From assembly GCA_035772785.1 (NCBI GenBank), contig JAOCPU010000049.1, positions 231,927 to 295,926 on the forward strand: a DNA stretch of 64,000 bases. The letters run 5' to 3'. The notes below the pieces were generated by a model, which saw only the letters and a program-made list of their open reading frames with translations, ran no database searches and was not told the origin of the DNA. A program made the translations under genes and the position numbers. This document shows positions 1-64,000 of this stretch, in pieces. Within the stretch, counting starts at the first letter, position 1. Each line of letters starts with the position of its first letter. This stretch comes from Phlebiopsis flavidoalba (taxonomy: Eukaryota > Basidiomycota > Agaricomycetes > Polyporales > Phanerochaetaceae).

Positions 1-564
1 GAGAATGTCGATGTAGTCGTACGTAACTTCTTGGAGTGAGTCGTGAACGGAGTTTGATACATGGACTTGAAATTGTTTCCCAACGAAGACCGCTATGCTG
101 TCCGGGCTTGTACGTTTGTAGTCGGTAGTGTACTGAATGTCGCATGAGTTCTCTGGTGCTGACGGCAACGAATTTCCGGCCACAAACCTTGGTTGCAATA
201 ACCAGCTCCTTCCTAATACCACGACTTTCCATCCATGTCGCCAATGAATTTCCTCAGGAAGTCTCGTCCTGGCTGGGGAATCATTAGCCTCGGTAGAAGA
301 AAGAAGTCACAAAGAGCTCACTAGCTGTTTGGCCAGTGTCAATAAAATTACCACCACCACCCTCGTAATACGCGTCGAGTAACTTGAAACTGTCCTCCTT
401 GCTCAGCGCAGTTGTGCCCCAACCGATCGTGTGTCCCACTTGTCGCCGATGCTCGCAGCACCAAGCTGGATCGGAGAGACGTGAATCCCTGCCCGAGACG
501 CGAGTTGCCTGTGGCGACCAAGCTTGGTTTTGGGCTCAGGAGGGGGTGCGAAAGCGTCCTTCAT
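1..564 (-). CDS. Aldo-keto reductase, aryl-alcohol dehydrogenase / norsolorinate reductase-like, 3' end outside window
   Basis: N-terminal part of an NADPH-dependent aldo-keto reductase of the AAD/norsolorinate-reductase group, presumably cytosolic and reducing aldehydes or ketones. The start at 564 gives [19 protein letters not shown], followed by a stretch reading [17 protein letters not shown], then [20 protein letters not shown], which carries the family cofactor and catalytic Asp region (GGNFIDTA in relatives). Further on are [10 protein letters not shown] (catalytic-Lys strand) and YDYIDIL, which precedes the conserved histidine in this family. The reading frame shifts several times without intron borders, as elsewhere in this window. 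The C-terminal half of the barrel lies beyond base 1. The substrate cannot be told from sequence. Confidence 0.8.
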
Positions 565-1697
565 GGTAAGGGAGAGTATGGGTCAAGAGTGCTGTTTGTT
601 GCTGGACCACAGGTCCTGCACCGTACTCATTAAATACCTGAGCATTCATTCGTCACAGCAAATAGTGGGCCATTTTGCTGATGAGGAGGAAGCTACATTA
701 CGAAGTATCTAGATCGCATACGGCTATTTGGCCCCTGTCAATGCGTTTTCAATGGAACGTGGTAACGTTGAGGCGCACCCCTGCATAGCAGTCTCTGTCG
801 CTTGAGCTGTAGTCATGTTATTAATAAGCATAAACGCGCGAAGACTGAGAGTGAAGATCTTGTCGCGTGGCTTGGGAGGACCGAACTTGCCTTAGTCAAT
901 TCCCGATTCGCCGGACTCGCGACCTCGGCGGCGCGTAGCCGCCAGAACGAGCAGCAACGCATCAACGAAAGCATTCGTGTGCTGCGGTCTGCCTCGTTTA
1001 CCACGCAGAGATGCCTCTCATCGCCATCCCGTCAACTCTGACGCGACAGTGTGGATATAGGAAAGGAGGACCAGTAGCTTGTCGATATCACGATATTATC
1101 GTATTCACGGCGGTCCGTGCACCACGGATAGAAAATTCATTGAGGGCCGAGGCTGGCTTCTAGAGGCGAGAATCTTTCCTAGCAGATAACAAGTAAAGAG
1201 GGCTGAGCTTAAAATCGTGGGGCTGTTATTGCTATGTACTTCAAACAGACATAGCTACGCACCATTGTCAGGCTGTTGAAATGTTTGCAGGACAAGCAAG
1301 AGGCTCCCACACTCTTCCATACTCTTGTGAAATCGGCGAGCATATTGAATATCTAGAGCGTTTCAGAAGCGCGGTATGATTGGTACTCACGGCCGCCAGA
1401 CGAATGACAAGTCGTCGACGCGCGTCTACGGCAAGCGGGGGCATGGTGGCGTAGTTCCCACGATCACATTCACTCTATACTGTCGTTACATCATGTTCAA
1501 ACGGCATCTGAGAAGTCAGGGACAATGTAGTTCTCGGCAGAAGCATGAGAGAAAGATATATTTGGATTATAGCTATAGCTTCTATTACACGATATGAAGT
1601 AGGTATAGGCATAGTACAAGACGTCGATAAAGAGTACATGGGGAGACAATGATACAAAGGCACGAACAACGACAAACACAAACTCATGAGATCACAG
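565..1697. other. Intergenic stretch, no gene seen
   Basis: This 1.1-kb gap lies between the start of the aldo-keto reductase and the 3' end of RNR1. Only short, mutually overlapping frames of 60-100 codons occur and none reads like a known family. It probably holds the promoter of the leftward reductase and the 3' region of RNR1. Confidence 0.5.
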
Positions 1698-4600
1698 CTA
1701 GAGACAGAGGACAGCGGAGAATAGATGTGGAGAAGAAAGACGACCTTTACGCAGTAAGCACATCAAGCACGCTTCCTTGTTCTCGAATCGAACACCCAAG
1801 GAGCTTCGCCTGTTCGAGCTCACGCTCCTTCTGTCCTCTGCAATGTCTGCAGCGAACTCAGGATCGGCCTCCGCCGCCTTGCGACGTCCGCGTCGAGTGT
1901 ATCTTCGGTTGGGGGTGTTCGTCGAGCGACATAAGAAATCTTCTGTGAATGGGCACAGACACCACCAATAAAACAAAAGAATCAAAAAAACAGCTGCGCC
2001 GTCGCAGACTCAGCCTTAGGGGTGATCGAGTCGAGAGGCATGGGCTCCCTCCCTGGATGTGTGTGACCACGGAAGGGGTAGACGGGGTGGTGGGTATGAC
2101 GGTGACGAGAAGGGGACACGAGACTTAGGGGGACGACGGCCGTTGGTCTTGAGCTCGCGCAGCCGCTGCGACTCTTTGAGCATTCCCCTGGTCAACGTGT
2201 GTGTCAACGTGTGAACTGGATAGCCTGTGCTTGTGCAGGCCGCGTGCGGAGGTAGTACATGCCGGTCTTGAGACCCTTCTTCCAGCCGTAGAAGTGCATA
2301 CTCGTCGTGAGCTGGCCAACCGTGGGTGACTGAAGATGGACGTTGAGAGACTGGCTCTGGCAGATGAAGGCACCGCGGTCAGCAGCGAGGTCAAGGACCT
2401 TCTCTTTTGCGAGATCTCCCAAACGGTCTTGTAGATTGCCTTGATGTCGTCAGGAATACCGTTGATGCTCTGAATCGAACCATTGTTGGCAATGATCATG
2501 TTCTTCATCTGATCGTCCCAAAGCTTGAGGTCGACAAGCTCGCGAAGGAGCCATGGGCAGACGATCTGGAACTCTCGCGGCAAGAACACGGGCGGGTATA
2601 GATGTTACTACAAACTCCTAAGTTTCATGACCGTAGGGGGGGCGGCAGCAAATAAAAAGGATAGACGTACCTAGTGTAAGGCTCGAAACATTCGTTGAAT
2701 CCGAGAATCTGAAACTGGTTGATGCGATGCAGTGGGCATGGGGTGCGAGGAGTAGAGAGTTTCGGGCGGAGGAGGGCCAGTCCTTGCAACCTTAGCCTTC
2801 AGGCTAGACCAATCCCAGAGATCGCTAGGGGTTATGCCCCAAAGGTCGTACTGCAAGGGGCAGTTGGGCCCTTGCTCGCGAAGAGCAGGAGGGACCTGCC
2901 TTCGTAAGTCTCGTAGGGGGCCCTCAATTTCAGCGATGTCGCTGCTCGCCTCGACGGCGGCATGGTAGATGGTCTCGAAGATCTGCTTGTTGAGCAGGCA
3001 GGCGCGCCTCGGGGGAGTCGAAGGGCATACGGAGCGCCATGAAGGCGTCCGCAAGCACAATACCGTTCACACCGATGCCAATGGGGCGGTGACGCATGTT
3101 AGAACGGCGAGACTCGGGGATGGGGTAGTAGTTGACATCAATAATGCGGTTCAGGTTGTATGCGACAACCTTGGCGATGTCGTGGAGCTTCTGGAAGTTT
3201 GTAGACTCCGTTCTCGATGAAGGAAGGCAGGGCGATGGAGGCGAGATTGCAGACGGCGGTCTCATCGGGAGCAGAGTACTCGATGATCTCGGTACACAGG
3301 TTCGACGACTTGATGGTACCGAGGTTCTGCTGGTTCGATTTCGCTGAATATATTGTGAGAAACAACTGAATATCTCTGAATGCAATAAAACACTTACCGT
3401 TCGCAGAGTCCTTGTAGAGCATGAAAGGACCGCCGGTCTCGATCTGGGCTTCAAGGATAGCGTACCACAGCTTCTGGGCTTCGATAGTCTTGCGACCGCG
3501 TCCTTCCGCGCTCCGTACTTCTCGTAGAGCTCTTCGAACTCGTCACCCCAGACCTCGTGCAAGCGGGGAGCCTCGTTTGGGCAGAACAACGTCCATTTCC
3601 CATTGGCCTCGACACGCTTCATGCTTCAGGTGCTATCAAGTGCATTAGCGGGGTGGGCGAGTCATTCAGAGCGAGCGGAGAACATACAAGAGGTCGGGAA
3701 TCCAGAGAGCGTAGAACAAATCACGGGCACGGACTTCTTCCTTTCCGTGGTTCTTACGGAGGGTCGATGAACTCAAAGACATCAGCGTGCCAAGGCTCGA
3801 GGTAAATGGCGAAGGCACCCGGACGCTTGTTACCGCCCTGGTCGACATAGCGGGCAGTCGCGTCGTAATGCACGGAGCATGGGCACGATGCCGTTTGAGT
3901 AGCCGTTGGTACCAGCGATGTAGGAGCTACATAAATGAGATCATATCTCACAAAAAAGCGAATCAAACTTACCCAGTAGCACGGATGTTGTGAATGTTCA
4001 AGCCAATACCACCGGCAGTCTTGCTGATCATGGCACAGCTCTTCAGGGTATCGTAGATGCCCTCAATTGAATCGTCCTTCATGCAGACCAAGAAGCATGA
4101 GCTCAGCTGCGGGGGGTTCGGGGTGCCGGCATTGAAGAGTGTTGGTGAAGCGTGAGTGAAGAACCGCTCGGACATGAGGTTGTAGGTCTGAATGGCGCGG
4201 TCGATGTCACTACCGTGAATACCGACGAGGCGACACGCATAAGAAGATGTTGCGGTCGCTCAGCGACGCGGCCATTGATCTTCAGCAGGTAAGAACGCTC
4301 AAGGGTTTTAAAACCGAAGCTGTCGAAGGGTTAGCCACGTTGTGATTTGATCATGATGATAAAACGTACAAGTTGTAGCTGAAATCACGGCTGTAGATGA
4401 CAGCGGGAGTCCAGCTTCTCAGCATTAGCCATCACCACCTCGTACGTGTCCTTCGAGATCATGCTCGCCGGCCGGCCGTTCTTTGGGTTGACTAAGCGAA
4501 GGTATTCATAAGCCGAGACATCGCACACGAGAAGTGAAGGATACTACGCACCGTACTCATACAAATCTTTGATGACAGCGGAGAAACTCTTCTTGGTCTC

Positions 4601-5182
4601 CTTGTGCAGATTTGACACCGCGATGCGCGCGGCAAGGATAGCGTAGTCCGGGTGCTTCGTTGTCATGTACGCAGCCGTCTCCGCAGCAAGATTCTGGTGG
4701 ACGGTATCACTTGAGGCAGCTACTTCAGCACGAGAATAGGGAAGGACGCACGTCAAGCTCTACCGTGGTGACACCATTGTAGACACCGGCCGATGACCTT
4801 CTGCGCGATGCTACGACGCGGTCAAAAAACAACAACAGGGGCGCTCCCAAAACAGGACTCACGCAATGGGGGTCGAACATATTCAGTGTCGAGACCGTAG
4901 CAAAGCTTCTGGATACGCGCTGTGATCTAAGGCAAGTCGCGTCATAAAAACGAAGGGACCCCTGTCAAAAAAGCGAACCATCGCATACCTTGTCGAACTG
5001 AACGCGTTCCTTGCGACTGTGGGCATTAGAAGGATCAGTATACTCATGTCTGGTATGGTGACACGTTTGTAGGAGGCACTGACCCATCTGTGAGGAACGC
5101 GTGTCACAATGGGGCAAAGTCAGCGGAGGCCACGAGGTCTAGAGCGCGCTGTGTGCGTACCTCGCTTGAAGACGTAAGCCAT
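1698..5182 (-). CDS. RNR1: Ribonucleoside-diphosphate reductase large subunit (class Ia)
   Basis: Catalytic R1 subunit that reduces NDPs to dNDPs with the R2 radical subunit in the cytosol. The first exon is 22 nt (MAYVFKR, start at 5182) and its intron opens with GTACGC. The next exons read [11 protein letters not shown] and [17 protein letters not shown], an ATP-cone. Seen in order: [35 protein letters not shown] (first redox Cys), [34 protein letters not shown], the active-site N-x-C-x-E motif NLCTE (Cys codon 3294-3296), [12 protein letters not shown] (partner Cys), and YYLRTRP (radical-path tyrosines). The C-terminal tail ENKEACLMC carries the mobile CxxC. All catalytic residues are present. 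The frame is broken at several places lacking splice sites (about 3505, 3200 and 2999, and in the tail near 1790), most simply assembly indels. The last ~20 codons after CLMC are uncertain. Confidence 0.95.
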
Positions 5183-5412
5183 GTCGCGAAAGTGTGCGCT
5201 GGACCCTACAGGAGCGCGGCGATGAGAGGTGGCGACGGGGTAGGGAGGGGGGGAGAGGTCGTGGTATGGGTTGAAAGCGGAGACGCGACGACGCGAAAAA
5301 GTCTTATATAATAATTAATAATATTCGCGACCGTGAGAAAATCACGGCCTCGTTTACGAGCGTGTCTCTGCGCGTCTGTTCGCGTTCTTTACCTCTGTTT
5401 GTTGCGTCCACC

Positions 5413-6097
5413 ATGCCTTCATATAGCGTCCCCTACGTCCACAGTGGTGACCCAGCCTATGCCCCACCTGGTCCTTCGCGCGCCCTCTCCAACGAGCTCC
5501 ATTGGAACGGACTATGGACCGGACGAGCCAGTAGGCGACGAAAATGATATTCCAGACGCAGAGTTTTCCAGGAACTGCCTGGAAAGATTGAGGCTGAATG
5601 ACATCCGTACGGTGGAACAAATTGCCTGCTTTGACCCTTTGTTACCCAAATGCAATAATGCAGAGGAAGAAAAAGGTGAGCGGCTCAAATGCACCTTTCT
5701 GCCTACTTGAGCTCATAGAGTGCTAGACATGCACCACCGCGTAATGCGGTATCTGCGCAGTAGGGTTCAGGCTCTGGAAGCAGACGCTGTTGTCCTTTGT
5801 TTGAGCAAACAGTTCTTCGTGGAACTGCTATCACAGAAGAGCGAAAACCCTCCTCAGACAATATCGATCACATTCTCCAGAGCATGATGGGCACAAGCAT
5901 CACTCCCCCTACGGCGACCACTCCCGCTCCTTCTTTTGCACCTCTTTCCTACCCCCTCGACGCCCTTAAACATCAGTGAAGACTTGCTGGGCGGCAGACC
6001 CATGCTTGACTTCCCATCTCCTAGTTCCACTGGCGGTTTTGTCTTTCCTACTCCAGCGGCAGACTCGAGTACCCCTGCAGCGAATAGTAACGCATAA
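5413..6097 (+). CDS. Small protein of unknown function, two or more exons
   Basis: I do not recognise this gene. It is divergent from RNR1, with 230 bp between the start codons. It starts MPSYSVPYVHSGDPAYAPPG (start preceded by CCACC). After an apparent single-base frame change it continues as an acidic stretch, GTDYGPDEPVGDENDIPDAE, then FSRNCLERLRLNDIRTVEQI and EEEK. A short intron (about 5,675-5,725) seems to separate this from MHHRVMRYLRSRVQALEADA, which could form a short helix or coiled coil. The C-terminus is Ser/Pro/Thr-rich and ends TPAADSSTPAANSNA followed by TAA at 6,095-6,097. The mix of an acidic N-terminus, a helical middle and a low-complexity tail suggests a nuclear or regulatory protein, but this is only inference. 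Confidence 0.5.
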
Positions 6098-6584
6098 CCA
6101 GAAACATGGGGAAGACCCGTCGATAACCTCTTTGGATCCTCTCTTGGCACTCCCTTTCTTTCCTTGGATCATGTATGTGTATCACTACTGAAATCGAACG
6201 GATGTAGCATATATCATCGCGCCGATACCGTCGATTCACGCGCCAAGCTTGTCATGGGCGGCGCACGCAAGACTGCCTCCAACTTCTTCAAAGCGGGTTC
6301 TCAGATAAGCAATGGACCCACCCAAGCATTTTCACTCTGAAAGGCCCACAAAATCTTCAGAGCGAGCATCCTCTGAACCTTCGAACTGCAAAAACAAAAC
6401 CGTGTCTCGAAGACAGGGCGTAATCGTTATCATTCGTGATCTAGCATGCAACTACGTAATGACAGCTTTGCCAGTATGAATCTCTTGAATATTGTACAAC
6501 AGGTGTCTAAAACCTACAACGTTAAATAAACCCACACTACACAAGCCCTACCGATACAGCACAAGAAAGAACCATAGATGAACC
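6098..6584. other. Convergent intergenic region
   Basis: A 0.49-kb gap between the 3' ends of the unknown gene on the left and the first BTB gene on the right. It presumably holds both 3' UTRs. No recognisable coding sequence or repeat was seen. Confidence 0.5.
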
Positions 6585-8135
6585 TTACAACAGCGGCGGG
6601 GGGGCGACGACCTCCTCCACAAAATAGTCTGGCAGCGCATCCTCGACCATTTTGATCTTCATCCTGGATCGCCTTGCGAACGGTCATCCTGCAGTCCTGG
6701 TGCATATAAGTCGCACTGCCCCAGCGCACAAAGTCCTTCGAGATCGTGCGCAGCCGCCCGAGGACGTCGGCGAGCCCGAGCGAGAGCACGGCGTCGCTCT
6801 TGGTTTTATTCTCCTTCCAGAAGTCGAGCCAACATTGCGTGCAGCCGTGTTGGTGCCATGTCGCGCTGCATGCCGCGGCATGCTCGTATGTCAGCTGGCG
6901 GTGTCGCGCGCAGCCGCTCCCAGACGATCGTGAGCCGGTGGTAGCCCATGAGCAGCCGCATCTTCTGCTCGGGCGTGACGAGGAGCCGGCCTTCGGAGTC
7001 GAGAATGCTTTGCGGCTCCTCATCGGTTGTAGCCGTGAGAGATGGGGAACGTGGTGAACGCGCGCAGGGAGTTGGAGGACGAGGACGAGGGCCGCGGTGT
7101 GCGTGTGGGGGCGACAACAACATTCGCCTTCTGCATGACCTCGAAGTACGCGATGCCGCGGAGTTGGCGGAGGTCCAGCTCGTCAGCGAGCGACATGGCG
7201 AGATGGGCGTATTGTATTGAGAAACCCATGAGCTGCTTCATGACGTCGATCATGGTCGCCAGTAGCCGCTCGTGTGAGCACAATTGTGCGAGGCGCATGA
7301 GCCGGGAGATGAGCGCGCCATTGGATGCAATCGCTTGGGGCGAGGGGCTGCTTGGGGAAGCGGTGCGGAGAAGGGTGAGGGGGATACAGTTGAAGAGGCG
7401 ATTGCTGAGGCAGTGAGCGGGGACACCGAGGAGCTGAGGGCCCCAGTTGCGGACGGGGGGAGATAGAAGAGCGGCGGGGCGGGCTTGCGGTTAACGTGCT
7501 CGTTGATCACATCGAGTGCCCAACCGTTTCTATCGAGCGGAAGTGGTACTTGAAAGAGACGCGGGCGATGTCGATGAGGCGGTTCAGGCGCGTGAGGTCG
7601 ATGATCTGTGGCGTTGATATGTCGGCGAGCTCGTGCGGTCTGGGAAGTGGGGACGTAAGGAGTGTGAAATGGAAGGACAGGGTCGAGTTTAGGACGTACA
7701 AGGCATAGAGCACCCAAGGAAGTTCTTGAACTCGGATACGGATTCCCCCTGCAGCCACACGGGCATGTCATCGGAAGTGCCCTCGACCTCGTGCTGACCT
7801 TGTGGTAGCGAGAACATGGAACTGAAGAGTGAGCCATCTTGGCAAGTAGTGTTCGATGCACCTTTGTGCGTTAATGTCAAGATTAGCTCAAAGTTGTGCG
7901 CATATAGGCACCCTAACGTACGTTGAACAGTGTGTTTTCGACTCTCAGGATGCAGCTTCCATCATATAAGTAGTAATTGTCGTCCTTGACGAGGGGGCCG
8001 TCGAGTTTGTGCTCTTCTTGGAAGCTGTAGCATCTCCTCTATCTCGTCGTCAACTCGAGTCCGCTTCAACGTGAAACCGTCCTCCGTTAACGAGTGCGAG
8101 CGCGACCTTTTTCCTGCAGACGCGGGCGAGCTCAT
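6585..8135 (-). CDS. BTB/POZ domain protein (Agaricomycete-type), copy 1
   Basis: Fungal BTB protein of the kind greatly expanded in Agaricomycetes; members are thought to mediate protein-protein contacts, with no established function. The start at 8135 gives MSSPASAGKRSRSHS and a basic, Ser-rich lead. The BTB fold follows over several exons: DDNYYLYDGSCILRVENTLF, a spliced segment, SLFSSMFSLPQ, and the hallmark PVWLQGESVSEFKNFLG. The C-terminal helical part includes DLTRLNRLIDIARVSFKYHF, PEQKMRLLMGYHRLTIVWER, KENKTKSDAVLSLGLADVLG and a final ALPDYFVEEV before TAA at 6,585-6,587. The architecture matches the + strand BTB gene at 10.5 kb (both end with a DYF-containing tail), so the two are probably paralogues. 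Apparent frame changes are either introns or assembly indels. Confidence 0.85.
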
Positions 8136-8671
8136 CGTCGGCGAGAGAAGAGGGGGTAGGGGGAAGCAAAGCGACAAAAAGGGGCGTATGCTGGGAGTTA
8201 AATGAAAGCTTGTGGCGTCGGGGAGAAGACCGAGTAGATATACTTGCTATGGCAAGGATGAAAGAGGAGGTAGCATTTCATTGGACTGAGCATGAGCGTC
8301 AGGATCAAGTTGCCTGTGCCTGCCCTGCAGCTATCCCCGGCCCCGAGCCCAGATCACCGACCTCCTGATCCGCTCGGCGTCGTGCCGACGGCCCCCTCGA
8401 CAGGCCTCGGCGACGCCGCCAGATAGCGACCACAAGCTTTTGACCCTCGCACAATGTGGCCCGGCGGGCACCACGGAACGGCATCAGCTCCCAGGACCCA
8501 TCTGGACAGCCGCGCGGCGCGCACGCCGACTGAGATCATTCGTGCGAAGGATGAGTAAGTCGCCTTGTGGGAACTCCTGGGATACGCTCCTCTTGCCCTG
8601 AAACACCTTCAAGACGACCACGGCGGGCGACTTTTTCCACCTCCACCGCCGACTCAACGCTTGTCGTAACC
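8136..8671. other. Divergent promoter region between BTB gene 1 and aldo-keto reductase
   Basis: A 0.54-kb gap between divergent start codons, so it should hold both promoters. No clear TATA box or repeat was identified. Confidence 0.5.
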
Positions 8672-10115
8672 ATGCCTTTCGGGACAGTGACGCTCAACGA
8701 TGGCAGCGAGGTCAGAAAGCAGTTCGCCAAGAGAAAGAGAGCCTGCTCACATCCCGTCCTGTAGATGCCAACCATTGCCTACGGCACTGGCTCAAAGTGG
8801 AAGGGACAGGTGTGCTCTCTCTACTATACCAACCGCTTGAAAACTTGCTCAATTGAATGCCCCCCCCCATGTGAAGGATGTGACGGCTTACGTAGAACAA
8901 GCCATCGAAGTCGGGTTCTCGCACATAGACACGGCTCAGTGTCAGTCCACCATATAGTCCTACGGTGACGCCACTGACAACCAGTCATATAGTCTACGGC
9001 ACAGAGGAGTTTGTCGGTGCGGCTATCAAAGAGAGCGGCCTCTCGCGCTCTGAGCTGTTCATCACGACCAAGTACTCTGGAATGAAACCCGAAGATGAGT
9101 CTATAAACGATAGTCTGAGCAAGGTATGATTCCCTCTCCTGAGATAGCAATAACTTTATCAATGCACTCATCGCTCGAAAATAGCTTGGATTGGACGCTG
9201 TGTGGGACCTCTATCTCATTCATAACCCTATAACTATCAAGGACATTCCTAAAAACCTGGTCGAAACTCGAAGAAGCGAAGAAGGCTGGAAAGGCAAAGT
9301 CAGTCATCCCTCAATATCAATTCCTATTGCATCATCCGTCTCACTGCATATCACTACGTCTAGGAGCATTGGTGTGAGCAACTTCACCTTGAAGCAGTTG
9401 CAAGACCTAGTCAAGACCGCCACAGTCGTTCCCGCCGTCAATCAGGTCCGCGTCATCCTTGCCGCTGATACTTATCATGTAAATGCTCACATCCGCTCAA
9501 CAGATCTTCTTTAACCCGTATAACTATGCGGATAACAAAGCGCTACTCGAATTCTCGCCGCTCAACACGGCATCGTCACCGAAGCTTACAGCAGCCTTGC
9601 GTAGGCAGTTTCTCCTACGGGGATCACAGTACAGCCACTTACTCATCCTCAGGCCCATAACTCGCTATCCCGGTGGGCCGGTCGATGCACCCGTCAACGC
9701 TGCCGCCAAGCGCCTTGGTGCGACGTCTACACAGGTCATCCTTGCGTGGGTTCGGGCCAAGGGTGTGTGGTGATCGTCACGTACGCTTTCCACATTTCCT
9801 TGTCATATCCGGACCTCGGCTGACATGTGAGTTTAGGACGAGCTCCACCAAAGAGCACATGCAGGAGTACTTGGATGTGGGCGACCTTCGTGAGTACCCT
9901 CGGTTCCACGTCTTACCTCCTTTTCCTGACTCTATCACGCCCCAGCCGAGCTTACGAAGGAGGAAATCACCGCTATTGACGAGGCTGGTGCCAAGGGTCC
10001 GCCGAGCGCGGTCCGGCAAGTGTCGTACCGCCTCCAACAACGTTGGAGGGAAGTCGTCCTTGCTTTGGTCCTTGTACTGCTGGTTGCTTTCCGGTACTTG
10101 CACGCCGTATTATGA
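8672..10115 (+). CDS. Aldo-keto reductase with C-terminal hydrophobic segment
   Basis: NAD(P)H-dependent oxidoreductase of the aldo-keto reductase fold (DkgA/GCY1-like branch). It starts MPFGTVTLNDGSEV at 8672, then IAYGTGSKWKGQ. After an intron comes AIEVGFSHIDTAQ (catalytic Asp), YGTEEFVGAAIKESGLSRSE (catalytic Tyr) and LFITTKYSG (catalytic Lys). DLYLIHNPITI holds the conserved His. SIGVSNFTLKQLQDL, VNQIFFNPYNYA and ATSTQVILAWVRAKGV follow, then STKEHMQEYLDVGDL, part of the cofactor phosphate-binding region. At least six short exons are implied. The last exon reads EEITAIDEAGAKGP and ends in a hydrophobic run, LALVLVLLVAFRYL, ending at TGA 10,113-10,115. That run could anchor the enzyme in a membrane, which is unusual for a normally soluble family. 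Confidence 0.85.
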
Positions 10116-10504
10116 GGATCTTCCCTCCGTGCGGATATTTAGATTGATCTACGTATAGTTGTATGCGGTGTGAGTAGGTTTGACCCCCCGGTTTCGAGAT
10201 GGATTTCGATACTCGTTGTCGATACACAGCATGTTTATCCGTATAGAATGGACAATGGTCTCTTCCAATCGTCCCAGGACACCGTATTAGTGTTTCGGAG
10301 GTACTGAGCCTAGGAGCTCACAAACAAGGTTTCTCCCAGTCCCGGCGGCCATCATTCGGTGCTTCAGACAGCCTCCGAGGCACTGACCACATCTTCTAGC
10401 CCCACCATCTTATAAGTAGCAGTGCTCTTCTACATACCACCTTCGTTGCTGTACCAGATACCCATACATATACCCGTGCCGCCGCCGCTCTCTATTTAAC
10501 CAGA
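10116..10504. other. Upstream region of BTB gene 2
   Basis: About 0.39 kb between the reductase stop and the next + strand start. An AT-rich TATTTAA motif at about 10,493-10,499 lies too close to the start to be an ordinary TATA box. CTTATAAGTAG near 10,410 is a better candidate. No coding signal was seen. Confidence 0.4.
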
Positions 10505-11822
10505 ATGGACCACGAAGACCTCCACCCCGAGAGCCCCCTCATGAACAGCATCTCCAACAGCTTCCTCGGCGACGGCATGCTCTCGCTCTCGATACCAGGC
10601 CCCAGCAGAGACCCCACATACTACATCTTTGACGGAAACAGCGTTCTGCTGGTCGAGAACACGCCTCTTCAGGGTGCGTTCCGCGCTTCGATTCCAACCG
10701 GCGGCGTCGCTTGGCGGGCGGGGCTGATGCGTGTAACAGGTGCATAGGTCGACGTTGACGAAGGACAAGTCTGCATTCGAGACGATGTTCCAGCTCTCCT
10801 CGGAGACAGACTCCTCGCGGTCTGAGTCGAGCGTGACGATTGCCACAGAGGGTGAGAGCGATGACAACCCTATCCGACTACAAGGAGACACTGCAGATGA
10901 GTTTCGCGCTTTGTTGTGGGCTCTTTATGCTCTGTGAGTTATATGCCAGACTTCCTCCTATTGTTTCCTCATAGAATTCCTATTCGTGAAGCCCACATGA
11001 ACTGCTGATTGCAATGACCCCTGACGCGAACCCGGCGCAACTCGTCGCGCTCGCACGAATGAGCAACAAATACCAGTTCCGCTCGCTTGAACAGTGGGCC
11101 CTTGGTGCCCCTCAATGTTTACTACAACCGTCCCGGGGCATTCGATGACGTGCCCACCACACACCCTCCCACCCTCCCTCTTGGACCAATTACCGCCACA
11201 CGGGGCGAACACAGCCCCCCTCCAACCATCTCTCACCCAGCTGACCGAGCTCGCCGCGCTCTGCGAGCGACACGACCTACTCGAGGCCGCAATCCTGCGG
11301 TGGAAGCGGCTGATCATCGAGGGCAAGGACCTCGCGCAGGCGATCTGCGTCGGCGAGCGGTTCAACCTGCGGCCCGTGCTGGGGCTCGCGTTCCACGCGA
11401 TGATGCTCAAGGGCAAGGCGGCGTGGGACGCGGACGCGCTGCTCTCGCGCGACCAGCGCGTGCGCCTGCTCTGCGGGTACTACGCGCTCAGCAAGCTCTC
11501 GGACGCGCTGCCGGCCAGCCCGCCCGTGCTCACGCACAGCGCGCGCTGCACGAGCGGGCAGCGGTGCACGAAGGCGTTTGGCGGCGTGTGGAAGCTCGTG
11601 TTTGACACGGGCACGCAGATGATTCCGTTTGCGCGCGAGGACGTGCTCGGGAGGATGTTTTTTGCGGAGTCGATGATGAAGACTCTCGTCAAGGACGAGA
11701 TTCCGACGCAGGGCGCCATGGATGGGCTTCAGCAGTGCAAGGAGAATGCGCTCTTTGCGGTGAACCTAAAGTTCCGGGAGATCAAGGAATCGCTCGCGGA
11801 CTATTTTACGGATGAGTTTTGA
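10505..11822 (+). CDS. BTB/POZ domain protein (Agaricomycete-type), copy 2
   Basis: Three or four exons. Exon 1 (start 10,505) is MDHEDLHPESPLMNSIS leading into PTYYIFDGNSVLLVENTPLQ, the first strands of the BTB fold. Exon 2 (about 10,740) gives VHRSTLTKDKSAFETMFQLS and ends NPIRLQGDTADEFRALLWAL, the signature also seen in copy 1. Exon 3 gives LVALARMSNKYQFRSLEQWA. The long final exon (about 11,240-11,822) is helical: LTELAALCERHDLLEAAILR, AICVGERFNLRPVLGLAFHA, RVRLLCGYYALSKLSDALPA, ending ESLADYFTDEF. A Cys/His group (TSGQRC, CTKAF) sits in the middle of the last exon. Role unknown; probably a scaffold or adaptor as for other BTB proteins. Confidence 0.85.
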
Positions 11823-13393
11823 GTTCTGTGCTGCTTCACACACCCTGCTTTGCTGTCACTGGCTCCCTGATACCTTGCTCTTACTGCTTTTCGCCACATA
11901 TATTGCACCGTATTTATCACCCTCCCACCTGTACTACACCCTTGTACCATAGCGTCGAAAGCGTTGATTGAGACTCACCGCTGGCGCGATCTCAGTGCCA
12001 CAATCGAGCCGTGTGAGATGCTAAAACGCGAGGCTAGTTTGGCATGTATACCTCTTCCTACGCACAAGGCAATGCCCCTACCACCATAGGAGTCCGATAT
12101 TTGGAATGCGACGAACAAAGCTTGAGCCTGAGGCAGCCTTCGCTTGCGCGTGTGTCACCCAGCATGCCGGTGATGGCACTACCGGCATGTCAGGTGGCGA
12201 GAAACGCCACATGCAGTGGCCCTCGGGGATGTTATCAAGTTGGTGCGCGCGCGCGCTCGACACTCTTCGCCTTCTCCGTTGATTCATTGAAAGCTCTATT
12301 GCAACCCATAGACGACACGCATGAAGCTTGTCCATGCTGACACGCAATGATCATAGGCTACAGAGTTCTCCCCTAAGATTATGGTCTTGCATCGTCATAG
12401 TACATTTACCGAAATGAAGTTCCATATATATGACAGAGGCAATAAGAGAAGGACTTCATTCGGATGAAGTGACGCGTGTCTTCTTTGTACCCACCGTCAT
12501 TCAACGCAAAGTAATTGCAATGGACAACCTCAATCGGCTCCCAGCCGCATTCCGAGATCCTAGCATACCATCCGTAGCTTCTATCGAGCTCCCTTTAACA
12601 TTCAGGAATATCAAATCCTCAGGGTCTCCGACTGCATATGTGCCTTCTACTTCCCGACGCGTACGACCACCTAGACATACTTCCTTGTGAGCCGCACCGG
12701 GGCTGTCAAGCTGCATGTTAGTCAGGGCTGTGCGCGCGATGGCGGCCAGAGGGCTGCGCAATAAATCTCGTCGGCAACGGGCCCCGTTCCTGGCGTATGT
12801 CTGGCACTCGTGTGCCTTGACATAGCCATGTCTATCTCGCGGCCCATCACCATCGCATCACGCTACCGTCGTAATCTACCTATGTGGCTTAGACAATGGA
12901 CGAGGAATTCCACAGTAGATGCGGACGCAGGCTGCGGCACATAATCGCAGGAAGAAGTGCCAGGGAAGACCGAATATTATACGGGATGTGGAAAATGCTT
13001 CCAACGAACAGAACTTTACCGGGGGAATAGAAGCCTCCGGCGCCGCTTTCAATGTATCCACGCTGGGTATCCCGCTCCGAACACCCGTTTGCGTTTTGCC
13101 CACACCGTATATGCCACCATGTACGGCTTAAGGATTCATCCCACAGGCAGGCCACGGTGGGGCGCCCCCCCCGCGCAGCACCCGTCGGATGGAACTTCGC
13201 GGTGGACGCACCTGGCGTGCAAGAACGCGAGTAGGCAGAGGCACGGAGAACGTCTTCGATAGACTCGCTAGCTTCGTCGGGGCAGAGGCCACCGGCGCCG
13301 CCGCCACGGCATGTACCTCTTCTACAACACCCTGGCTTCACCCGCACACGAGGCATACACCCAGCCCGAGAGAAAGAAAAATCTACGGCCAGA
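11823..13393. other. Intergenic region, no convincing gene
   Basis: A 1.57-kb convergent gap between BTB gene 2 and GCD14. The first ~1 kb has only short frames. From 12,880 the base composition becomes GC-rich and long frames open on several strands at once (for example 188 codons leftward from 13,455). They match no family I know and resemble composition-driven frames. I annotate no gene here. Confidence 0.5.
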
Positions 13394-15265
13394 CTACGCC
13401 ACAGACAGCGCCTCATCCGCCGCGGCGCGCACCGACGCGGGAAGGAGCACCGCAAACGTGAGGTACGACGTGTGCCCGCGCACCTCGGGGAACGCCTTCG
13501 AGAGGCTCACTTCGGCTGCTCCCCCTCTTCCTCCTCCTCCTGTAACTCCTTCGCCATCGCCTCCACCTTCACCTCCGAGTCTTTCGCCTCCGCAGATATG
13601 CACCTCCGCCTCCTCCGTCTTCGCGCGCATTCCACGCTTTCCCCTGCTCGTCTGTAGGTCCCGCGGGTGCGCCCTCCTCGCGCTTGCGCTTCGCGTTCCA
13701 TCGCGGTGCGCACCTGCGCAATCTGGCGGAGGGCGCTTCTCCTCGCGGCGCACCTCCGACGCGCCACTTGAGCGCGCGCAGGCGAACGGTGCGCCAACAG
13801 CACCACGGCGCAAAAGCGCGGACAACGCGCGCTCGGTGCCACGGGTCGACAGTGTAGTGCGGGCGCAGGAGGGTCTCGTACATCGTTATATCTATTCATG
13901 TGTCAGGCATAATGAGGGGACCAAAGAGAGGGGGAGCGAGGGAGAGCTAGAGCTACCGAGGAGGCAAAGCCCGCGTCGTTGAGGCGCGGAGAACGGTGCG
14001 CATGACTTGGTTCCATGCAACGGGCTGAAGCAGCATATGCGCGTCGTGGTGTCTTTCTGTGTTTTTCGTCAGTTTTTGTGCACACATACGCATGTGGCGC
14101 GACGCACCCGGAGCCGCGGTCTTTCGCGTGCGGGACGGCGTCCCACGGCGCTCGGGGGAGGTCGAGGAAACACTGTAGAGGCCGCGACCCGTTGCGTCAG
14201 CGGGGGCTAGGACACAGGGGGGAGAGGGAGGGGCGCGTGCCTGCGTCGGCGGTGTCGGACACCGATGAAGCCGTCCTTGCAGACGTTGCGGTGTGCGAGC
14301 GTGACGCGGCCGTTCATCCCGTGTGCGGCGAATATCCTCGCTGGGCACATGAAATAAAATTTGAAGTTAATCGATGGAAGACGCGGCGGGGCCGTTAGCG
14401 CGGGAGGGGGCGTGCAGCACGGGCGCCAAACCGCAGCGGCTGTCCAAGTGGAGTGCAGTCGCTGCCCCCGCGCGCGCGCGAGACGAAGACCCGAGATGGA
14501 CGGCGACTCACCGCGGGCCTTGTTTGCGCGCGCCTCGTGGAACTCGTAGGACCACAGGTGGCCGTGCGGGCCCGCCGTGCGCGCGGCCGCGTGACGAGAA
14601 GGAGCCCGAGCCGGTGCCTACGGCGCAAACGTCAGCGGGCAGAACGGGCGCAAGGGTGGGGGAACGCAAACATGCACCTAGGGGGATAACGTGGTCAACA
14701 GTCGTCGACGGCTGCCTCTGCGTTCGGCCCCGCGGCGGGCCGCGCGCAACGGCGCCCACGGGCGCAGTCGCGGTGCGCTCCATCTAGCTCGAGCGTTGCG
14801 CACGGGGAAGTTCAAGCGGGCTGCTCACCTGCTTCGATGACCTTGCTGCCGGGCTTGATGTCGAGCCACGACGTGACGAACGCGATGTCGGCGAGGTAGA
14901 GGATTTGGGTGCGGTGCGGTCGCGCGTCCAGAGCGCGAGCGTGTACCAGGAGCTCGGGCGTCGGGCGAAAAAACGCGCAGGACGTGCACGAAGCCCTTGC
15001 CGTTGCGGGAGCCGACCTTGGAGCCGTAGGGCACGCCTATCAGGTCCGAGTGGCGGTAGACCCCAAAGCGGCTTGTTGAGCTCGCTCCCCGCGGAGATGA
15101 GCAGCGGCCTGGAGGATCTCTCTTGTCTGGTTTTACGTGAAGGGCGCGGGTGGGCACGTACGGCATTGGGCAGGCGAGGAGGCACTAGGCGTGACAGGAT
15201 CACGCACCTGCAACCAGATGATGACCAGGTCGCCGTCTGCAATCTCGCGCGCGGTCGAACCACAT
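13394..15265 (-). CDS. GCD14: tRNA (adenine(58)-N1)-methyltransferase catalytic subunit
   Basis: Catalytic subunit (Gcd14/Trm61) that, with Gcd10/Trm6, makes m1A58 in the T-loop of tRNAs including initiator tRNA; nuclear. Conserved pieces are visible in order on several frames: EIADGDLVIIWLQ, FGVYRHSDLIGVPYGSKVGS, RNGKGFVHVLR, RTQILYLADIAFVTSWLDIK, KPGSKVIEA, and GTGSGSF (SAM motif I, about 14,598-14,618). Then LWSYEFHEARANKAR, RVTLAHRNVCKDGF, a diverged CCFSPC-like segment with EQVMRTV, LNDAGFA, MYETLLRPH, a charged linker and FPEVRGHTSYLTFAVLLPAS near the end. The chosen start MWFDRARE is the first in-frame Met before the conserved block, and a few upstream codons may be missed. Frame changes come from introns plus probable indels. 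It stands head-to-head with the PAS gene, 0.78 kb apart. Confidence 0.9.
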
Positions 15266-16047
15266 TCGGGGCGTGCTTTTTTGGTGGCTGCTGCTCTGCG
15301 AGGATGTCTATGACGATCTGCGCAAACAGTGGAGGTCAGTGCAGGTCTGCAAACTGGCCATCAGAGCGCCGTCGGCACTCGCCGAGATCAAAAGCGCCTA
15401 GGTATGGTGGGAACGCTGAGCGAGGATGTCTGCAGCCGTATGCTTGGTTGGGTGTCGTCCACTTGGTGAAATGTGCGCAACGAGGGCGCGTAGGGCCTCT
15501 GCTCGTCTCCGCGTGCTGTGCATGCAAACCTTGGTGTGGATCGGAGGGTGGGGATGTCTGGGCGACCCTCAGATTCGTTTCGTGTGCTGGATCTCACGAC
15601 TAACAGTGCGAGTTGATGGGGAAAAACGAATCGCGGAGCTGGGTGATTGGAAATATGGGGCTCGGGGTGTGCCGTGTGGATGGCCAGGAATGGGCGTCGC
15701 TGGTCAGAACCGACGTCTGCGATGTTGCTGGCGACGCGCGCGACCCTTGCGACGCACTCTGGCTGCCAATGGCGGCCTGGCAGCCCGCTCGCGCTCGCAC
15801 ACATCCAGGAACCGCCAGCCCACGTGCCGCGACACTCTGACACGCACGGCAATAATCAGCCCAAAACCGCGTCGACGCTGCACGCCCTCGTCTTCCCCAT
15901 TCTGCTGCTGTTCTCACAGCCCACACGGGACACCGCCAGACCCAAGTCCACCTTGGCTCGCTCTATCTCCCGCGAGATCCATCGCGTCTTTAAATCTAAG
16001 CTCTCTGTCTCGCCGGCGCCGGGTCTTCTCTTGCTCTCGCCACCGCC
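15266..16047. other. Divergent promoter region between GCD14 and PAS gene
   Basis: A 0.78-kb GC-rich gap between two divergent starts. Long open frames cross it on both strands but match nothing and are probably composition-driven. A TTTAAAT motif at about 15,990-15,996 precedes the PAS start by roughly 55 bases and could be its core promoter. Confidence 0.4.
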
Positions 16048-17776
16048 ATGGACTCTTCGCCCAGCGTGTCCTTCAGTACGTATTCTCTCTCCGCGCTGCC
16101 CGTGGCCTGCGCGCTGAGCGACTCGCTGCAGTTGGCATCGTGGATGATTTCACCGAAGACGTAAGAATCCCGCATCTGATCACACTCTGCGCGAGTCATT
16201 GAGAGCGAGAACTTGAAATCTGGGACAGGCGTGGCTGGGGGGGGAACAAAAAAAAAAACATGGCCGCGGTCTGGAGTGTACTGCTCCGACTCCGTGATCC
16301 CGACCTGCTCGTGCGCACGCCACCCGCTCCCTCTCCACACCCCACGCGCGATGACATGCACCGCCGTGCTGCTAGGTTTCGAGCCGCGCGAGCTCCTCGG
16401 CCGCCCGTCGCTCGAGCTCGTCCACCCCGACGAGTTCGCCCAGGTGCGCGGCATCCACTACTCGACCATCACCCAGGACCAGGCCGCCGTGCTCGCCTAC
16501 CTGCGCATGCGCCACAAGGACCCCTGCAAGGGCTACGTGCTCCTGCGCGATCGTGAGTGCCCGCATCTGCCTGGCCGCGCGCATGACACCGAAATTTTGC
16601 ACCCCCGCGCAGAGCCGCACCGTGTGCCAGAACGTGCTCGTCGGCAGCGTGTCCTACGCCTCGCCCGGCCCCAAGGCCATGCACAACGCCTCGACCGCGC
16701 AGGAGGTCACCATCATCACGCCGACGGCCAAGGACTTTTGAGTTCCGCAGTGCGTTGCCCTCCTCTGTTCGCCCGCCCCCCCGCGCTGACCTGACTAGCG
16801 CTGGAACGACACCCGAACCCGATGCCGCCCGTGCCCCGTGCCCGCGCACCTGCTGCCGTCGCGCCCCGGGCTCGCCGCTGGCGGACAACACGTACCCGAG
16901 AAAGCACTTTGACCCGCTGCCGGAGCAGAGCAGTGACGCGGCGGACAGGCGCTGATCCTGAACCGGTTCAACGATCAACTGCACGGTGCAGTACCTGTCG
17001 AAACGACAGCCTGCTGCGCACGACGGCCGCTAGCTGGCCGCAGTCTTCTTCGACTTTGTCGCGCGCCGCGACGAGCAGCTCGTCCCGCTCCTGGATCGAC
17101 GTCATCAAGAGCTGGGGCACGGCGTCAACGAGCGCGGGCAGCCGTCCGACGGCGGCTTCGGCTACGGCAAGTTCACGCTCCCTCCTCGACGCGGGCGCGA
17201 CTCCAGGTGCCTTCCTCCCTCCCTTCCCTTCTCACACAACTAACACCCACACCAGCGAACGCATGGCCGACGCCCCCACGCGCTCCCGCGCCAAATCCCG
17301 CACCGCGCACCCCGCCGCGCCGTTCACGAGCACCGCCGCCACAAACGCGCCGCGCCCGCGGCGTCCTGCGCGACCTCACGCGCGAGCGGCCCCCCGAGCG
17401 CGCGGCACGCCCGAGCTCGTCGTCGACGCCATCTTCAGCGCGGCACTCGGACGGGCCTCATGGTCATCCCTCCGCCATCAGTCGTCGCCGTCGTCGCCGC
17501 CTGGCCGGTCCCTCCAAAACTCACAAATTCAGCCACGGCAGGAGCCGCGCGCGCGCGAGCAACGCGAGCAAACGGGAGCGGGAGCAACGCGACCGCGAAA
17601 GAGACCGCGACCGCGACCACCAAAACCCTACACCAAACAAAAGAACCACCACGACGGCCCGCGCCAGCGCGCCCGCCACCTCAGCCGCAGCGACGTTCAC
17701 GTTCCCGCCGCCGCTCCCGCTCCCGCCGCCGCTGCGCCGCCAGACGCGGAGCGATGAGACGGGCGCGCGAGCGTGA
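16048..17776 (+). CDS. PAS-domain protein, basidiomycete family
   Basis: Cytosolic or nuclear sensor-type protein of a basidiomycete family with an N-terminal PAS fold. It starts MDSSPSVSF (16,048, preceded by CACCGCC). The PAS core begins after two short introns: GFEPRELLGRPSLELVHPDE, HYSTITQDQAAVLAYLRMRH, KDPCKGYVLLR, then TVCQNVLVGSVSYASPGPKA, MHNASTAQEVTIITPTAKDF. The second half includes LPEQSSD, a helix with RSWIDVIKSWGTA, and VVDAIFSA with SDGLMVI, also conserved in relatives. A long low-complexity Ser/Arg/Pro/Ala tail is interrupted by frame changes, so the stop at 17,776 is uncertain. PAS domains bind small ligands or partners. No output domain is seen, and no chromophore-binding motif (such as the LOV cysteine NCRFLQ) is visible. 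Confidence 0.85.
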
Positions 17777-18323
17777 GCGTGAGGAGGGGCGGGGTTCTTA
17801 CTCGGCGATTGATGAATCGCGGGAGAGATTGAGTGGGCTTTGGATCAGACTTAGTTAGTCTTTGGTTGTACGGCTCGTCAGGGGCTCGCTGCAGAGCGCG
17901 CCCCGAGCTGGTGTTGGTCGGACGCAGGATGTGGTATTATTATACACGGGTGGTTAGTGCTGTATGATAAGACTGCGCTACTAATAGGGGGGACTACATG
18001 TGCGGTGCTGTTACTGGTCTATGATAAGTAAAGGTGGGGCATGGGGGTGTGAGAAAAACGGGGTGCTGGGTAGATAGCATGGGTGCAGGACTCGTCGTGA
18101 GAGATAGACGCGAGGTGTCGTAAGGCGTCGTGATGGGCTAAAAGCATAGCACAAACATCCTGGCTGTGATTCACGCCGTCAGCAAGAAAGAACGCACGCG
18201 AGAACACGCGAGAACAGAGATACCGTCGACAGACCCGGGAGAGCTGTGGCCCGTGACGTAGAAGGAGCGTGAGAGCCACCGCGGCTCGTTCACGTAAACC
18301 GTGGCACGCTCGGAGCGGACCGC
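17777..18323. other. Convergent intergenic region
   Basis: About 0.55 kb between the PAS gene and the third BTB gene. No supported coding sequence. It presumably holds both 3' UTRs. Confidence 0.45.
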
Positions 18324-19307
18324 CTAGATCGTGCGCTGCGACAACCCGTAATCAGCCATCCGAACTGCAAACTTGATCCTGACCAGCACGCTCACCGGGA
18401 CCGCTGCCCACTCCGAGGTCCGCATGAGCTCCGCCACACGCGCGTCGAACAGCGCAAGACACAGCGCACACTCAATGTCCTTCCGCAGCTGCCCAAACGT
18501 GACCTCAAGCGAGATCGACGTGAGCTCTACCACACACAATCAGCCCCGCCCGTACCACACATACGCGTACTCACCAGGCCGCATCTCCCAAATAAAATGC
18601 GCCGCGACGAGCCCCCACGCGCGCACCAGCGCGCCGTTAGCGCTCGCGCCCACAGCCCGGCGTCGGCGCGTGCGTGCGCGCGCGGCGCGGCGCCGCGAGC
18701 CGCGAGCGGCCTTGAGCGCGTCCTGCCGGCGCAAGCTGCAGCGCGAGCAGGCGGGCGCAGGTACGCGGGGTCCATGCTGTCGAGCAGGGCGCGGGGGCAG
18801 CGCGTGCGGGGGCGTGCCGAGCAGGTGCGCGGACGCGCGCGCGTGGCGGCGAGGGGGTACAGGTCGTGGTGTGCTGCGAGGGCGTAGAATTCGGCGGGGG
18901 CGCTGGGGATGTGCGGGGTTGTGAGTTTGAAGAGGGGGGAGGTGGGGGTGAGGGTGGGCGCCTAGCGGCGCGCCGTAGGTGTGTAGCGCGGAGATGGCGG
19001 CGAGGATGTCCGGTGTGTCCGTAGAGGGCGTGGGTGCAGTCGAGTCCGTAGAGGGCGTGCAGGACGAGGTTGAAGACGGCTGAGGGTTCGGGTACGGCGA
19101 GAATATTTTGCGCGTTGATTCCTGCTGTGTGTCGGATGCGGGAAGAGCGAGCAGTCCGGCAAATTGGTTGGACGACTGTGTTAGGAGTAGCTGCGAATGT
19201 GCATAAAAGAACGCATTGTCGCTCGTCAGGAAGACGACGTCTTGCGGGCTTGGGATCAGAGGCGACCCGGGACAAAACACCGGGCGAGACTGAGATGGTA
19301 GGTGCAC
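18324..19307 (-). CDS. BTB/POZ domain protein (Agaricomycete-type), copy 3
   Basis: More distant from the other two BTB proteins here. The BTB strand-helix core is DVVFLTSDNAFFYAHSQLLL, then SSNQFAGLL, followed by a spliced VFNLVLHALYGLDCTHAL. Downstream is the helical tail of this family: TPDILAAISALHTYGAP, a diverged stretch alignable to HIPSAPAEFYALAAHHDLYP in one frame, DSMDPAYL, and the last exon FGQLRKDIECALCLALFDAR followed by VAELMRTSEW and a stop at 18,324. The alanine- and arginine-rich middle is strongly GC-biased and its frame is not certain. The true start may lie in an upstream exon beyond 19,307. Function unknown. Confidence 0.75.
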
Positions 19308-20133
19308 ATTGTTCAGGAGGCTTGTCTTGATCTAATAGAAACAAAGATAAGACCGACCGTGAAGGTCATATTTCGACCATTAATTTTGCTCACTGAGTGA
19401 GCTTTGCGGCGAAGACATGAGGGGCTAGCGGACACAACACTCGTGTGGTGACAAGATGGGAGGTTGGACTTGGAGGGAACACTGAGACTTTTTGCAGCGT
19501 TTCAAGTTAGCTCGACCCTTTGTACTAGGACACGCTAATGTTTGAACCCTGCGAGTCACCGGTCACCAGGCGTCGTGGGTAACCTCGCTCCAATAGAAGT
19601 GATGACGTTCGCACAGCCAGGGAAAGCCAAGTACGGGGTCATGAGTTTTAATTGACGGGCCTGATTTCGCATTCTTTCTACTAATAGAGCGTGGGCAGAG
19701 CTATCTGACGACTTCGCAGAGCCTTTGGTACCAGTAACCCTCTATGAAATACGTGATGAATGGACAATCAACGCGAGTTACTCTATCATACCTTCATGCA
19801 CGCTGGGAAAAGCTGAATTTGTGACGCATCTTGCGGTGGCTAGTATTTAGTAGGCTGCCGGCAGCGCGACCATCAGGGGTTTGATTTCACGCTCTTCAAA
19901 CGCCAGTGCGTCGTGGTCCACAGGAGAGTTGGGCTGAACATTGAACGCGGGATCTTCTCCAGTCTTCGTTACCCTGTCAGCCTCGAAGTCTGCGATACTA
20001 GCAGTACCATGGCGGGCGGGCAGGTGACGTGATTCTTCCTTCGTATTATCCTGTTCACCACGGGCAGGCTGCCGTTGGTTCACATCGGAATCAGGCGTGT
20101 TCGGGACTTTCAGATGCAGCTCCTTTTGAAGGT
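19308..20133. other. Intergenic and unassigned sequence
   Basis: A 0.83-kb stretch. The part up to about 19,840 has no coding signal. A leftward frame from 20,347 to 19,847 (acidic and Gln/Asn-rich, ending PLMVALPAAY) probably belongs to the transposase-like fragment to its right. Confidence 0.35.
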
Positions 20134-20727
20134 TCATAGGTGGGTGAGTGTAGATATGATGAGCAGAATAATGATCTTGCATACCGGTTCCCCTACATTC
20201 CCTACATCCACCGATGAAGAAGCCAAACGGCTTTCCATAGCTACGAGATACCTGTGAAAACGCTGTTCTCTCGCAAGCTCTCCGTTGCGACGCGAATGAG
20301 CTTGCCAGAACAGTCTGCTTCGGGGGAGAGCGTGCTCGATGTAGCACGAAGGAATGTCTGTACCTCCCAAGGCGAGGACCTCTCTGCGGTGTCTGCTAAA
20401 GGTTGCGCGGGATACTTGACGCGGTATAATGCACTTGACACCGCAGTGACACCAAACTGTGCCTCGTCTTGCCATTGCCAGAGGTAGGATGGAGCGGTAG
20501 AGGTCTACAGGAGCTTCGCAGTGCACGCTCGAGACGAGGATGTCTGGAATGAAAATTTCGATGGTGCTACATGTCCCCAGAGCTTGACGCGTGATTTTGT
20601 TGGATCTATCCAGGCTAGGTGAGTTTTTGTGAGATGCGCATAGATTGACCTCGCAGGAAGCAGGGACAAGATGCACAAACGGCGCTAGCGCCGTGTGGGA
20701 TAGTATAGGCGCGCATTTCAACGACAT
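20134..20727 (-). pseudogene. Transposase-like N-terminal fragment with zinc-binding motif
   Basis: The reading from about 20,480 starts MARRGTVWCHCGVKCIIPRQ and continues VSRATFSRHRREV. A C-x-C...C cluster followed by VSRxTxxxH is typical of the N-terminus of several basidiomycete DNA-transposon proteins (Tnp2/Plavaka-like), where it probably binds DNA. It runs into AHSRRNGELAREQRFHRYL and a second exon (FFIGGCRECRGTGMQDHYSA) that ends near 19,847. No catalytic domain follows, so this would be a solo remnant. The family call rests on a short motif only; it could also be an unrelated small zinc-binding protein. Confidence 0.4.
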
Positions 20728-20792
20728 GTGAGTTACGCGACCATGCGTGAGTATGAATCACAATCCATTGAGCCTTAAAAGACCTCAAATCT

Positions 20793-21024
20793 ACTACTGT
20801 AGGCCAATGTATGGAAGCAACCGCCCGAGGGGGTGTGACACCCAACTTTGCATAGAACTTGGCAACCGTGGGCGCTTGATTACCAAAAAATGGCGTTTTG
20901 GCGCCGAAATTGAGGGTTTTGGGCCCCAAAGATGTCCGAAATCGCGTGACATTTAGGCAAATAGGCAACCGCAAAAGGTGTGTGTGACGTGTGACGTTGC
21001 TACCATACATTGGTCTACAGTAGT
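20793..21024. mobile_element. 232-bp MITE with 28-30-bp terminal inverted repeats
   Basis: The left end reads ACTACTGTAGGCCAATGTAT and continues GGAAGCAAC. The complement of the right end reads ACTACTGTAGACCAATGTAT, then GGTAGCAAC. The two ends differ at only two positions over about 29 bases. The inside is non-coding. The target-site duplication is unclear: CT flanks both ends, but longer matches are absent. A cut-and-paste non-autonomous element is the simplest reading. Confidence 0.8.
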
Positions 21025-21042
21025 CTCGTCCCCAGCCATTTA

Positions 21043-21086
21043 GAGGCCCGAAGGCCTCTCCCCCCTAGCCCGGACATAGCCGGGCT
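21043..21086. repeat. Two adjacent perfect hairpins
   Basis: GAGGCC-CGAA-GGCCTC at 21,043-21,058 is followed by AGCCCGG at 21,067-21,073 pairing with CCGGGCT at 21,080-21,086. They sit 19 bp beyond the right end of the MITE. They could be a terminator-like structure or the trace of another small element. Confidence 0.55.
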
Positions 21087-22071
21087 GAACCGGTCGGACA
21101 TCGAAAAACTGAAGTCCTGGGTTCTGGGGGGAATGTCTGGTGAGTTTCGTCAGGATAGGCTACATCGGTGACAAGTAACGCGTGACAGGGCGCCCCGCCC
21201 CTTCCCTCCCCCTGCTCGATTGGGTCCTTGGGACCTACAACATCCGTTCGTAGGCCGCCTCGCCACTAGTACATGTGTACCAGTTTGTGTTATGGCATAC
21301 CAGAGTGCTAAGGAATGTAAATACGCCCGGTCTCCGACGTTCATGGTGGGTATATGCGGACATTTCGCCCAAATTGGGGCGGCATTTGGATTACCGGCGG
21401 CCCTGGTACCACTTACAGGTCATGTAATAGCTCCTTAGCCCATATATTGCACCATTGAGCCCGTTAATCCGCTATTTGAGGTCGTTTCCCTAGAGCAGCG
21501 CGCTGATGAGGGCGGCATATGATCAGAGTTGCACGAAAAACCCAAAAATAACCGCGGGAAATGTCCAAAATATTATGTATGAGCCGACCATGTATTCTAT
21601 ATGCTAAGGCGAAAGGGTAATAAGAGCGTGAACGCGGTGAGGGAAGGAGTGTGAGTGGCGGGGGCATTGAGCTCCCAAAGCGCTGGAGTTGTCGGCGTGA
21701 CGGCACGTGCCCAGCGATGTAGCCTTTCGTGGACGAAGAGCACCAGACCTTCTGGACGACCGGCGGAACATCCGTTTTTCGATGTCCCGCTTCGCCGGCC
21801 GAAAGCCTTGCGCTTTCGGAGTCCGGCGCGGGATGGGAACGAGACTACAAATCTACGTAGATAGATTTTTCGCACACCGCTGTAGGGGGCTTGAGGCTAG
21901 ATTAGCGAATAAGGCGCTAGATAACACCGTGGGTAAGTATTTGTAGACGCCCTGCGAGACAATCGGGGCAGCTCTCGCGCGCTTCTTCCAGGACGCATCC
22001 AAGTACCAATCGCTCAGGTGAAGAAATTTACAGATGTATTGCAAAGGGTAATAAACTCTAAATTGACACAG
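21087..22071. other. Intergenic region upstream of ZZ-finger gene
   Basis: About 1 kb without a supported gene. It includes a 7-bp-arm hairpin, CCGAAAG...CTTTCGG, near 21,799-21,820. The rightmost part should hold the promoter of the ZZ-finger gene. Confidence 0.4.
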
Positions 22072-23484
<1,413 letters not shown>

Positions 23485-23691
23485 TCACGGGCTTGTCGTC
23501 TGGTGAGAATGGAGAGTGAGCCGTAGACGCCACGCAAAGCTTTTTGACAACCCCACGAAATTGCGTTTATCCGATACTTCCGAATGCGAGCCACCTGCGT
23601 ACTCAAGATTTGGATTTCGCAATAACGGGCGGGCACTGCCCATGACAGCGTAGAGGGAAACGTATAGAGATACAAAGAAGACGCCGTGCAT
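23485..23691 (-). CDS. Possible small secreted protein (68 aa)
   Basis: The first 21 residues, beginning MHGVFFVSLYVSLYAVMG and ending GSARP, look like a cleavable signal peptide with cleavage likely after GSA. The remaining ~47 residues are basic and serine-rich without cysteines. A good TATA box (TATATAAAG on the minus strand) lies about 80 bases upstream. The frame ends at 23,485, but an adjacent frame continues to 23,397, so the C-terminus may be longer. No family recognised. Small secreted proteins of this kind are common in fungi; no function is claimed. Confidence 0.4.
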   Translation of the reverse strand: MHGVFFVSLYVSLYAVMGSARPLLRNPNLEYAGGSHSEVSDKRNFVGLSKSFAWRLRLTLHSHQTTSP

Positions 23692-23764
23692 GGTCGAATC
23701 AATGTATGGGAAAGAATGGAAGAGATCCTGCTCTGAGGAGCCTCCACCACTGGTGGTATCCGGG

Positions 23765-23776
23765 CTTTATATAAGG
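23765..23776 (-). promoter_or_regulatory. TATA box of the small secreted-protein gene
   Basis: The minus strand reads CCTTATATAAAG, about 75-90 bases upstream of the proposed start codon at 23,691, a normal distance for a fungal gene. Confidence 0.5.
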
Positions 23777-24223
23777 CTCTAGGTGCGTTTTTTCTTCCCT
23801 TATCCGGGTATCTGTACTTCATCGCAAATATGTTTTTATCTTCAGTGGCATGACTACGTGAGGTTGAACTGTCCAGATCGTGGGGTGAACGATGAATAAC
23901 TCACCCTGGTTCATTCAGTCAGCCAAAGATCAAGATTGACATCGCGCTGCATGATATGCGAAGCTGGTAGCTGCAAGCAAAGGGGGTGCAAGAGGGTTAG
24001 CCGTGAGTACGATCCTACTCAGGCTGGGCCCACATCGTCCGAAAATGGCCCGAACAGAGATGACATTCTTGCAAACTCTTGTTCTTTCTGTGCCGTTCTA
24101 TGAGGCTATGAGTGGCCTAGGTGCTATTCACAACCTGATTATCATTACTAACTTAGATGCGTACAAGGGATCTCGTACATTTGCATAAAAAACGAACCCA
24201 CAGAGCGGTATTTCTGGTTCCCC

Positions 24224-24313
24224 TTTATGCTAGCCCAATTGTACAAAAAATAAAACAGATGAATTTACAGTATTATAGCTGACATTTATGCTAGCCCATC
24301 TGTACAAAAAATA
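24224..24313. repeat. 29-bp direct repeat, two copies 61 bp apart
   Basis: TTTATGCTAGCCCA followed by TGTACAAAAAATA occurs at 24,224-24,252 and again at 24,285-24,313 with two mismatches (AT versus TC in the middle). The function is unknown; it may be a duplicated regulatory site or the trace of a small insertion. Confidence 0.7.
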
Positions 24314-24353
24314 CATACCGCGTGCATTGAGTCTAATACCGCGCAACAAGGAA

Positions 24354-24402
24354 TGGGCGCTCGTACCAAGCCTGGGCGCTCGTACCAAACCTGGGCGCTC
24401 GA
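24354..24402. repeat. 19-bp tandem repeat, 2.6 copies
   Basis: The unit TGGGCGCTCGTACCAAGCC occurs at 24,354-24,372 and, with one change, at 24,373-24,391, with a partial third copy to 24,402. Confidence 0.75.
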
Positions 24403-25049
24403 TATAATGACGGAGCGCCGGCAGCCTCGGAGCTGCCCGACCGTGAGATGTAGAGCCCGTCTCCGGCCCAAAACGCAACTTGTACGCGGTCGTCGATATC
24501 GTCGTGGGGGCTTACTTGATAAGAGGAGACCTCTTACTCGTTCTTTCATCCCAGCCAAACCCCTCTAACGAGAAGTGAAAGTGCTAGAGGCCGAAGCAGC
24601 GCAGACTCACTTTGAGGTGAATCACATCCTCTGGGCTGCAAAGGTACCACCCACCTAGCGTCCCATCTTGCCGTCGCTTGCTTTTCTTGGTTGATTCTCA
24701 CCACCATTCCATAACTGACCAAGACCGATCACTCTCCAACCCGGTCCCTTTCGCCGATCTAGAACCGGCATACCACCAAATGGGCCACCGTCTATCGTCG
24801 GCCTGTGTCTTTCCGCGCACTGGCTCCGCTCGCGTTCCTTTGTTCGTGCGGTCTTTCGCCCAACCCTGCACCTACTCTCACTCCCCGTAAAAACACACTC
24901 CCATATACCCCCCCCCACGATGCCCCTCCTTCCCTCCGAGGGTTTGGACAAAGTGAATATCCGTCGGTTTGCCACGGTTCTCTCATATTTTTTCTCTGCC
25001 CTTCCGTCTTTTACACATTGCCTGGATGATCTCTCGCCCTCGTTATCAA

Positions 25050-25645
25050 AAATGTAACCAAGGGAGCTGCGCTGATGACCAATCTCGCGCCATGGTGCCT
25101 ATCACACCAAGCAGCTGTACCTAGGTTCATATATCTGCCGCAGGGTTCATCTGGGCAACCATCCTCACTGTCGGTATGCTTTGGCTCCCCGAGGTACCCG
25201 CTCTCTCTCTACTCAATAAATGACGCGACGCTGATGACCTATTTGTGCAGTCTTCCCGTTTCCCAATCAAGAAGGGCTGTAATGTCGACGCTTCCTAGCC
25301 CCTTGCACCCCCAATGTCTCTCAAAACCCACCGACCCTGGAGTCGAAGTTGAGCTCAATGATATCCGTGCCAACCTTCGCGAGGAGCAGGAGTTCGACAA
25401 GAGCAGCTACGGCAACTGCTTCAAGCCCAGCCATGACAACATTGCTCTCCGTACCTTCTCTGGTATCCGGTATCAACTTCATTCTCTATCGTAAGTCACG
25501 AATCCTTGAGTGTTTTTCTGCACCGCAGCTGATGAAGGATCTGCAGATGGTACTGAGTTCTTCAGCAACTCTGTCATCAAGGACTCCTTGACCCAGGTCG
25601 CAACCAACATCATCAACGTGTTCATTACTATCCCTGGAACGTGCA
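25050..25645 (+). pseudogene. MFS sugar transporter remnant (hexose-transporter family)
   Basis: Middle part of a fungal hexose/H+ symporter. Visible pieces are FIWATILTVGMLWLPE, RFPIKKG, VEVELNDIRANLREEQEF, KSSYGNCFKPSHDNIALRTF, SGINFILY and EFFSNSVIKDSLTQVATNII followed by NVFITIPG. In relatives the IALRTFSG segment is followed by IQAWQQLTGINFIFYYG; here the IQAWQQLT part is missing. Neither the first six membrane segments nor the last five are present. Sequence on the right changes abruptly near 25,645 into the endonuclease-fold gene on the other strand. This is best read as a truncated, dead copy cut by a rearrangement. Confidence 0.75.
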
Positions 25646-25699
25646 GGGGGTCTCTTTCCCCTTGCTCAATATTATCCCACACAGACTGCCGCTCGGCAA

Positions 25700-26342
25700 T
25701 CCAGCTCGACACGTGCCTTTTACAATCATCCTCAACCCCACGTTGTCCCCGCCCGTCGTCCCCTCAGCCTGCCCATGCATCGCACAGGCCCACCAAGTCC
25801 GGCAGCACGTCGTCGCGCGGCCGCGACCGTGTTCATGTCCCCTGCGGCGAGCCCCGCGCGCACGCCTGCGCCCCGCGTCGCGTCCGCCGCTGCGCGCGGC
25901 TGGCACGGGCGCACCAGTGTGCCCTGCACCAGCGACTCGAGGTGCACGTTCACAAGGCGCACCGTGCGCTCCACCCCCTCCTCTTCCCCCGGGCCACCTT
26001 GTTTTCATCCTCTTTGTTCCCGGAGACCCGAAGCCACACGTCGACGGAAAAGCGCGTGCTGATCACGCGTACTCAAGCATGTGCGCGCGCACCACAGCGC
26101 GCAACGAGCGTGACGCACCCGGCGCCGGCCCCGCGCGGCCAGTTCTCCGCCCGTGTCGGCGCGACGGCAAAGTGTGCGCGCACCCACGCATGCTCGAGCA
26201 CCGCAGGCAGCGCGCTCGCGTGCACCTCCTGCAGCAGCACCGCGCACGGCTCCGGCTGCTCCTTGCCGCACCCAAAGACTGTACACTTGATGTGCGTGAG
26301 CAGCGTCGTGAGTCCGCTTTTGGCGTTCGGCCTGAACGGCAC
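25700..26342 (-). pseudogene. Endonuclease/exonuclease/phosphatase-fold gene, partial (TDP2-like)
   Basis: Piece of an EEP-superfamily hydrolase resembling the tyrosyl-DNA phosphodiesterase 2-like proteins common in basidiomycetes. Visible: LTTLLTHIKC, then CAVLLQEVHASALPAVLEHA (the QE of the metal site) and VRAHFAVAPTRAENWP, with GCVTLVAR in one frame. After a frame change: VNVHLESLVQGTLVRP (NxHL motif) and AGLAAGDMNTVA (GDxN metal/active-site motif). The N-terminal TWNxD motif and the C-terminal SDH motif were not found. It points toward the truncated transporter and ends where that begins. Loss of both ends suggests a pseudogene, though indels complicate the view. Confidence 0.7.
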
Positions 26343-27073
26343 TTCAACAAACAGGTGAGTAGGTTTAAATCAACGCGACGGCTCGTATTAATCCTTGTGT
26401 GATGACTATAGGTCCTCGCCTGCTGTGCAATTGCTGGGCTTGCTATTGGGGTCCACGGTATTGCATACAGACACGCCATCTCGCCATCTCGTCGGCTGAT
26501 TTTTATGGGTGCACGCGCCGCCACCCCGTCGTTTCGTCATCTCGCTGGTTTGCTTATCGAGTACGCACGCCGACACCCGCCGCTCGATGACCTTGTCGTC
26601 TGGATCCATAAGGATGCGCGCCCCAGCCTTGCCGTCTCGTCGCCTTGCCCAACGAGTGCGCGCGCCGTCGCCCGAGATTTGAGCCACCGAGGTAACAAAA
26701 AAAAAACCGTTTGTCTCGCGCGCAAGCTTGCTGCGAGTAGTCTGCTGCTGTCTCGTCGTTCTCGAGGGATACAGACCCGGTCGATTGCTCATCTCCCGTG
26801 AGCCCCTTATGTCTGGTCCACACGCTTGTATACAGACTGTCACAACATCTCAGGAGGGCCAATAAATTAAAATGGGCATATCGTATTGATAAGTGGTAAA
26901 GACAGATTGGAAGCTGTAAAGACAGTGATGTGGTCGGAAAGATGAGTGGTAAAGATAGACTGAAAGCTGTAACGACTGTGATGTGGTCGGCAGATCAAAT
27001 ACAAACAGCACTGAGCAGTAAGGACAGGGACGCGCGGAAGTTTCAACGCAAATAGTATCATGCGATACGGAGA
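26343..27073. other. Intergenic region with a 53-bp tandem duplication
   Basis: No gene supported. Frames on both strands overlap without motifs. The right part includes the duplication listed separately. Confidence 0.4.
26893..26998. repeat. 53-bp tandem duplication
   Basis: The unit GTGGTAAAGACAGATTGGAA followed by GCTGTAAAGACAGTGATG and TGGTCGG occupies 26,893-26,945 and is repeated with a few changes at 26,946-26,998. Confidence 0.75.
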
Positions 27074-28252
27074 CTAGAAAGTAAGGTTAGATGGAAGACC
27101 ACTGCCCTTCCATGGATCGTCGAGGTCAGCGGCGGGAGCATAGCTAGATGGTGTGAACTGCTTGGTCGGTGTTGCATCCGTAGACCCCTTTGATTTGCGA
27201 ACAGGTGTGCTTGGATTAATGGCAAAGGAGGTTTTAATGTGCGAGCTTGAGGTGCCACTGCCTGATGACCCAGAGCTTGGTCCCGTGCGGTCATGACTGG
27301 AAGGAGACGACTGGTCTGGCACTTAGATTACGGAGTAATCGAAATTTTAGTGACACTCTAATTTGTGCTGTCTGGAGAAGACTCACTGTTGAGTATATCT
27401 GATGCACAGGCCTCGTTTTTGGTCACAAGAGCCCATGAAGAGCTACTAGCAGATGCGGAGGCAGCTGAGCCTACTGAAGATGTGGGAGAGTGTGTGAGCT
27501 TTGCCTTCTTTGCTTTGGGTGTGGATTCAGCCGCTGGATCTGAATCTACCAGCATAAGAGTCCATCACGGTGAGCGCGCAGCTATGGCATGTTAACGGAA
27601 AGAATACGCACCAAGATCGAGGCGGATGATATCATCCTGATCTTTGCCTGACTCCTCGCTGCCCAATGATACCACCGTCACAGGTTTCTTACCCTTTCCT
27701 TTGTATGTCTGTTTTCCTTTGCGCGCAGTGGTCTTGAGAGCCCGAGCACTGCTAGACTGTGCAATGAGGGTTTTCGGACTCGGAAGATCAATATCTGAAT
27801 CGATCTCGCTAAGCGGAAATCTACTGAGTCCGTCTTCCGCTTTAGCCTTCCATGTGGTGAGTACAACGTCTGGGACTGGATCACGAGATGCTGTAAGAAA
27901 AAGAGTGAGTATTTGTTGAATCCAGATCTGAGATTCCGATTGAAGTTCACGTACCAATGTATACATAGGCGTCAGCCTTTCCTCGACTCGACGGACCCTT
28001 CATGTTGTAGATGCTTTCTCCTGTTAGGTCCTTGAATGGTGTGCTTAAGACCTCTAGCCGACGTCCGTTGCGAAAGCAGAGCATCCAAGGCTGCTCGTCG
28101 TGTCCACCAGCGCGCTTCCCTCGAGAATCTTCATAGGCAAAGTATAGAGGAAGGGCTTCACGGAACGCCGCAAGCACCTCGGGGGGCCGTCGTCCACTCC
28201 TTGCGAAAACTGGACGCCAAGTCGGGCGAGGCCCTCTGAGGCGAGATTGGTG
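27074..28252 (-). pseudogene. 3' part of a host gene split by the KDZ transposon
   Basis: C-terminal part of an unrecognised protein. It reads TNLASEGLARLGVQFSQG, then LAAFREALPLYFAYEDSRGK, EQPWMLCFRNGRRLEVLSTP, FKDLTGESIYNMKGPSSRGK and ADAYVYI. Introns with plausible borders lead to a Ser/Lys-rich tail (KTTARKGKQTYKGKGKK, STPKAKKAKLTHSPTSSVGS) ending NPSTPVRKSKGS and DDPWKGSGLP, with the stop at 27,074. The tail has nuclear-localisation-like basic clusters. At 28,252 it meets the end of the 13.76-kb element. The frame resumes on the far side at 42,014, so the gene is interrupted, not merely adjacent. Fold and function unknown. Confidence 0.65.
28245..28252. repeat. 8-bp target-site duplication, left copy
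   Basis: GATTGGTG directly precedes the left end of the element. The identical octamer follows the right end at 42,014-42,021. Confidence 0.85.
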
Positions 28253-29330
28253 CAGTAGTGGTTGCTAGAAATGTTCAACATTCGCCACTAGTGTGGCTTA
28301 ACGTTAGTTAATACTGGGGTGCACTATGTTAATATACAAAATATGGTCCTAAAATGTCGTTCTCTTCTATGAAATCATGGCCAACAGTGTTAATACATAG
28401 AAAACATAGCTGCCACAAATGTCGTACTTGTTAACAATGTGATCTATATAATGTTATTAAAATGTTTGAAAATGCGGTCTAGAGTGTTGTAAATGTTGAC
28501 AATGTGGCTAACAATGTTATTAGAGCTATGAAAATGTGGTCTGAAATGTCAGCCATATTATGAAAATATGGCTTATAGTGTTATTGTCAATAACATAATG
28601 GCCTGAAGTGTTATTGTTGTTATGAAAATGTGGTCTATAATGTTGTTGAAGCTATGAATACATGGTCTATAATGTTATAGGCTATGAAAATATGGCCTAG
28701 TTTGTTATATATATAATGAAAATGCGGTCTATAATGTCATAGTCTATGAAAACAGTGGCCTATATTGTTGTTAATGTTATGAAACTGTGGCCTATAATGT
28801 TTGTCAAAGCTGTGAATATGTGGCCTATAATGTCATGCTTTATGAAACTGTGGCCTATATTGTTGTCAAAGCTATGAATATGTGGCCTACAATGTTATAG
28901 GGTATGAAATTATGGCCTTGAATGTTATCGATGTTATGAAACTGTGGCCTATAATGTTGTTGATGCTATGAATATGTGGCCTACAATGTTATTGGCTATG
29001 AAACTGTGGCCTTGAATGTTATCAATGTTATGAAACTGTGGCCTACAATGTTGTTGAGACTATGAATATGTGGCCTACAATGTTATAGGCTATGAAAACT
29101 GTGGCCTTGAATGTTATCAATATTATGAAACTGTGGTCTATAATGTTATTGAGGCTATGAATATGTGGCCTACAATGTTATAGAGTATGAAACTGTGGCC
29201 TTGAATGTTATTGATACTATGAAACTGTGGCCTATAATGTTGTTAGGGCTATGAATATGTCGCCTACAATATTATAGGCTATAAAATTGTGGTCTTCAAT
29301 GTTATCAATAATGCTACAGACCAAATCTTA
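28253..29330. repeat. Left terminal inverted repeat with subterminal ~30-bp array
   Basis: After about 300 unique bases the repeat is an array of degenerate units of roughly 30 bp such as TATGAAACTGTGGCCTATAA with TGTTGTTGA. Three variants alternate (ending in GTTGTTGAGGC, GTTATAGG or GTTATCAATGTT). It matches the complement of the right end closely. Such arrays are probably transposase-binding sites. Confidence 0.9.
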
Positions 29331-29479
29331 TTTACATTAAATATGTACTGTCCCATATTTCCTTAGCTCAAGATATTACGATTTGTACTCTTATAGTTTT
29401 CTAACATTACTGTTCATGGATATGCAACATCAATAACATTGTAAATATAGTTTTATAATATTAATAGTTTGAAGCCATA

Positions 29480-29850
29480 GTTTTATACTCTACAATTATT
29501 ATAGACCACATATTTATAGCCTCAACAATATTATAGGCCACAGTTTCATAATATTGATAACATTCAGGGCCACAGTTTCATAGTCTATAACATTGTAGGC
29601 CACATATTCACAGCCTCAACAACATTATAGGCCACAGTTTCATAATATCAATAACATTCAAGGCCATAGTTTCATAGTCTATAACATTGTAGGGGCCACA
29701 TATTCATAACCTCAATGACATTATAGGCCACAGTTTCATAATATTGATAACACTCAAGGTCATAGTTTCATAGTCTATAACATTGTAGGCCACATATTCA
29801 TAGCCTCAATGACATTATAGACCACAGTTTTCTTATATAGTTTATCAGGC
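29480..29850. repeat. Inverted copy of the same array inside the left end
   Basis: Here the same units appear on the other strand (ATAGGCCACAGTTTCATAAT and related). The left end is thus itself a large imperfect palindrome around about 29,330-29,480. The right end shows only one orientation. Confidence 0.85.
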
Positions 29851-30132
29851 TATTATATTGTTTATCTCAAATATACACAGTGTTTATTACCTTATTATGT
29901 ATTACAACTTCAACAGTCTTTATTATTTGGTCAGCAGCAAAAAAATCTTAACAAAGCTTTACACTCCAACTCTAAATCCACACATTATTAAACCCACCAT
30001 TTGATTGACATGGGGATTTACATGATTTACTAAGCAAGACTATAAAGGAAAATAGAGTATAAAATGATAGAAAGAGACTTGGAGGATCATAGAAAGAGGC
30101 AAGCATATGATGGGAAAATGACCATAAGTCTA

Positions 30133-31400
30133 TCAAAGCAATGCTCCATTCAAGGAGTGTCCTTTGGCAGCCATGGGAGTGGCTTTCTTCTTGGAAGCAG
30201 AGGAAACATCAGCAGAAGGAGTTGAAGAAACAGCAGTCATCTTTTTCAGCACCCATGACATATCAAGAATTGCCTCAAAAGCAATCATCTTGAGCATCTT
30301 GTGCACCTACCCACCAAGACAAAGCCATCAGAACAAGAAAGATGCCATTGGCGCCGCCAACAGAGAGGCTAGCCCAGCTTGACCCCTTGGGGATTGCTTT
30401 CCGAGCCGGAGGCCAGGTGTCGATCTCACGCCACTCGGGTTGCAGAAGTTCGCCACCATTTCTTCCAGCTCGCAGAGAACGACTTGACTTGCGAGGCGCT
30501 CAGACACGGCATGCGATCGTAGGAACGGTGATCCCCGATCCACGTTCTGACCTCCTTAGGGCGATTCTGGCCGGACAGCCGGCTATCTTTATCCTAAAAT
30601 GCAACCAGAGATTAGTGAAACATTAAAACAAGTATGAAACGAGAGACTTACCTGCCCATTGGGTGCCGGAAACCCAAGCGCGAGTGTTCGAAATTAATCC
30701 ATGTCGAGACGAGGGATAGCCATCGATCGTCTTGGCTGACCTCTTCTCGCAGGTATTCCAGAGCGCATTGGATGTACGCCGGAAGATCTTCATCGTCGGG
30801 CAGCTTCGAGGGGCCGCTTCCGCTCGGCACGCGTTGAACGGGAGTGTGACGTTGGGAGGGGGTTTGAATGAGGACCACGGCTCGCGGCTGTCGCTTGCTT
30901 GCAGAATTGCTGACAGCCGTGGGCTCCTCCTCAGGTCCACGTGCGGAATCTCGAGACGAGGACGCGGAACCTTGAGGGGTGCCGTTACCGCGCTGGTTCG
31001 GTGTCGAACGGTGTGCCTTGTGTGTGACACGTTCGCTCAGAGGCTGGTTGACGCTGGCGGTCGGCAAGGGGCTCAGCGATGGTGGCGACCGTGCCGGTTG
31101 CGGGCGACCGTGCCTGTGTGGGGGGGGGGGGGTCTGTTGCGGCGACGGCTAGATCGCACTGAGCGTGACGGGGGAGACGGAGCAGGTGGAGGAGACGGTA
31201 GCAGGTGGAGGAGACGGAGCAGGCGGAGGAGACGGCGTACGAGAAGGAGGCGAGCGGCGAGCGCGATGGGCTGCGTGCTGGAGCCCTCTCCTTGCCTTTG
31301 CCCTTGTCCTGGGCCTGTCGTCTTCGTCTGCGTCTTCGACTGCGTCTTTCGTCTGCGTCTTCGACTGCGGCTGTGTCTTCGTCTGCTAGGGCTGCGTCTT

Positions 31401-31435
<35 letters not shown>

Positions 31436-33409
31436 TCGCTTTCGGTCTTCGTCGTCGTCTTTCGGTGTCTTCGGCTGAGCTGGGCTTTCCCTTTCCCCCT
31501 TGCCCCTTCTTCGTCTGCTTCGCCTTCTCACGCGCTTTCTCCGCATCATTTTCTTCAGCTCCTTCGCTTGGCGGCGCCCGCCCATGGCCTTCCAAAGCTC
31601 CCAGGTGCGTGTGCACGTCGCCCCCACGCATGTCTTCCCAAGTACGCTTGCTTCCAGACGCGTCACCGCCGCCGTCATCGTCGGAGTTGTCGTCATGGCC
31701 AGAACTGTCGTCACTCGAGATGTTATGCGTGTCGCCGGAGTCGCTGGCGTCCTGATCAGTCGAACGGTCGCCGTCGCTGCGAGCGGGATTTCGGCCGTCA
31801 TCACTTGTGGCGCTCTCCTCGTACTCGCTGTCGTCGTTGAGTCGAGCCCTCTTGACGTTCGATGGGGGATCGGTTGGGAAGAAGAAGAGGACGACCGAGC
31901 GAGCGCGACGCGCACGGGAGCGGATTTGGAAGCGCCATCAGCGGACTTCTTGCGTCCGCACCCGGTGGGGGGGGGGGGGGGGGGAGGAGGGGGGGGGGAA
32001 GGGGGGCTGGAGCGCGGCGGGACCCTGGCGTCGGCGCCACGGCGCGCAGCTCCGCCAGAGCGTGTCGACGCGTGTCTAGCTGTGGCGGCGGCCTTAACTT
32101 CTGGTTGTGTCTCCTCGTCAGACGACTCGGTCTCGCTCTGACTGCTAGCGTCCTCTTCGACATCCATGACGTCCCGATAAGGCCGACCGTCGTGCTCAAC
32201 TTCCGGTTCGGAGACGTCATCTTTCAACGGCTGGGGGTTTGTCTAGTCGACGGTGAGTCGCGTTCGTATTCTACTGGATCGTGCTGCACTCACCTCCGCA
32301 GGTTGACTTGATGAATCGCTCGAAGGGCTCTTCGACATGCCGCTTCCACTTCCGATGGGCCTTAGGCCATGTATTACCCGTCGCTTTACTACGGCCCGAA
32401 TGAACACTACATAAGGTTCACAGGTGAGTGGCTGATCGATCTCTTGCCCGTCCGAATCGAAGCACTTACAATATGGTGGACAGACGTCCCGTTCCAGGTT
32501 TTCGCCCCCCGAGGAGGATTGTCCCTTTGAAGCCAGTCTCGTTCGCTCGACGTTCTTGAGGATGAGCTGCATCGTGTTGCCAAGCGCGCCGATAGCTCTG
32601 CACACAGGTGAGTCCTGCTCGACAATGAAGTCACGACGGGGCGGGAACATACCTGATCTGACCGTCTATCTTCTTTCTAGCCTCCTTCTTCCCCTTTCTC
32701 AGCTCCTCGTCCACCCCCATCTCCTCCGCTCCGCTGTCGCGCAGCGCGCATCTTCAGGCTTGCCCTCTGCGATATTCATCAAGACGCGCGTGGACTTCCG
32801 GCGGAGCTGTTTCCAGCAATTCCTTCGCATCTCTCCGATTGCGAAACTTGAATTTCGCCGATCGCGATCCGGGAAGCTTGTAGTTCCTCGTCTCTCCTCA
32901 AGTTCTGGAGGTACGTCTGATACTCCTCGTTGATCTGGGGTACGATCTCCTTCTTGTAAAGTCTCAGGTTACGCCTGGTATGCCTGCATTCGGCGCGGTG
33001 CGCTTTGTTTGAGAAGATCCATCGCGTCTTGGTGCGCTTTCCGACCCCCGCTGTTCTTGCCGCTCAACGTGCCGCGAGTGCGATTGAAAAACCAATAGTA
33101 GAGCCGCTGTCGATGTTCGTGTAAGTGATCCCACTCTCACGGTGCTTCGTTGATTGAACTAACCTTCCGATAGGCACGATACTTCGCCTGCGTCGCGACC
33201 TCGTGGGTTGCCATGATGCTCTTCCACTTCATCGACCCGTGACGTCCGGAGGGGATAGGCCATTTCTTGAAGAACCGCTCGTAAAGATAGGGATAAGAAC
33301 GTCGCATCAAGCGAGCTATCCGCCTGCTTTTGCAAGAAGTCCGGAATGTGCGCCCTCAACCACTCCTCCTGGGCGTCCGTGACCCATTTCGCTTTTTGTC
33401 TCGGGGCAT
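30133..33409 (-). CDS. Large transposon-associated protein of unknown function (passenger gene 1)
   Basis: A type of gene found repeatedly in basidiomycete mobile elements; no biochemical role is known to me. The start region reads MPR, then KWVTDAQEEWLRAHIPDFLQ and, across frames, ERFFKKWPIPSG and MATHEVATQAKYRAYRK. WFFNRTRGTLSGKNSGGRKA and INEEYQTYLQ follow. Then comes a conserved block, FIVEQDSPVCRAIGALGNTM, YCKCFDSDGQEIDQPLTCEP and VVFIRAVVKRRVIHGLRPIG, and a long acidic/Arg/Pro low-complexity region containing the G-runs. The C-terminal block has NGIFLVLMALSWW, FEAILDMSWVLKKMTAVSS and MAAKGHSLNGALL, ending at 30,133. A relative with the same NGIFLVMVGLLW element lies at 60-63 kb. Several frame breaks. 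Confidence 0.8.
31120..31132. repeat. 13-G homopolymer
   Basis: Run of G inside the low-complexity part of the leftward passenger gene. It is a likely place for length error. Confidence 0.8.
31320..31445. repeat. Hexamer microsatellite (CGTCTG/CGTCTT)n
   Basis: About twenty copies of a 6-bp unit lie inside the leftward passenger gene. They would code for alternating Arg or Gln-Thr repeats depending on frame. Confidence 0.75.
31967..31984. repeat. 18-G homopolymer
   Basis: A pure G run followed by A and more G-rich sequence to about 32,008. On the coding (minus) strand it gives a proline run. Its true length is doubtful. Confidence 0.8.
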
Positions 33410-33825
33410 GAGAGAGAATCACGGGATGATAAAAGAAGATGCCCTGGAAGATGGGCAGGGAGGGAGGGAGTCGAGTCGACGGTGCTGAGAACGACGGCGA
33501 CAATTAACTGACGACGTGGCAGCTGACGTGCAAAACAGGGCGCATGGGGGCGGATACGTACTACCCTGCCGTGACTGGCAAGCCACGACGCTACGCGATA
33601 GGTTCCACAGAGTGCCGAGGCCCCCCAAGAATGGGCGTTTGACGGGACTAGACGGGCGTTTGATTCAAAGTTTGAAAAATAGAAGCCACCGGGGGGGGGG
33701 GTGCTAAGCCGTGTCTTTTTGGGCCTTCCGCACGAAACTGAACCTCGCTTACTATTTAAGGTGTTGACCCGGTGGGTTCATGCGATCGAACCATTCCCTC
33801 TCTTCCCTCCACCACAAACCTTCCA

Positions 33826-34918
33826 ATGGTTCAGCTCGACCTCCCTCCCGACCCTCCCCGCAGCAATGCGCTGGCTCTCGTTCGGCGACCACGGTAACGG
33901 ACTCTTCATTCGACGTACATTCATACTCTAGCTCACTTCGTTAGATCTCGCCAACGCGCTCATCGCCATGACGCTTCAAGATAACCCTCGTCTCGATGCA
34001 CCAACTCCCCGGTTCCAACCATGCTCGCAACGCCCGTCAGCTCGCCGACCGCCTCTCCCTCGCATAGCCGTCACGTCAGCCGCGCAAGCATTGTGTTCCA
34101 ATCCCTCCCCACCTCCTCCCCGCCCTCGCGGCTCAGCACGTCGTTCCGTTTCATCAGATCGCACACTGGTTACCCCCCCACGCTCGCCGACGGCTGGAAT
34201 CGCTACGAGCGCCCCTCGCACAGCCCCTCGTCCGTCTCGTGCACTACCCCCGACGCCGCGCGCGTTCTTTGACCCCGCTTCGTTTCGACCTCAACACAGC
34301 ACAAGCAAGCACCAATCCACTCACCTCTCCGCCGTCGTCTGAGGATCGTGCAAGGAATGATTCGCGTGCCGGTCGTTGTCATACCGACGCTCGCAATCGA
34401 GCGTCGTGCCAATCGCCTCCTCCCCGCCAGCTGACTGTGGGCTGTGATCACAGCACCGCCCGTCGTCGCCGCCTGAGGCCTCTATCCCCGATGACGTGTC
34501 CGTGACATTTGGGCCGTGTGAGCAAGATTTACATTTTTCTTTCTCAACTTGTATTCATTAGTTGTAGTGGATAGTACTCTATGTGGAGATTTGCGCTGGG
34601 GATGAAAGCGTCTACGAGAGCGACGATGACCCCACGCATACAAAAGGTTGGTACGTCGTTTCTCGCGGCACACGGGTCGGCGTTTTCAAACGCGTGGTGA
34701 GTATTCTTCTTGTACATTTATTTGACCTCTATTGTTAACCTATGCGACCAGGTTACATGCGATAGTACCACGTCGATGGCGTCCCCGTGAAGTGCAACCA
34801 AAAAATACAAGACGAGGCGTGCGTGCGTCGTGCAGCGTTTTGTGCGGAGGAGAGGGCCGGCCGGCGTCGAGATGATCTATATGGATTAGTTACGCCTACG
34901 GCCGTGAATGTAACATGA
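33826..34918 (+). CDS. Protein with RNase H1 N-terminal (viroplasmin-fold) domain (passenger gene 2)
   Basis: Divergent from passenger gene 1, with a 0.42-kb shared promoter (TATTTAA at about 33,752-33,759). It starts MVQLDLPPDPPRSNALALVR at 33,826. The middle is a Ser/Pro/Arg-rich low-complexity region (HSRHVSRASIVFQSLPTSS and others) with short introns. The C-terminus holds the domain: KGWYVVSRGTRVGVFKR, an intron at about 34,696-34,750 (GTGAGT...CCAG), then HVDGVPVKCNQKIQDEACVR followed by RAAF. This matches the WYVVxxGxxxGVFxxW ... VxGVPxAxxKxFxTxxEA pattern of the domain, which in RNase H1 binds RNA-DNA hybrid or dsRNA. No RNase H catalytic domain follows. Ends at TGA 34,918. Confidence 0.7.
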
Positions 34919-36480
34919 GTCCGTAACAAGTTTGTAATGTGCAAATGTAAATGCTTTCTTGGGATGTATAGACATGGCTTACTCCTGAATGTTGTCACGG
35001 ACGGCGCGCGTGTGTTGCGTGAATAGTCCAGAAAGAACTGAGCGCAACGATATGTTAAGACCTCCGCGTACGAGAGTTATGCACGGGAAATGGGTACCAG
35101 TCCATGACGAAAATGCGGCATGTCTGTGTGGTGTTCGTGGTATGTGGTATGCAGTGTGTCGTGTGTGTAGCGTGCCGTGTATAGCATGCATAAACAGTGG
35201 CAGGCAAGAAGTGAAAATATAAACTCAACGCCCCGAGACTGCGTGGTGTTGAAAGCGAGTTGTGAGCAATCACTGGGTTCACGTCGACGACATGACCGTG
35301 ATGGCCGTTTGACTGCATCGTTCGCGGTGTATTTGTCTCGTGTGAGCCCATTCATCCTTCGTTATCCACTCGTAGCCATTTCTCGTGCCACGTTGCAGCG
35401 CGAGACGTCAGGACCCGTTGGGCCGCGCCTTAGGGCACTTCCGTAGTTCGTACGGAATTGTCATGTACTCCCCTACTAGAATAGATCTGTTGATACACTA
35501 CTTAGTCGCACTTAGGAAGCTCCACGGTACCTGATGACCCCAATACGCGGCAAGCCCCAGTGATAACGTTAGAGCTGATACCGGGCAGGAGGGGACGTGT
35601 CTGAAGTTTGCTGAGACACGTCTGCACGAATGAGTGTGCGTGTATAAGAGAATGAAGGTGCCGCGAGGTGGCCAGTGAAACGGCGGAACGTGGTGCACAC
35701 GTTCCGAGCGCCGCCATTCACTGACGCATTCCGCCGTGAGTGTAAGTGCGGTTAGATGCACACTATAGTACTAGAAAACGTTCTAACCGAAGAGAAATAC
35801 TAACATGTGTAGACCGTCAGAAAAGTGCAGCGTGGGCGTTCTAGACGGACTCACCTGCGGCACGATCGCAGAGGACGACCGTGGTCAATCGCGTCCATAT
35901 GGTGACATTTGATTGGACTTAACAAGTCTATGCAAGTCTATTAGTGATACCAAGCTCATTGTAACACTTGACAATACTCACCGTACGTCGGCCTGCCAAA
36001 AGAGAGAAAAGTCCGAGTCTACTACCCATCCAATGTAAACAAAACGGCCATCGTCGCAACACTAGTGCATCGAAGAACACAATGAACAAAGGGGAGACAT
36101 GATTAACATACAATGTGAGACCAACCTGAAATCACGGCCGGCAAAAATCTGTCGTACTCAACGGTGCCTTGAGTCTTCACGTCTCACGCGATTTGAGTGT
36201 ACGCCGATGAGTGTCACGGCCAACTTGACGGGTCTAGTGCGAGAAACATAGCGGTGGGAATGGGCTCATGAGTTTTCTGAATGTAGATATGAAGGATAAT
36301 CGTACTTGAAATAGTTTTGGTGAGATGCGTCCGAGAGTAAGGCCCTCCTAAGTTGGTCGGGATGATGGAGGTCGGTGCGCAAAGGAGGTGGCTTCGTAGA
36401 CGCGCGAAGGCTTGCTCAACCGTCACTACTGCAACGCTCTCATCTCTCTACCTGTCTTTCCCCCCACGAAACGAACTACA
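34919..36480. other. Non-coding spacer inside the KDZ element
   Basis: About 1.56 kb with only short frames (60-98 codons) on both strands. It should contain the promoter of the transposase. No inverted or tandem repeat of note was seen. Confidence 0.45.
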
Positions 36481-39400
36481 ATGGCAAGAAGACGAGGGCC
36501 GAGAAAGACGAAATCGACGTCCGTAGTGATGAAGGATATAGAAGACGACGTGCGCCGGGGGAAGAAGCGCACGGAGTTACGTTCACGACAACACTTTACT
36601 CTACACGCCTCAGGAAGCCTTTTGAAGCATCGAGCCGAACAATTTGAAGAAGGAGAAAGATGTCGAGCCTCAACAAGAGACTGAACAAGCTACAGCCTCG
36701 GACGAAGCATAACGTCGCACGCGGCCGATCGTGACGATGACGCGTCTCATGCCGTGAATCAACACACACACAAGATCATATTCAGGAGAACGAACCAAGG
36801 TCAGGAAAATCAGGAAACAAGCGAGGGAGCAGAGTGGTAAGTGAGTTCGCGGCGAGGAGAACTGCATACTTATCGGAACTTAAGGACCGTCTCGCGGATT
36901 GGATGCCGTTCAGGGACGCCTACCTGGACGAAATGCTACGGAGCCCACGGCGTTGACCAAGACCAATGCAGCTCGTGCATCGAATGCGGCGCGCAAGGAC
37001 GAGCTGCTATCGATGTCGTGACTGTTTCGGCCAGTCCATGATGTGCCAGACGTGCGTGGTGGGCGCGCACAAGTCCCTAGCGTCGTTACATCGCATCGAG
37101 GTAAGCCCAAACGTGTCCAGCGTGCGTGTATTCTGCTCACCAGATCTCAGCTATGGAACGGCACCTTCTTCTCTTCGGAGAGTCTTGCCAATCTTGGTCA
37201 CATCATCCACCTGGGACATCAAGGCTTGCCGTGTGTCCCTCACACAATCCCTCGAAGTCAAACTTCATTGTCACCGACGTCTCCGGCATACATCGCGTCA
37301 CCGTAGCTTTCTGCAAGTGTTACACTCAAGGCATTGGCTACGTTCCTTACTATGCACAACTTTTACGCGAGGGATGGTTCCCGACGTCTCAACGCCGCGT
37401 GCGGAGCGGCGTTTCACGTTCGCGGTTCTCGATTTTTTTCTTGGAGCAGACCCACCAAGGTAAAACAAGCCTTCATGATTTCTACAAGAGTCTCGACCGT
37501 ATTACGGACCCCGGCCAGGTGTACACGAAGCCGGGTAGTGAGTTATCGATGCACGCTTTGTGCAATTTTGCACTGATCGGCACCTGCAGTTTTATGTATA
37601 AACAAATGTTTCCAAGTTGTTCGACAGTATCGACACCTCAAATTATTGAAGCGAGCGCGGACCCGCGGGACATGACCCTGACGGAGTGGATGGCACGAAG
37701 GAGGGTAGTCTGGCAGTCGAGTGTCCGGCATGTCCGCACCCTGGACGGAATATGCCAGCCGACGTGGACGATATACCAGAAGGTGACCGGTGGTGAGCAG
37801 TATTTTTTATTCTTCACTATCATGTGTCTTACTATTGCGGCATCATAGATGGAAGTTCCAGCAGACTCTCATGATGGACGCAAATTTTCGGCTGAAGAAT
37901 GAATGAGACCGTGGCGCCAATGATGTTGCGCTATGCCCTGGATGGGCCTACTGTGTTGAGACGAGCCGTTTCAGACGGCACGTCATGCAATTTGGAGACG
38001 CTATTGCTGAGGTTTGTTTTGGAGCCATTCTCTTTGCAATGAATAACCTGATGATCAATGTGTTCAGACCAACACATGTAACGCAGAGCTCAATGCCATT
38101 GCTAACGCCAACAATGCCCGAAGAGGTTACATTGCATCCGGCGTGGGCGTTGTTATGTGTGCTCGGCACTCGTTTGTACGTCCAAAGGCTTTTGGTGACT
38201 TGCAGAAAGGTGAAAAGTAAGGCTGGTCAACTAGTGGCTCATAAATTATGCTGATCTGTTGGCAGGTTTTGTAACATGGATTATCTTGTACTCTCCACAC
38301 TACAAGGTGAAAATCCTGTTGCCGTTGTGCTCACCTACGACATCGCATGCCAATTTGAAAAACGTTGGCTCCGACGTCTGCTTGGATATCCTGAGGATCT
38401 TCAAATAGACATTGACTCCTTCCCCATCCGCTTTGCCATTCCCAAAAAGCACTGGCCAGTCCATATGGACCTGATCACTCTCGCTATTCCCTTAATTTCC
38501 TCCTCCATGTTGGTCGCACGTATGGTGAAGGTGTTGAGGCTGGGTGGGCACACATTAACCCGGTGTCGATGAGTACAAAAGAGATGTCCCCAGAGGCTCG
38601 CAACGAAACATTTGACTCTCATTGGGACGCCTATAATTTCCAGAAACTTGTGACACTCGGTAAATTGTTGTCCTATGGACTTGATTTTAATTAAATGATA
38701 TTTTTTAGGGACTCATCTTTTACGCCAGCTAAAAGATGCGCACAGTTCTTATGAAAATCAGCGCACTATATTCCTCGAGTTTAGTGCTACGTTTCCTGCA
38801 ACAATTATTGAGAAGTGGACATCGTGGATCAACAAGTGGTACGCCAATCCAAAACACAAGCCAGATCCATTTGAAGAGACAGCTAGTCGTATGTAACAAG
38901 CACCTTTTTTTTTCATGACTCTTACCAACTTTCAGGTACAACAATGAATGATGTTCGACTTCACCTTGCGCAAGAAGAGGACGTGGAAATGTTGCAAGGC
39001 GACATTTCATCCCACGATATTACGCCAAGTCTATTTATTCAGATTGGTCTTGACCTTGAAGAACAACAGTAAGAGTTAATAATTATGTGTCTTAGAAAAA
39101 TTTTGCCAACATAATTTAGGCGAATTCTTCAATCAAAGGCCCAAGGCAAGAAGACTGTTCGTGAGCTTGCAGACTTGCAACAGAAGCGTTAACGCCCTTC
39201 GCCGACGCATCCATGTGTGGCGAACTGCACAAGTTTATTATTTTCCTGCTGTCCAGATGCTTCTAGAAGATAGCGGAGAAGAGGAACCTAGCAACGATGC
39301 AGAGAAGCAACTGCTGATGCCGATCACTTTGATCACCAAGACATTGGCTCTACCCAACATCCCTTCCCTGTCGAGTCACTTGTGCTGTGGCTTCCATCCC

Positions 39401-40148
39401 AACTTCCAAACTCAGCACCTCTTTCATCAGCTGCACGCAAAATAAAAGCTATGGAGCTTCGTTTTGCGTCAAACCCAAGCAGAAGATGCTCTTGCCGATA
39501 TTCGACGACTTCGCCGACTCCTCACATCAGTGGCTCAATTCAAGCACTTGAATGTTTCTGGCACCGGGCAAAAGGCAAACACACGTGTTCGAGCATCATA
39601 CGATAAGTTCCAAAAGCGTATTCAGCTTGCTGCTCAGCGATATCGTGCAGCCTACGCAGCCCTTGTGGCTTTACAACCACAAGGTGCATGGACACAGTCT
39701 TTCCGCCAGCTCCATGATAGCGATATTCGTGGGCCCGGTAAAGATGACGATGGTGTCATCAATCCGCATGAAGGTCGCCGAGAAATATCCTGGATCTGGC
39801 GAGTTTTTCAAGCAAATCAACCAGACACAACAACGGTGGACATGTCTTCACAAGAAATTGCCGAAAGCATGCGAGTAGAATGGATGCTTGCAAAAGCTCG
39901 TGTCGATCGTTGGCAAGAAGAAAAGGAGTGGCTTCTTATGGAAATGCAGCTGACTTTGAAATTTCTTGAATGGAAAGGTTCATGGTGGCATGCCCAAGCA
40001 CGTCGACTTTAGTGGCAATGACAAAGTGTTGTTGTCTGGTATCACAGCATATGCAGCTGAGCAAGAAAATCTCTTTTCCAAACTTGCTGATAAATTTGCT
40101 AAAAAATGGCTAGTATATTTGAAAAGAATAGATAGATATTACTCCTAG
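36481..40148 (+). CDS. KDZ transposase with CxC2-type cysteine cluster, element 1
   Basis: DDE-type transposase of the Kyakuja-Dileera-Zisupton superfamily that would cut and insert the element. It starts MARRRGPRKTKSTSV, a basic lead. The cysteine cluster follows: YRCRDCFGQSMMCQTCVVGA, then HKSLASLHRIE, WNGTFF, SLANLGHIIHLGHQGLPC. Further pieces are LLREGWFP, GKTSLHDFYKSLDRIT, WYCVETSRF-like sequence in a shifted frame, MCARHSFVRP and GDLQKG, and MDYLVLSTLQ. VLTYDIACQFEKRWLRRL contains a catalytic Asp (38,339-38,341). HVGRTYGEGVEAGWAHIN carries the conserved GEGVE glutamates (38,524-38,538). The tail has RPGKDDDGVINPHEGRREIS and ITAYAAEQENLFSKLADKFA. The stop at 40,148 follows a one-base frame change. 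Many introns and indels. Confidence 0.9.
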
Positions 40149-40319
40149 CTGGAGTTCAAAGTATGGTAGTACTTTGGCACAAAGTGAAAGTAGTTCAGAT
40201 TCCAATAGTAGTAGCTCAGGAACTGATAGTGATAGTGACAATAATATATAGATAACAAAATATCAATTACATTTTACTTTTGAATATATATGATATCAAA
40301 CACAATACTTTGCTAGCAA

Positions 40320-42013
40320 ATGACACTATAGGCCACAGTTTCATACCATTGATAATATTCAAGGCCATAGTTTCATAGCCTATAACATTGTAGACCACAT
40401 ATTCATAGCCTCAACAACATTATGGGCCACAGTTTCATAGTATCAATAACATTCAAGGTCACAGTTTCATACTCTATAACATTGTAGGCCACATATTCGT
40501 AGCCTCAATAACATTATAGACCACAATTTCATAATATTGATAACATTCAAGGCCACAGTTTCATAGCCTATAACATTGTAGGCCACATATTCATAGCATC
40601 AACAACATTATAGGCCACAGTTTCATAGCCTATAACATTGTAGGCCACATATTCATAGTCTCAACAACATTATAGGCCACAGTTTCATAACATTGATAAC
40701 ATTCAAGGCCACAGTTTCATAGCCAATAACATTGTAGGCCACATATTCATAGCATCAACAACATTATAGGCCACAGTTTCATAGCCTATAACATTGTACG
40801 GCCACAGTTTCATAGCCTATAACATTGTAGACCATGTATTCATAGCATCAACAACATTATAGGCCACAGTTTCATAACATTGATAACATTCAAGGCCACA
40901 GTTTTCATAGCCAATAACATTGTAGGCCACATATTCATAGCATCAACAACATTATAGGCCACAGTTTCATAATATTGATAACATTCAAGGCCACAGTTTC
41001 ATAGCCTATAGCATATTCATAGCATCAACAACATTATAGGCCACAGTTTCATAACATTGATAACATTCAAGGCCACAGTTTCATAGCCAATAACATTGTA
41101 GGCCACATATTCATAGCATCAACAACATTATAGGCCACAGTTTCATAACATTGATAACATTCAAGGCCATAATTTCATAGCCTATAACATTTGTAGACCA
41201 TGTATTCATAGCATCAACAACATTATAGGCCACAGTTTCATAACATTGATAACATTCAAGGCCACAGTTTCATAGCCAATAACATTGTAGGCCACATATT
41301 CATAGCATCAACAACATTATAGGCCACAGTTTCATAACATCGATAACATTCAAGGCCATAATTTCATATCCTATAACATTGTAGGCCACATATTCATAGC
41401 TTTGACAACAATATAGGCCACAGTTTCATAAAGCATGACATTATAGGCCACATATTCACAGCTTTGACAACATTATAGGCCACAGTTTCATAACATTAAC
41501 AACAATATAGGCCACTGTTTCATAGACCATGACATTATAGACCGCATTTTCATTATATATATAACAAACTAGGCCATATTTTCATAGCCTATAACATTAT
41601 AGACCATGTATTCATAGCTTCAACAACATTATAGACCACATTTTAATAACAACAATAACACTTCAGGCCATTATGTTATTGACAATAACACTATAAGCCT
41701 ATATTTTCATAATATGGCTGACATTTCAGACCACATTTTCATAGCTCTAATAACATTGTTAGCCACATTGTCAACATTTACAACACTCTAGACCGCATTT
41801 TCAAACATTTAATAACATTATAGATCACATTGTTAATAAGTACGACATTTGTGGCAGCTATGTTTTCTATGTATTAACACTGTTGGCCATGATTTCATAG
41901 AAGAGAACGACATTTAGGACCATATTTTGTATATTAACATAGTGCACCCCAGTATTAACTAACGTTAAGCCACACTAGTGGTGCAATGTTTGACATTGGT
42001 AGCTACCACTACT
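40320..42013. repeat. Right terminal inverted repeat and array
   Basis: The same ~30-bp units as on the left, all in one (inverted) orientation from about 40,320 to 41,650, then the ~330-bp terminal part. It pairs with 28,253-29,330. Confidence 0.9.
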
Positions 42014-42021
42014 GATTGGTG
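42014..42021. repeat. 8-bp target-site duplication, right copy
   Basis: GATTGGTG, identical to 28,245-28,252. Confidence 0.85.
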
Positions 42022-42651
42022 ATATGGCCAAGATTGATGAGACTTGAGGGGCGGTAGTCAGTGACTTCCCACCGGCCATAGGCCTGGTATTATTGTAATA
42101 AGCTGATGATGTCAACGAACAGTGGTATCCAGAGGAGCTCACATTTTTCTCAAGTCCACATGGGACGAGAATAATTGCTTGCAATGTAAACGGTTTCGAT
42201 TTTCTCAAGACGGTGCTCTTCAGGCTAGCGGTAATTCCCCGTGAACTTGAGCTGCCCGGGGGGAGATCTAATGCATAAGCAGGTAAGTTTATTGTTCATA
42301 GTCCTTGTTCAGCCTTATCAGATACTGCAGGTAGTACTTACACGATATGAACTTGAAGATGTTCCTGCTGTTGGCTGCAAAGACCGGGTCATCATCCGTG
42401 AGACGATGGTCTCAGACTTGACCTGACGCTTGCGAGTCAAACCTGAGTTTGCTCTCTCGCTCAGCGGCATCGAGTCGTACAGAGGTTGACGGAAGACGAA
42501 AAGCACGAATACCTCCAAGGGAAGCAAACACAGCTTCCACAGAGCCATCCTCTGTGGTCCTGGAGATAACAGACTGAGAAGCCTGAGGCGTGTTGCCGGC
42601 TCCTGCAGCGCTTTCGGCTCCCGAGCCTTCTTCGCTTTCGGAGTCTGACAT
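42014..42651 (-). pseudogene. 5' part of the host gene split by the KDZ transposon
   Basis: Starts MSDSESEEGSGAESAAGAGN at 42,651, an acidic Ser-rich lead, then DGSVEAVFASLGGIRAFRLP and RLDAAERESKLRFDSQASGQ. One or two introns follow. Near the element the minus strand reads SLINLGHI, continuing TNLAS after the element if one target copy is removed. The joint is open and in frame. I do not recognise the protein. The acidic N-terminus together with the basic, serine-rich C-terminus suggests a nuclear protein. That the start at 42,651 belongs to the same gene is an inference from strand and frame. Confidence 0.55.
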
Positions 42652-43213
42652 GCTACAGTCTGTGTAGGCGTAGTACTGGGTTTAAACGAGTGTAGCTGGA
42701 GCAAGTCCGAGTGGAAAGGAGCGGAAAATGAGACACTGACATACTACCAGAAAATGTATCTTGACTTTTATAGTACCGTGACTATGCGACAGTAACCAGT
42801 GGATCTGCGGCTGTGAATCTCTGCGATTGCGCCACACGCCGTGACCGATCTCAGATCTCAGTTCTCGAGTCCACTTAGACTAGATATTTCTTTGCTCATT
42901 TGAGCTGCTACCGTTACTGTGTTCTCTACCGCGGCCTGTCTGCAGGCACAAGATTGCATCGGTGATCATTTTCATACTTTTTTGCAGCGATTAATCGAAA
43001 CTAGCGTCCTCAATAGCACTAAGAGCTTGTACCTAGAGGACCAGAGTGTGTACGGTGATTGCAGCAGTTGAAGTTCAAAACACATCTCGGAGGCAGATCT
43101 CTTCATTGAGGCCACTCACTTCAACCTCATTTCACAGAAATTGAACAAAGTATTGATTTGCGGGAAGTTCAAAGAGTTAGTACTACAGCACTGGGAGCTT
43201 CTATGGAGTATTA
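42652..43213. other. Intergenic region
   Basis: About 0.56 kb with no gene seen. It should include the promoter of the interrupted host gene. Confidence 0.4.
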
Positions 43214-43444
43214 CTAGTCCTGCTCAAACTCGTCTTCTAATAATTGAGTCATAATGTCCAACCCTTGAGCCCATAGAAGTGCTCGTGGTTGCCAGATTTC
43301 GTTGGGCAACCCAATCTCTACTTCCCTTCTTCCACGCCCTGCTGATCGGATGACCTCAAGCGTTGGATATCCTTCCTCCCCTTGCTCTTCCGGATGCAGT
43401 CCATAGCCGTAAGGTACAGCTCCTGCTTCACGCGCCATCGCCAA
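43214..43444 (-). pseudogene. C-terminal fragment of an unidentified, possibly transposon-derived protein
   Basis: An open frame of 76 codons with protein-like composition: GYPTLEVIRSAGRGRREVEI, GLPNEIWQPRALLWAQGLDI and a final MTQLLEDEFEQD. It has no recognisable start and is cut on its upstream side by the repeat beginning near 43,490. The WxPRALLWAQGxD pattern looks like the tail of integrase-type basidiomycete transposon proteins, but I cannot confirm that. Confidence 0.35.
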
Positions 43445-43501
43445 TGCTGCACGGAAAGTGTCCTGCGTCTCTTCTGTCCCAAATCAGGCGTGGGTGTAGA
43501 T

Positions 43502-43590
43502 GTTTTACAAAAAAGCCAGACATTCCTTGCCGCTCGTATTGTAAAACAGCCAGAGATTTTAGGCGCAAGCGCCGTTCGTTTTAAAAATGG
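43502..43590 (+). repeat. Dispersed repeat, copy A (inverted relative to 63.9 kb)
   Basis: GTTTTACAAAAAAGCC, ATTCCTTGC, TATTGTAAAACAGCCAG and TTTTAAAAATGG occur in the same order and spacing as on the minus strand of 63,983-63,901. Identity is about 75-80% by eye. Confidence 0.7.
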
Positions 43591-43612
43591 CATCAGGCAG
43601 TTGCCTCTGCGA

Positions 43613-43644
43613 GGGCATTTTAAAAAGGCGTTTTTAAAATGCCC
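43613..43644. repeat. Perfect 14-bp-arm hairpin
   Basis: GGGCATTTTAAAAA-GGCG-TTTTTAAAATGCCC. A smaller perfect hairpin, GGCGC-AA-GCGCC, lies at 43,562-43,573. Both sit just 3' of the second KDZ transposase gene. Confidence 0.85.
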
Positions 43645-43822
43645 CCAAGGCTCAAAACACAATATACCATTTAAAGCAATAGCGCTACAGACACAAAAGC
43701 ATGTACAATTTATCAGGCGCTCTATTCTACATTTGTCCGTCTCGCGTATGTCCAAATCAGTCAAGGCCGTGGCGCAAATCGGCGGGGCGGGCGGGATAGC
43801 GCGAATCGTCGGGGGGAGACGG

Positions 43823-46800
43823 TCAGTCGCCACCATCGAACTCGTAGTCCCCGGCTTCTTCTTCATCTTCCTCTAGCACAAGCTCCACGAAGGCTTGAAG
43901 GCGGGGCCGCGGCGGTGCTGTGGTCTCCTCTCCGACTGCGCATGTCTTGTCTTTCACAGTGTTGTTGGTAGCTGCAACAACGGTGGCGTCCCCGTTGAGC
44001 ATGTCGCGCGCCGCCTTGATGATGGGGGACCACGCCGTTTCCCAACGATCCGCGAGTGCTTGTTCTTGGGCGGCATGTTCGAACGCGTATGCGCGTACAC
44101 CTTCGCGGATATGTGGCGGAACATCTTGCCGCAGCGTGGCGCACGCTGTCCACCATGAGGCCTTCCAGCGTGCATACGCAACGGCACGGCGCATCTCCTC
44201 CATCAGGAGACGAACCTCTTCACGCCACCGGTCCGCACGCGCCTTTGCTTTCGCCCACTCAACGCGAAGGGCTGTAGGCAATGAGCATAGATGCAGGCTG
44301 CAGGGTGAGCCACACTTACAGTCTTGTATACGAGGATCATCGTCGTCGTCAGGATCCCCCGAGTCTTCCACCCAAATCCACGACAATCTCCTACTGCCCC
44401 TCGCCGACCTGGACGCCGTCCTGAGTTGGAAGCCCGTATACACCCTCGATAGGGAGATCTGCCGCGCGCCGAACCTCTGCACGTTCCGTCATTTCTTGAG
44501 CACTGAGGGCGCGGTCATTCAGGGAGCGAATGTCTTCGTCCTGCAGGACCTTGAGGGTTTTCTCCCAGTCGCCTGGCCCGCGTAGATCCAGAAGGGCCTG
44601 TCGAGCAATCCGATACACCAGCGCGGGCCGCTGTTGCCCGTTTCTCGATGGTGGCCTGCCAACTACGAGCGCGGATGTTCGCGCGCGCGCTGACCGGTCA
44701 CATTCTTGACCTTGTACTTATTGGCGAACATCCTCGTGCGCAGCGCACGACGAAGGTCGTCTAGTGCCTCATGTGCCTGAGCCTCGCGTAGACGGGCCTC
44801 CAGTTTGATGAGAGATGCAGGGGGAAGAGGTAGTGCGGCAGTGTGTGAGTTGGGGAGAGGAAGGGAGATATAGCTTGATCTCTTCAGGTTCAACCTCTTG
44901 CTGGTCGTCTGCTGCCCCATTGGAATGAAATTGGACTGTGCTTGCTAGACTTGGCATGAATATTGACTGGGCCTTCCGGAATTCGACGATACGGCGACGG
45001 AGGAGCTTGCTTCGGTCAAGTCGAGCAACCTTGTCAAGCGGGTTTGGCGTTGGGTCCGATGCCCGCGCTCGGCAGAAAGAGATCGCCTGCATGAAGTATC
45101 AGCACTACGCGCAGGGTCAGGAGCGTCTTCATACTGACTGTAGTCCTTCAATCTCTAGGCCTGAGACGATGAACGCGAGCGGTGATTGCCCTGGCGCACT
45201 GGCAGCGTCGAGACGTTGTTGATCCCCGGGCTTCCTCTTCGGCAATCTTCTGGCGAACCTCGTTTAAGGACATGGCTAAGTTGATAAGTAACAAGTTTAT
45301 CCAGTGGCAGAACATACTCACTCTTCACCGTGGGGAGATATGGACACGGGAGGGAGGGCGGTGTCCTTCTGCCAAGCTTCAAGGGACGTGACCCACTCAT
45401 CGACTTGGCCGGCGAATCGTTCACGGAGTCGAGCATCGAAAGCCTCGAACTCCTCGATATGGACGCGAGCCTGACGAACGGCCACAACGAGACTGCGCGC
45501 CATGTACTGCACTAGGTTGATATTGAATAAATGGCTCGGTGGCAGAGGCAGGATTGTACTTACAAAGCGCCATCTGTTTACGCCAGCCCGCGAAGGAGCA
45601 GAAATCGTCGACGGTCTCGCGTCGAGCGGATGCACCCATCTCCTTCACGCTTGGGGCTGCCTTGTTGAGCCACGCCCATAGACGTTCGACGCCTTCGCCA
45701 CAAGTGCGGCCGGCCCCAATCAGCCAGTTGAGAGAATAGGGACCATGGCACGACGTCTTGTGCACCTCGAGATGGGCCTTGGGCACCTTAAACAGATACG
45801 TTCGACCGGGAGACGTTGAGGTGGAGACGCGACGGTAGGTGCGGCATGCGATCCCAGAAATTCTTGAAGAATTGGCAGGCGATGTCGTATGTTGCCAGAA
45901 GGTACAAGGTCGTGACACCGACCAGCGCAGAGAGAAAGACGTAGTCGACGTTGCAGTAACTGTATGGACATCAGCGCGTGCTTGTGAATGTTTCATGTTT
46001 CATAGTTGCTCACCGTTCTCTCACACGTTGAAGGTCGCCTACGCCGTTTGGACGAAAGCATTCATGACGGCACGAGCAGGCGACGATACCCGTCGCACTC
46101 AAGCCCTTGTGCCGCTTCATATCCGCTTGGCCTACAGCACGGTGATTCACACAGTTTGAAATCTGATCCTCGTCATTCAGCTTGTCGTCGAAGGTGTATA
46201 CGGCTCACGTACCTCGTCTTGACTGGCGTACTTAGGTGTAATGCTCCGCGTACTTTGTTGTCTCCACGAAGTAGGACCAACCCGGGAGACAGGCAGACGT
46301 CTCCCTTCGTGCTGTGGCGATACCTGCTCTTCACGCGGAAGTTGCAGTCCGTTGAAATGACCTGGCGGTAGAGAAAGCTTTGGGTAATCAGCGACAATGA
46401 ACGGCCGCGGTCGAAACAAGACCTACCTATCCTCCGGCAAAGCCCTCTCCCAGCCGTCCGGAAGGTTGATGCCGGGATGAGGACACGCGCGACATTGTAC
46501 TGCTAGTTCTCCCTCTTGGGTTCCGCTGACACAACCGGGTTTCCGTTGCTGGCCTCTTCCGCCTCGCTTCAAGGATTGCAAGTTGCGCCACTCGCGGATA
46601 ATCGTCATGAATGTTTGACGTCGATCCTGTGAGTGGCAGTGGTCAGCGTAGAGTACAAGCGTATCGAGTTGTGACTCACCGGCAGCTCTTCTCCCTTTCC
46701 CAACCGTCCGTCAAGAGCTCGAGGCCAAGGTAGAAGTCGTACGCCGTAAGGTTGCCTTGCAGGTTGAGGGTATGGAAACGTTCTCATGACGTCGAAGGTC

Positions 46801-47711
46801 GCGCAGGTTTCGGGCTCGAGGGGGTGTTGCGGGATACCATGCTAAGCATAGTAGTTGTTGGCGGCGCTCGAAGTTTGGCTGGCAGTGACAGAAATATACG
46901 TTGACTTTGTGGATACCGTTGGTGTGGAGGACGACAAGGGTCTTGAGGACCGCGCGATTGGGGCAGTGGTTTCCCTTGACGATGGCCGAGTTTCTGGACG
47001 ATGGAACCCAGGGACATTAACGAGACCTTGACGAAATATTTGCCCTGCCAGTGCTGATGGACATTGTGAGTACGATAGAAGTTGTTTGTTGAAGACGATG
47101 TATTTACCTCGATACGGTGCAGTGGCAGGAAAGCGTGACGGTTCAAGCAACACGTCTCGCAGTAAAGCTCTCTGTCAAAACACTACCGAGCACCCCGCTC
47201 GAGACCGTGGGTCGACGCGGCCACACCCAGCACAATAGTCGTAATCGGGACAGTCTGATACCGCGCCCTTCCAAACCGAGTATCTCGTCCAAATACTCGT
47301 CTCGATAGGTGATCCAAGTCGAGAGCGGCACATCCTATCTTGAGAAGATCAGCGTAAGAACTCGAGTAAGGATTAGACTTCTAAAGACTGACTGAGTTGA
47401 GATAACGAGGGGCCTTAGTTGTGGCCCGCACAACCAAACCGTCGATTTCCTGGGCAAATTCTTGTATCTCTGCTTCGTCGTACTGATATAGAGGGAAGGA
47501 GATGGTGTTGTGTCAAATTCATCTCCGGGGAGGTCGACTGCTGGGTAGGAACGTCTTGCACGTCGCGGACCGCAGGTGGATGCTTGGCGCCGCCTCTTCA
47601 AATCAATGCTGTCGAGGCGGGCGATCCGACACCTTCCTGGAAATAATGCGAGTGGTTGTAGAGCTCAGCCACAGGCCGCTTCTTCTTCTTTTGCCCGACT
47701 TTGGGCTTCAT
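43823..47711 (-). CDS. KDZ transposase, element 2
   Basis: Second, clearly different KDZ transposase. It starts MKPKVGQKKKKRPVAELYNH at 47,711. A cysteine-cluster region follows, with EILGLEGRGIRLS, then NRHAFLPLHRIEV and YFVKVSLMSLG. The strongly conserved block around 46,430-46,600 is MTIIREWRNLQSLKRGGRGQ, EGELAVQCRACPHPGINLPD, GWERALPED. After that: FRVKSRYRHSTKGDVCLSPG, VNHRAVGQADMKRHKGLSAT, ECFRPNGVGDL. LYLLATYDIACQFFKNFWDR has the catalytic Asp at 45,884-45,886. VPKAHLEVHKTSCHGPYSLN and RTCGEGVERLWAWLN carry the glutamates (about 45,680-45,720). The tail reads VKEMGASARRETVDDFCSFA and ends EEAGDYEFDGGD. Frame breaks are present, but all key motifs are. Confidence 0.92.
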
Positions 47712-48239
47712 TGCCGTTGAACGTGGGGGGTGGGAGAATGAAGAGTGAGTTGTAGGCGCGTGTGGGTGGGAATGATGAGAGCAGGATTCCTGTAAACATG
47801 GTCACGTGAGTTGGAAGGTGATGGAAGTCCTTCCAAGCAATTTCTTACTGCATCAATAGATCCATTGACTTGTAATGAGCCCTAGGCAAGTGTTTAATGC
47901 ATTAGCTACTGCCAGCTGGCTGTACCTGTGCAATGCATTAATCTCCAGCCAGCTCGGTGAGGCTTCTGCAGGCGTGGCTGGGGGGGTTTGAATGCCGTTG
48001 ATGTACACACCATTCTGGGAATGTAGATTAGATTGAGCTCTCTGGTCTCTTATCTGTAAACCTTGCTGTGTTGCCATCACATCCGATGGTGTACTCGCGC
48101 GCGCCGCCTGCCGGCGCTCACTGCGCTCTCTCTTTGTCTTTGTTTGTACGCCCGCACACTGCCAAATTGGGCACGCTCCCGCGCTGCGCCTTGCATGGAC
48201 CGGATTGGGTGCCCTATTTGGGGGCTCCCTTCTATTAGA

Positions 48240-48950
48240 CAGCATGTACATTATATACAAACTCAAATGCGATTGTAATTGCGCTACTATGAAGGCTATA
48301 GGTAGTTGTAATAAGCCTGTACTAAAATTCGCAATAAATGATGCATAAATACATATATATTTGTGTGCTTTGTGCAGTCCATTTCCATGGCTGTAGATAC
48401 ACAATGGGGTAAATTGACAAGGCTTCTAATGTGTGTACATATTATTCTCAACATTATGGCATTAATTCACCTGCTTCCAGTCATTAAAATAAAATATTAC
48501 CGATAAATACGTATATATATTCGAAAGAGAAGTGCAGAATGGCTCTGCAACACTAGTAACCTGGCTTCATACATATGAAACAATACAGAGACCAGTATCA
48601 TAGTTGTAAATGATGGCAATGCTCAAGGGATGAGTGTATAATGCCAAGATGTCCTCATGTTGCAATACAGCCACTCAGGCAGTACATAGAGTAAATGGAT
48701 TTACATACTACAATCATGATGAAATATACAAACTGTTTTACACCCAAATAACACATTCTCCTTGTGCACAAAGAGTTTTTCAAGGGGGATAAGCAACCTG
48801 GGAGCAAATGAAGTAAATGATGAAAACACATGAGCCAAGGATAGTTATCATGGATCTGAAGGCATCAGATACATTGAGAGGTTATAGGAAGTAATACAGG
48901 AGGCATATCACTTATGATTCCACCGCTGAGAAAGCACCGAGAAATAAAAC
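48240..48950. other. AT-rich non-coding part of the 3.3-kb element
   Basis: About 0.7 kb of AT-rich sequence without open frames of note or clear tandem structure. Confidence 0.5.
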
Positions 48951-49599
48951 GACATTTATGAAGATAGGCGCCCAGTCGAACGTCGAGGAGAAGGGGAGCC
49001 GGATGAAAGAATACAGCTCCGGGTTGCTAATCGAAGGGCATGAACATCCTCTCTAGCAATGTAGAGAGCTTGTGCATGCCATCCGACAGCAATGGAAACG
49101 GTGGAGTGATGATTAATTGAGGCACTCACCTGTTTGTGAGCACATACGGGTGCCCTCATTCCAGGAAGGCCATTCGATCGTTAGTAGGGCCTATATCGTA
49201 GATATGCAATCGTTAATATGTCTAGATAATGTAGAGAATGTTTCAAATGAACGGATAAGCCTACGTGACAGAATGAATGGGGTACATACCGGTTATAACA
49301 GGCCAGCCCTTGCGCGCCGAGTTCCGTTGTAGGCGTACGTCTAGTGGCTGAAATAAGAAACGGACTTCATAATCGAGTTCTACATACTGAAAAAACGGTG
49401 GTGTGAGTGCCTTCTGTTGTATCTAGCCAATCGTGTGGTGGATGGAAGGTTGAATGCTAGCGAAATGGAGGAGAAGTTGAGCGAGCGACGAGGTGAAAAT
49501 AATGATTTCCCTGAGATGCGTGGGAACTACTCACCAGAAGGTAGCTGATATTCCCCTGAACACATCCCGAGACACGCCGAAACGACCCGAGAAACAGTT

Positions 49600-50815
49600 C
49601 GTGCGAGAGCGCACAGTTTGTGGTCGCCCGAGGCTGGCCGAGGCAACCCAGAGGTCGCCCGAGGGCTAAAGCGCCCAGGTCTGGTTGTCCCAAACCACCA
49701 CCCTCGACCGTCGTTCGCGAGACGGCGGTCTCTACCTTCTTTCTCGATGCCCAGCCTGGCCCTTCCTAGAAGGACTCTGGTGTGCCTCCTCCCGTTTCTG
49801 CTCCACCTGGGAGCCCGGTCGTCAATCCGCGCTGCCCAGCCCCGCGCTCGGCCACCACGACCACGGCGACACCCACGACGAACCCCGATGCCTCAACAGC
49901 GTCGAAGAACGTCGGAGCAGTGCACTCGGTGCATGCTCCAACGTTCCATATGGGCAGGGCACGGCTACAAGCTTCTGGGACAAAGGTGCGTGGCGGGCCG
50001 TGTTTGGCTACACCATAGCAGCTAACCCGCGAGAACCCCACCGCCAAGCAGCGTGGAGGACGATCCGAATCGTCCTCCACGTCACAAAGGTGCGTTACTC
50101 ACACACTGCCCTCCGTACTCACCGCTCCTGCGTCCCCCAGCGCAGACATCACCTCGACCACCCACCCCCGGTTCTGCCAGCCCACCACCGCCGCCGCCGC
50201 CACCATATTGCGTCAGAAGCGACGCATTATGGTTGAGCACCGGCCGTGTAGAGCGTACAGACAAGTACGCCTACGTCCAGGCGTGCGGGGGCGCGCCCCA
50301 GCTACCCCATTATCCGACCTCCCCACCCCCCTCCCACTCGGCTCTCACCGGCCCCACGCCCTCCCTCACCGTCTCCGTCATGCGTCAGAAGCGACGCAGG
50401 ACCCCTCGCGAACACGGCGCCATCAAGCGGTGCGCACACTCCCAGCAGGGTGCTGGATCCCGCGCCCCTGCGCGACCCCCGTCTCCACCGTCCCTCCCGC
50501 TCCCACGTCGTCCAGACGCACATCATTATGTGCGCCGAACGGATGGAAGCCAGGGGTCCATTGGTGCCCACCGCCCGCCGCGCGTGCGCTCGGCGGCGCC
50601 CCCCACGACGACCGCACGAGCCGCTGGCCACCCTCAATACGCACATGCCATGCCGCCTCGCCTCGCTCACGCGCTGGTGTGCGCGCCGCTTCTCGAACGT
50701 CAACGCCATGCTATTGCCCAGCGCCGTCGCCCAGCACCGTCGCCGTCGTCGCCGCCGCCACCGGCGCCTGGTGCCCGCCACCGCCCGCTCCGATTAAACC
50801 CCCGTAGCACATATA
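49600..50815. other. GC-rich core of the 3.3-kb element, coding status unclear
   Basis: Frames of 100-255 codons open on both strands and are dominated by Pro, Arg, Ala and Ser. The + frames contain low-complexity proline stretches and a Cys-containing segment, VGAVHSVHAPTFHMGRARLQ, but no known domain. It may be a degraded passenger gene or merely biased composition. The sequence TGCGTCAGAAGCGACGCA occurs twice (50,209-50,226 and 50,381-50,398). Confidence 0.35.
50209..50398. repeat. 18-bp palindromic direct repeat, two copies
   Basis: TGCGTC-AGAAGC-GACGCA at 50,209-50,226 and 50,381-50,398. Each copy is itself a 6-bp-arm hairpin. Confidence 0.75.
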
Positions 50816-50981
50816 TATAGTGTTTTTATGTACATGTAGAGTAGTTTAGTTAATGAAGCAATGATTTATACCTAAAAAGTATGAAAAAGCCCGAGAAAAA
50901 GCGAATTTAATCGACGCGGCTGGGCGGGGGCGTGCCATATTAGGCAGCCGTCGGTAAAGCGCCGCGGGCAGCGGACGGCGG

Positions 50982-51056
50982 ACAGTAAATCAGACGCTCG
51001 ATAACAGCCCGATAACAGCCCACCGCTGTTATCTGGCTGTTATCAGTGTTTTACTG
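50982..51056. repeat. Compound hairpin near the right end of the 3.3-kb element
   Basis: GATAACAGCC at 51,000-51,009 and again at 51,011-51,020 face GCTGTTATC at 51,025-51,033 and GGCTGTTATC at 51,035-51,044. An outer pair CAGTAAA / TTTACTG (about 50,982-50,988 and 51,050-51,056) extends the structure. Confidence 0.8.
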
Positions 51057-51274
51057 CATTGGGTGAGGTTCTGGTGATGCTGCTGCAGCATATTCAAACC
51101 CAGCTCGCAGATAGAAAGCAGCCGATAATGCATTAAACTCTACCTGGAGATTAATGCATTGCGCTTTACAGTCGGGGCTGGCATATAATGCATTAAACAC
51201 TTGCCTAGATGTGTTGTAATTACGACTTCAATTGGCTCTAATATGATATGTAACATCACAAGATTAACCCAGCC

Positions 51275-52827
51275 TCAACGCGATCCTGTTTGCAGTGATT
51301 TCACAGTTGAGAAAGCCTCAATGGCTTGTTTCCAACGTGTACTACGCGCAGCCACTTCCGCGTCAGCACGCTCCTTGCTTGCAGCTTCAAAGTCTTCCCA
51401 ACGACGGAACCCATAATGAGCCCATCGAAAGAGTCCGCCCGCAGAATATTGCGTGAATGAAACTCGAGACTCGTGCGGGGCCACCGCGACGTTACCGTGC
51501 CTCAGCGTGGCGGACGGGATAATGATGAGCGAGCCTGGAGGAAACTGGATGACGAGCTTCAATTGGCGAAGGATGAGGTGGCCGCCGGTCGCCGGTAGTA
51601 CGAAGTCCCCGCCACACCAGATAGGACAAACGCCATTAGCTTTGTTGCCGAAATCCGAGTGCTCGAAGGTCACAACTCTACCAAAGTTCACCGAAGCCGC
51701 GGCGAAGATGCTCTCGTCGTGAGCTCGGCGTAGGTAGGGCTGTTTTTCGAGGAGGGCGGTGATGTTTTCTGCGTATTCGCGATACAGTTTGGGGAAGTAA
51801 TAAGCAAACATGCCTAAGGACGTGGTCAGCGAGAAGGATGCTACATATCTGATACACACGTACTGTTGCCCCAACGCACAACACACGTCGCACATGGGGA
51901 TCGCTGTATAGTGTATCAAGGACCTTCTGGTTCCACTTGCTGAGTCGAAGGTTACCCGGTTTCTGTAAAGACATGAGCATTCACACCCAAGGAATAAAAC
52001 GTGCGCCCCTCTTACTGTCTGTCCCCCACCGTACGAGACTCCGGACGCTATGGTACGGAAGCAGCCTCGTCGATCCTGTTTCTTGCCGAACTTCAGCCTC
52101 TTCTCTGCCACGACAAAGCCTTCTGGACACCGAGGGTCGTTTTATCCCAAGTGGGGTCGTTCACTAAGGCCTTCCAGGGAGCGCGGCAAAGATGCGCCCC
52201 TCCGTCGAGGTGAGGCCCATTGGATCTCTACGGTTCGTCAGTACGATTAAGGTAACCATGTTCCAAACTTACCGTCCATTCCATTCCATCACCTCGAAGC
52301 CCTCACTCCGGAGTTTCTTCAAGGGTAGGCGTTCGTTGAGCGACGTTCAGGTCTCGCCGTCCGATGAATGCACCCTTGGCCCACGTGAGATTGGCGAGAC
52401 TGAAGCCCGTCTTCACGTGTGCGAGGCCAATGTTTCGTGCGGATACGCTGGAGCGTATCTTGTGTTGCACAGGATCCCGGGAAGCGGCCTGCATTTCCTT
52501 ACGCTTTCGTTTACGCCTCGCGTACTTGCCTCGCTTGGCGTGGTTCAGAGACTTGTTGGGCTCGCTGGCAGAGGCGGTACAGGTCGGGTGGACGTCGTCG
52601 CCGTCGTCATCGCTGGATTCGACATTTGAAGATGCCGCGGTGTTGAATAAGGGTTTCGTTAAGTGTATCGGATATTCGGGGTGGCCTGTGGCTACTGGGC
52701 TGAGTAAGGGGGAAGCCGGGGGCGACGACAGGGGGCTCGAAGATGGAGAAGACGGCGGCGAATATACAAGGTCTAACCCCTCTGAATCTGACAAGTTCTC
52801 CTTTTCCCGCTCATCCTCTAGATCCAA
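51275..52827 (-). CDS. TET/JBP-family 2-oxoglutarate/Fe(II) dioxygenase
   Basis: Fungal member of the TET/JBP family, which oxidises 5-methylcytosine or thymine bases in DNA; the substrate here is untested. Exon 1 (start 52,827) is MDLEDEREKENLSDSEGLDL, a Ser/Pro-rich acidic region and a basic KRGKYARRKRKRKEMQA patch. Then SEGFEVMEWNGR and a GT..AG intron at about 52,273-52,220. Next come AALPG, GVSYGGGQT, an intron, KPGNLRLSKWNQKVLDTLYS, an intron, then MFAYYFPKLYREYAENITAL and IFAAASVNFGRVVTFEHSDF. Fe ligands are H (51,659-51,661) and D two residues on, plus H in PSATLRHGN (51,497-51,499). The 2OG arginine is in RVSFTQYSAGGLFRW (51,464-51,466). The frame does not join perfectly near 52,165 and at the third intron, so it is either indel-affected or recently dead. 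Confidence 0.85.
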
Positions 52828-53130
52828 CGCCCTTTGCAGCAGCTCCCCCCAGATCCTCCGTCGTCTGACAAGTCATCTTCACTCTAATGGCGAGCTCCTT
52901 CATGCAACCCACAGTTGAGAAGGCGTCCTTCACTGCCTTGCCCACATACGGCGAAAAAATCTGTCCAGAGCGTGTTCGTCGCGTCGACATCGTGGCTAAA
53001 AGCACAATTCGTTAGTATCTGGTTCGTTGCTATGCAAAAGAGGGTGACCACGTCACAATATCGCGTGCAAGCCCATAGCACATTTTCGAGAGACATGCTA
53101 CTCTCTCCATCTGGAGAATCCTCAAACACG
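52828..53130. other. Upstream region of the TET/JBP gene
   Basis: About 0.3 kb. A leftward 81-codon frame here (52,884-53,129) has no known motif. It may be 5' UTR or an extra exon. Confidence 0.35.
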
Positions 53131-53990
53131 AATTAGCATGAATTAGTGGAATTCTCCTTACATGCTGTATACTTGAAACAAACAGATGGCTAATGATGCT
53201 AAAACTGCTAATCCGTTAATTCACTACTATCCACATACTTTTTTCAGCTTATTTGAGACTAATCTAGTAATTCACTTGTTTTTTCACCTTTCTTGACCTT
53301 AATCAGTTAATTTGTGACTTTCATTGCTGTAATAGACTTTTAGCCTATTTGCCAACTTACCAGTGTATTATAGCTGGCTTTCTTGTAATTAAGACTTAGT
53401 TGTTTTTTTCTACTGGTTTTAATGCTTATGCATAGCTTTTGGAAGCTTTACCAAGGGGTTTAAGAACTTTTTTCCACACTTTTTTCAGGCTTAACTACTA
53501 TTGTGCTAACTGGCTATTGAGAACCTTTTGAACAGTTTATTATAAAATAAACATGGGTTATATCTGTGAATTGCACTTTTCAATGGATTATCTGGCTGCT
53601 TCAATCTTACTTACTCTACAGTATATTGCTATTCAGCTATTCAATATACTGACAAAAGACTATCAATTTGTGTTTCCCTAATCATTCACTAGTCTGCTTA
53701 CTGATTAAGTTCCTTTTATATAACCACAAAAAACATATTATAATTGTCTCACTGAGATATTGATATACTGCCTGAGCACACAGGTATAATGAGGATGCTC
53801 TCAAGCTTTTCTATTTCAGAATGCAATCATTGAGTGAAAAACATACTCACTATAGACTATAGTAATAGCCCAGTAAGATTCTCTGTACACTAATCTCTAT
53901 GTACCCGGCCCCTATGTATACAGAGGCCAAATTTACCACAGAGTTAGTGCAATGAATAATATGATCAAGATCCTACGATGCGAAGGTTAG
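53131..53990. repeat. AT-rich arm, left, of a candidate element
   Basis: About 0.86 kb with recurring degenerate words such as AATTAGTG, GTTAATTTG and CACTTTTTTC. Similar words occur in inverted orientation at 55,620-56,110. There are no genes. Confidence 0.5.
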
Positions 53991-55610
53991 AACATGGGCA
54001 ACCAAAGCCAAAAAAAACTCACGCTAACGTTTCTCGAGTCGTTCGGCGCTTGTGCTTCAGTCGCGTTAGTGGCTTGTCGATGTTTCATGAACGCCGCCGC
54101 CCGGATTTTGTTCACTTGCTCGTGCGATGAGTCTCGCGATCCGCCCACTCCTGTCCTTGCGAAAGTCTCTCGACGCGTCGACGCGTCGTTTATGTCCGGT
54201 CGGCTTTCCCAAGCGCCCGGGACTCGCCGCGCGTCGACTCCAAGGTCGAAGCGCCCGAGTTCGACTTCACTCTGCCACCACCAGACGTCGTTTGCAAGCA
54301 CGACGGCCGCTCCTCGTTCGCACAGGGGTCTCTTACGAGGCCTCTGATGGACTCTCTTTTGCCCCCCACTGCCCACGAAGTCTTCTCCAACCCGCGCGCC
54401 GCCATACTTGAACACCGCCGTGCGCCCGACTTGCGCACCACCGGGACCGACGAGCCCTACCAAAGGGATCGAAGACCCAGCGACGACAGACAACGCTCCA
54501 AGAGCGTGGAGGACGACCGGGGAGGTGTGCTCGGCACACGAACCGGCCTCCTGCGGGACGGTGCGAGCCTGCGGGCTCCGCGGCAGTCGGTGAGTTACTA
54601 GAACACTCCAAGGACCACAGAGCCATCTGACGACGCTGTCGCGCACGTTACGAACGTGCGCGACAAACACGACACGGTCGGTGAGTTCCCCCGTTCCTCT
54701 TTTTCGACGCCCCCACCCCCGTCCCTCTCGATGCCCGGCCCCTGCGCCCTCCATGGTGCTCTGCCCGACCCCGGCCCTTGTCGACGACCACGCCCCCGCC
54801 CTCGTCGATGCCCAGGCCCCACGTCTCCTCAACGCACGAGCCCCGCCCTTCCTAACGTGCCAGCTCACACTCTCAGCCCTCGCCGTCTTGATGCCCCGGC
54901 CCCCGACTCACTCGAAGCACACCTGCAAGCACGCGCCCACGCGTTTTTTCGATGGACACGCGTCACGCACTCGCACGCCCTTTATGTGCGCGCCCCCATC
55001 CTCATCTTCTCGACGCCCCGGCCCTCCCTCAATGCTTGCGCCTTTCTCGAGGCCCACATCCGCAGGGCCTGCCCCACGACCTCGTCCGCGGATTCCGCGT
55101 TCTGGTCGCGCCGCCCTCCTCGACGTTACCATCCACGTTCGCACGCAGCCCTGCCCACGACCTCGCACGTGCCCCGGTTCATCCCATTTTTCAACGCCCG
55201 AGCCCCGGCCCTCATCCTCCTCAACGCCCTCGCCCTCGCTCAATCGTCGACCCTGAACTCAGCGATCACCTCAGCCCCCGCACCGCACCAGCCCGTCGTT
55301 TTCCGATGCAAGAACACCAACCGAGGCCATCCTGGGGCCCAAGACACCCGTTCGCTTTGCCGGCCTCTCCGTCGGAACGAGCCTCACAATGCCGCGTTGA
55401 TTGCGCGGTCACGCGCACGACGCTTCGCCACCCACCGCACATCTGGTCATACGCATCGCCGTAGCCGTTACCAAAGACACCACGCGCACAGGGCCGCGAC
55501 TTGGTGAGTGCACCTTCACTATTTGAACAACATACCGCCGTGCCCACGCCAGTATAAATAGTGCAACAGCAATGACGGGGCACACTGACGCCCTCGTCAC
55601 CACACTCAAA
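53991..55610. other. GC-rich core of the 53.1-56.1 kb candidate element
   Basis: Long frames on both strands, up to 293 codons, are almost wholly Pro/Arg/Ser/Ala. From about 54,700 to 55,240 a degenerate minisatellite built on CTCGACGCCC and GGCCCC explains most of them. No domain was recognised. A degraded passenger gene is possible. Confidence 0.35.
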
Positions 55611-56150
55611 ACCAATGTGAAATTGAGTAGTGGGTATGAATAGTCTCTAGTGTTGTGTACATGAATGTTACCCCTGTAGTGTGTATGTTACCACATGTAA
55701 TATGTATGTAGGCACAATGTATATGATCATATATATAACCTTCTAAACACCTCAGAGAGCATGCTGGATGCCTAGGATATGATTATACCTATTATATGCC
55801 AGTATATAACACTCTGAAAAATGTGAATTAGTGGAAAAACCACTTAGCTGTGTATTAGCCTCAGAGTACCAAATTAACAGAATAGTCTGCAGAAAGTGCG
55901 AAAAAAGTGACCAAATTAGTTGAAAAAAACCACTTAGCTGCGTATTAGCCTCAGAGTACCAAATTAACGGAATAGTTTTGCAGAAAGTGCCAAAAAAAGC
56001 GACCAATTAGTGAGGTGATAGTGTCAAATTAATGGTCAACCTATGTCATTTGGACACGATTTCCAGAGGTATTAACACAGTTTCACTAATTCACTATTCT
56101 GTCATGGATTTATACTAATGTGGGTGGATTAGTATTTGAAGGTTCCCAAC
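55610..56150. repeat. AT-rich arm, right, of a candidate element
   Basis: It ends ACTAATGTGGGTGGATTAGT then ATTTGAAGG. The complement of this end resembles the left boundary near 53,110-53,145 (CCTCAAACACGAATTAG and ATTAGTGG). Confidence 0.45.
55827..56005. repeat. 88-91-bp tandem duplication
   Basis: ATTAGTGGAAAAACCACTTA through GTGCGAAAAAAGTGACCAA (55,827-55,914) is repeated at 55,915-56,005 with a few changes, and a third copy begins at 56,006. Confidence 0.8.
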
Positions 56151-57812
56151 CAGATGTCGGCAAGTAGAGGGTGCGCGTATCAGGTAAATATCTCTCGCAG
56201 ACACCGTAGAAACCGCATTGTGTGATTCGACAGCGTGCGCAGGACAGAGATTTTTCACCCGTGTCGTTCGCGCTGTCAGATGGGTACTGCCCACCGGCGT
56301 GTCGTGCGTCCGCGATTTCCATCGTAGAAACACATGGTCTGGTTTCAGCGCGGAGAGCTCGGCGTTTTGTAGGTGGACAGACAGGACCGTACATATGCGA
56401 AAGGTAGCAGAGTCTCGAAACGTGAAGCAAGGCACGGTCAACCGCGTTGTGCGATGGTACACGGGGACAACACAAAACCCCGAACGGCACGCAGACGGCG
56501 ACCGAAACAGCAACGCGAACAAGAAACACAGAAAAGCAGTAAAGTATTTAGACTCACGTTACTCTAAACGAGAAGAGCGTCGACAGTAAGAGTGCTGAGG
56601 AGATGCGACGAGCCGCGAAGGTAGAGGTTGAGGAACAAGTCGTGTAGCGCCTAACGCGGGCACTTGGGCCAAAAACTATCTTGAGCGTATGTTGAAGAAG
56701 TCCGTCAACGATTCACGCTTAAGTAAAATTATTCCACCGTAGCACTCTTCACTGTTCACTTACTGCTAAGTATTGCTTTTAGGTACAGACATATTTTCAG
56801 GGCAATGAACGGCCTGCCATTGACGTTCTTTTACGGTGCATGGATGGGACCTACGTCTGCCTTCGACCCCTCGTGTGGCAGTGACCCGTTAGCACACTAA
56901 AGGACGAGTACGACGCTGAGGATATTTGATATGATTTAAGTCACACAGAGTAAGCAGAGCCCGCGCCGAAATCTCCTAGACGTGCAACTACAATATGGCG
57001 CAGTGTGGCCGGTGTCTTAGGGCGGGTGGCTTCTCGTAGTTCACGTAGAACTTCTACATAGACTGAGGAAGTAGAACCGTAAGCGTTTAGTAGAAGTAGA
57101 ACCGTAAGCCGTAGACAGTGTAAATTATGCCTCGTATGTGAAAGATATGCTTCATGGCATGGCGGGAATGGTACGCGGTGGACTGCGTGTATGCATTGTG
57201 CGCACGGCGTAAACGGTCCGTCGCACTTTGGAATAGGATGCTCGCAAGGCCTTGTCTAACCGTAGGTATGTTTTCAGGTACAGAGCCAACGTCTTACTGT
57301 GCACAAATACTGCGCCGTACTTGATAGAGAACGAACCACTGAGCACTGCATGTTCGGGTACTATTGACACGACCTATCGCGCATCACTTGCAACGGTCGA
57401 TCCGCGAACACGGCACTCTCATTTCAAGTGCGTGCTTGCGTGGGCCGGTTGTCTCGAAAGCACACTTCTAAGCTAGCCTACTTGTGATCATACATACCAT
57501 ATGATTCACGTTTGCATGGTAGCACTACTACAGCTTAGCCCTAGTCTTACACAAATCTAGAGAGCACCACAAGGTGGGTAAGTTGCTGTTATCTCTGTGT
57601 TGCGGCAGACATCCCCAATAAGCATCTTCAAGGCCTTTTAACGAATGGAATTACCTCACGCGGTGCTGTATCGCAAGATATGCCTCACACCGAACTCAAC
57701 GCACACTAATCTCGAAGCAAAAGTTGCCTCTTTTAGCAGTTAAGATACCTTTTTGGAACGTTTAGGGTTAGGGTTGGCACACTTTTCCGTCATAAAAATA
57801 ATCCAAGAAAGC
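56151..57812. other. Unassigned sequence
   Basis: A 1.66-kb stretch. Overlapping frames of 120-139 codons at 56,110-56,589 on both strands have no known motif. A short imperfect direct repeat, AGTAGAACCGTAAGC, occurs twice at about 57,070-57,110. TTAGGGTTAGGGTT at 57,762-57,775 resembles two telomeric units but is too short to mean much. Confidence 0.4.
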
Positions 57813-57998
57813 ATGTTGATTCCAAAGAAAAAACAATACGAGACAGATAGCAGCGAGTACGATAGCGACGACATAGTCCAAGAAAAAAAACCAAGAAATG
57901 CGAGATGTGCGACCAAGAAAAAATCATGCAAGCTCAAGGACACGGACAAACCCAGGTATAGTCAACGCGAGATTCCACGCCCTGTTCGCAGACCCTAG
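57813..57998 (+). CDS. Hypothetical small charged protein
   Basis: Starts MLIPKKKQYETDSSEYDSDD, then EKKPRNARCATKKKSCKLKD. It is strongly charged, with alternating acidic and basic blocks. An intron with GTATAG...CCTAG borders could extend it to about 58,050. No family recognised. It may be a random frame. Confidence 0.25.
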   Translation: MLIPKKKQYETDSSEYDSDDIVQEKKPRNARCATKKKSCKLKDTDKPRYSQREIPRPVRRP

Positions 57999-58058
57999 AT
58001 TTGGGAACCCCCGAAGCAACAGTCACGGATCCCGACGACGACGACGAAAGCATCAAGC

Positions 58059-59834
58059 CTAAGGAATAATGAGTGTCAACAACACCCTGCACATGAACTC
58101 AACATACCAATCATCAAAGACACCGCAATCGGTGCCTCTGAAGACGACGGTCCATCCCTTGCTGGGAGGATGAGTGCTCCTGAGGAACCAGTAGTCAGCG
58201 GGACGTGGCAGGTCAGCGAGAGGCGGGACGGGAGGGACGACGCGACGATACTTCGGGGAGCGGCGCGTGAGGTGTTGGATGCCATACGGATGGGCCTCCG
58301 CGCGCTGGTAGTAGGCTTGGGCCTCTTCGCGAGTGGGGAACTTGACGCAGTTGGACATCTGGATGCTGCTCGTGTGCCGTTTCGCCTCTTCAAGGCCCAT
58401 GTAGACACCAGGGGTGTCACCCCACAGCACCGCGTACCACGCAGGCGGGAGGGGACGAAAGCTGTTGAAAGATTACAATTAGTACTACTCGTAAAAGATG
58501 AACGAGCACGCACGCAATTGGCGGCGCAGCCTCTTCCTCGCCCAACTCGTCACTAGTTATACATGATGAGTCCAATACCTTACACAACAAAGATGTCATG
58601 CAACTTACCCTGGTTGCGCCGGGACAACATGAGGGAGCGGCGGAGTAGCTGGCGGGGGGTGTCGTGGGCGGCGACAAGAAAGGCGGCGACGGTGGAGACG
58701 GTGGAGTCGCAGGCGGTGGTGTAGGAGGCGGAGATGGGGCGGCAGATGATGTTGCGGGTAAGTGCGACGCGGGCGGCGGTGTTGCGGGCGACGGTGCTGC
58801 AGGACCGAGGGACTGCGGAAGGCGACGAGACGACAGGCGGTGGGGTAGAGAGGACTGAGAAGGATCATACGGAGGCGAGGGATCAGTAGACGTCGAGGGG
58901 TGCCGCCGTCGGGCACGACGAGGCCTGACCGAAGCCATGAAAGTACTCTCTCCGGAATCTGGGACTGGGGTATATGCGGGAGGGAGGCCATTGGAGCGCC
59001 GCAAAGTCTCGACCTCGCTCCTCACCTCCTCAAGCTCAACACGAAGGCGGTCCTGTCGACGCGTACTCTCGATCTCGAGCTCGTCGAGAAGCGACGAGAG
59101 CATGGCGTCGAGCGAGTTAGGACGAGGGCCACTGGATGGACTCTGCTCACTACTACTGACAGCTACATCATCGCGCGCAAGAGGAGAGGGAGACGAAGAC
59201 GACAACATAGAGGACGACGGACAAGACGCAGACGGCGGCGAAGATGAGATAACTGACGTGGGCGGCGGCGCAACAGCCGACGACGAGGGCTGCGGTTCGC
59301 GTGACGACGAGGGTAGTGAATAGTCTTGAGGCAAAGGAGACTCGGTATGCTCATCCGGCAAGGCGGCTGGCATAGAATGATGAGCGTCGTCAAGGATTTC
59401 GACGGCGATGAACGACGTACCTCCGCAACTGTCACCTGGTCGTGTATCGCGAGTGACGGGCAAAAAGAAGACGCGGCTTGGGGAAGAAAGAACCTTGTCC
59501 GTGGACGAAGGCGAGACGGGTGACACCGGCGGGGAGACTGAGTGGTGGGACGTGGGTAACTATCGCAGGCGACGACGGCGGGCTGAGAGTGCTGGCATAA
59601 GTCTTGCTGATGCCGGTCTGCCCTGCAGATGGTGAAGCAGCGTCCGGCGTTGCGAAAAGACGATCCTGCCCGGCGGCGGGCCCGCGCTGCTCAGGCTCCG
59701 GCGACGAGTCCCTCGATGCTGAAATAGTGTTAGCGTGTCAAACGTGCGGGGAAGATACACTCACACGTCGTCACAGACGACATCGAGAGATACAAGTCGG
59801 AATCGGTGTGTCGCTCGAAACCGGACGCCGGCAT
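58059..59834 (-). CDS. Protein with coiled coil and two RNase H1 N-terminal (viroplasmin-fold) domains
   Basis: Starts MPASGFERHTDSDLYLSMSS at 59,834. Intron 1 (about 59,765-59,720) has GTGAGT...TTTCAG borders. Ser/Pro-rich sequence follows, then a coiled coil: DAMLSSLLDELEIESTRRQD and RVELEEVRSEVETLRR. A proline-rich linker and an intron come next. The C-terminus carries domain 1: WYAVLWGDTPGVYMGLEEAK, MSNCVKFPTREEAQAYYQ. After YWFLRS a second partial copy reads GWTVVFRGTDCGVFDDW. In RNase H1 this domain grips RNA-DNA hybrids; here no catalytic RNase H part exists. It resembles passenger gene 2 of the KDZ element (same domain, same low-complexity layout). The end near 58,059 may be cut by an unseen intron. 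Confidence 0.75.
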
Positions 59835-60149
59835 CGAGACTCGAGGAGCGAGAAGACGAGGGGAGCAAAAGGAAGTGGGGGTTGCTGGACAAGAGTGCGC
59901 GGCGGAAGGGCTGGTCTTGAAGGAATTTTCAATCGGAGCTTGAAGCAAGTGACGCACGAGAACCCTTGAGAACCCTCGTAGATTTCCCAGAAGCCATCAA
60001 CCCTGAAACAGTTAGCCGAGAACATCGGGTCATCTGGTTTACTTAACTCAAATGAATAAGCCAAGGCAACATATTTACAGAAGGTACAATAATCATTATA
60101 CAGATATTATCCTAGGGTGCGGACGGTCAGAGTAGTGAGTGTGCAGAGG

Positions 60150-62823
60150 TTAGAATGAATGAGAAAGGTGGGCTAGCCACCGCGCTTGGTGCGCTTTCGT
60201 TGGCCAGCTGAGCTTGCCTGCTTGCGCTTGGGCGCAGTGGCGCGATTGCTGTCGTGTGTCGTTAGGCCGAGCGGTACCCACGGATGGCGTCGCTTCGCTG
60301 CGTGTGAACAGCCATGTCAGGTCTTCGAGAACGGCCTCCCAATCGGCGCGCATGCCTGCGTGATGGTTGCAGGCAAGGGACCGCCCAATCCAAAGAAGTC
60401 CGACCATAACGAGAAAGATCCCGTTACGGCCGTGCTTCAACATGCGGTCGAGGGCATCGCGTGACAGGGCGACCCGCTCGAGAGCCGACGACCCACGCTC
60501 GGCGGGCTGCAGTGCGCGATACCATTCTTGAAGGGCGGCGGCGAAGGACTTGATGTCCGCGATGTCGGCCCCTGCACGAGATCGCTTGGTCTTGAACCAC
60601 ACCTCGTACTCGGCCGGACGCTTGGCGACCTTGTACTGAGCCCCTTGTGGGTCTTTGAAGCCTGCGAGCTGCTCAAATCGGCAGAAGGTCAGTACACATC
60701 TTGTCCAGGAAAGCCCCCAGTCGTGCCCCAGGAGCACCGAGTAGTCCTCCCGAACAAGGGAAGACGCTCCTGTAAAGTCAAAGCTGTCGCGATACCGTTC
60801 GACGTGAGACGGAGATGGCGGCTCATCAGGAGCGGGCGCGGGTGGCTCGGCAATCTGCTCTGCGGAATGTTGAGGGGAGGGTGACACACGCGCACCGAGC
60901 CCGGTGACGTGGAACCGTGGCCGTCAGCGTCAGGCACGGGCGACGCTGACGTGGCAAGCCGTGGTCCCTGCGGAGATTGCGCGGTGGCGACGGACGACAT
61001 GGCGGTGTCCACGGTGAGGTCGGGCGCAGGTGACGGGAGCTGAAGCAAGGCCTGCGAGGGCGTCGAGAGGGGAGTGAGATCCAGCACTCGACGGGTGAGG
61101 GGACGTGGCCGTACGCTGGCTCGCATGCTGGGTGTAGCTGGGTGATGCAGACGCAGTGAGACTCACGTCGTGATCGGCTGGCGTCAGGCCCGACGGGGAA
61201 GCGATGCGGCTATAGGCGGCGTCGGTGTGGCGACAGGCGTGGGCTGTGCTGTGGGCAAGGCCGACCCCAGCAGATGACGCGGGAGTACCAGCGCGCGAAG
61301 GCTGGGCGGGTATCGCGGGCGTGGTCGAGCGGGACGGCCGTGCAGGGGTAGCCGAACGAGACGGCTGGGTGGGTTGGGCAGGCGTCGCTGAGCGAGACGG
61401 CTGGGCGGGCGTAGCGGCGGCGCTCGGGGAGCTGCGGCGGGCGACTCGGGATGGGGTTCGAAGGGAGGCGCCTCACCGAGGCTGCGGTATCGGAGGAGGC
61501 GGGAGGCTTGACGTGACAGCGACCGGTTTCGTCAGGCTTTGTGAGGGCCCTCCTTACTGCGCTCGGGACTTAGTGGGGAGTACAGCCTGCTTGTGAATGC
61601 GACCAGGCTGTCTTCGACGAACTGGGTAGCCCACTGGGTCGAACGTGGGCCATTTCTTTGATCCCGTTAGGTCGTTGTATTCGCCGTGATGATAGCTACA
61701 GCTCGGTGAGCATGTGAGTCGCTAGATATGAATGCGTGCGCACCTTCGAGCCTCGATGTTTACCGTCGTTGGTGGGGATGGGGCCGCACATTAGCACGCT
61801 CACTGCCATTCCCCGTGCGCGCACTGAAAAACTTCGCAAAAGCCTTGTAGGATTGGCCCCCGGCGGCTTGGAGGGCTCTAAAGGCATGTGTGAGCAAATG
61901 GAATTTCGGGACAGATGCGACGTACTTCGCATACTGCTCCGGTGTCGAGGGTGTCAAGGTTGCTGCGTTTGCGTTTGCTTCCTGAGCTGCGGCGAGGCGA
62001 GCCTCGTAGTCGTTGTGATTGGCCACCCTGACCTCCTCTCGAAACTCCGGGGTCTCTTCCTCCCAACGTCTGAACGCAACGGCGCGCAGGACGTTCAGCC
62101 ATTGCGGCTTACTGGATCGCTGAGCGCCATTCGCTTGCCACGCCTTGGTCTCTTCCTCGAGCTCGCGATGCGCGTCGTCTCGTAATCGCGTCTCGAAGTA
62201 TTGCTGACGATAGAACATCACGTCCGACACACGCGGTACGCTTTCTGTTCGTTGGTGCCTTCCACGGCCTCGACGAGTTTTCGGACTTCAGCGACGACTG
62301 TCGCTTCTTCCAGCTTGCGGTAATGGTGGTTGCACCACTCTACTAGCTTCTATAGTGGTTGTTAGCATCGCGGGGTTGATTACTGAGAACACTCACCCTT
62401 CTGCAGCAGCTTCCTGAAGAGCTCCGTTTTTGCTTCCGCCTCAGCTCATCCGACAAATCCGTCAATCCCTGTATACCTTCGAGATAATCCGCGGGTGGCT
62501 CCGGTGGCTCACCATGTATCGTTCTCGATATCTGAGAACGGATCTGGACCCCTTCCGCTCGAGGTCGCCGTCTCTTGGGGCAATCTTGACGAGGCGTCGA
62601 GTTGTCCTGCGATCAGTCGCCGATGAAAGCGAGAAGCTCGCTGGTGAGGGGGCCCCGAGTAGAAGATTGAGACGGCGCCTGGCGCAAGCTTCTCGGCTCT
62701 TTTGGGCAGCCTCCCACGACGGTTTTCCCTCCGCGCATCGAGCAGTCTTCCCCTACGCGAGGCCGGTGGCCCAACCTAGCCGGCCGCGTTTGCGAGGTGG
62801 GTGCGACGCAAGACCTTGCCCAT
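60150..62823 (-). CDS. Large transposon-associated protein of unknown function, second copy
   Basis: Relative of the leftward passenger gene of the KDZ element. It starts MGKVLRRTHLANAAG at 62,823. Then LVEWCNHHYRKLEEATVVAE, VRKLVEAVEG, DVMFYRQQYFETRLRDDAHR, ELEEETKAWQANGAQ and KPQWLNVLRAVAFRRWEEET. The central part (KYVASVPKFHLLTHAFRALQ) is followed by a low-complexity region with an imperfect repeat around ERDGRAGVAERDGW on the opposite strand (61,300-61,440). The C-terminal block is SLVREDYSVLLGHDWGLSWT, RPAEYEVWFKTKRSRAGADI, SALERVALSRDALDRMLKHG and NGIFLVMVGLLWIGRSLACN, then WEAVLEDLTWLF, ending near 60,150. No catalytic motif of a known enzyme is visible. Several frame breaks. Confidence 0.7.
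61290..61445. repeat. Imperfect ~27-bp tandem repeats
   Basis: GAGCGAGACGGCTGGGCGGG and variants recur about five times within the low-complexity part of the leftward gene. Confidence 0.65.
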
Positions 62824-63900
62824 TGTAGGATGAAGCAGAGAGGATACGGTTTCTACAAGCTGTAAAAACCGGCGAGGCGAGGAACGCCGTGGGGCGGGAA
62901 GTGGGGCGGGGGGGGGCACGAGGGACGAGGGAACGACGACAAGGACGAAGGGAAGGACAGAGATATTGCGGCCGCGCTTTGCCCCGTTGCTACTTGGCCA
63001 GTGCCCGTTTTGGGCGTAAGGATAAACCTCGGCGCGCGGCCGCGTGGTGCGCGACAACGTTCGCGTGGACGGCACACAACAAGCCGCCGCCGTTTGCTCT
63101 GCGCGTCCTGCGCAATGCGAAGCGTACCATCGCGTGAAATGTGGGCTAAGGCGACACGGTGTGGCGAAGCGAATAGAAGGCGGAAGGCGGGCGGGCCGCC
63201 GTACTGAGGTGTGAGCAGGAAGGTTGCCCTGCGCGGCACAAGCGGGGCGCGTGGAAAAAGTAGGAAGAGCGGGGGGTTTGGGCTATGCGCGATTGGCGGC
63301 GGAGCGGGAAGGCCACGAACGTGGCGGTTGGGTTGGAGAGCGCTGGCAAGCGACGAACAGGCGGCGCCGGAGGGCGTATGAGCAGGCTGGCGGGGAGCGC
63401 CTATGAGCGAAGGGAGGCGGGGGAGACGAGGAGCGCTGATGAGCGGGGTAGCCGGTCGGGATGTGCTTCAGCGCTGATGAGACGGGGGAGAGAGGAGCCG
63501 CCGTAGTGAGCTGTGATTGAGGGAGCCGGAGGAGCGCTGATGAGCGGGAGAGCGGGGAGCGCTGATGAGACGGAGCGGGGAGCGGAGGAGCGCTGATGAT
63601 AGCGGGGAGCGGAGAGCGCGATGAGCGGGGGAGCGTTCAGAGCGCCGATGAGCGGCGGGGCGGAGCGGAAGGAATGAGAAGAACGCTGATGCGCGGCGCA
63701 CCAGAATCCCGACGCTCAGCCAGCAACGCCCGACGCCTGATGCCGTAGAGCTCGGCTATCCATTTTCGGGGGGCGCCAGGTGGCGAGTTTTGTCCCATCA
63801 GCGCAACAGTGCGGGGCAAAATATCTATAAGCGCTTTATCACGCAGCGGCGCCGGGTACGGCATTTTTAAAAGGGACCCAAGACAGAGCACCAGCACACC
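62824..63900. other. GC-rich region at right edge, mostly minisatellite
   Basis: No supported gene. Long frames on both strands are composition-driven. A leftward frame ending near 63,640 (MPYPAPLRDKALIDILPRTV...) has protein-like composition but no recognised family and could be the start of something outside the window. Confidence 0.4.
63430..63690. repeat. GC-rich minisatellite, unit around GAGCGCTGATGAGCGGG
   Basis: About eight degenerate copies of GAGCGCTGATGAGCGGG with varying GGAGCGGGGA spacers. Confidence 0.75.
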
Positions 63901-63983
63901 CCATTTTTTAAAAACGCTCCTACAATAGCCTGGCTATTTTACAATACAGCGCGCAAGGAATTGAGTTAGGCTGTTTTGTAAAA
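63901..63983 (-). repeat. Dispersed repeat, copy B (inverted relative to 43.5 kb)
   Basis: On the minus strand: TTTTACAAAACAGCC, AATTCCTTGC, TATTGTAAAATAGCCAGG and TTTTTAAAAAATGG, matching 43,502-43,590. The window ends 17 bases further on. Confidence 0.7.
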
Positions 63984-64000
63984 GGCCTACATGGTCTGGT

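Follow-up and report, generated by a model that had tools for sequence, protein, structure and literature searches.

The locus described here is likely one copy of a large DNA transposon of the KDZ superfamily, which runs from position 43,485 to the contig end at position 64,000 and carries, in this order and all on the minus strand, an open frame termed ORF3, a TET-like dioxygenase gene and a KDZ transposase gene. The window, i.e. the whole stretch of DNA analysed, comprises 64,000 nt of the forward strand of Phlebiopsis flavidoalba contig JAOCPU010000049.1 (assembly GCA_035772785.1, positions 231,927-295,926). All comparisons between copies were made within this P. flavidoalba genome assembly itself, whose other loci are denoted by C and a number. 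The unit measures at least 20.5 kb in the window and about 14 kb after subtraction of two nested insertions. It probably reaches the contig end, beyond the extent given in the initial annotation, and it probably includes the third gene and was struck twice by other elements. Its features are as follows.

43485..43551, no strand assigned: KDZ-side terminus, CAGGCGTGGGTGTAG, then TTTTACAAAAAAGCC and CGTATTGTAAAACAGCC (pattern counts, inner motifs)
43823..47711, minus strand: KDZ transposase gene, several exons with frame breaks (PF18758 and PF18803 above cut-offs)
47877..51213, no strand assigned: nested element 1, 3,337 bp, imperfect terminal inverted repeats (copy at C10, repeat matches, duplication)
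51275..52990, minus strand: TET/JBP-like 2-oxoglutarate dioxygenase gene (Pfam Tet_JBP as sole family, below cut-off; catalytic residues; purifying selection)
53108..56156, no strand assigned: nested element 2, 3,049 bp, ends CATCTGG...CCAGATG (repeat copies), directly upstream of the TET-like gene
56204..56349, minus strand: two possible diverged copies of a 25-bp motif, 7 edits from the motif
60150..60923, minus strand: ORF3, open frame of 257 aa, no Pfam family above cut-off
63932..64000, no strand assigned: TET-side terminus, CACCAGACCATGTAG... in the inward direction; the contig end removes the outermost base

The transposase gene had been placed at 47,711-43,823, which is borne out by an ATG at 47,711 and by two Pfam families above their cut-offs. 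The KDZ profile (PF18758) scores 70.9, 44.1 and 33.4 bits in three overlapping frames within 46,204-45,424 (cut-off 26.6), and CxC2 (PF18803), a CxC cysteine cluster on the N-terminal side of the catalytic domain, reaches 60.1 bits at 47,016-46,714 (cut-off 27). The C-terminal part of the protein is conserved in C18, C10 and C40. The window contains a second KDZ at about 36.9-40.2 kb, on the opposite strand.

The initial annotation had assigned 52,827-51,275 to a TET/JBP-type gene; the gene stands, its catalytic residues being kept, but its start is more likely the ATG at 52,990 than that at 52,827. An N-terminal motif at the dioxygenase start is common to the window, C18 and C2, and the core exon spans 51,832-51,275. 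The window dioxygenase retains HxD, a distal histidine and an arginine, in agreement with the iron histidines, aspartate and 2OG arginine claimed for it; in TET/JBP dioxygenases HxD...H forms the iron site and R is the 2OG-binding arginine. The same residues are found in the paralogue pieces examined, wherever a piece covers the site. The proposed check with the Pfam Tet_JBP profile (PF12851) yields 14.2 bits for the window (E 0.027), below the curated cut-off of 34.9, a value that the paralogues at C55 (32.2 bits, E 7.4e-8) and C1 (21.6 bits) do not reach either; the C55 paralogue is 52% identical to the window dioxygenase over the C-terminal exon. The 464-aa dioxygenase read-through protein matches no Pfam family at all, and a genome-wide search with the Tet_JBP profile returns nothing. 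Because that query missed 15 related loci that are present in the genome, the absence of a family match carries little weight here. Searched against PHROGs, the core gives one weak match of unassigned function (phrog_24024, E 0.0014), the best PDB sequence matches of the dioxygenase are to unrelated proteins (E 0.33 and 0.86) and thus of no use, and AlphaFold models the core exon at a mean pLDDT of 39, too poor to show a fold. In five comparisons between copies, pS is 0.72-0.81 and pN 0.18-0.35 for the core, which is therefore under strong purifying selection, a result that speaks for the past and not for the window copy itself.

The pairing of the two genes recurs throughout the genome. A KDZ match lies within 10 kb of 7 of the 15 TET-like loci, and in six of these seven, the window included, the TET-like gene is upstream of KDZ on the same strand, C52 having the reverse order. 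The two genes are separated by 197 bp in C18, 173 bp in C10, 250 bp in C2 and 255 bp in C40, and by 219 bp in the window once element 1 is subtracted together with a single duplication copy. These four units, whose gap holds no nested element, are of the kind that the initial annotation suggested looking for in related genomes. Five further same-strand TET-then-KDZ pairs, these four among them, a KDZ-side terminus common to four of the six pairs and the duplications around element 1 support its central claim of one mobile unit with a transposase and a TET-like gene that was later struck by a smaller element. DNA identity between units is mostly 65-72%.

Element 1 separates the two genes in the window. 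The inverted-repeat element proposed at 47,882-51,208 is real, its ends lying five bases further out on each side. It is flanked by the 7-bp duplication TTGTAAT (47,870-47,876 and 51,214-51,220) and matches about 24 places in the genome, itself counted, with a second copy of 81% identity at C10. All four element 1 places examined show 7-bp duplications, one of them with a mismatch. For element 2, several other copies begin at 53,107-53,108 and some stop at 56,156-56,157; no clear target duplication is found at its ends in the window. Upstream of the TET-like gene, the C2, C40, C18 and C10 units contain a 25-bp motif three times. Five window places lie at 7 edits from this motif, two of them in the segment 56,204-56,349, for which the best of 20 shuffles gives 8-9 edits. 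In a scan with position weights derived from the C18 and C10 motifs, 56.2-56.4 kb falls outside the ten best places, and the C2/C40 motif AATCGAACAACGGTTCT has no window match at up to 3 mismatches.

The pattern CAGGCGTGNNTGTAG occurs 29 times in the genome without mismatch and twice as the reversed control. Since the left-terminus pattern at up to two mismatches gives 15 matches in the examined loci against 5 for the reversed pattern, only matches that are mismatch-free or carry an inner motif were counted; look-alikes with two mismatches and no inner motif lie at 16,226, 47,969 and 58,710. Within the window, the inner end motifs are confined to the 43,485 terminus and, inverted, to the vicinity of 64,000. 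Both ends are about 67 bp long; aligned as inverted copies they show 81% identity across 63 columns, from which we infer that they pair as terminal inverted repeats enclosing the transposase. The KDZ-side terminus is situated 2.1-3.0 kb past the KDZ domain and faces inwards in the window, C18, C10 and C40. A shared outer end, as was to be looked for, exists on this side in these four of the six units; the TET-side end is cut at 64,000. The sequence flanking the left terminus is CCCAAAT. Because the contig end cuts the right end, the target duplication of the whole unit is unreadable in the window, and no unit in the genome was found with both termini plus a target duplication. The target-site duplication of KDZ transposons is 8 bp. 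Contrary to the 8-bp duplications anticipated, small elements with both unit-type ends show 7 bp: two such elements lie in C2, one of them within the C2 unit on the upstream side of TET, with the duplications GCATAAC (exact) and CGGGGAC/GGGGGAC (one mismatch). C10:343,967 was rejected as left end of the C10 unit, its interior sequence being of the small-element type, and C2:24,806 was rejected as a unit end since it pairs with C2:21,345. No Rfam family matches the 42-55 kb segment with an E of 0.1 or less.

ORF3 matches five places genome-wide, four of which are at TET-KDZ units. In C18 it shares the strand of TET, upstream of which it is found at a distance similar to that in the window; in C2 and C40 it is on the opposite strand, and the genome-wide search did not find it at C10 or C55. 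Of the five matches, those at C40, C2 and C121 have weak E values, between 2e-4 and 1.5e-3. ORF3 has no PHROGs match, a PDB sequence search gave nothing useful, and its structure model (pLDDT 52) is too poor for use.

The region is repeat-rich, it contains the second KDZ, and for 8 of the 15 TET-like loci the surrounding 10 kb hold no KDZ match, although some of these loci are situated on short contigs or close to where a contig stops. All this would be expected if TET and KDZ were separate repeats that are neighbours by chance. Such a chance arrangement is highly improbable, for order, strand and a gap of 173-255 bp are alike in four units besides the window, and DNA homology spans both genes between C18 and C10 as well as between C2 and C40. 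Alternatively, TET and KDZ form a real unit, and the terminus at 64,000 is part of a small element next to it; the unit would then be shorter, with ORF3 possibly outside it. Small elements with both termini do exist, including the one upstream of TET in C2, and the contig stops precisely there; however, between 43,485 and 64,000 there is no second left terminus with inner motif, only two of the look-alikes, and ORF3 is found near four of the six TET-KDZ units, in C18 with the same strand and a similar distance upstream of TET, which makes the shorter unit quite unlikely.

Whether the unit is alive is a separate matter. That it is a dead relic with both transposase and dioxygenase as pseudogenes is possible, if somewhat doubtful: both genes change frame several times, the identity between units is low and two insertions are nested in the copy. 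However, repeated frame changes are also seen in an HSP70 gene from this assembly. The breaks in the two genes may thus be errors in the sequence, and because of this they were dropped as proof of pseudogenes. The strong purifying selection between copies likewise argues against a relic, with the restriction to the past given above.

The association of TET with KDZ as such is already known: basidiomycete KDZ (Kyakuja-Dileera-Zisupton) transposons are reportedly associated with TET/JBP genes, as Iyer et al. are said to have described in PNAS in 2014. The window family resembles these transposons in its CxC2-bearing KDZ transposase, the linked TET/JBP-like dioxygenase and the many copies per genome. 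The details resolved in the P. flavidoalba units are the terminal sequences, the 7-bp duplications around small elements that share these ends, the repeated 25-bp motif upstream of TET and the third gene. The CcTET enzymes of Coprinopsis cinerea are likewise fungal TET/JBP-type dioxygenases in a KDZ-bearing genome. The window family differs from them in having no useful PDB sequence match.

With respect to mechanism, the KDZ transposase would act on the CAGGCGTG/CACCAGACC ends and would also mobilise the small elements with identical ends and 7-bp duplications. The dioxygenase would travel as a passenger and oxidise a modified base, most probably in the DNA of the element itself, and may serve to escape host silencing or to keep the unit ends accessible. 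Neither a cytosine C5-methyltransferase (PF00145 search empty, with the weight of empty family searches noted above) nor CpG decay is seen in the assembly, and because of this a substrate other than 5-methylcytosine, e.g. N6-methyladenine, is a real alternative for the predicted enzyme. A more far-reaching proposal, which we regard as rather unlikely, is that a three-gene KDZ transposon keeps the dioxygenase under strong purifying selection without genomic cytosine-5 methylation, the enzyme acting on another base or on marks placed by the element and serving transposition and not the removal of methyl groups from host 5mC, with ORF3 as a new partner protein. At stake is the question why transposons carry a DNA-base-oxidising enzyme. 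Should the absence of both C5-methyltransferase and CpG decay be real, it would speak against the simplest answer, the erasing of 5mC. Six comparable TET-KDZ pairs, four with a common terminus, together with the third gene and the motifs that recur upstream of TET, provide concrete parts to test.

The dioxygenase and transposase genes probably belong to one large KDZ transposon, which reaches from a terminus at 43,485 to the end of contig C49 and also carries a third gene, ORF3. The window covers bases 231,927-295,926 of this contig (genome 36.3 Mb, 129 contigs), which ends at window base 64,000. The features concerned are:

43,823-47,711, minus strand (ATG 47,711, stop 43,823): KDZ transposase gene with PF18758 and CxC2
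47,877-51,213: nested element 1, a repeat between the TET and KDZ genes, with 7-bp duplications
51,275-52,990, minus strand (ATG 52,990, stop 51,275): TET/JBP-like dioxygenase gene, neighbour of the KDZ gene
53,108-56,156: nested element 2, a repeat directly upstream of TET with the ends CATCTGG...CCAGATG
60,150-60,923, minus strand: ORF3, a 257-aa open frame
C2:8,623-11,129: small element with the same end pair as the large unit, GCATAAC repeated exactly
C2:21,345-24,806: small element with the same end pair, CGGGGAC/GGGGGAC

As the initial annotation had it, both genes lie on one strand, and profile matches firmly assign the transposase to KDZ (PF18758 70.9 bits, CxC2 60.1 bits, both exceeding the cut-off). 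A second KDZ gene of the window (36,883-40,164, plus; CxC2 73.6 bits) is oriented oppositely and is 70% identical in DNA to one on C97. For the dioxygenase core, Tet_JBP was the only Pfam family matched, at 14.2 bits and thus below the cut-off of 34.9; its 464-aa read-through matched no Pfam family. A paralogue on C55, whose C-terminal exon is 52% identical to that of the window gene, scores 32.2 bits (E 7.4e-8), and one on C1 21.6 bits. Since the window core stays under the cut-off, the gene is called TET/JBP-like, a placement made by way of its paralogues and not as a passed Pfam member. The HxD motif, distal histidine and arginine noted earlier are indeed all found, also in every paralogue piece covering these sites. 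Judged by sequence divergence, the core is under purifying selection: compared with five paralogue pieces that stem from four loci, the window gives pS 0.72-0.81 and pN 0.18-0.35. The frame of an HSP70 gene in this assembly (C1:1,810,150-1,811,950) also shifts repeatedly, as we read the three-frame translation of its coding strand; although this is a small control of one gene, the frame breaks of TET and KDZ are therefore not simply readable as decay. Repeats of a zinc finger which we take to be ZZ-like, from its motif, are spread over two frames at 22,204-23,189, a further hint of assembly indel errors.

Genome-wide, the KDZ profile gave at least 32 matches, grouped by us into 15 loci, and the dioxygenase core at least 26 matches, likewise in 15 loci. 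A KDZ match lies within 10 kb of seven of the 15 TET-like loci (C49, the window; C18, C2, C55, C40, C10 and C52), with TET upstream on the same strand in all except C52, where the order is reversed. For the other eight (C1, C126, C111, C12, C4, C25, C104, C29) no KDZ match falls inside this distance; among them, the contigs C126 and C111 are short, C4 is close to a contig end, and C25 harbors a 20-residue KDZ-like piece. Over 2 kb, the TET-like copies of C111 and C4 show 96% identity, which points to a recent duplication. From TET stop to KDZ ATG the distance is 197 bp in C18, 173 bp in C10, 250 bp in C2 and 255 bp in C40. In the window it amounts to 3,563 bp; removal of nested element 1 with one duplication copy leaves 219 bp, bearing out the small gap proposed earlier. 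In C55 the gap is wider and the KDZ more distant. DNA homology spans the two genes in the pair C18/C10 (68-72%) and in the pair C2/C40 (about 69-70%).

Nested element 1 is present between the genes as described, with its ends shifted from 47,882-51,208 to 47,877-51,213, as homology to the C10 copy (81%) extends past the 23-bp inverted repeat. The flanking duplications are 7 bp long and read TTGTAAT (window), GTCAAAT (C10), CTATGTC (C94) and, with one mismatch, CGGGGGC/CGGGGGG (C72; like C10 given in the window's orientation). At least 59 genome matches (40 of 48 candidates scored) group to about 24 places, window included. Matches (about 68-78%) are more numerous in its middle (49,467-50,633) than in the remainder, and this middle part contains no evident gene or Rfam match.

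The boundaries of nested element 2 are given by matches that begin at 53,108 (eight) or 53,107 (one) and by four that stop at 56,156-56,157; no clear duplication was seen in its flanks. In each of the C2, C40, C18 and C10 units a 25-bp motif, about CTGAATCGAACAACGYGTTCTAYGG, occurs three times upstream of TET. Its exact form was not found in the window, where five sites lie within 7 edits (plus 5,593; minus 62,292, 57,823, 56,349 and 56,231). The last two adjoin nested element 2, where the unit should resume; 20 shuffles of that stretch gave at best 8-9 edits, and a position-weight scan did not rank these sites. As modest evidence, these putative remnants agree with a unit continuing past nested element 2. 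A 26-aa piece common to C18 (about 58,107-58,184, minus; 50% identity, E 6e-4), about 2.1-2.2 kb upstream of TET without nested element 2, is possibly a further exon or gene.

The KDZ-side terminus at 43,485 reads CAGGCGTGGGTGTAG. Past the KDZ gene, corresponding termini lie at C18:85,077, C10:361,441 and C40:309,423, so that four of six units, window included, possess it; all point into the unit and are separated from the KDZ domain by 2.1-3.0 kb. Genome-wide, the pattern CAGGCGTGNNTGTAG was counted 29 times and its reverse twice. Directly outside this terminus an 89-aa open frame (43,214-43,483, minus) matches no Pfam family and nothing among the compared loci of the genome; possibly the unit landed in or beside a gene there. 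The right terminus reads CACCAGACCATGTAG, its outermost base missing at the contig end. The inner motifs TTTTACAAAA.AGCC and TGTATTGTAAAA.AGCC, scanned with up to 2 mismatches, lie at 43,503/43,535 (plus) and 63,983/63,948 (minus), and an extra 2-mismatch match (63,937, plus) falls inside the same right end. The two C2 small elements would be non-autonomous partners of the same transposase. The check proposed earlier was for 8-bp duplications at the outer repeats of the whole unit; at these two small elements, which have the same ends, the duplications are 7 bp long, in one case with a mismatch. Both elements flank one TET-KDZ copy and have a 1.9-kb inner repeat in common (inverted orientation, 90%).

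It is unlikely, though slightly less so in view of two observations, that the unit is real while the terminus at 64,000 stems from a neighbouring small element, which would make the unit shorter and perhaps leave ORF3 outside. Three other places in the window resemble the left terminus with 2 mismatches (16,226, 47,969 and 58,710), all without the inner motif, and several of the ORF3 matches are weak; the long unit is slightly less sure on both accounts. ORF3 has no Pfam family above its cut-off, and a whole-genome search (E up to 0.01) returned five places, window included: C18:96,337-96,912 (E 1.1e-12) and C40:295,059-295,373, C2:2,265-2,762 and C121:13,643-13,885 (E 2e-4 to 1.5e-3), with none at C10 or C55. 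Four of the five lie at TET-KDZ units, all upstream of TET; ORF3 shares the strand of TET in the window and C18 but not in C2 and C40.

CcTET is a known fungal TET/JBP enzyme, and Iyer and colleagues reportedly described a TET/JBP-KDZ association in basidiomycetes in 2014. The details presented here are not claimed as unpublished. KDZ and TET do not occur in the main text of PMC5890265.

As to a possible action on 5mC, the C5-methyltransferase family PF00145 gave no genome match, a weak result because the Tet_JBP family search was likewise empty despite 15 loci. CpG observed/expected was 0.94-1.16 in nine stretches, and C-to-T/G-to-A changes between two nested element 1 copies were not commoner at CpG (57/817) than elsewhere (171/2,131), hence no mutational trace of CpG methylation was seen in these sequences. 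From both blanks it follows that the function of the dioxygenase is one we infer: as a passenger of the transposon it would edit some base mark on the element's own DNA.
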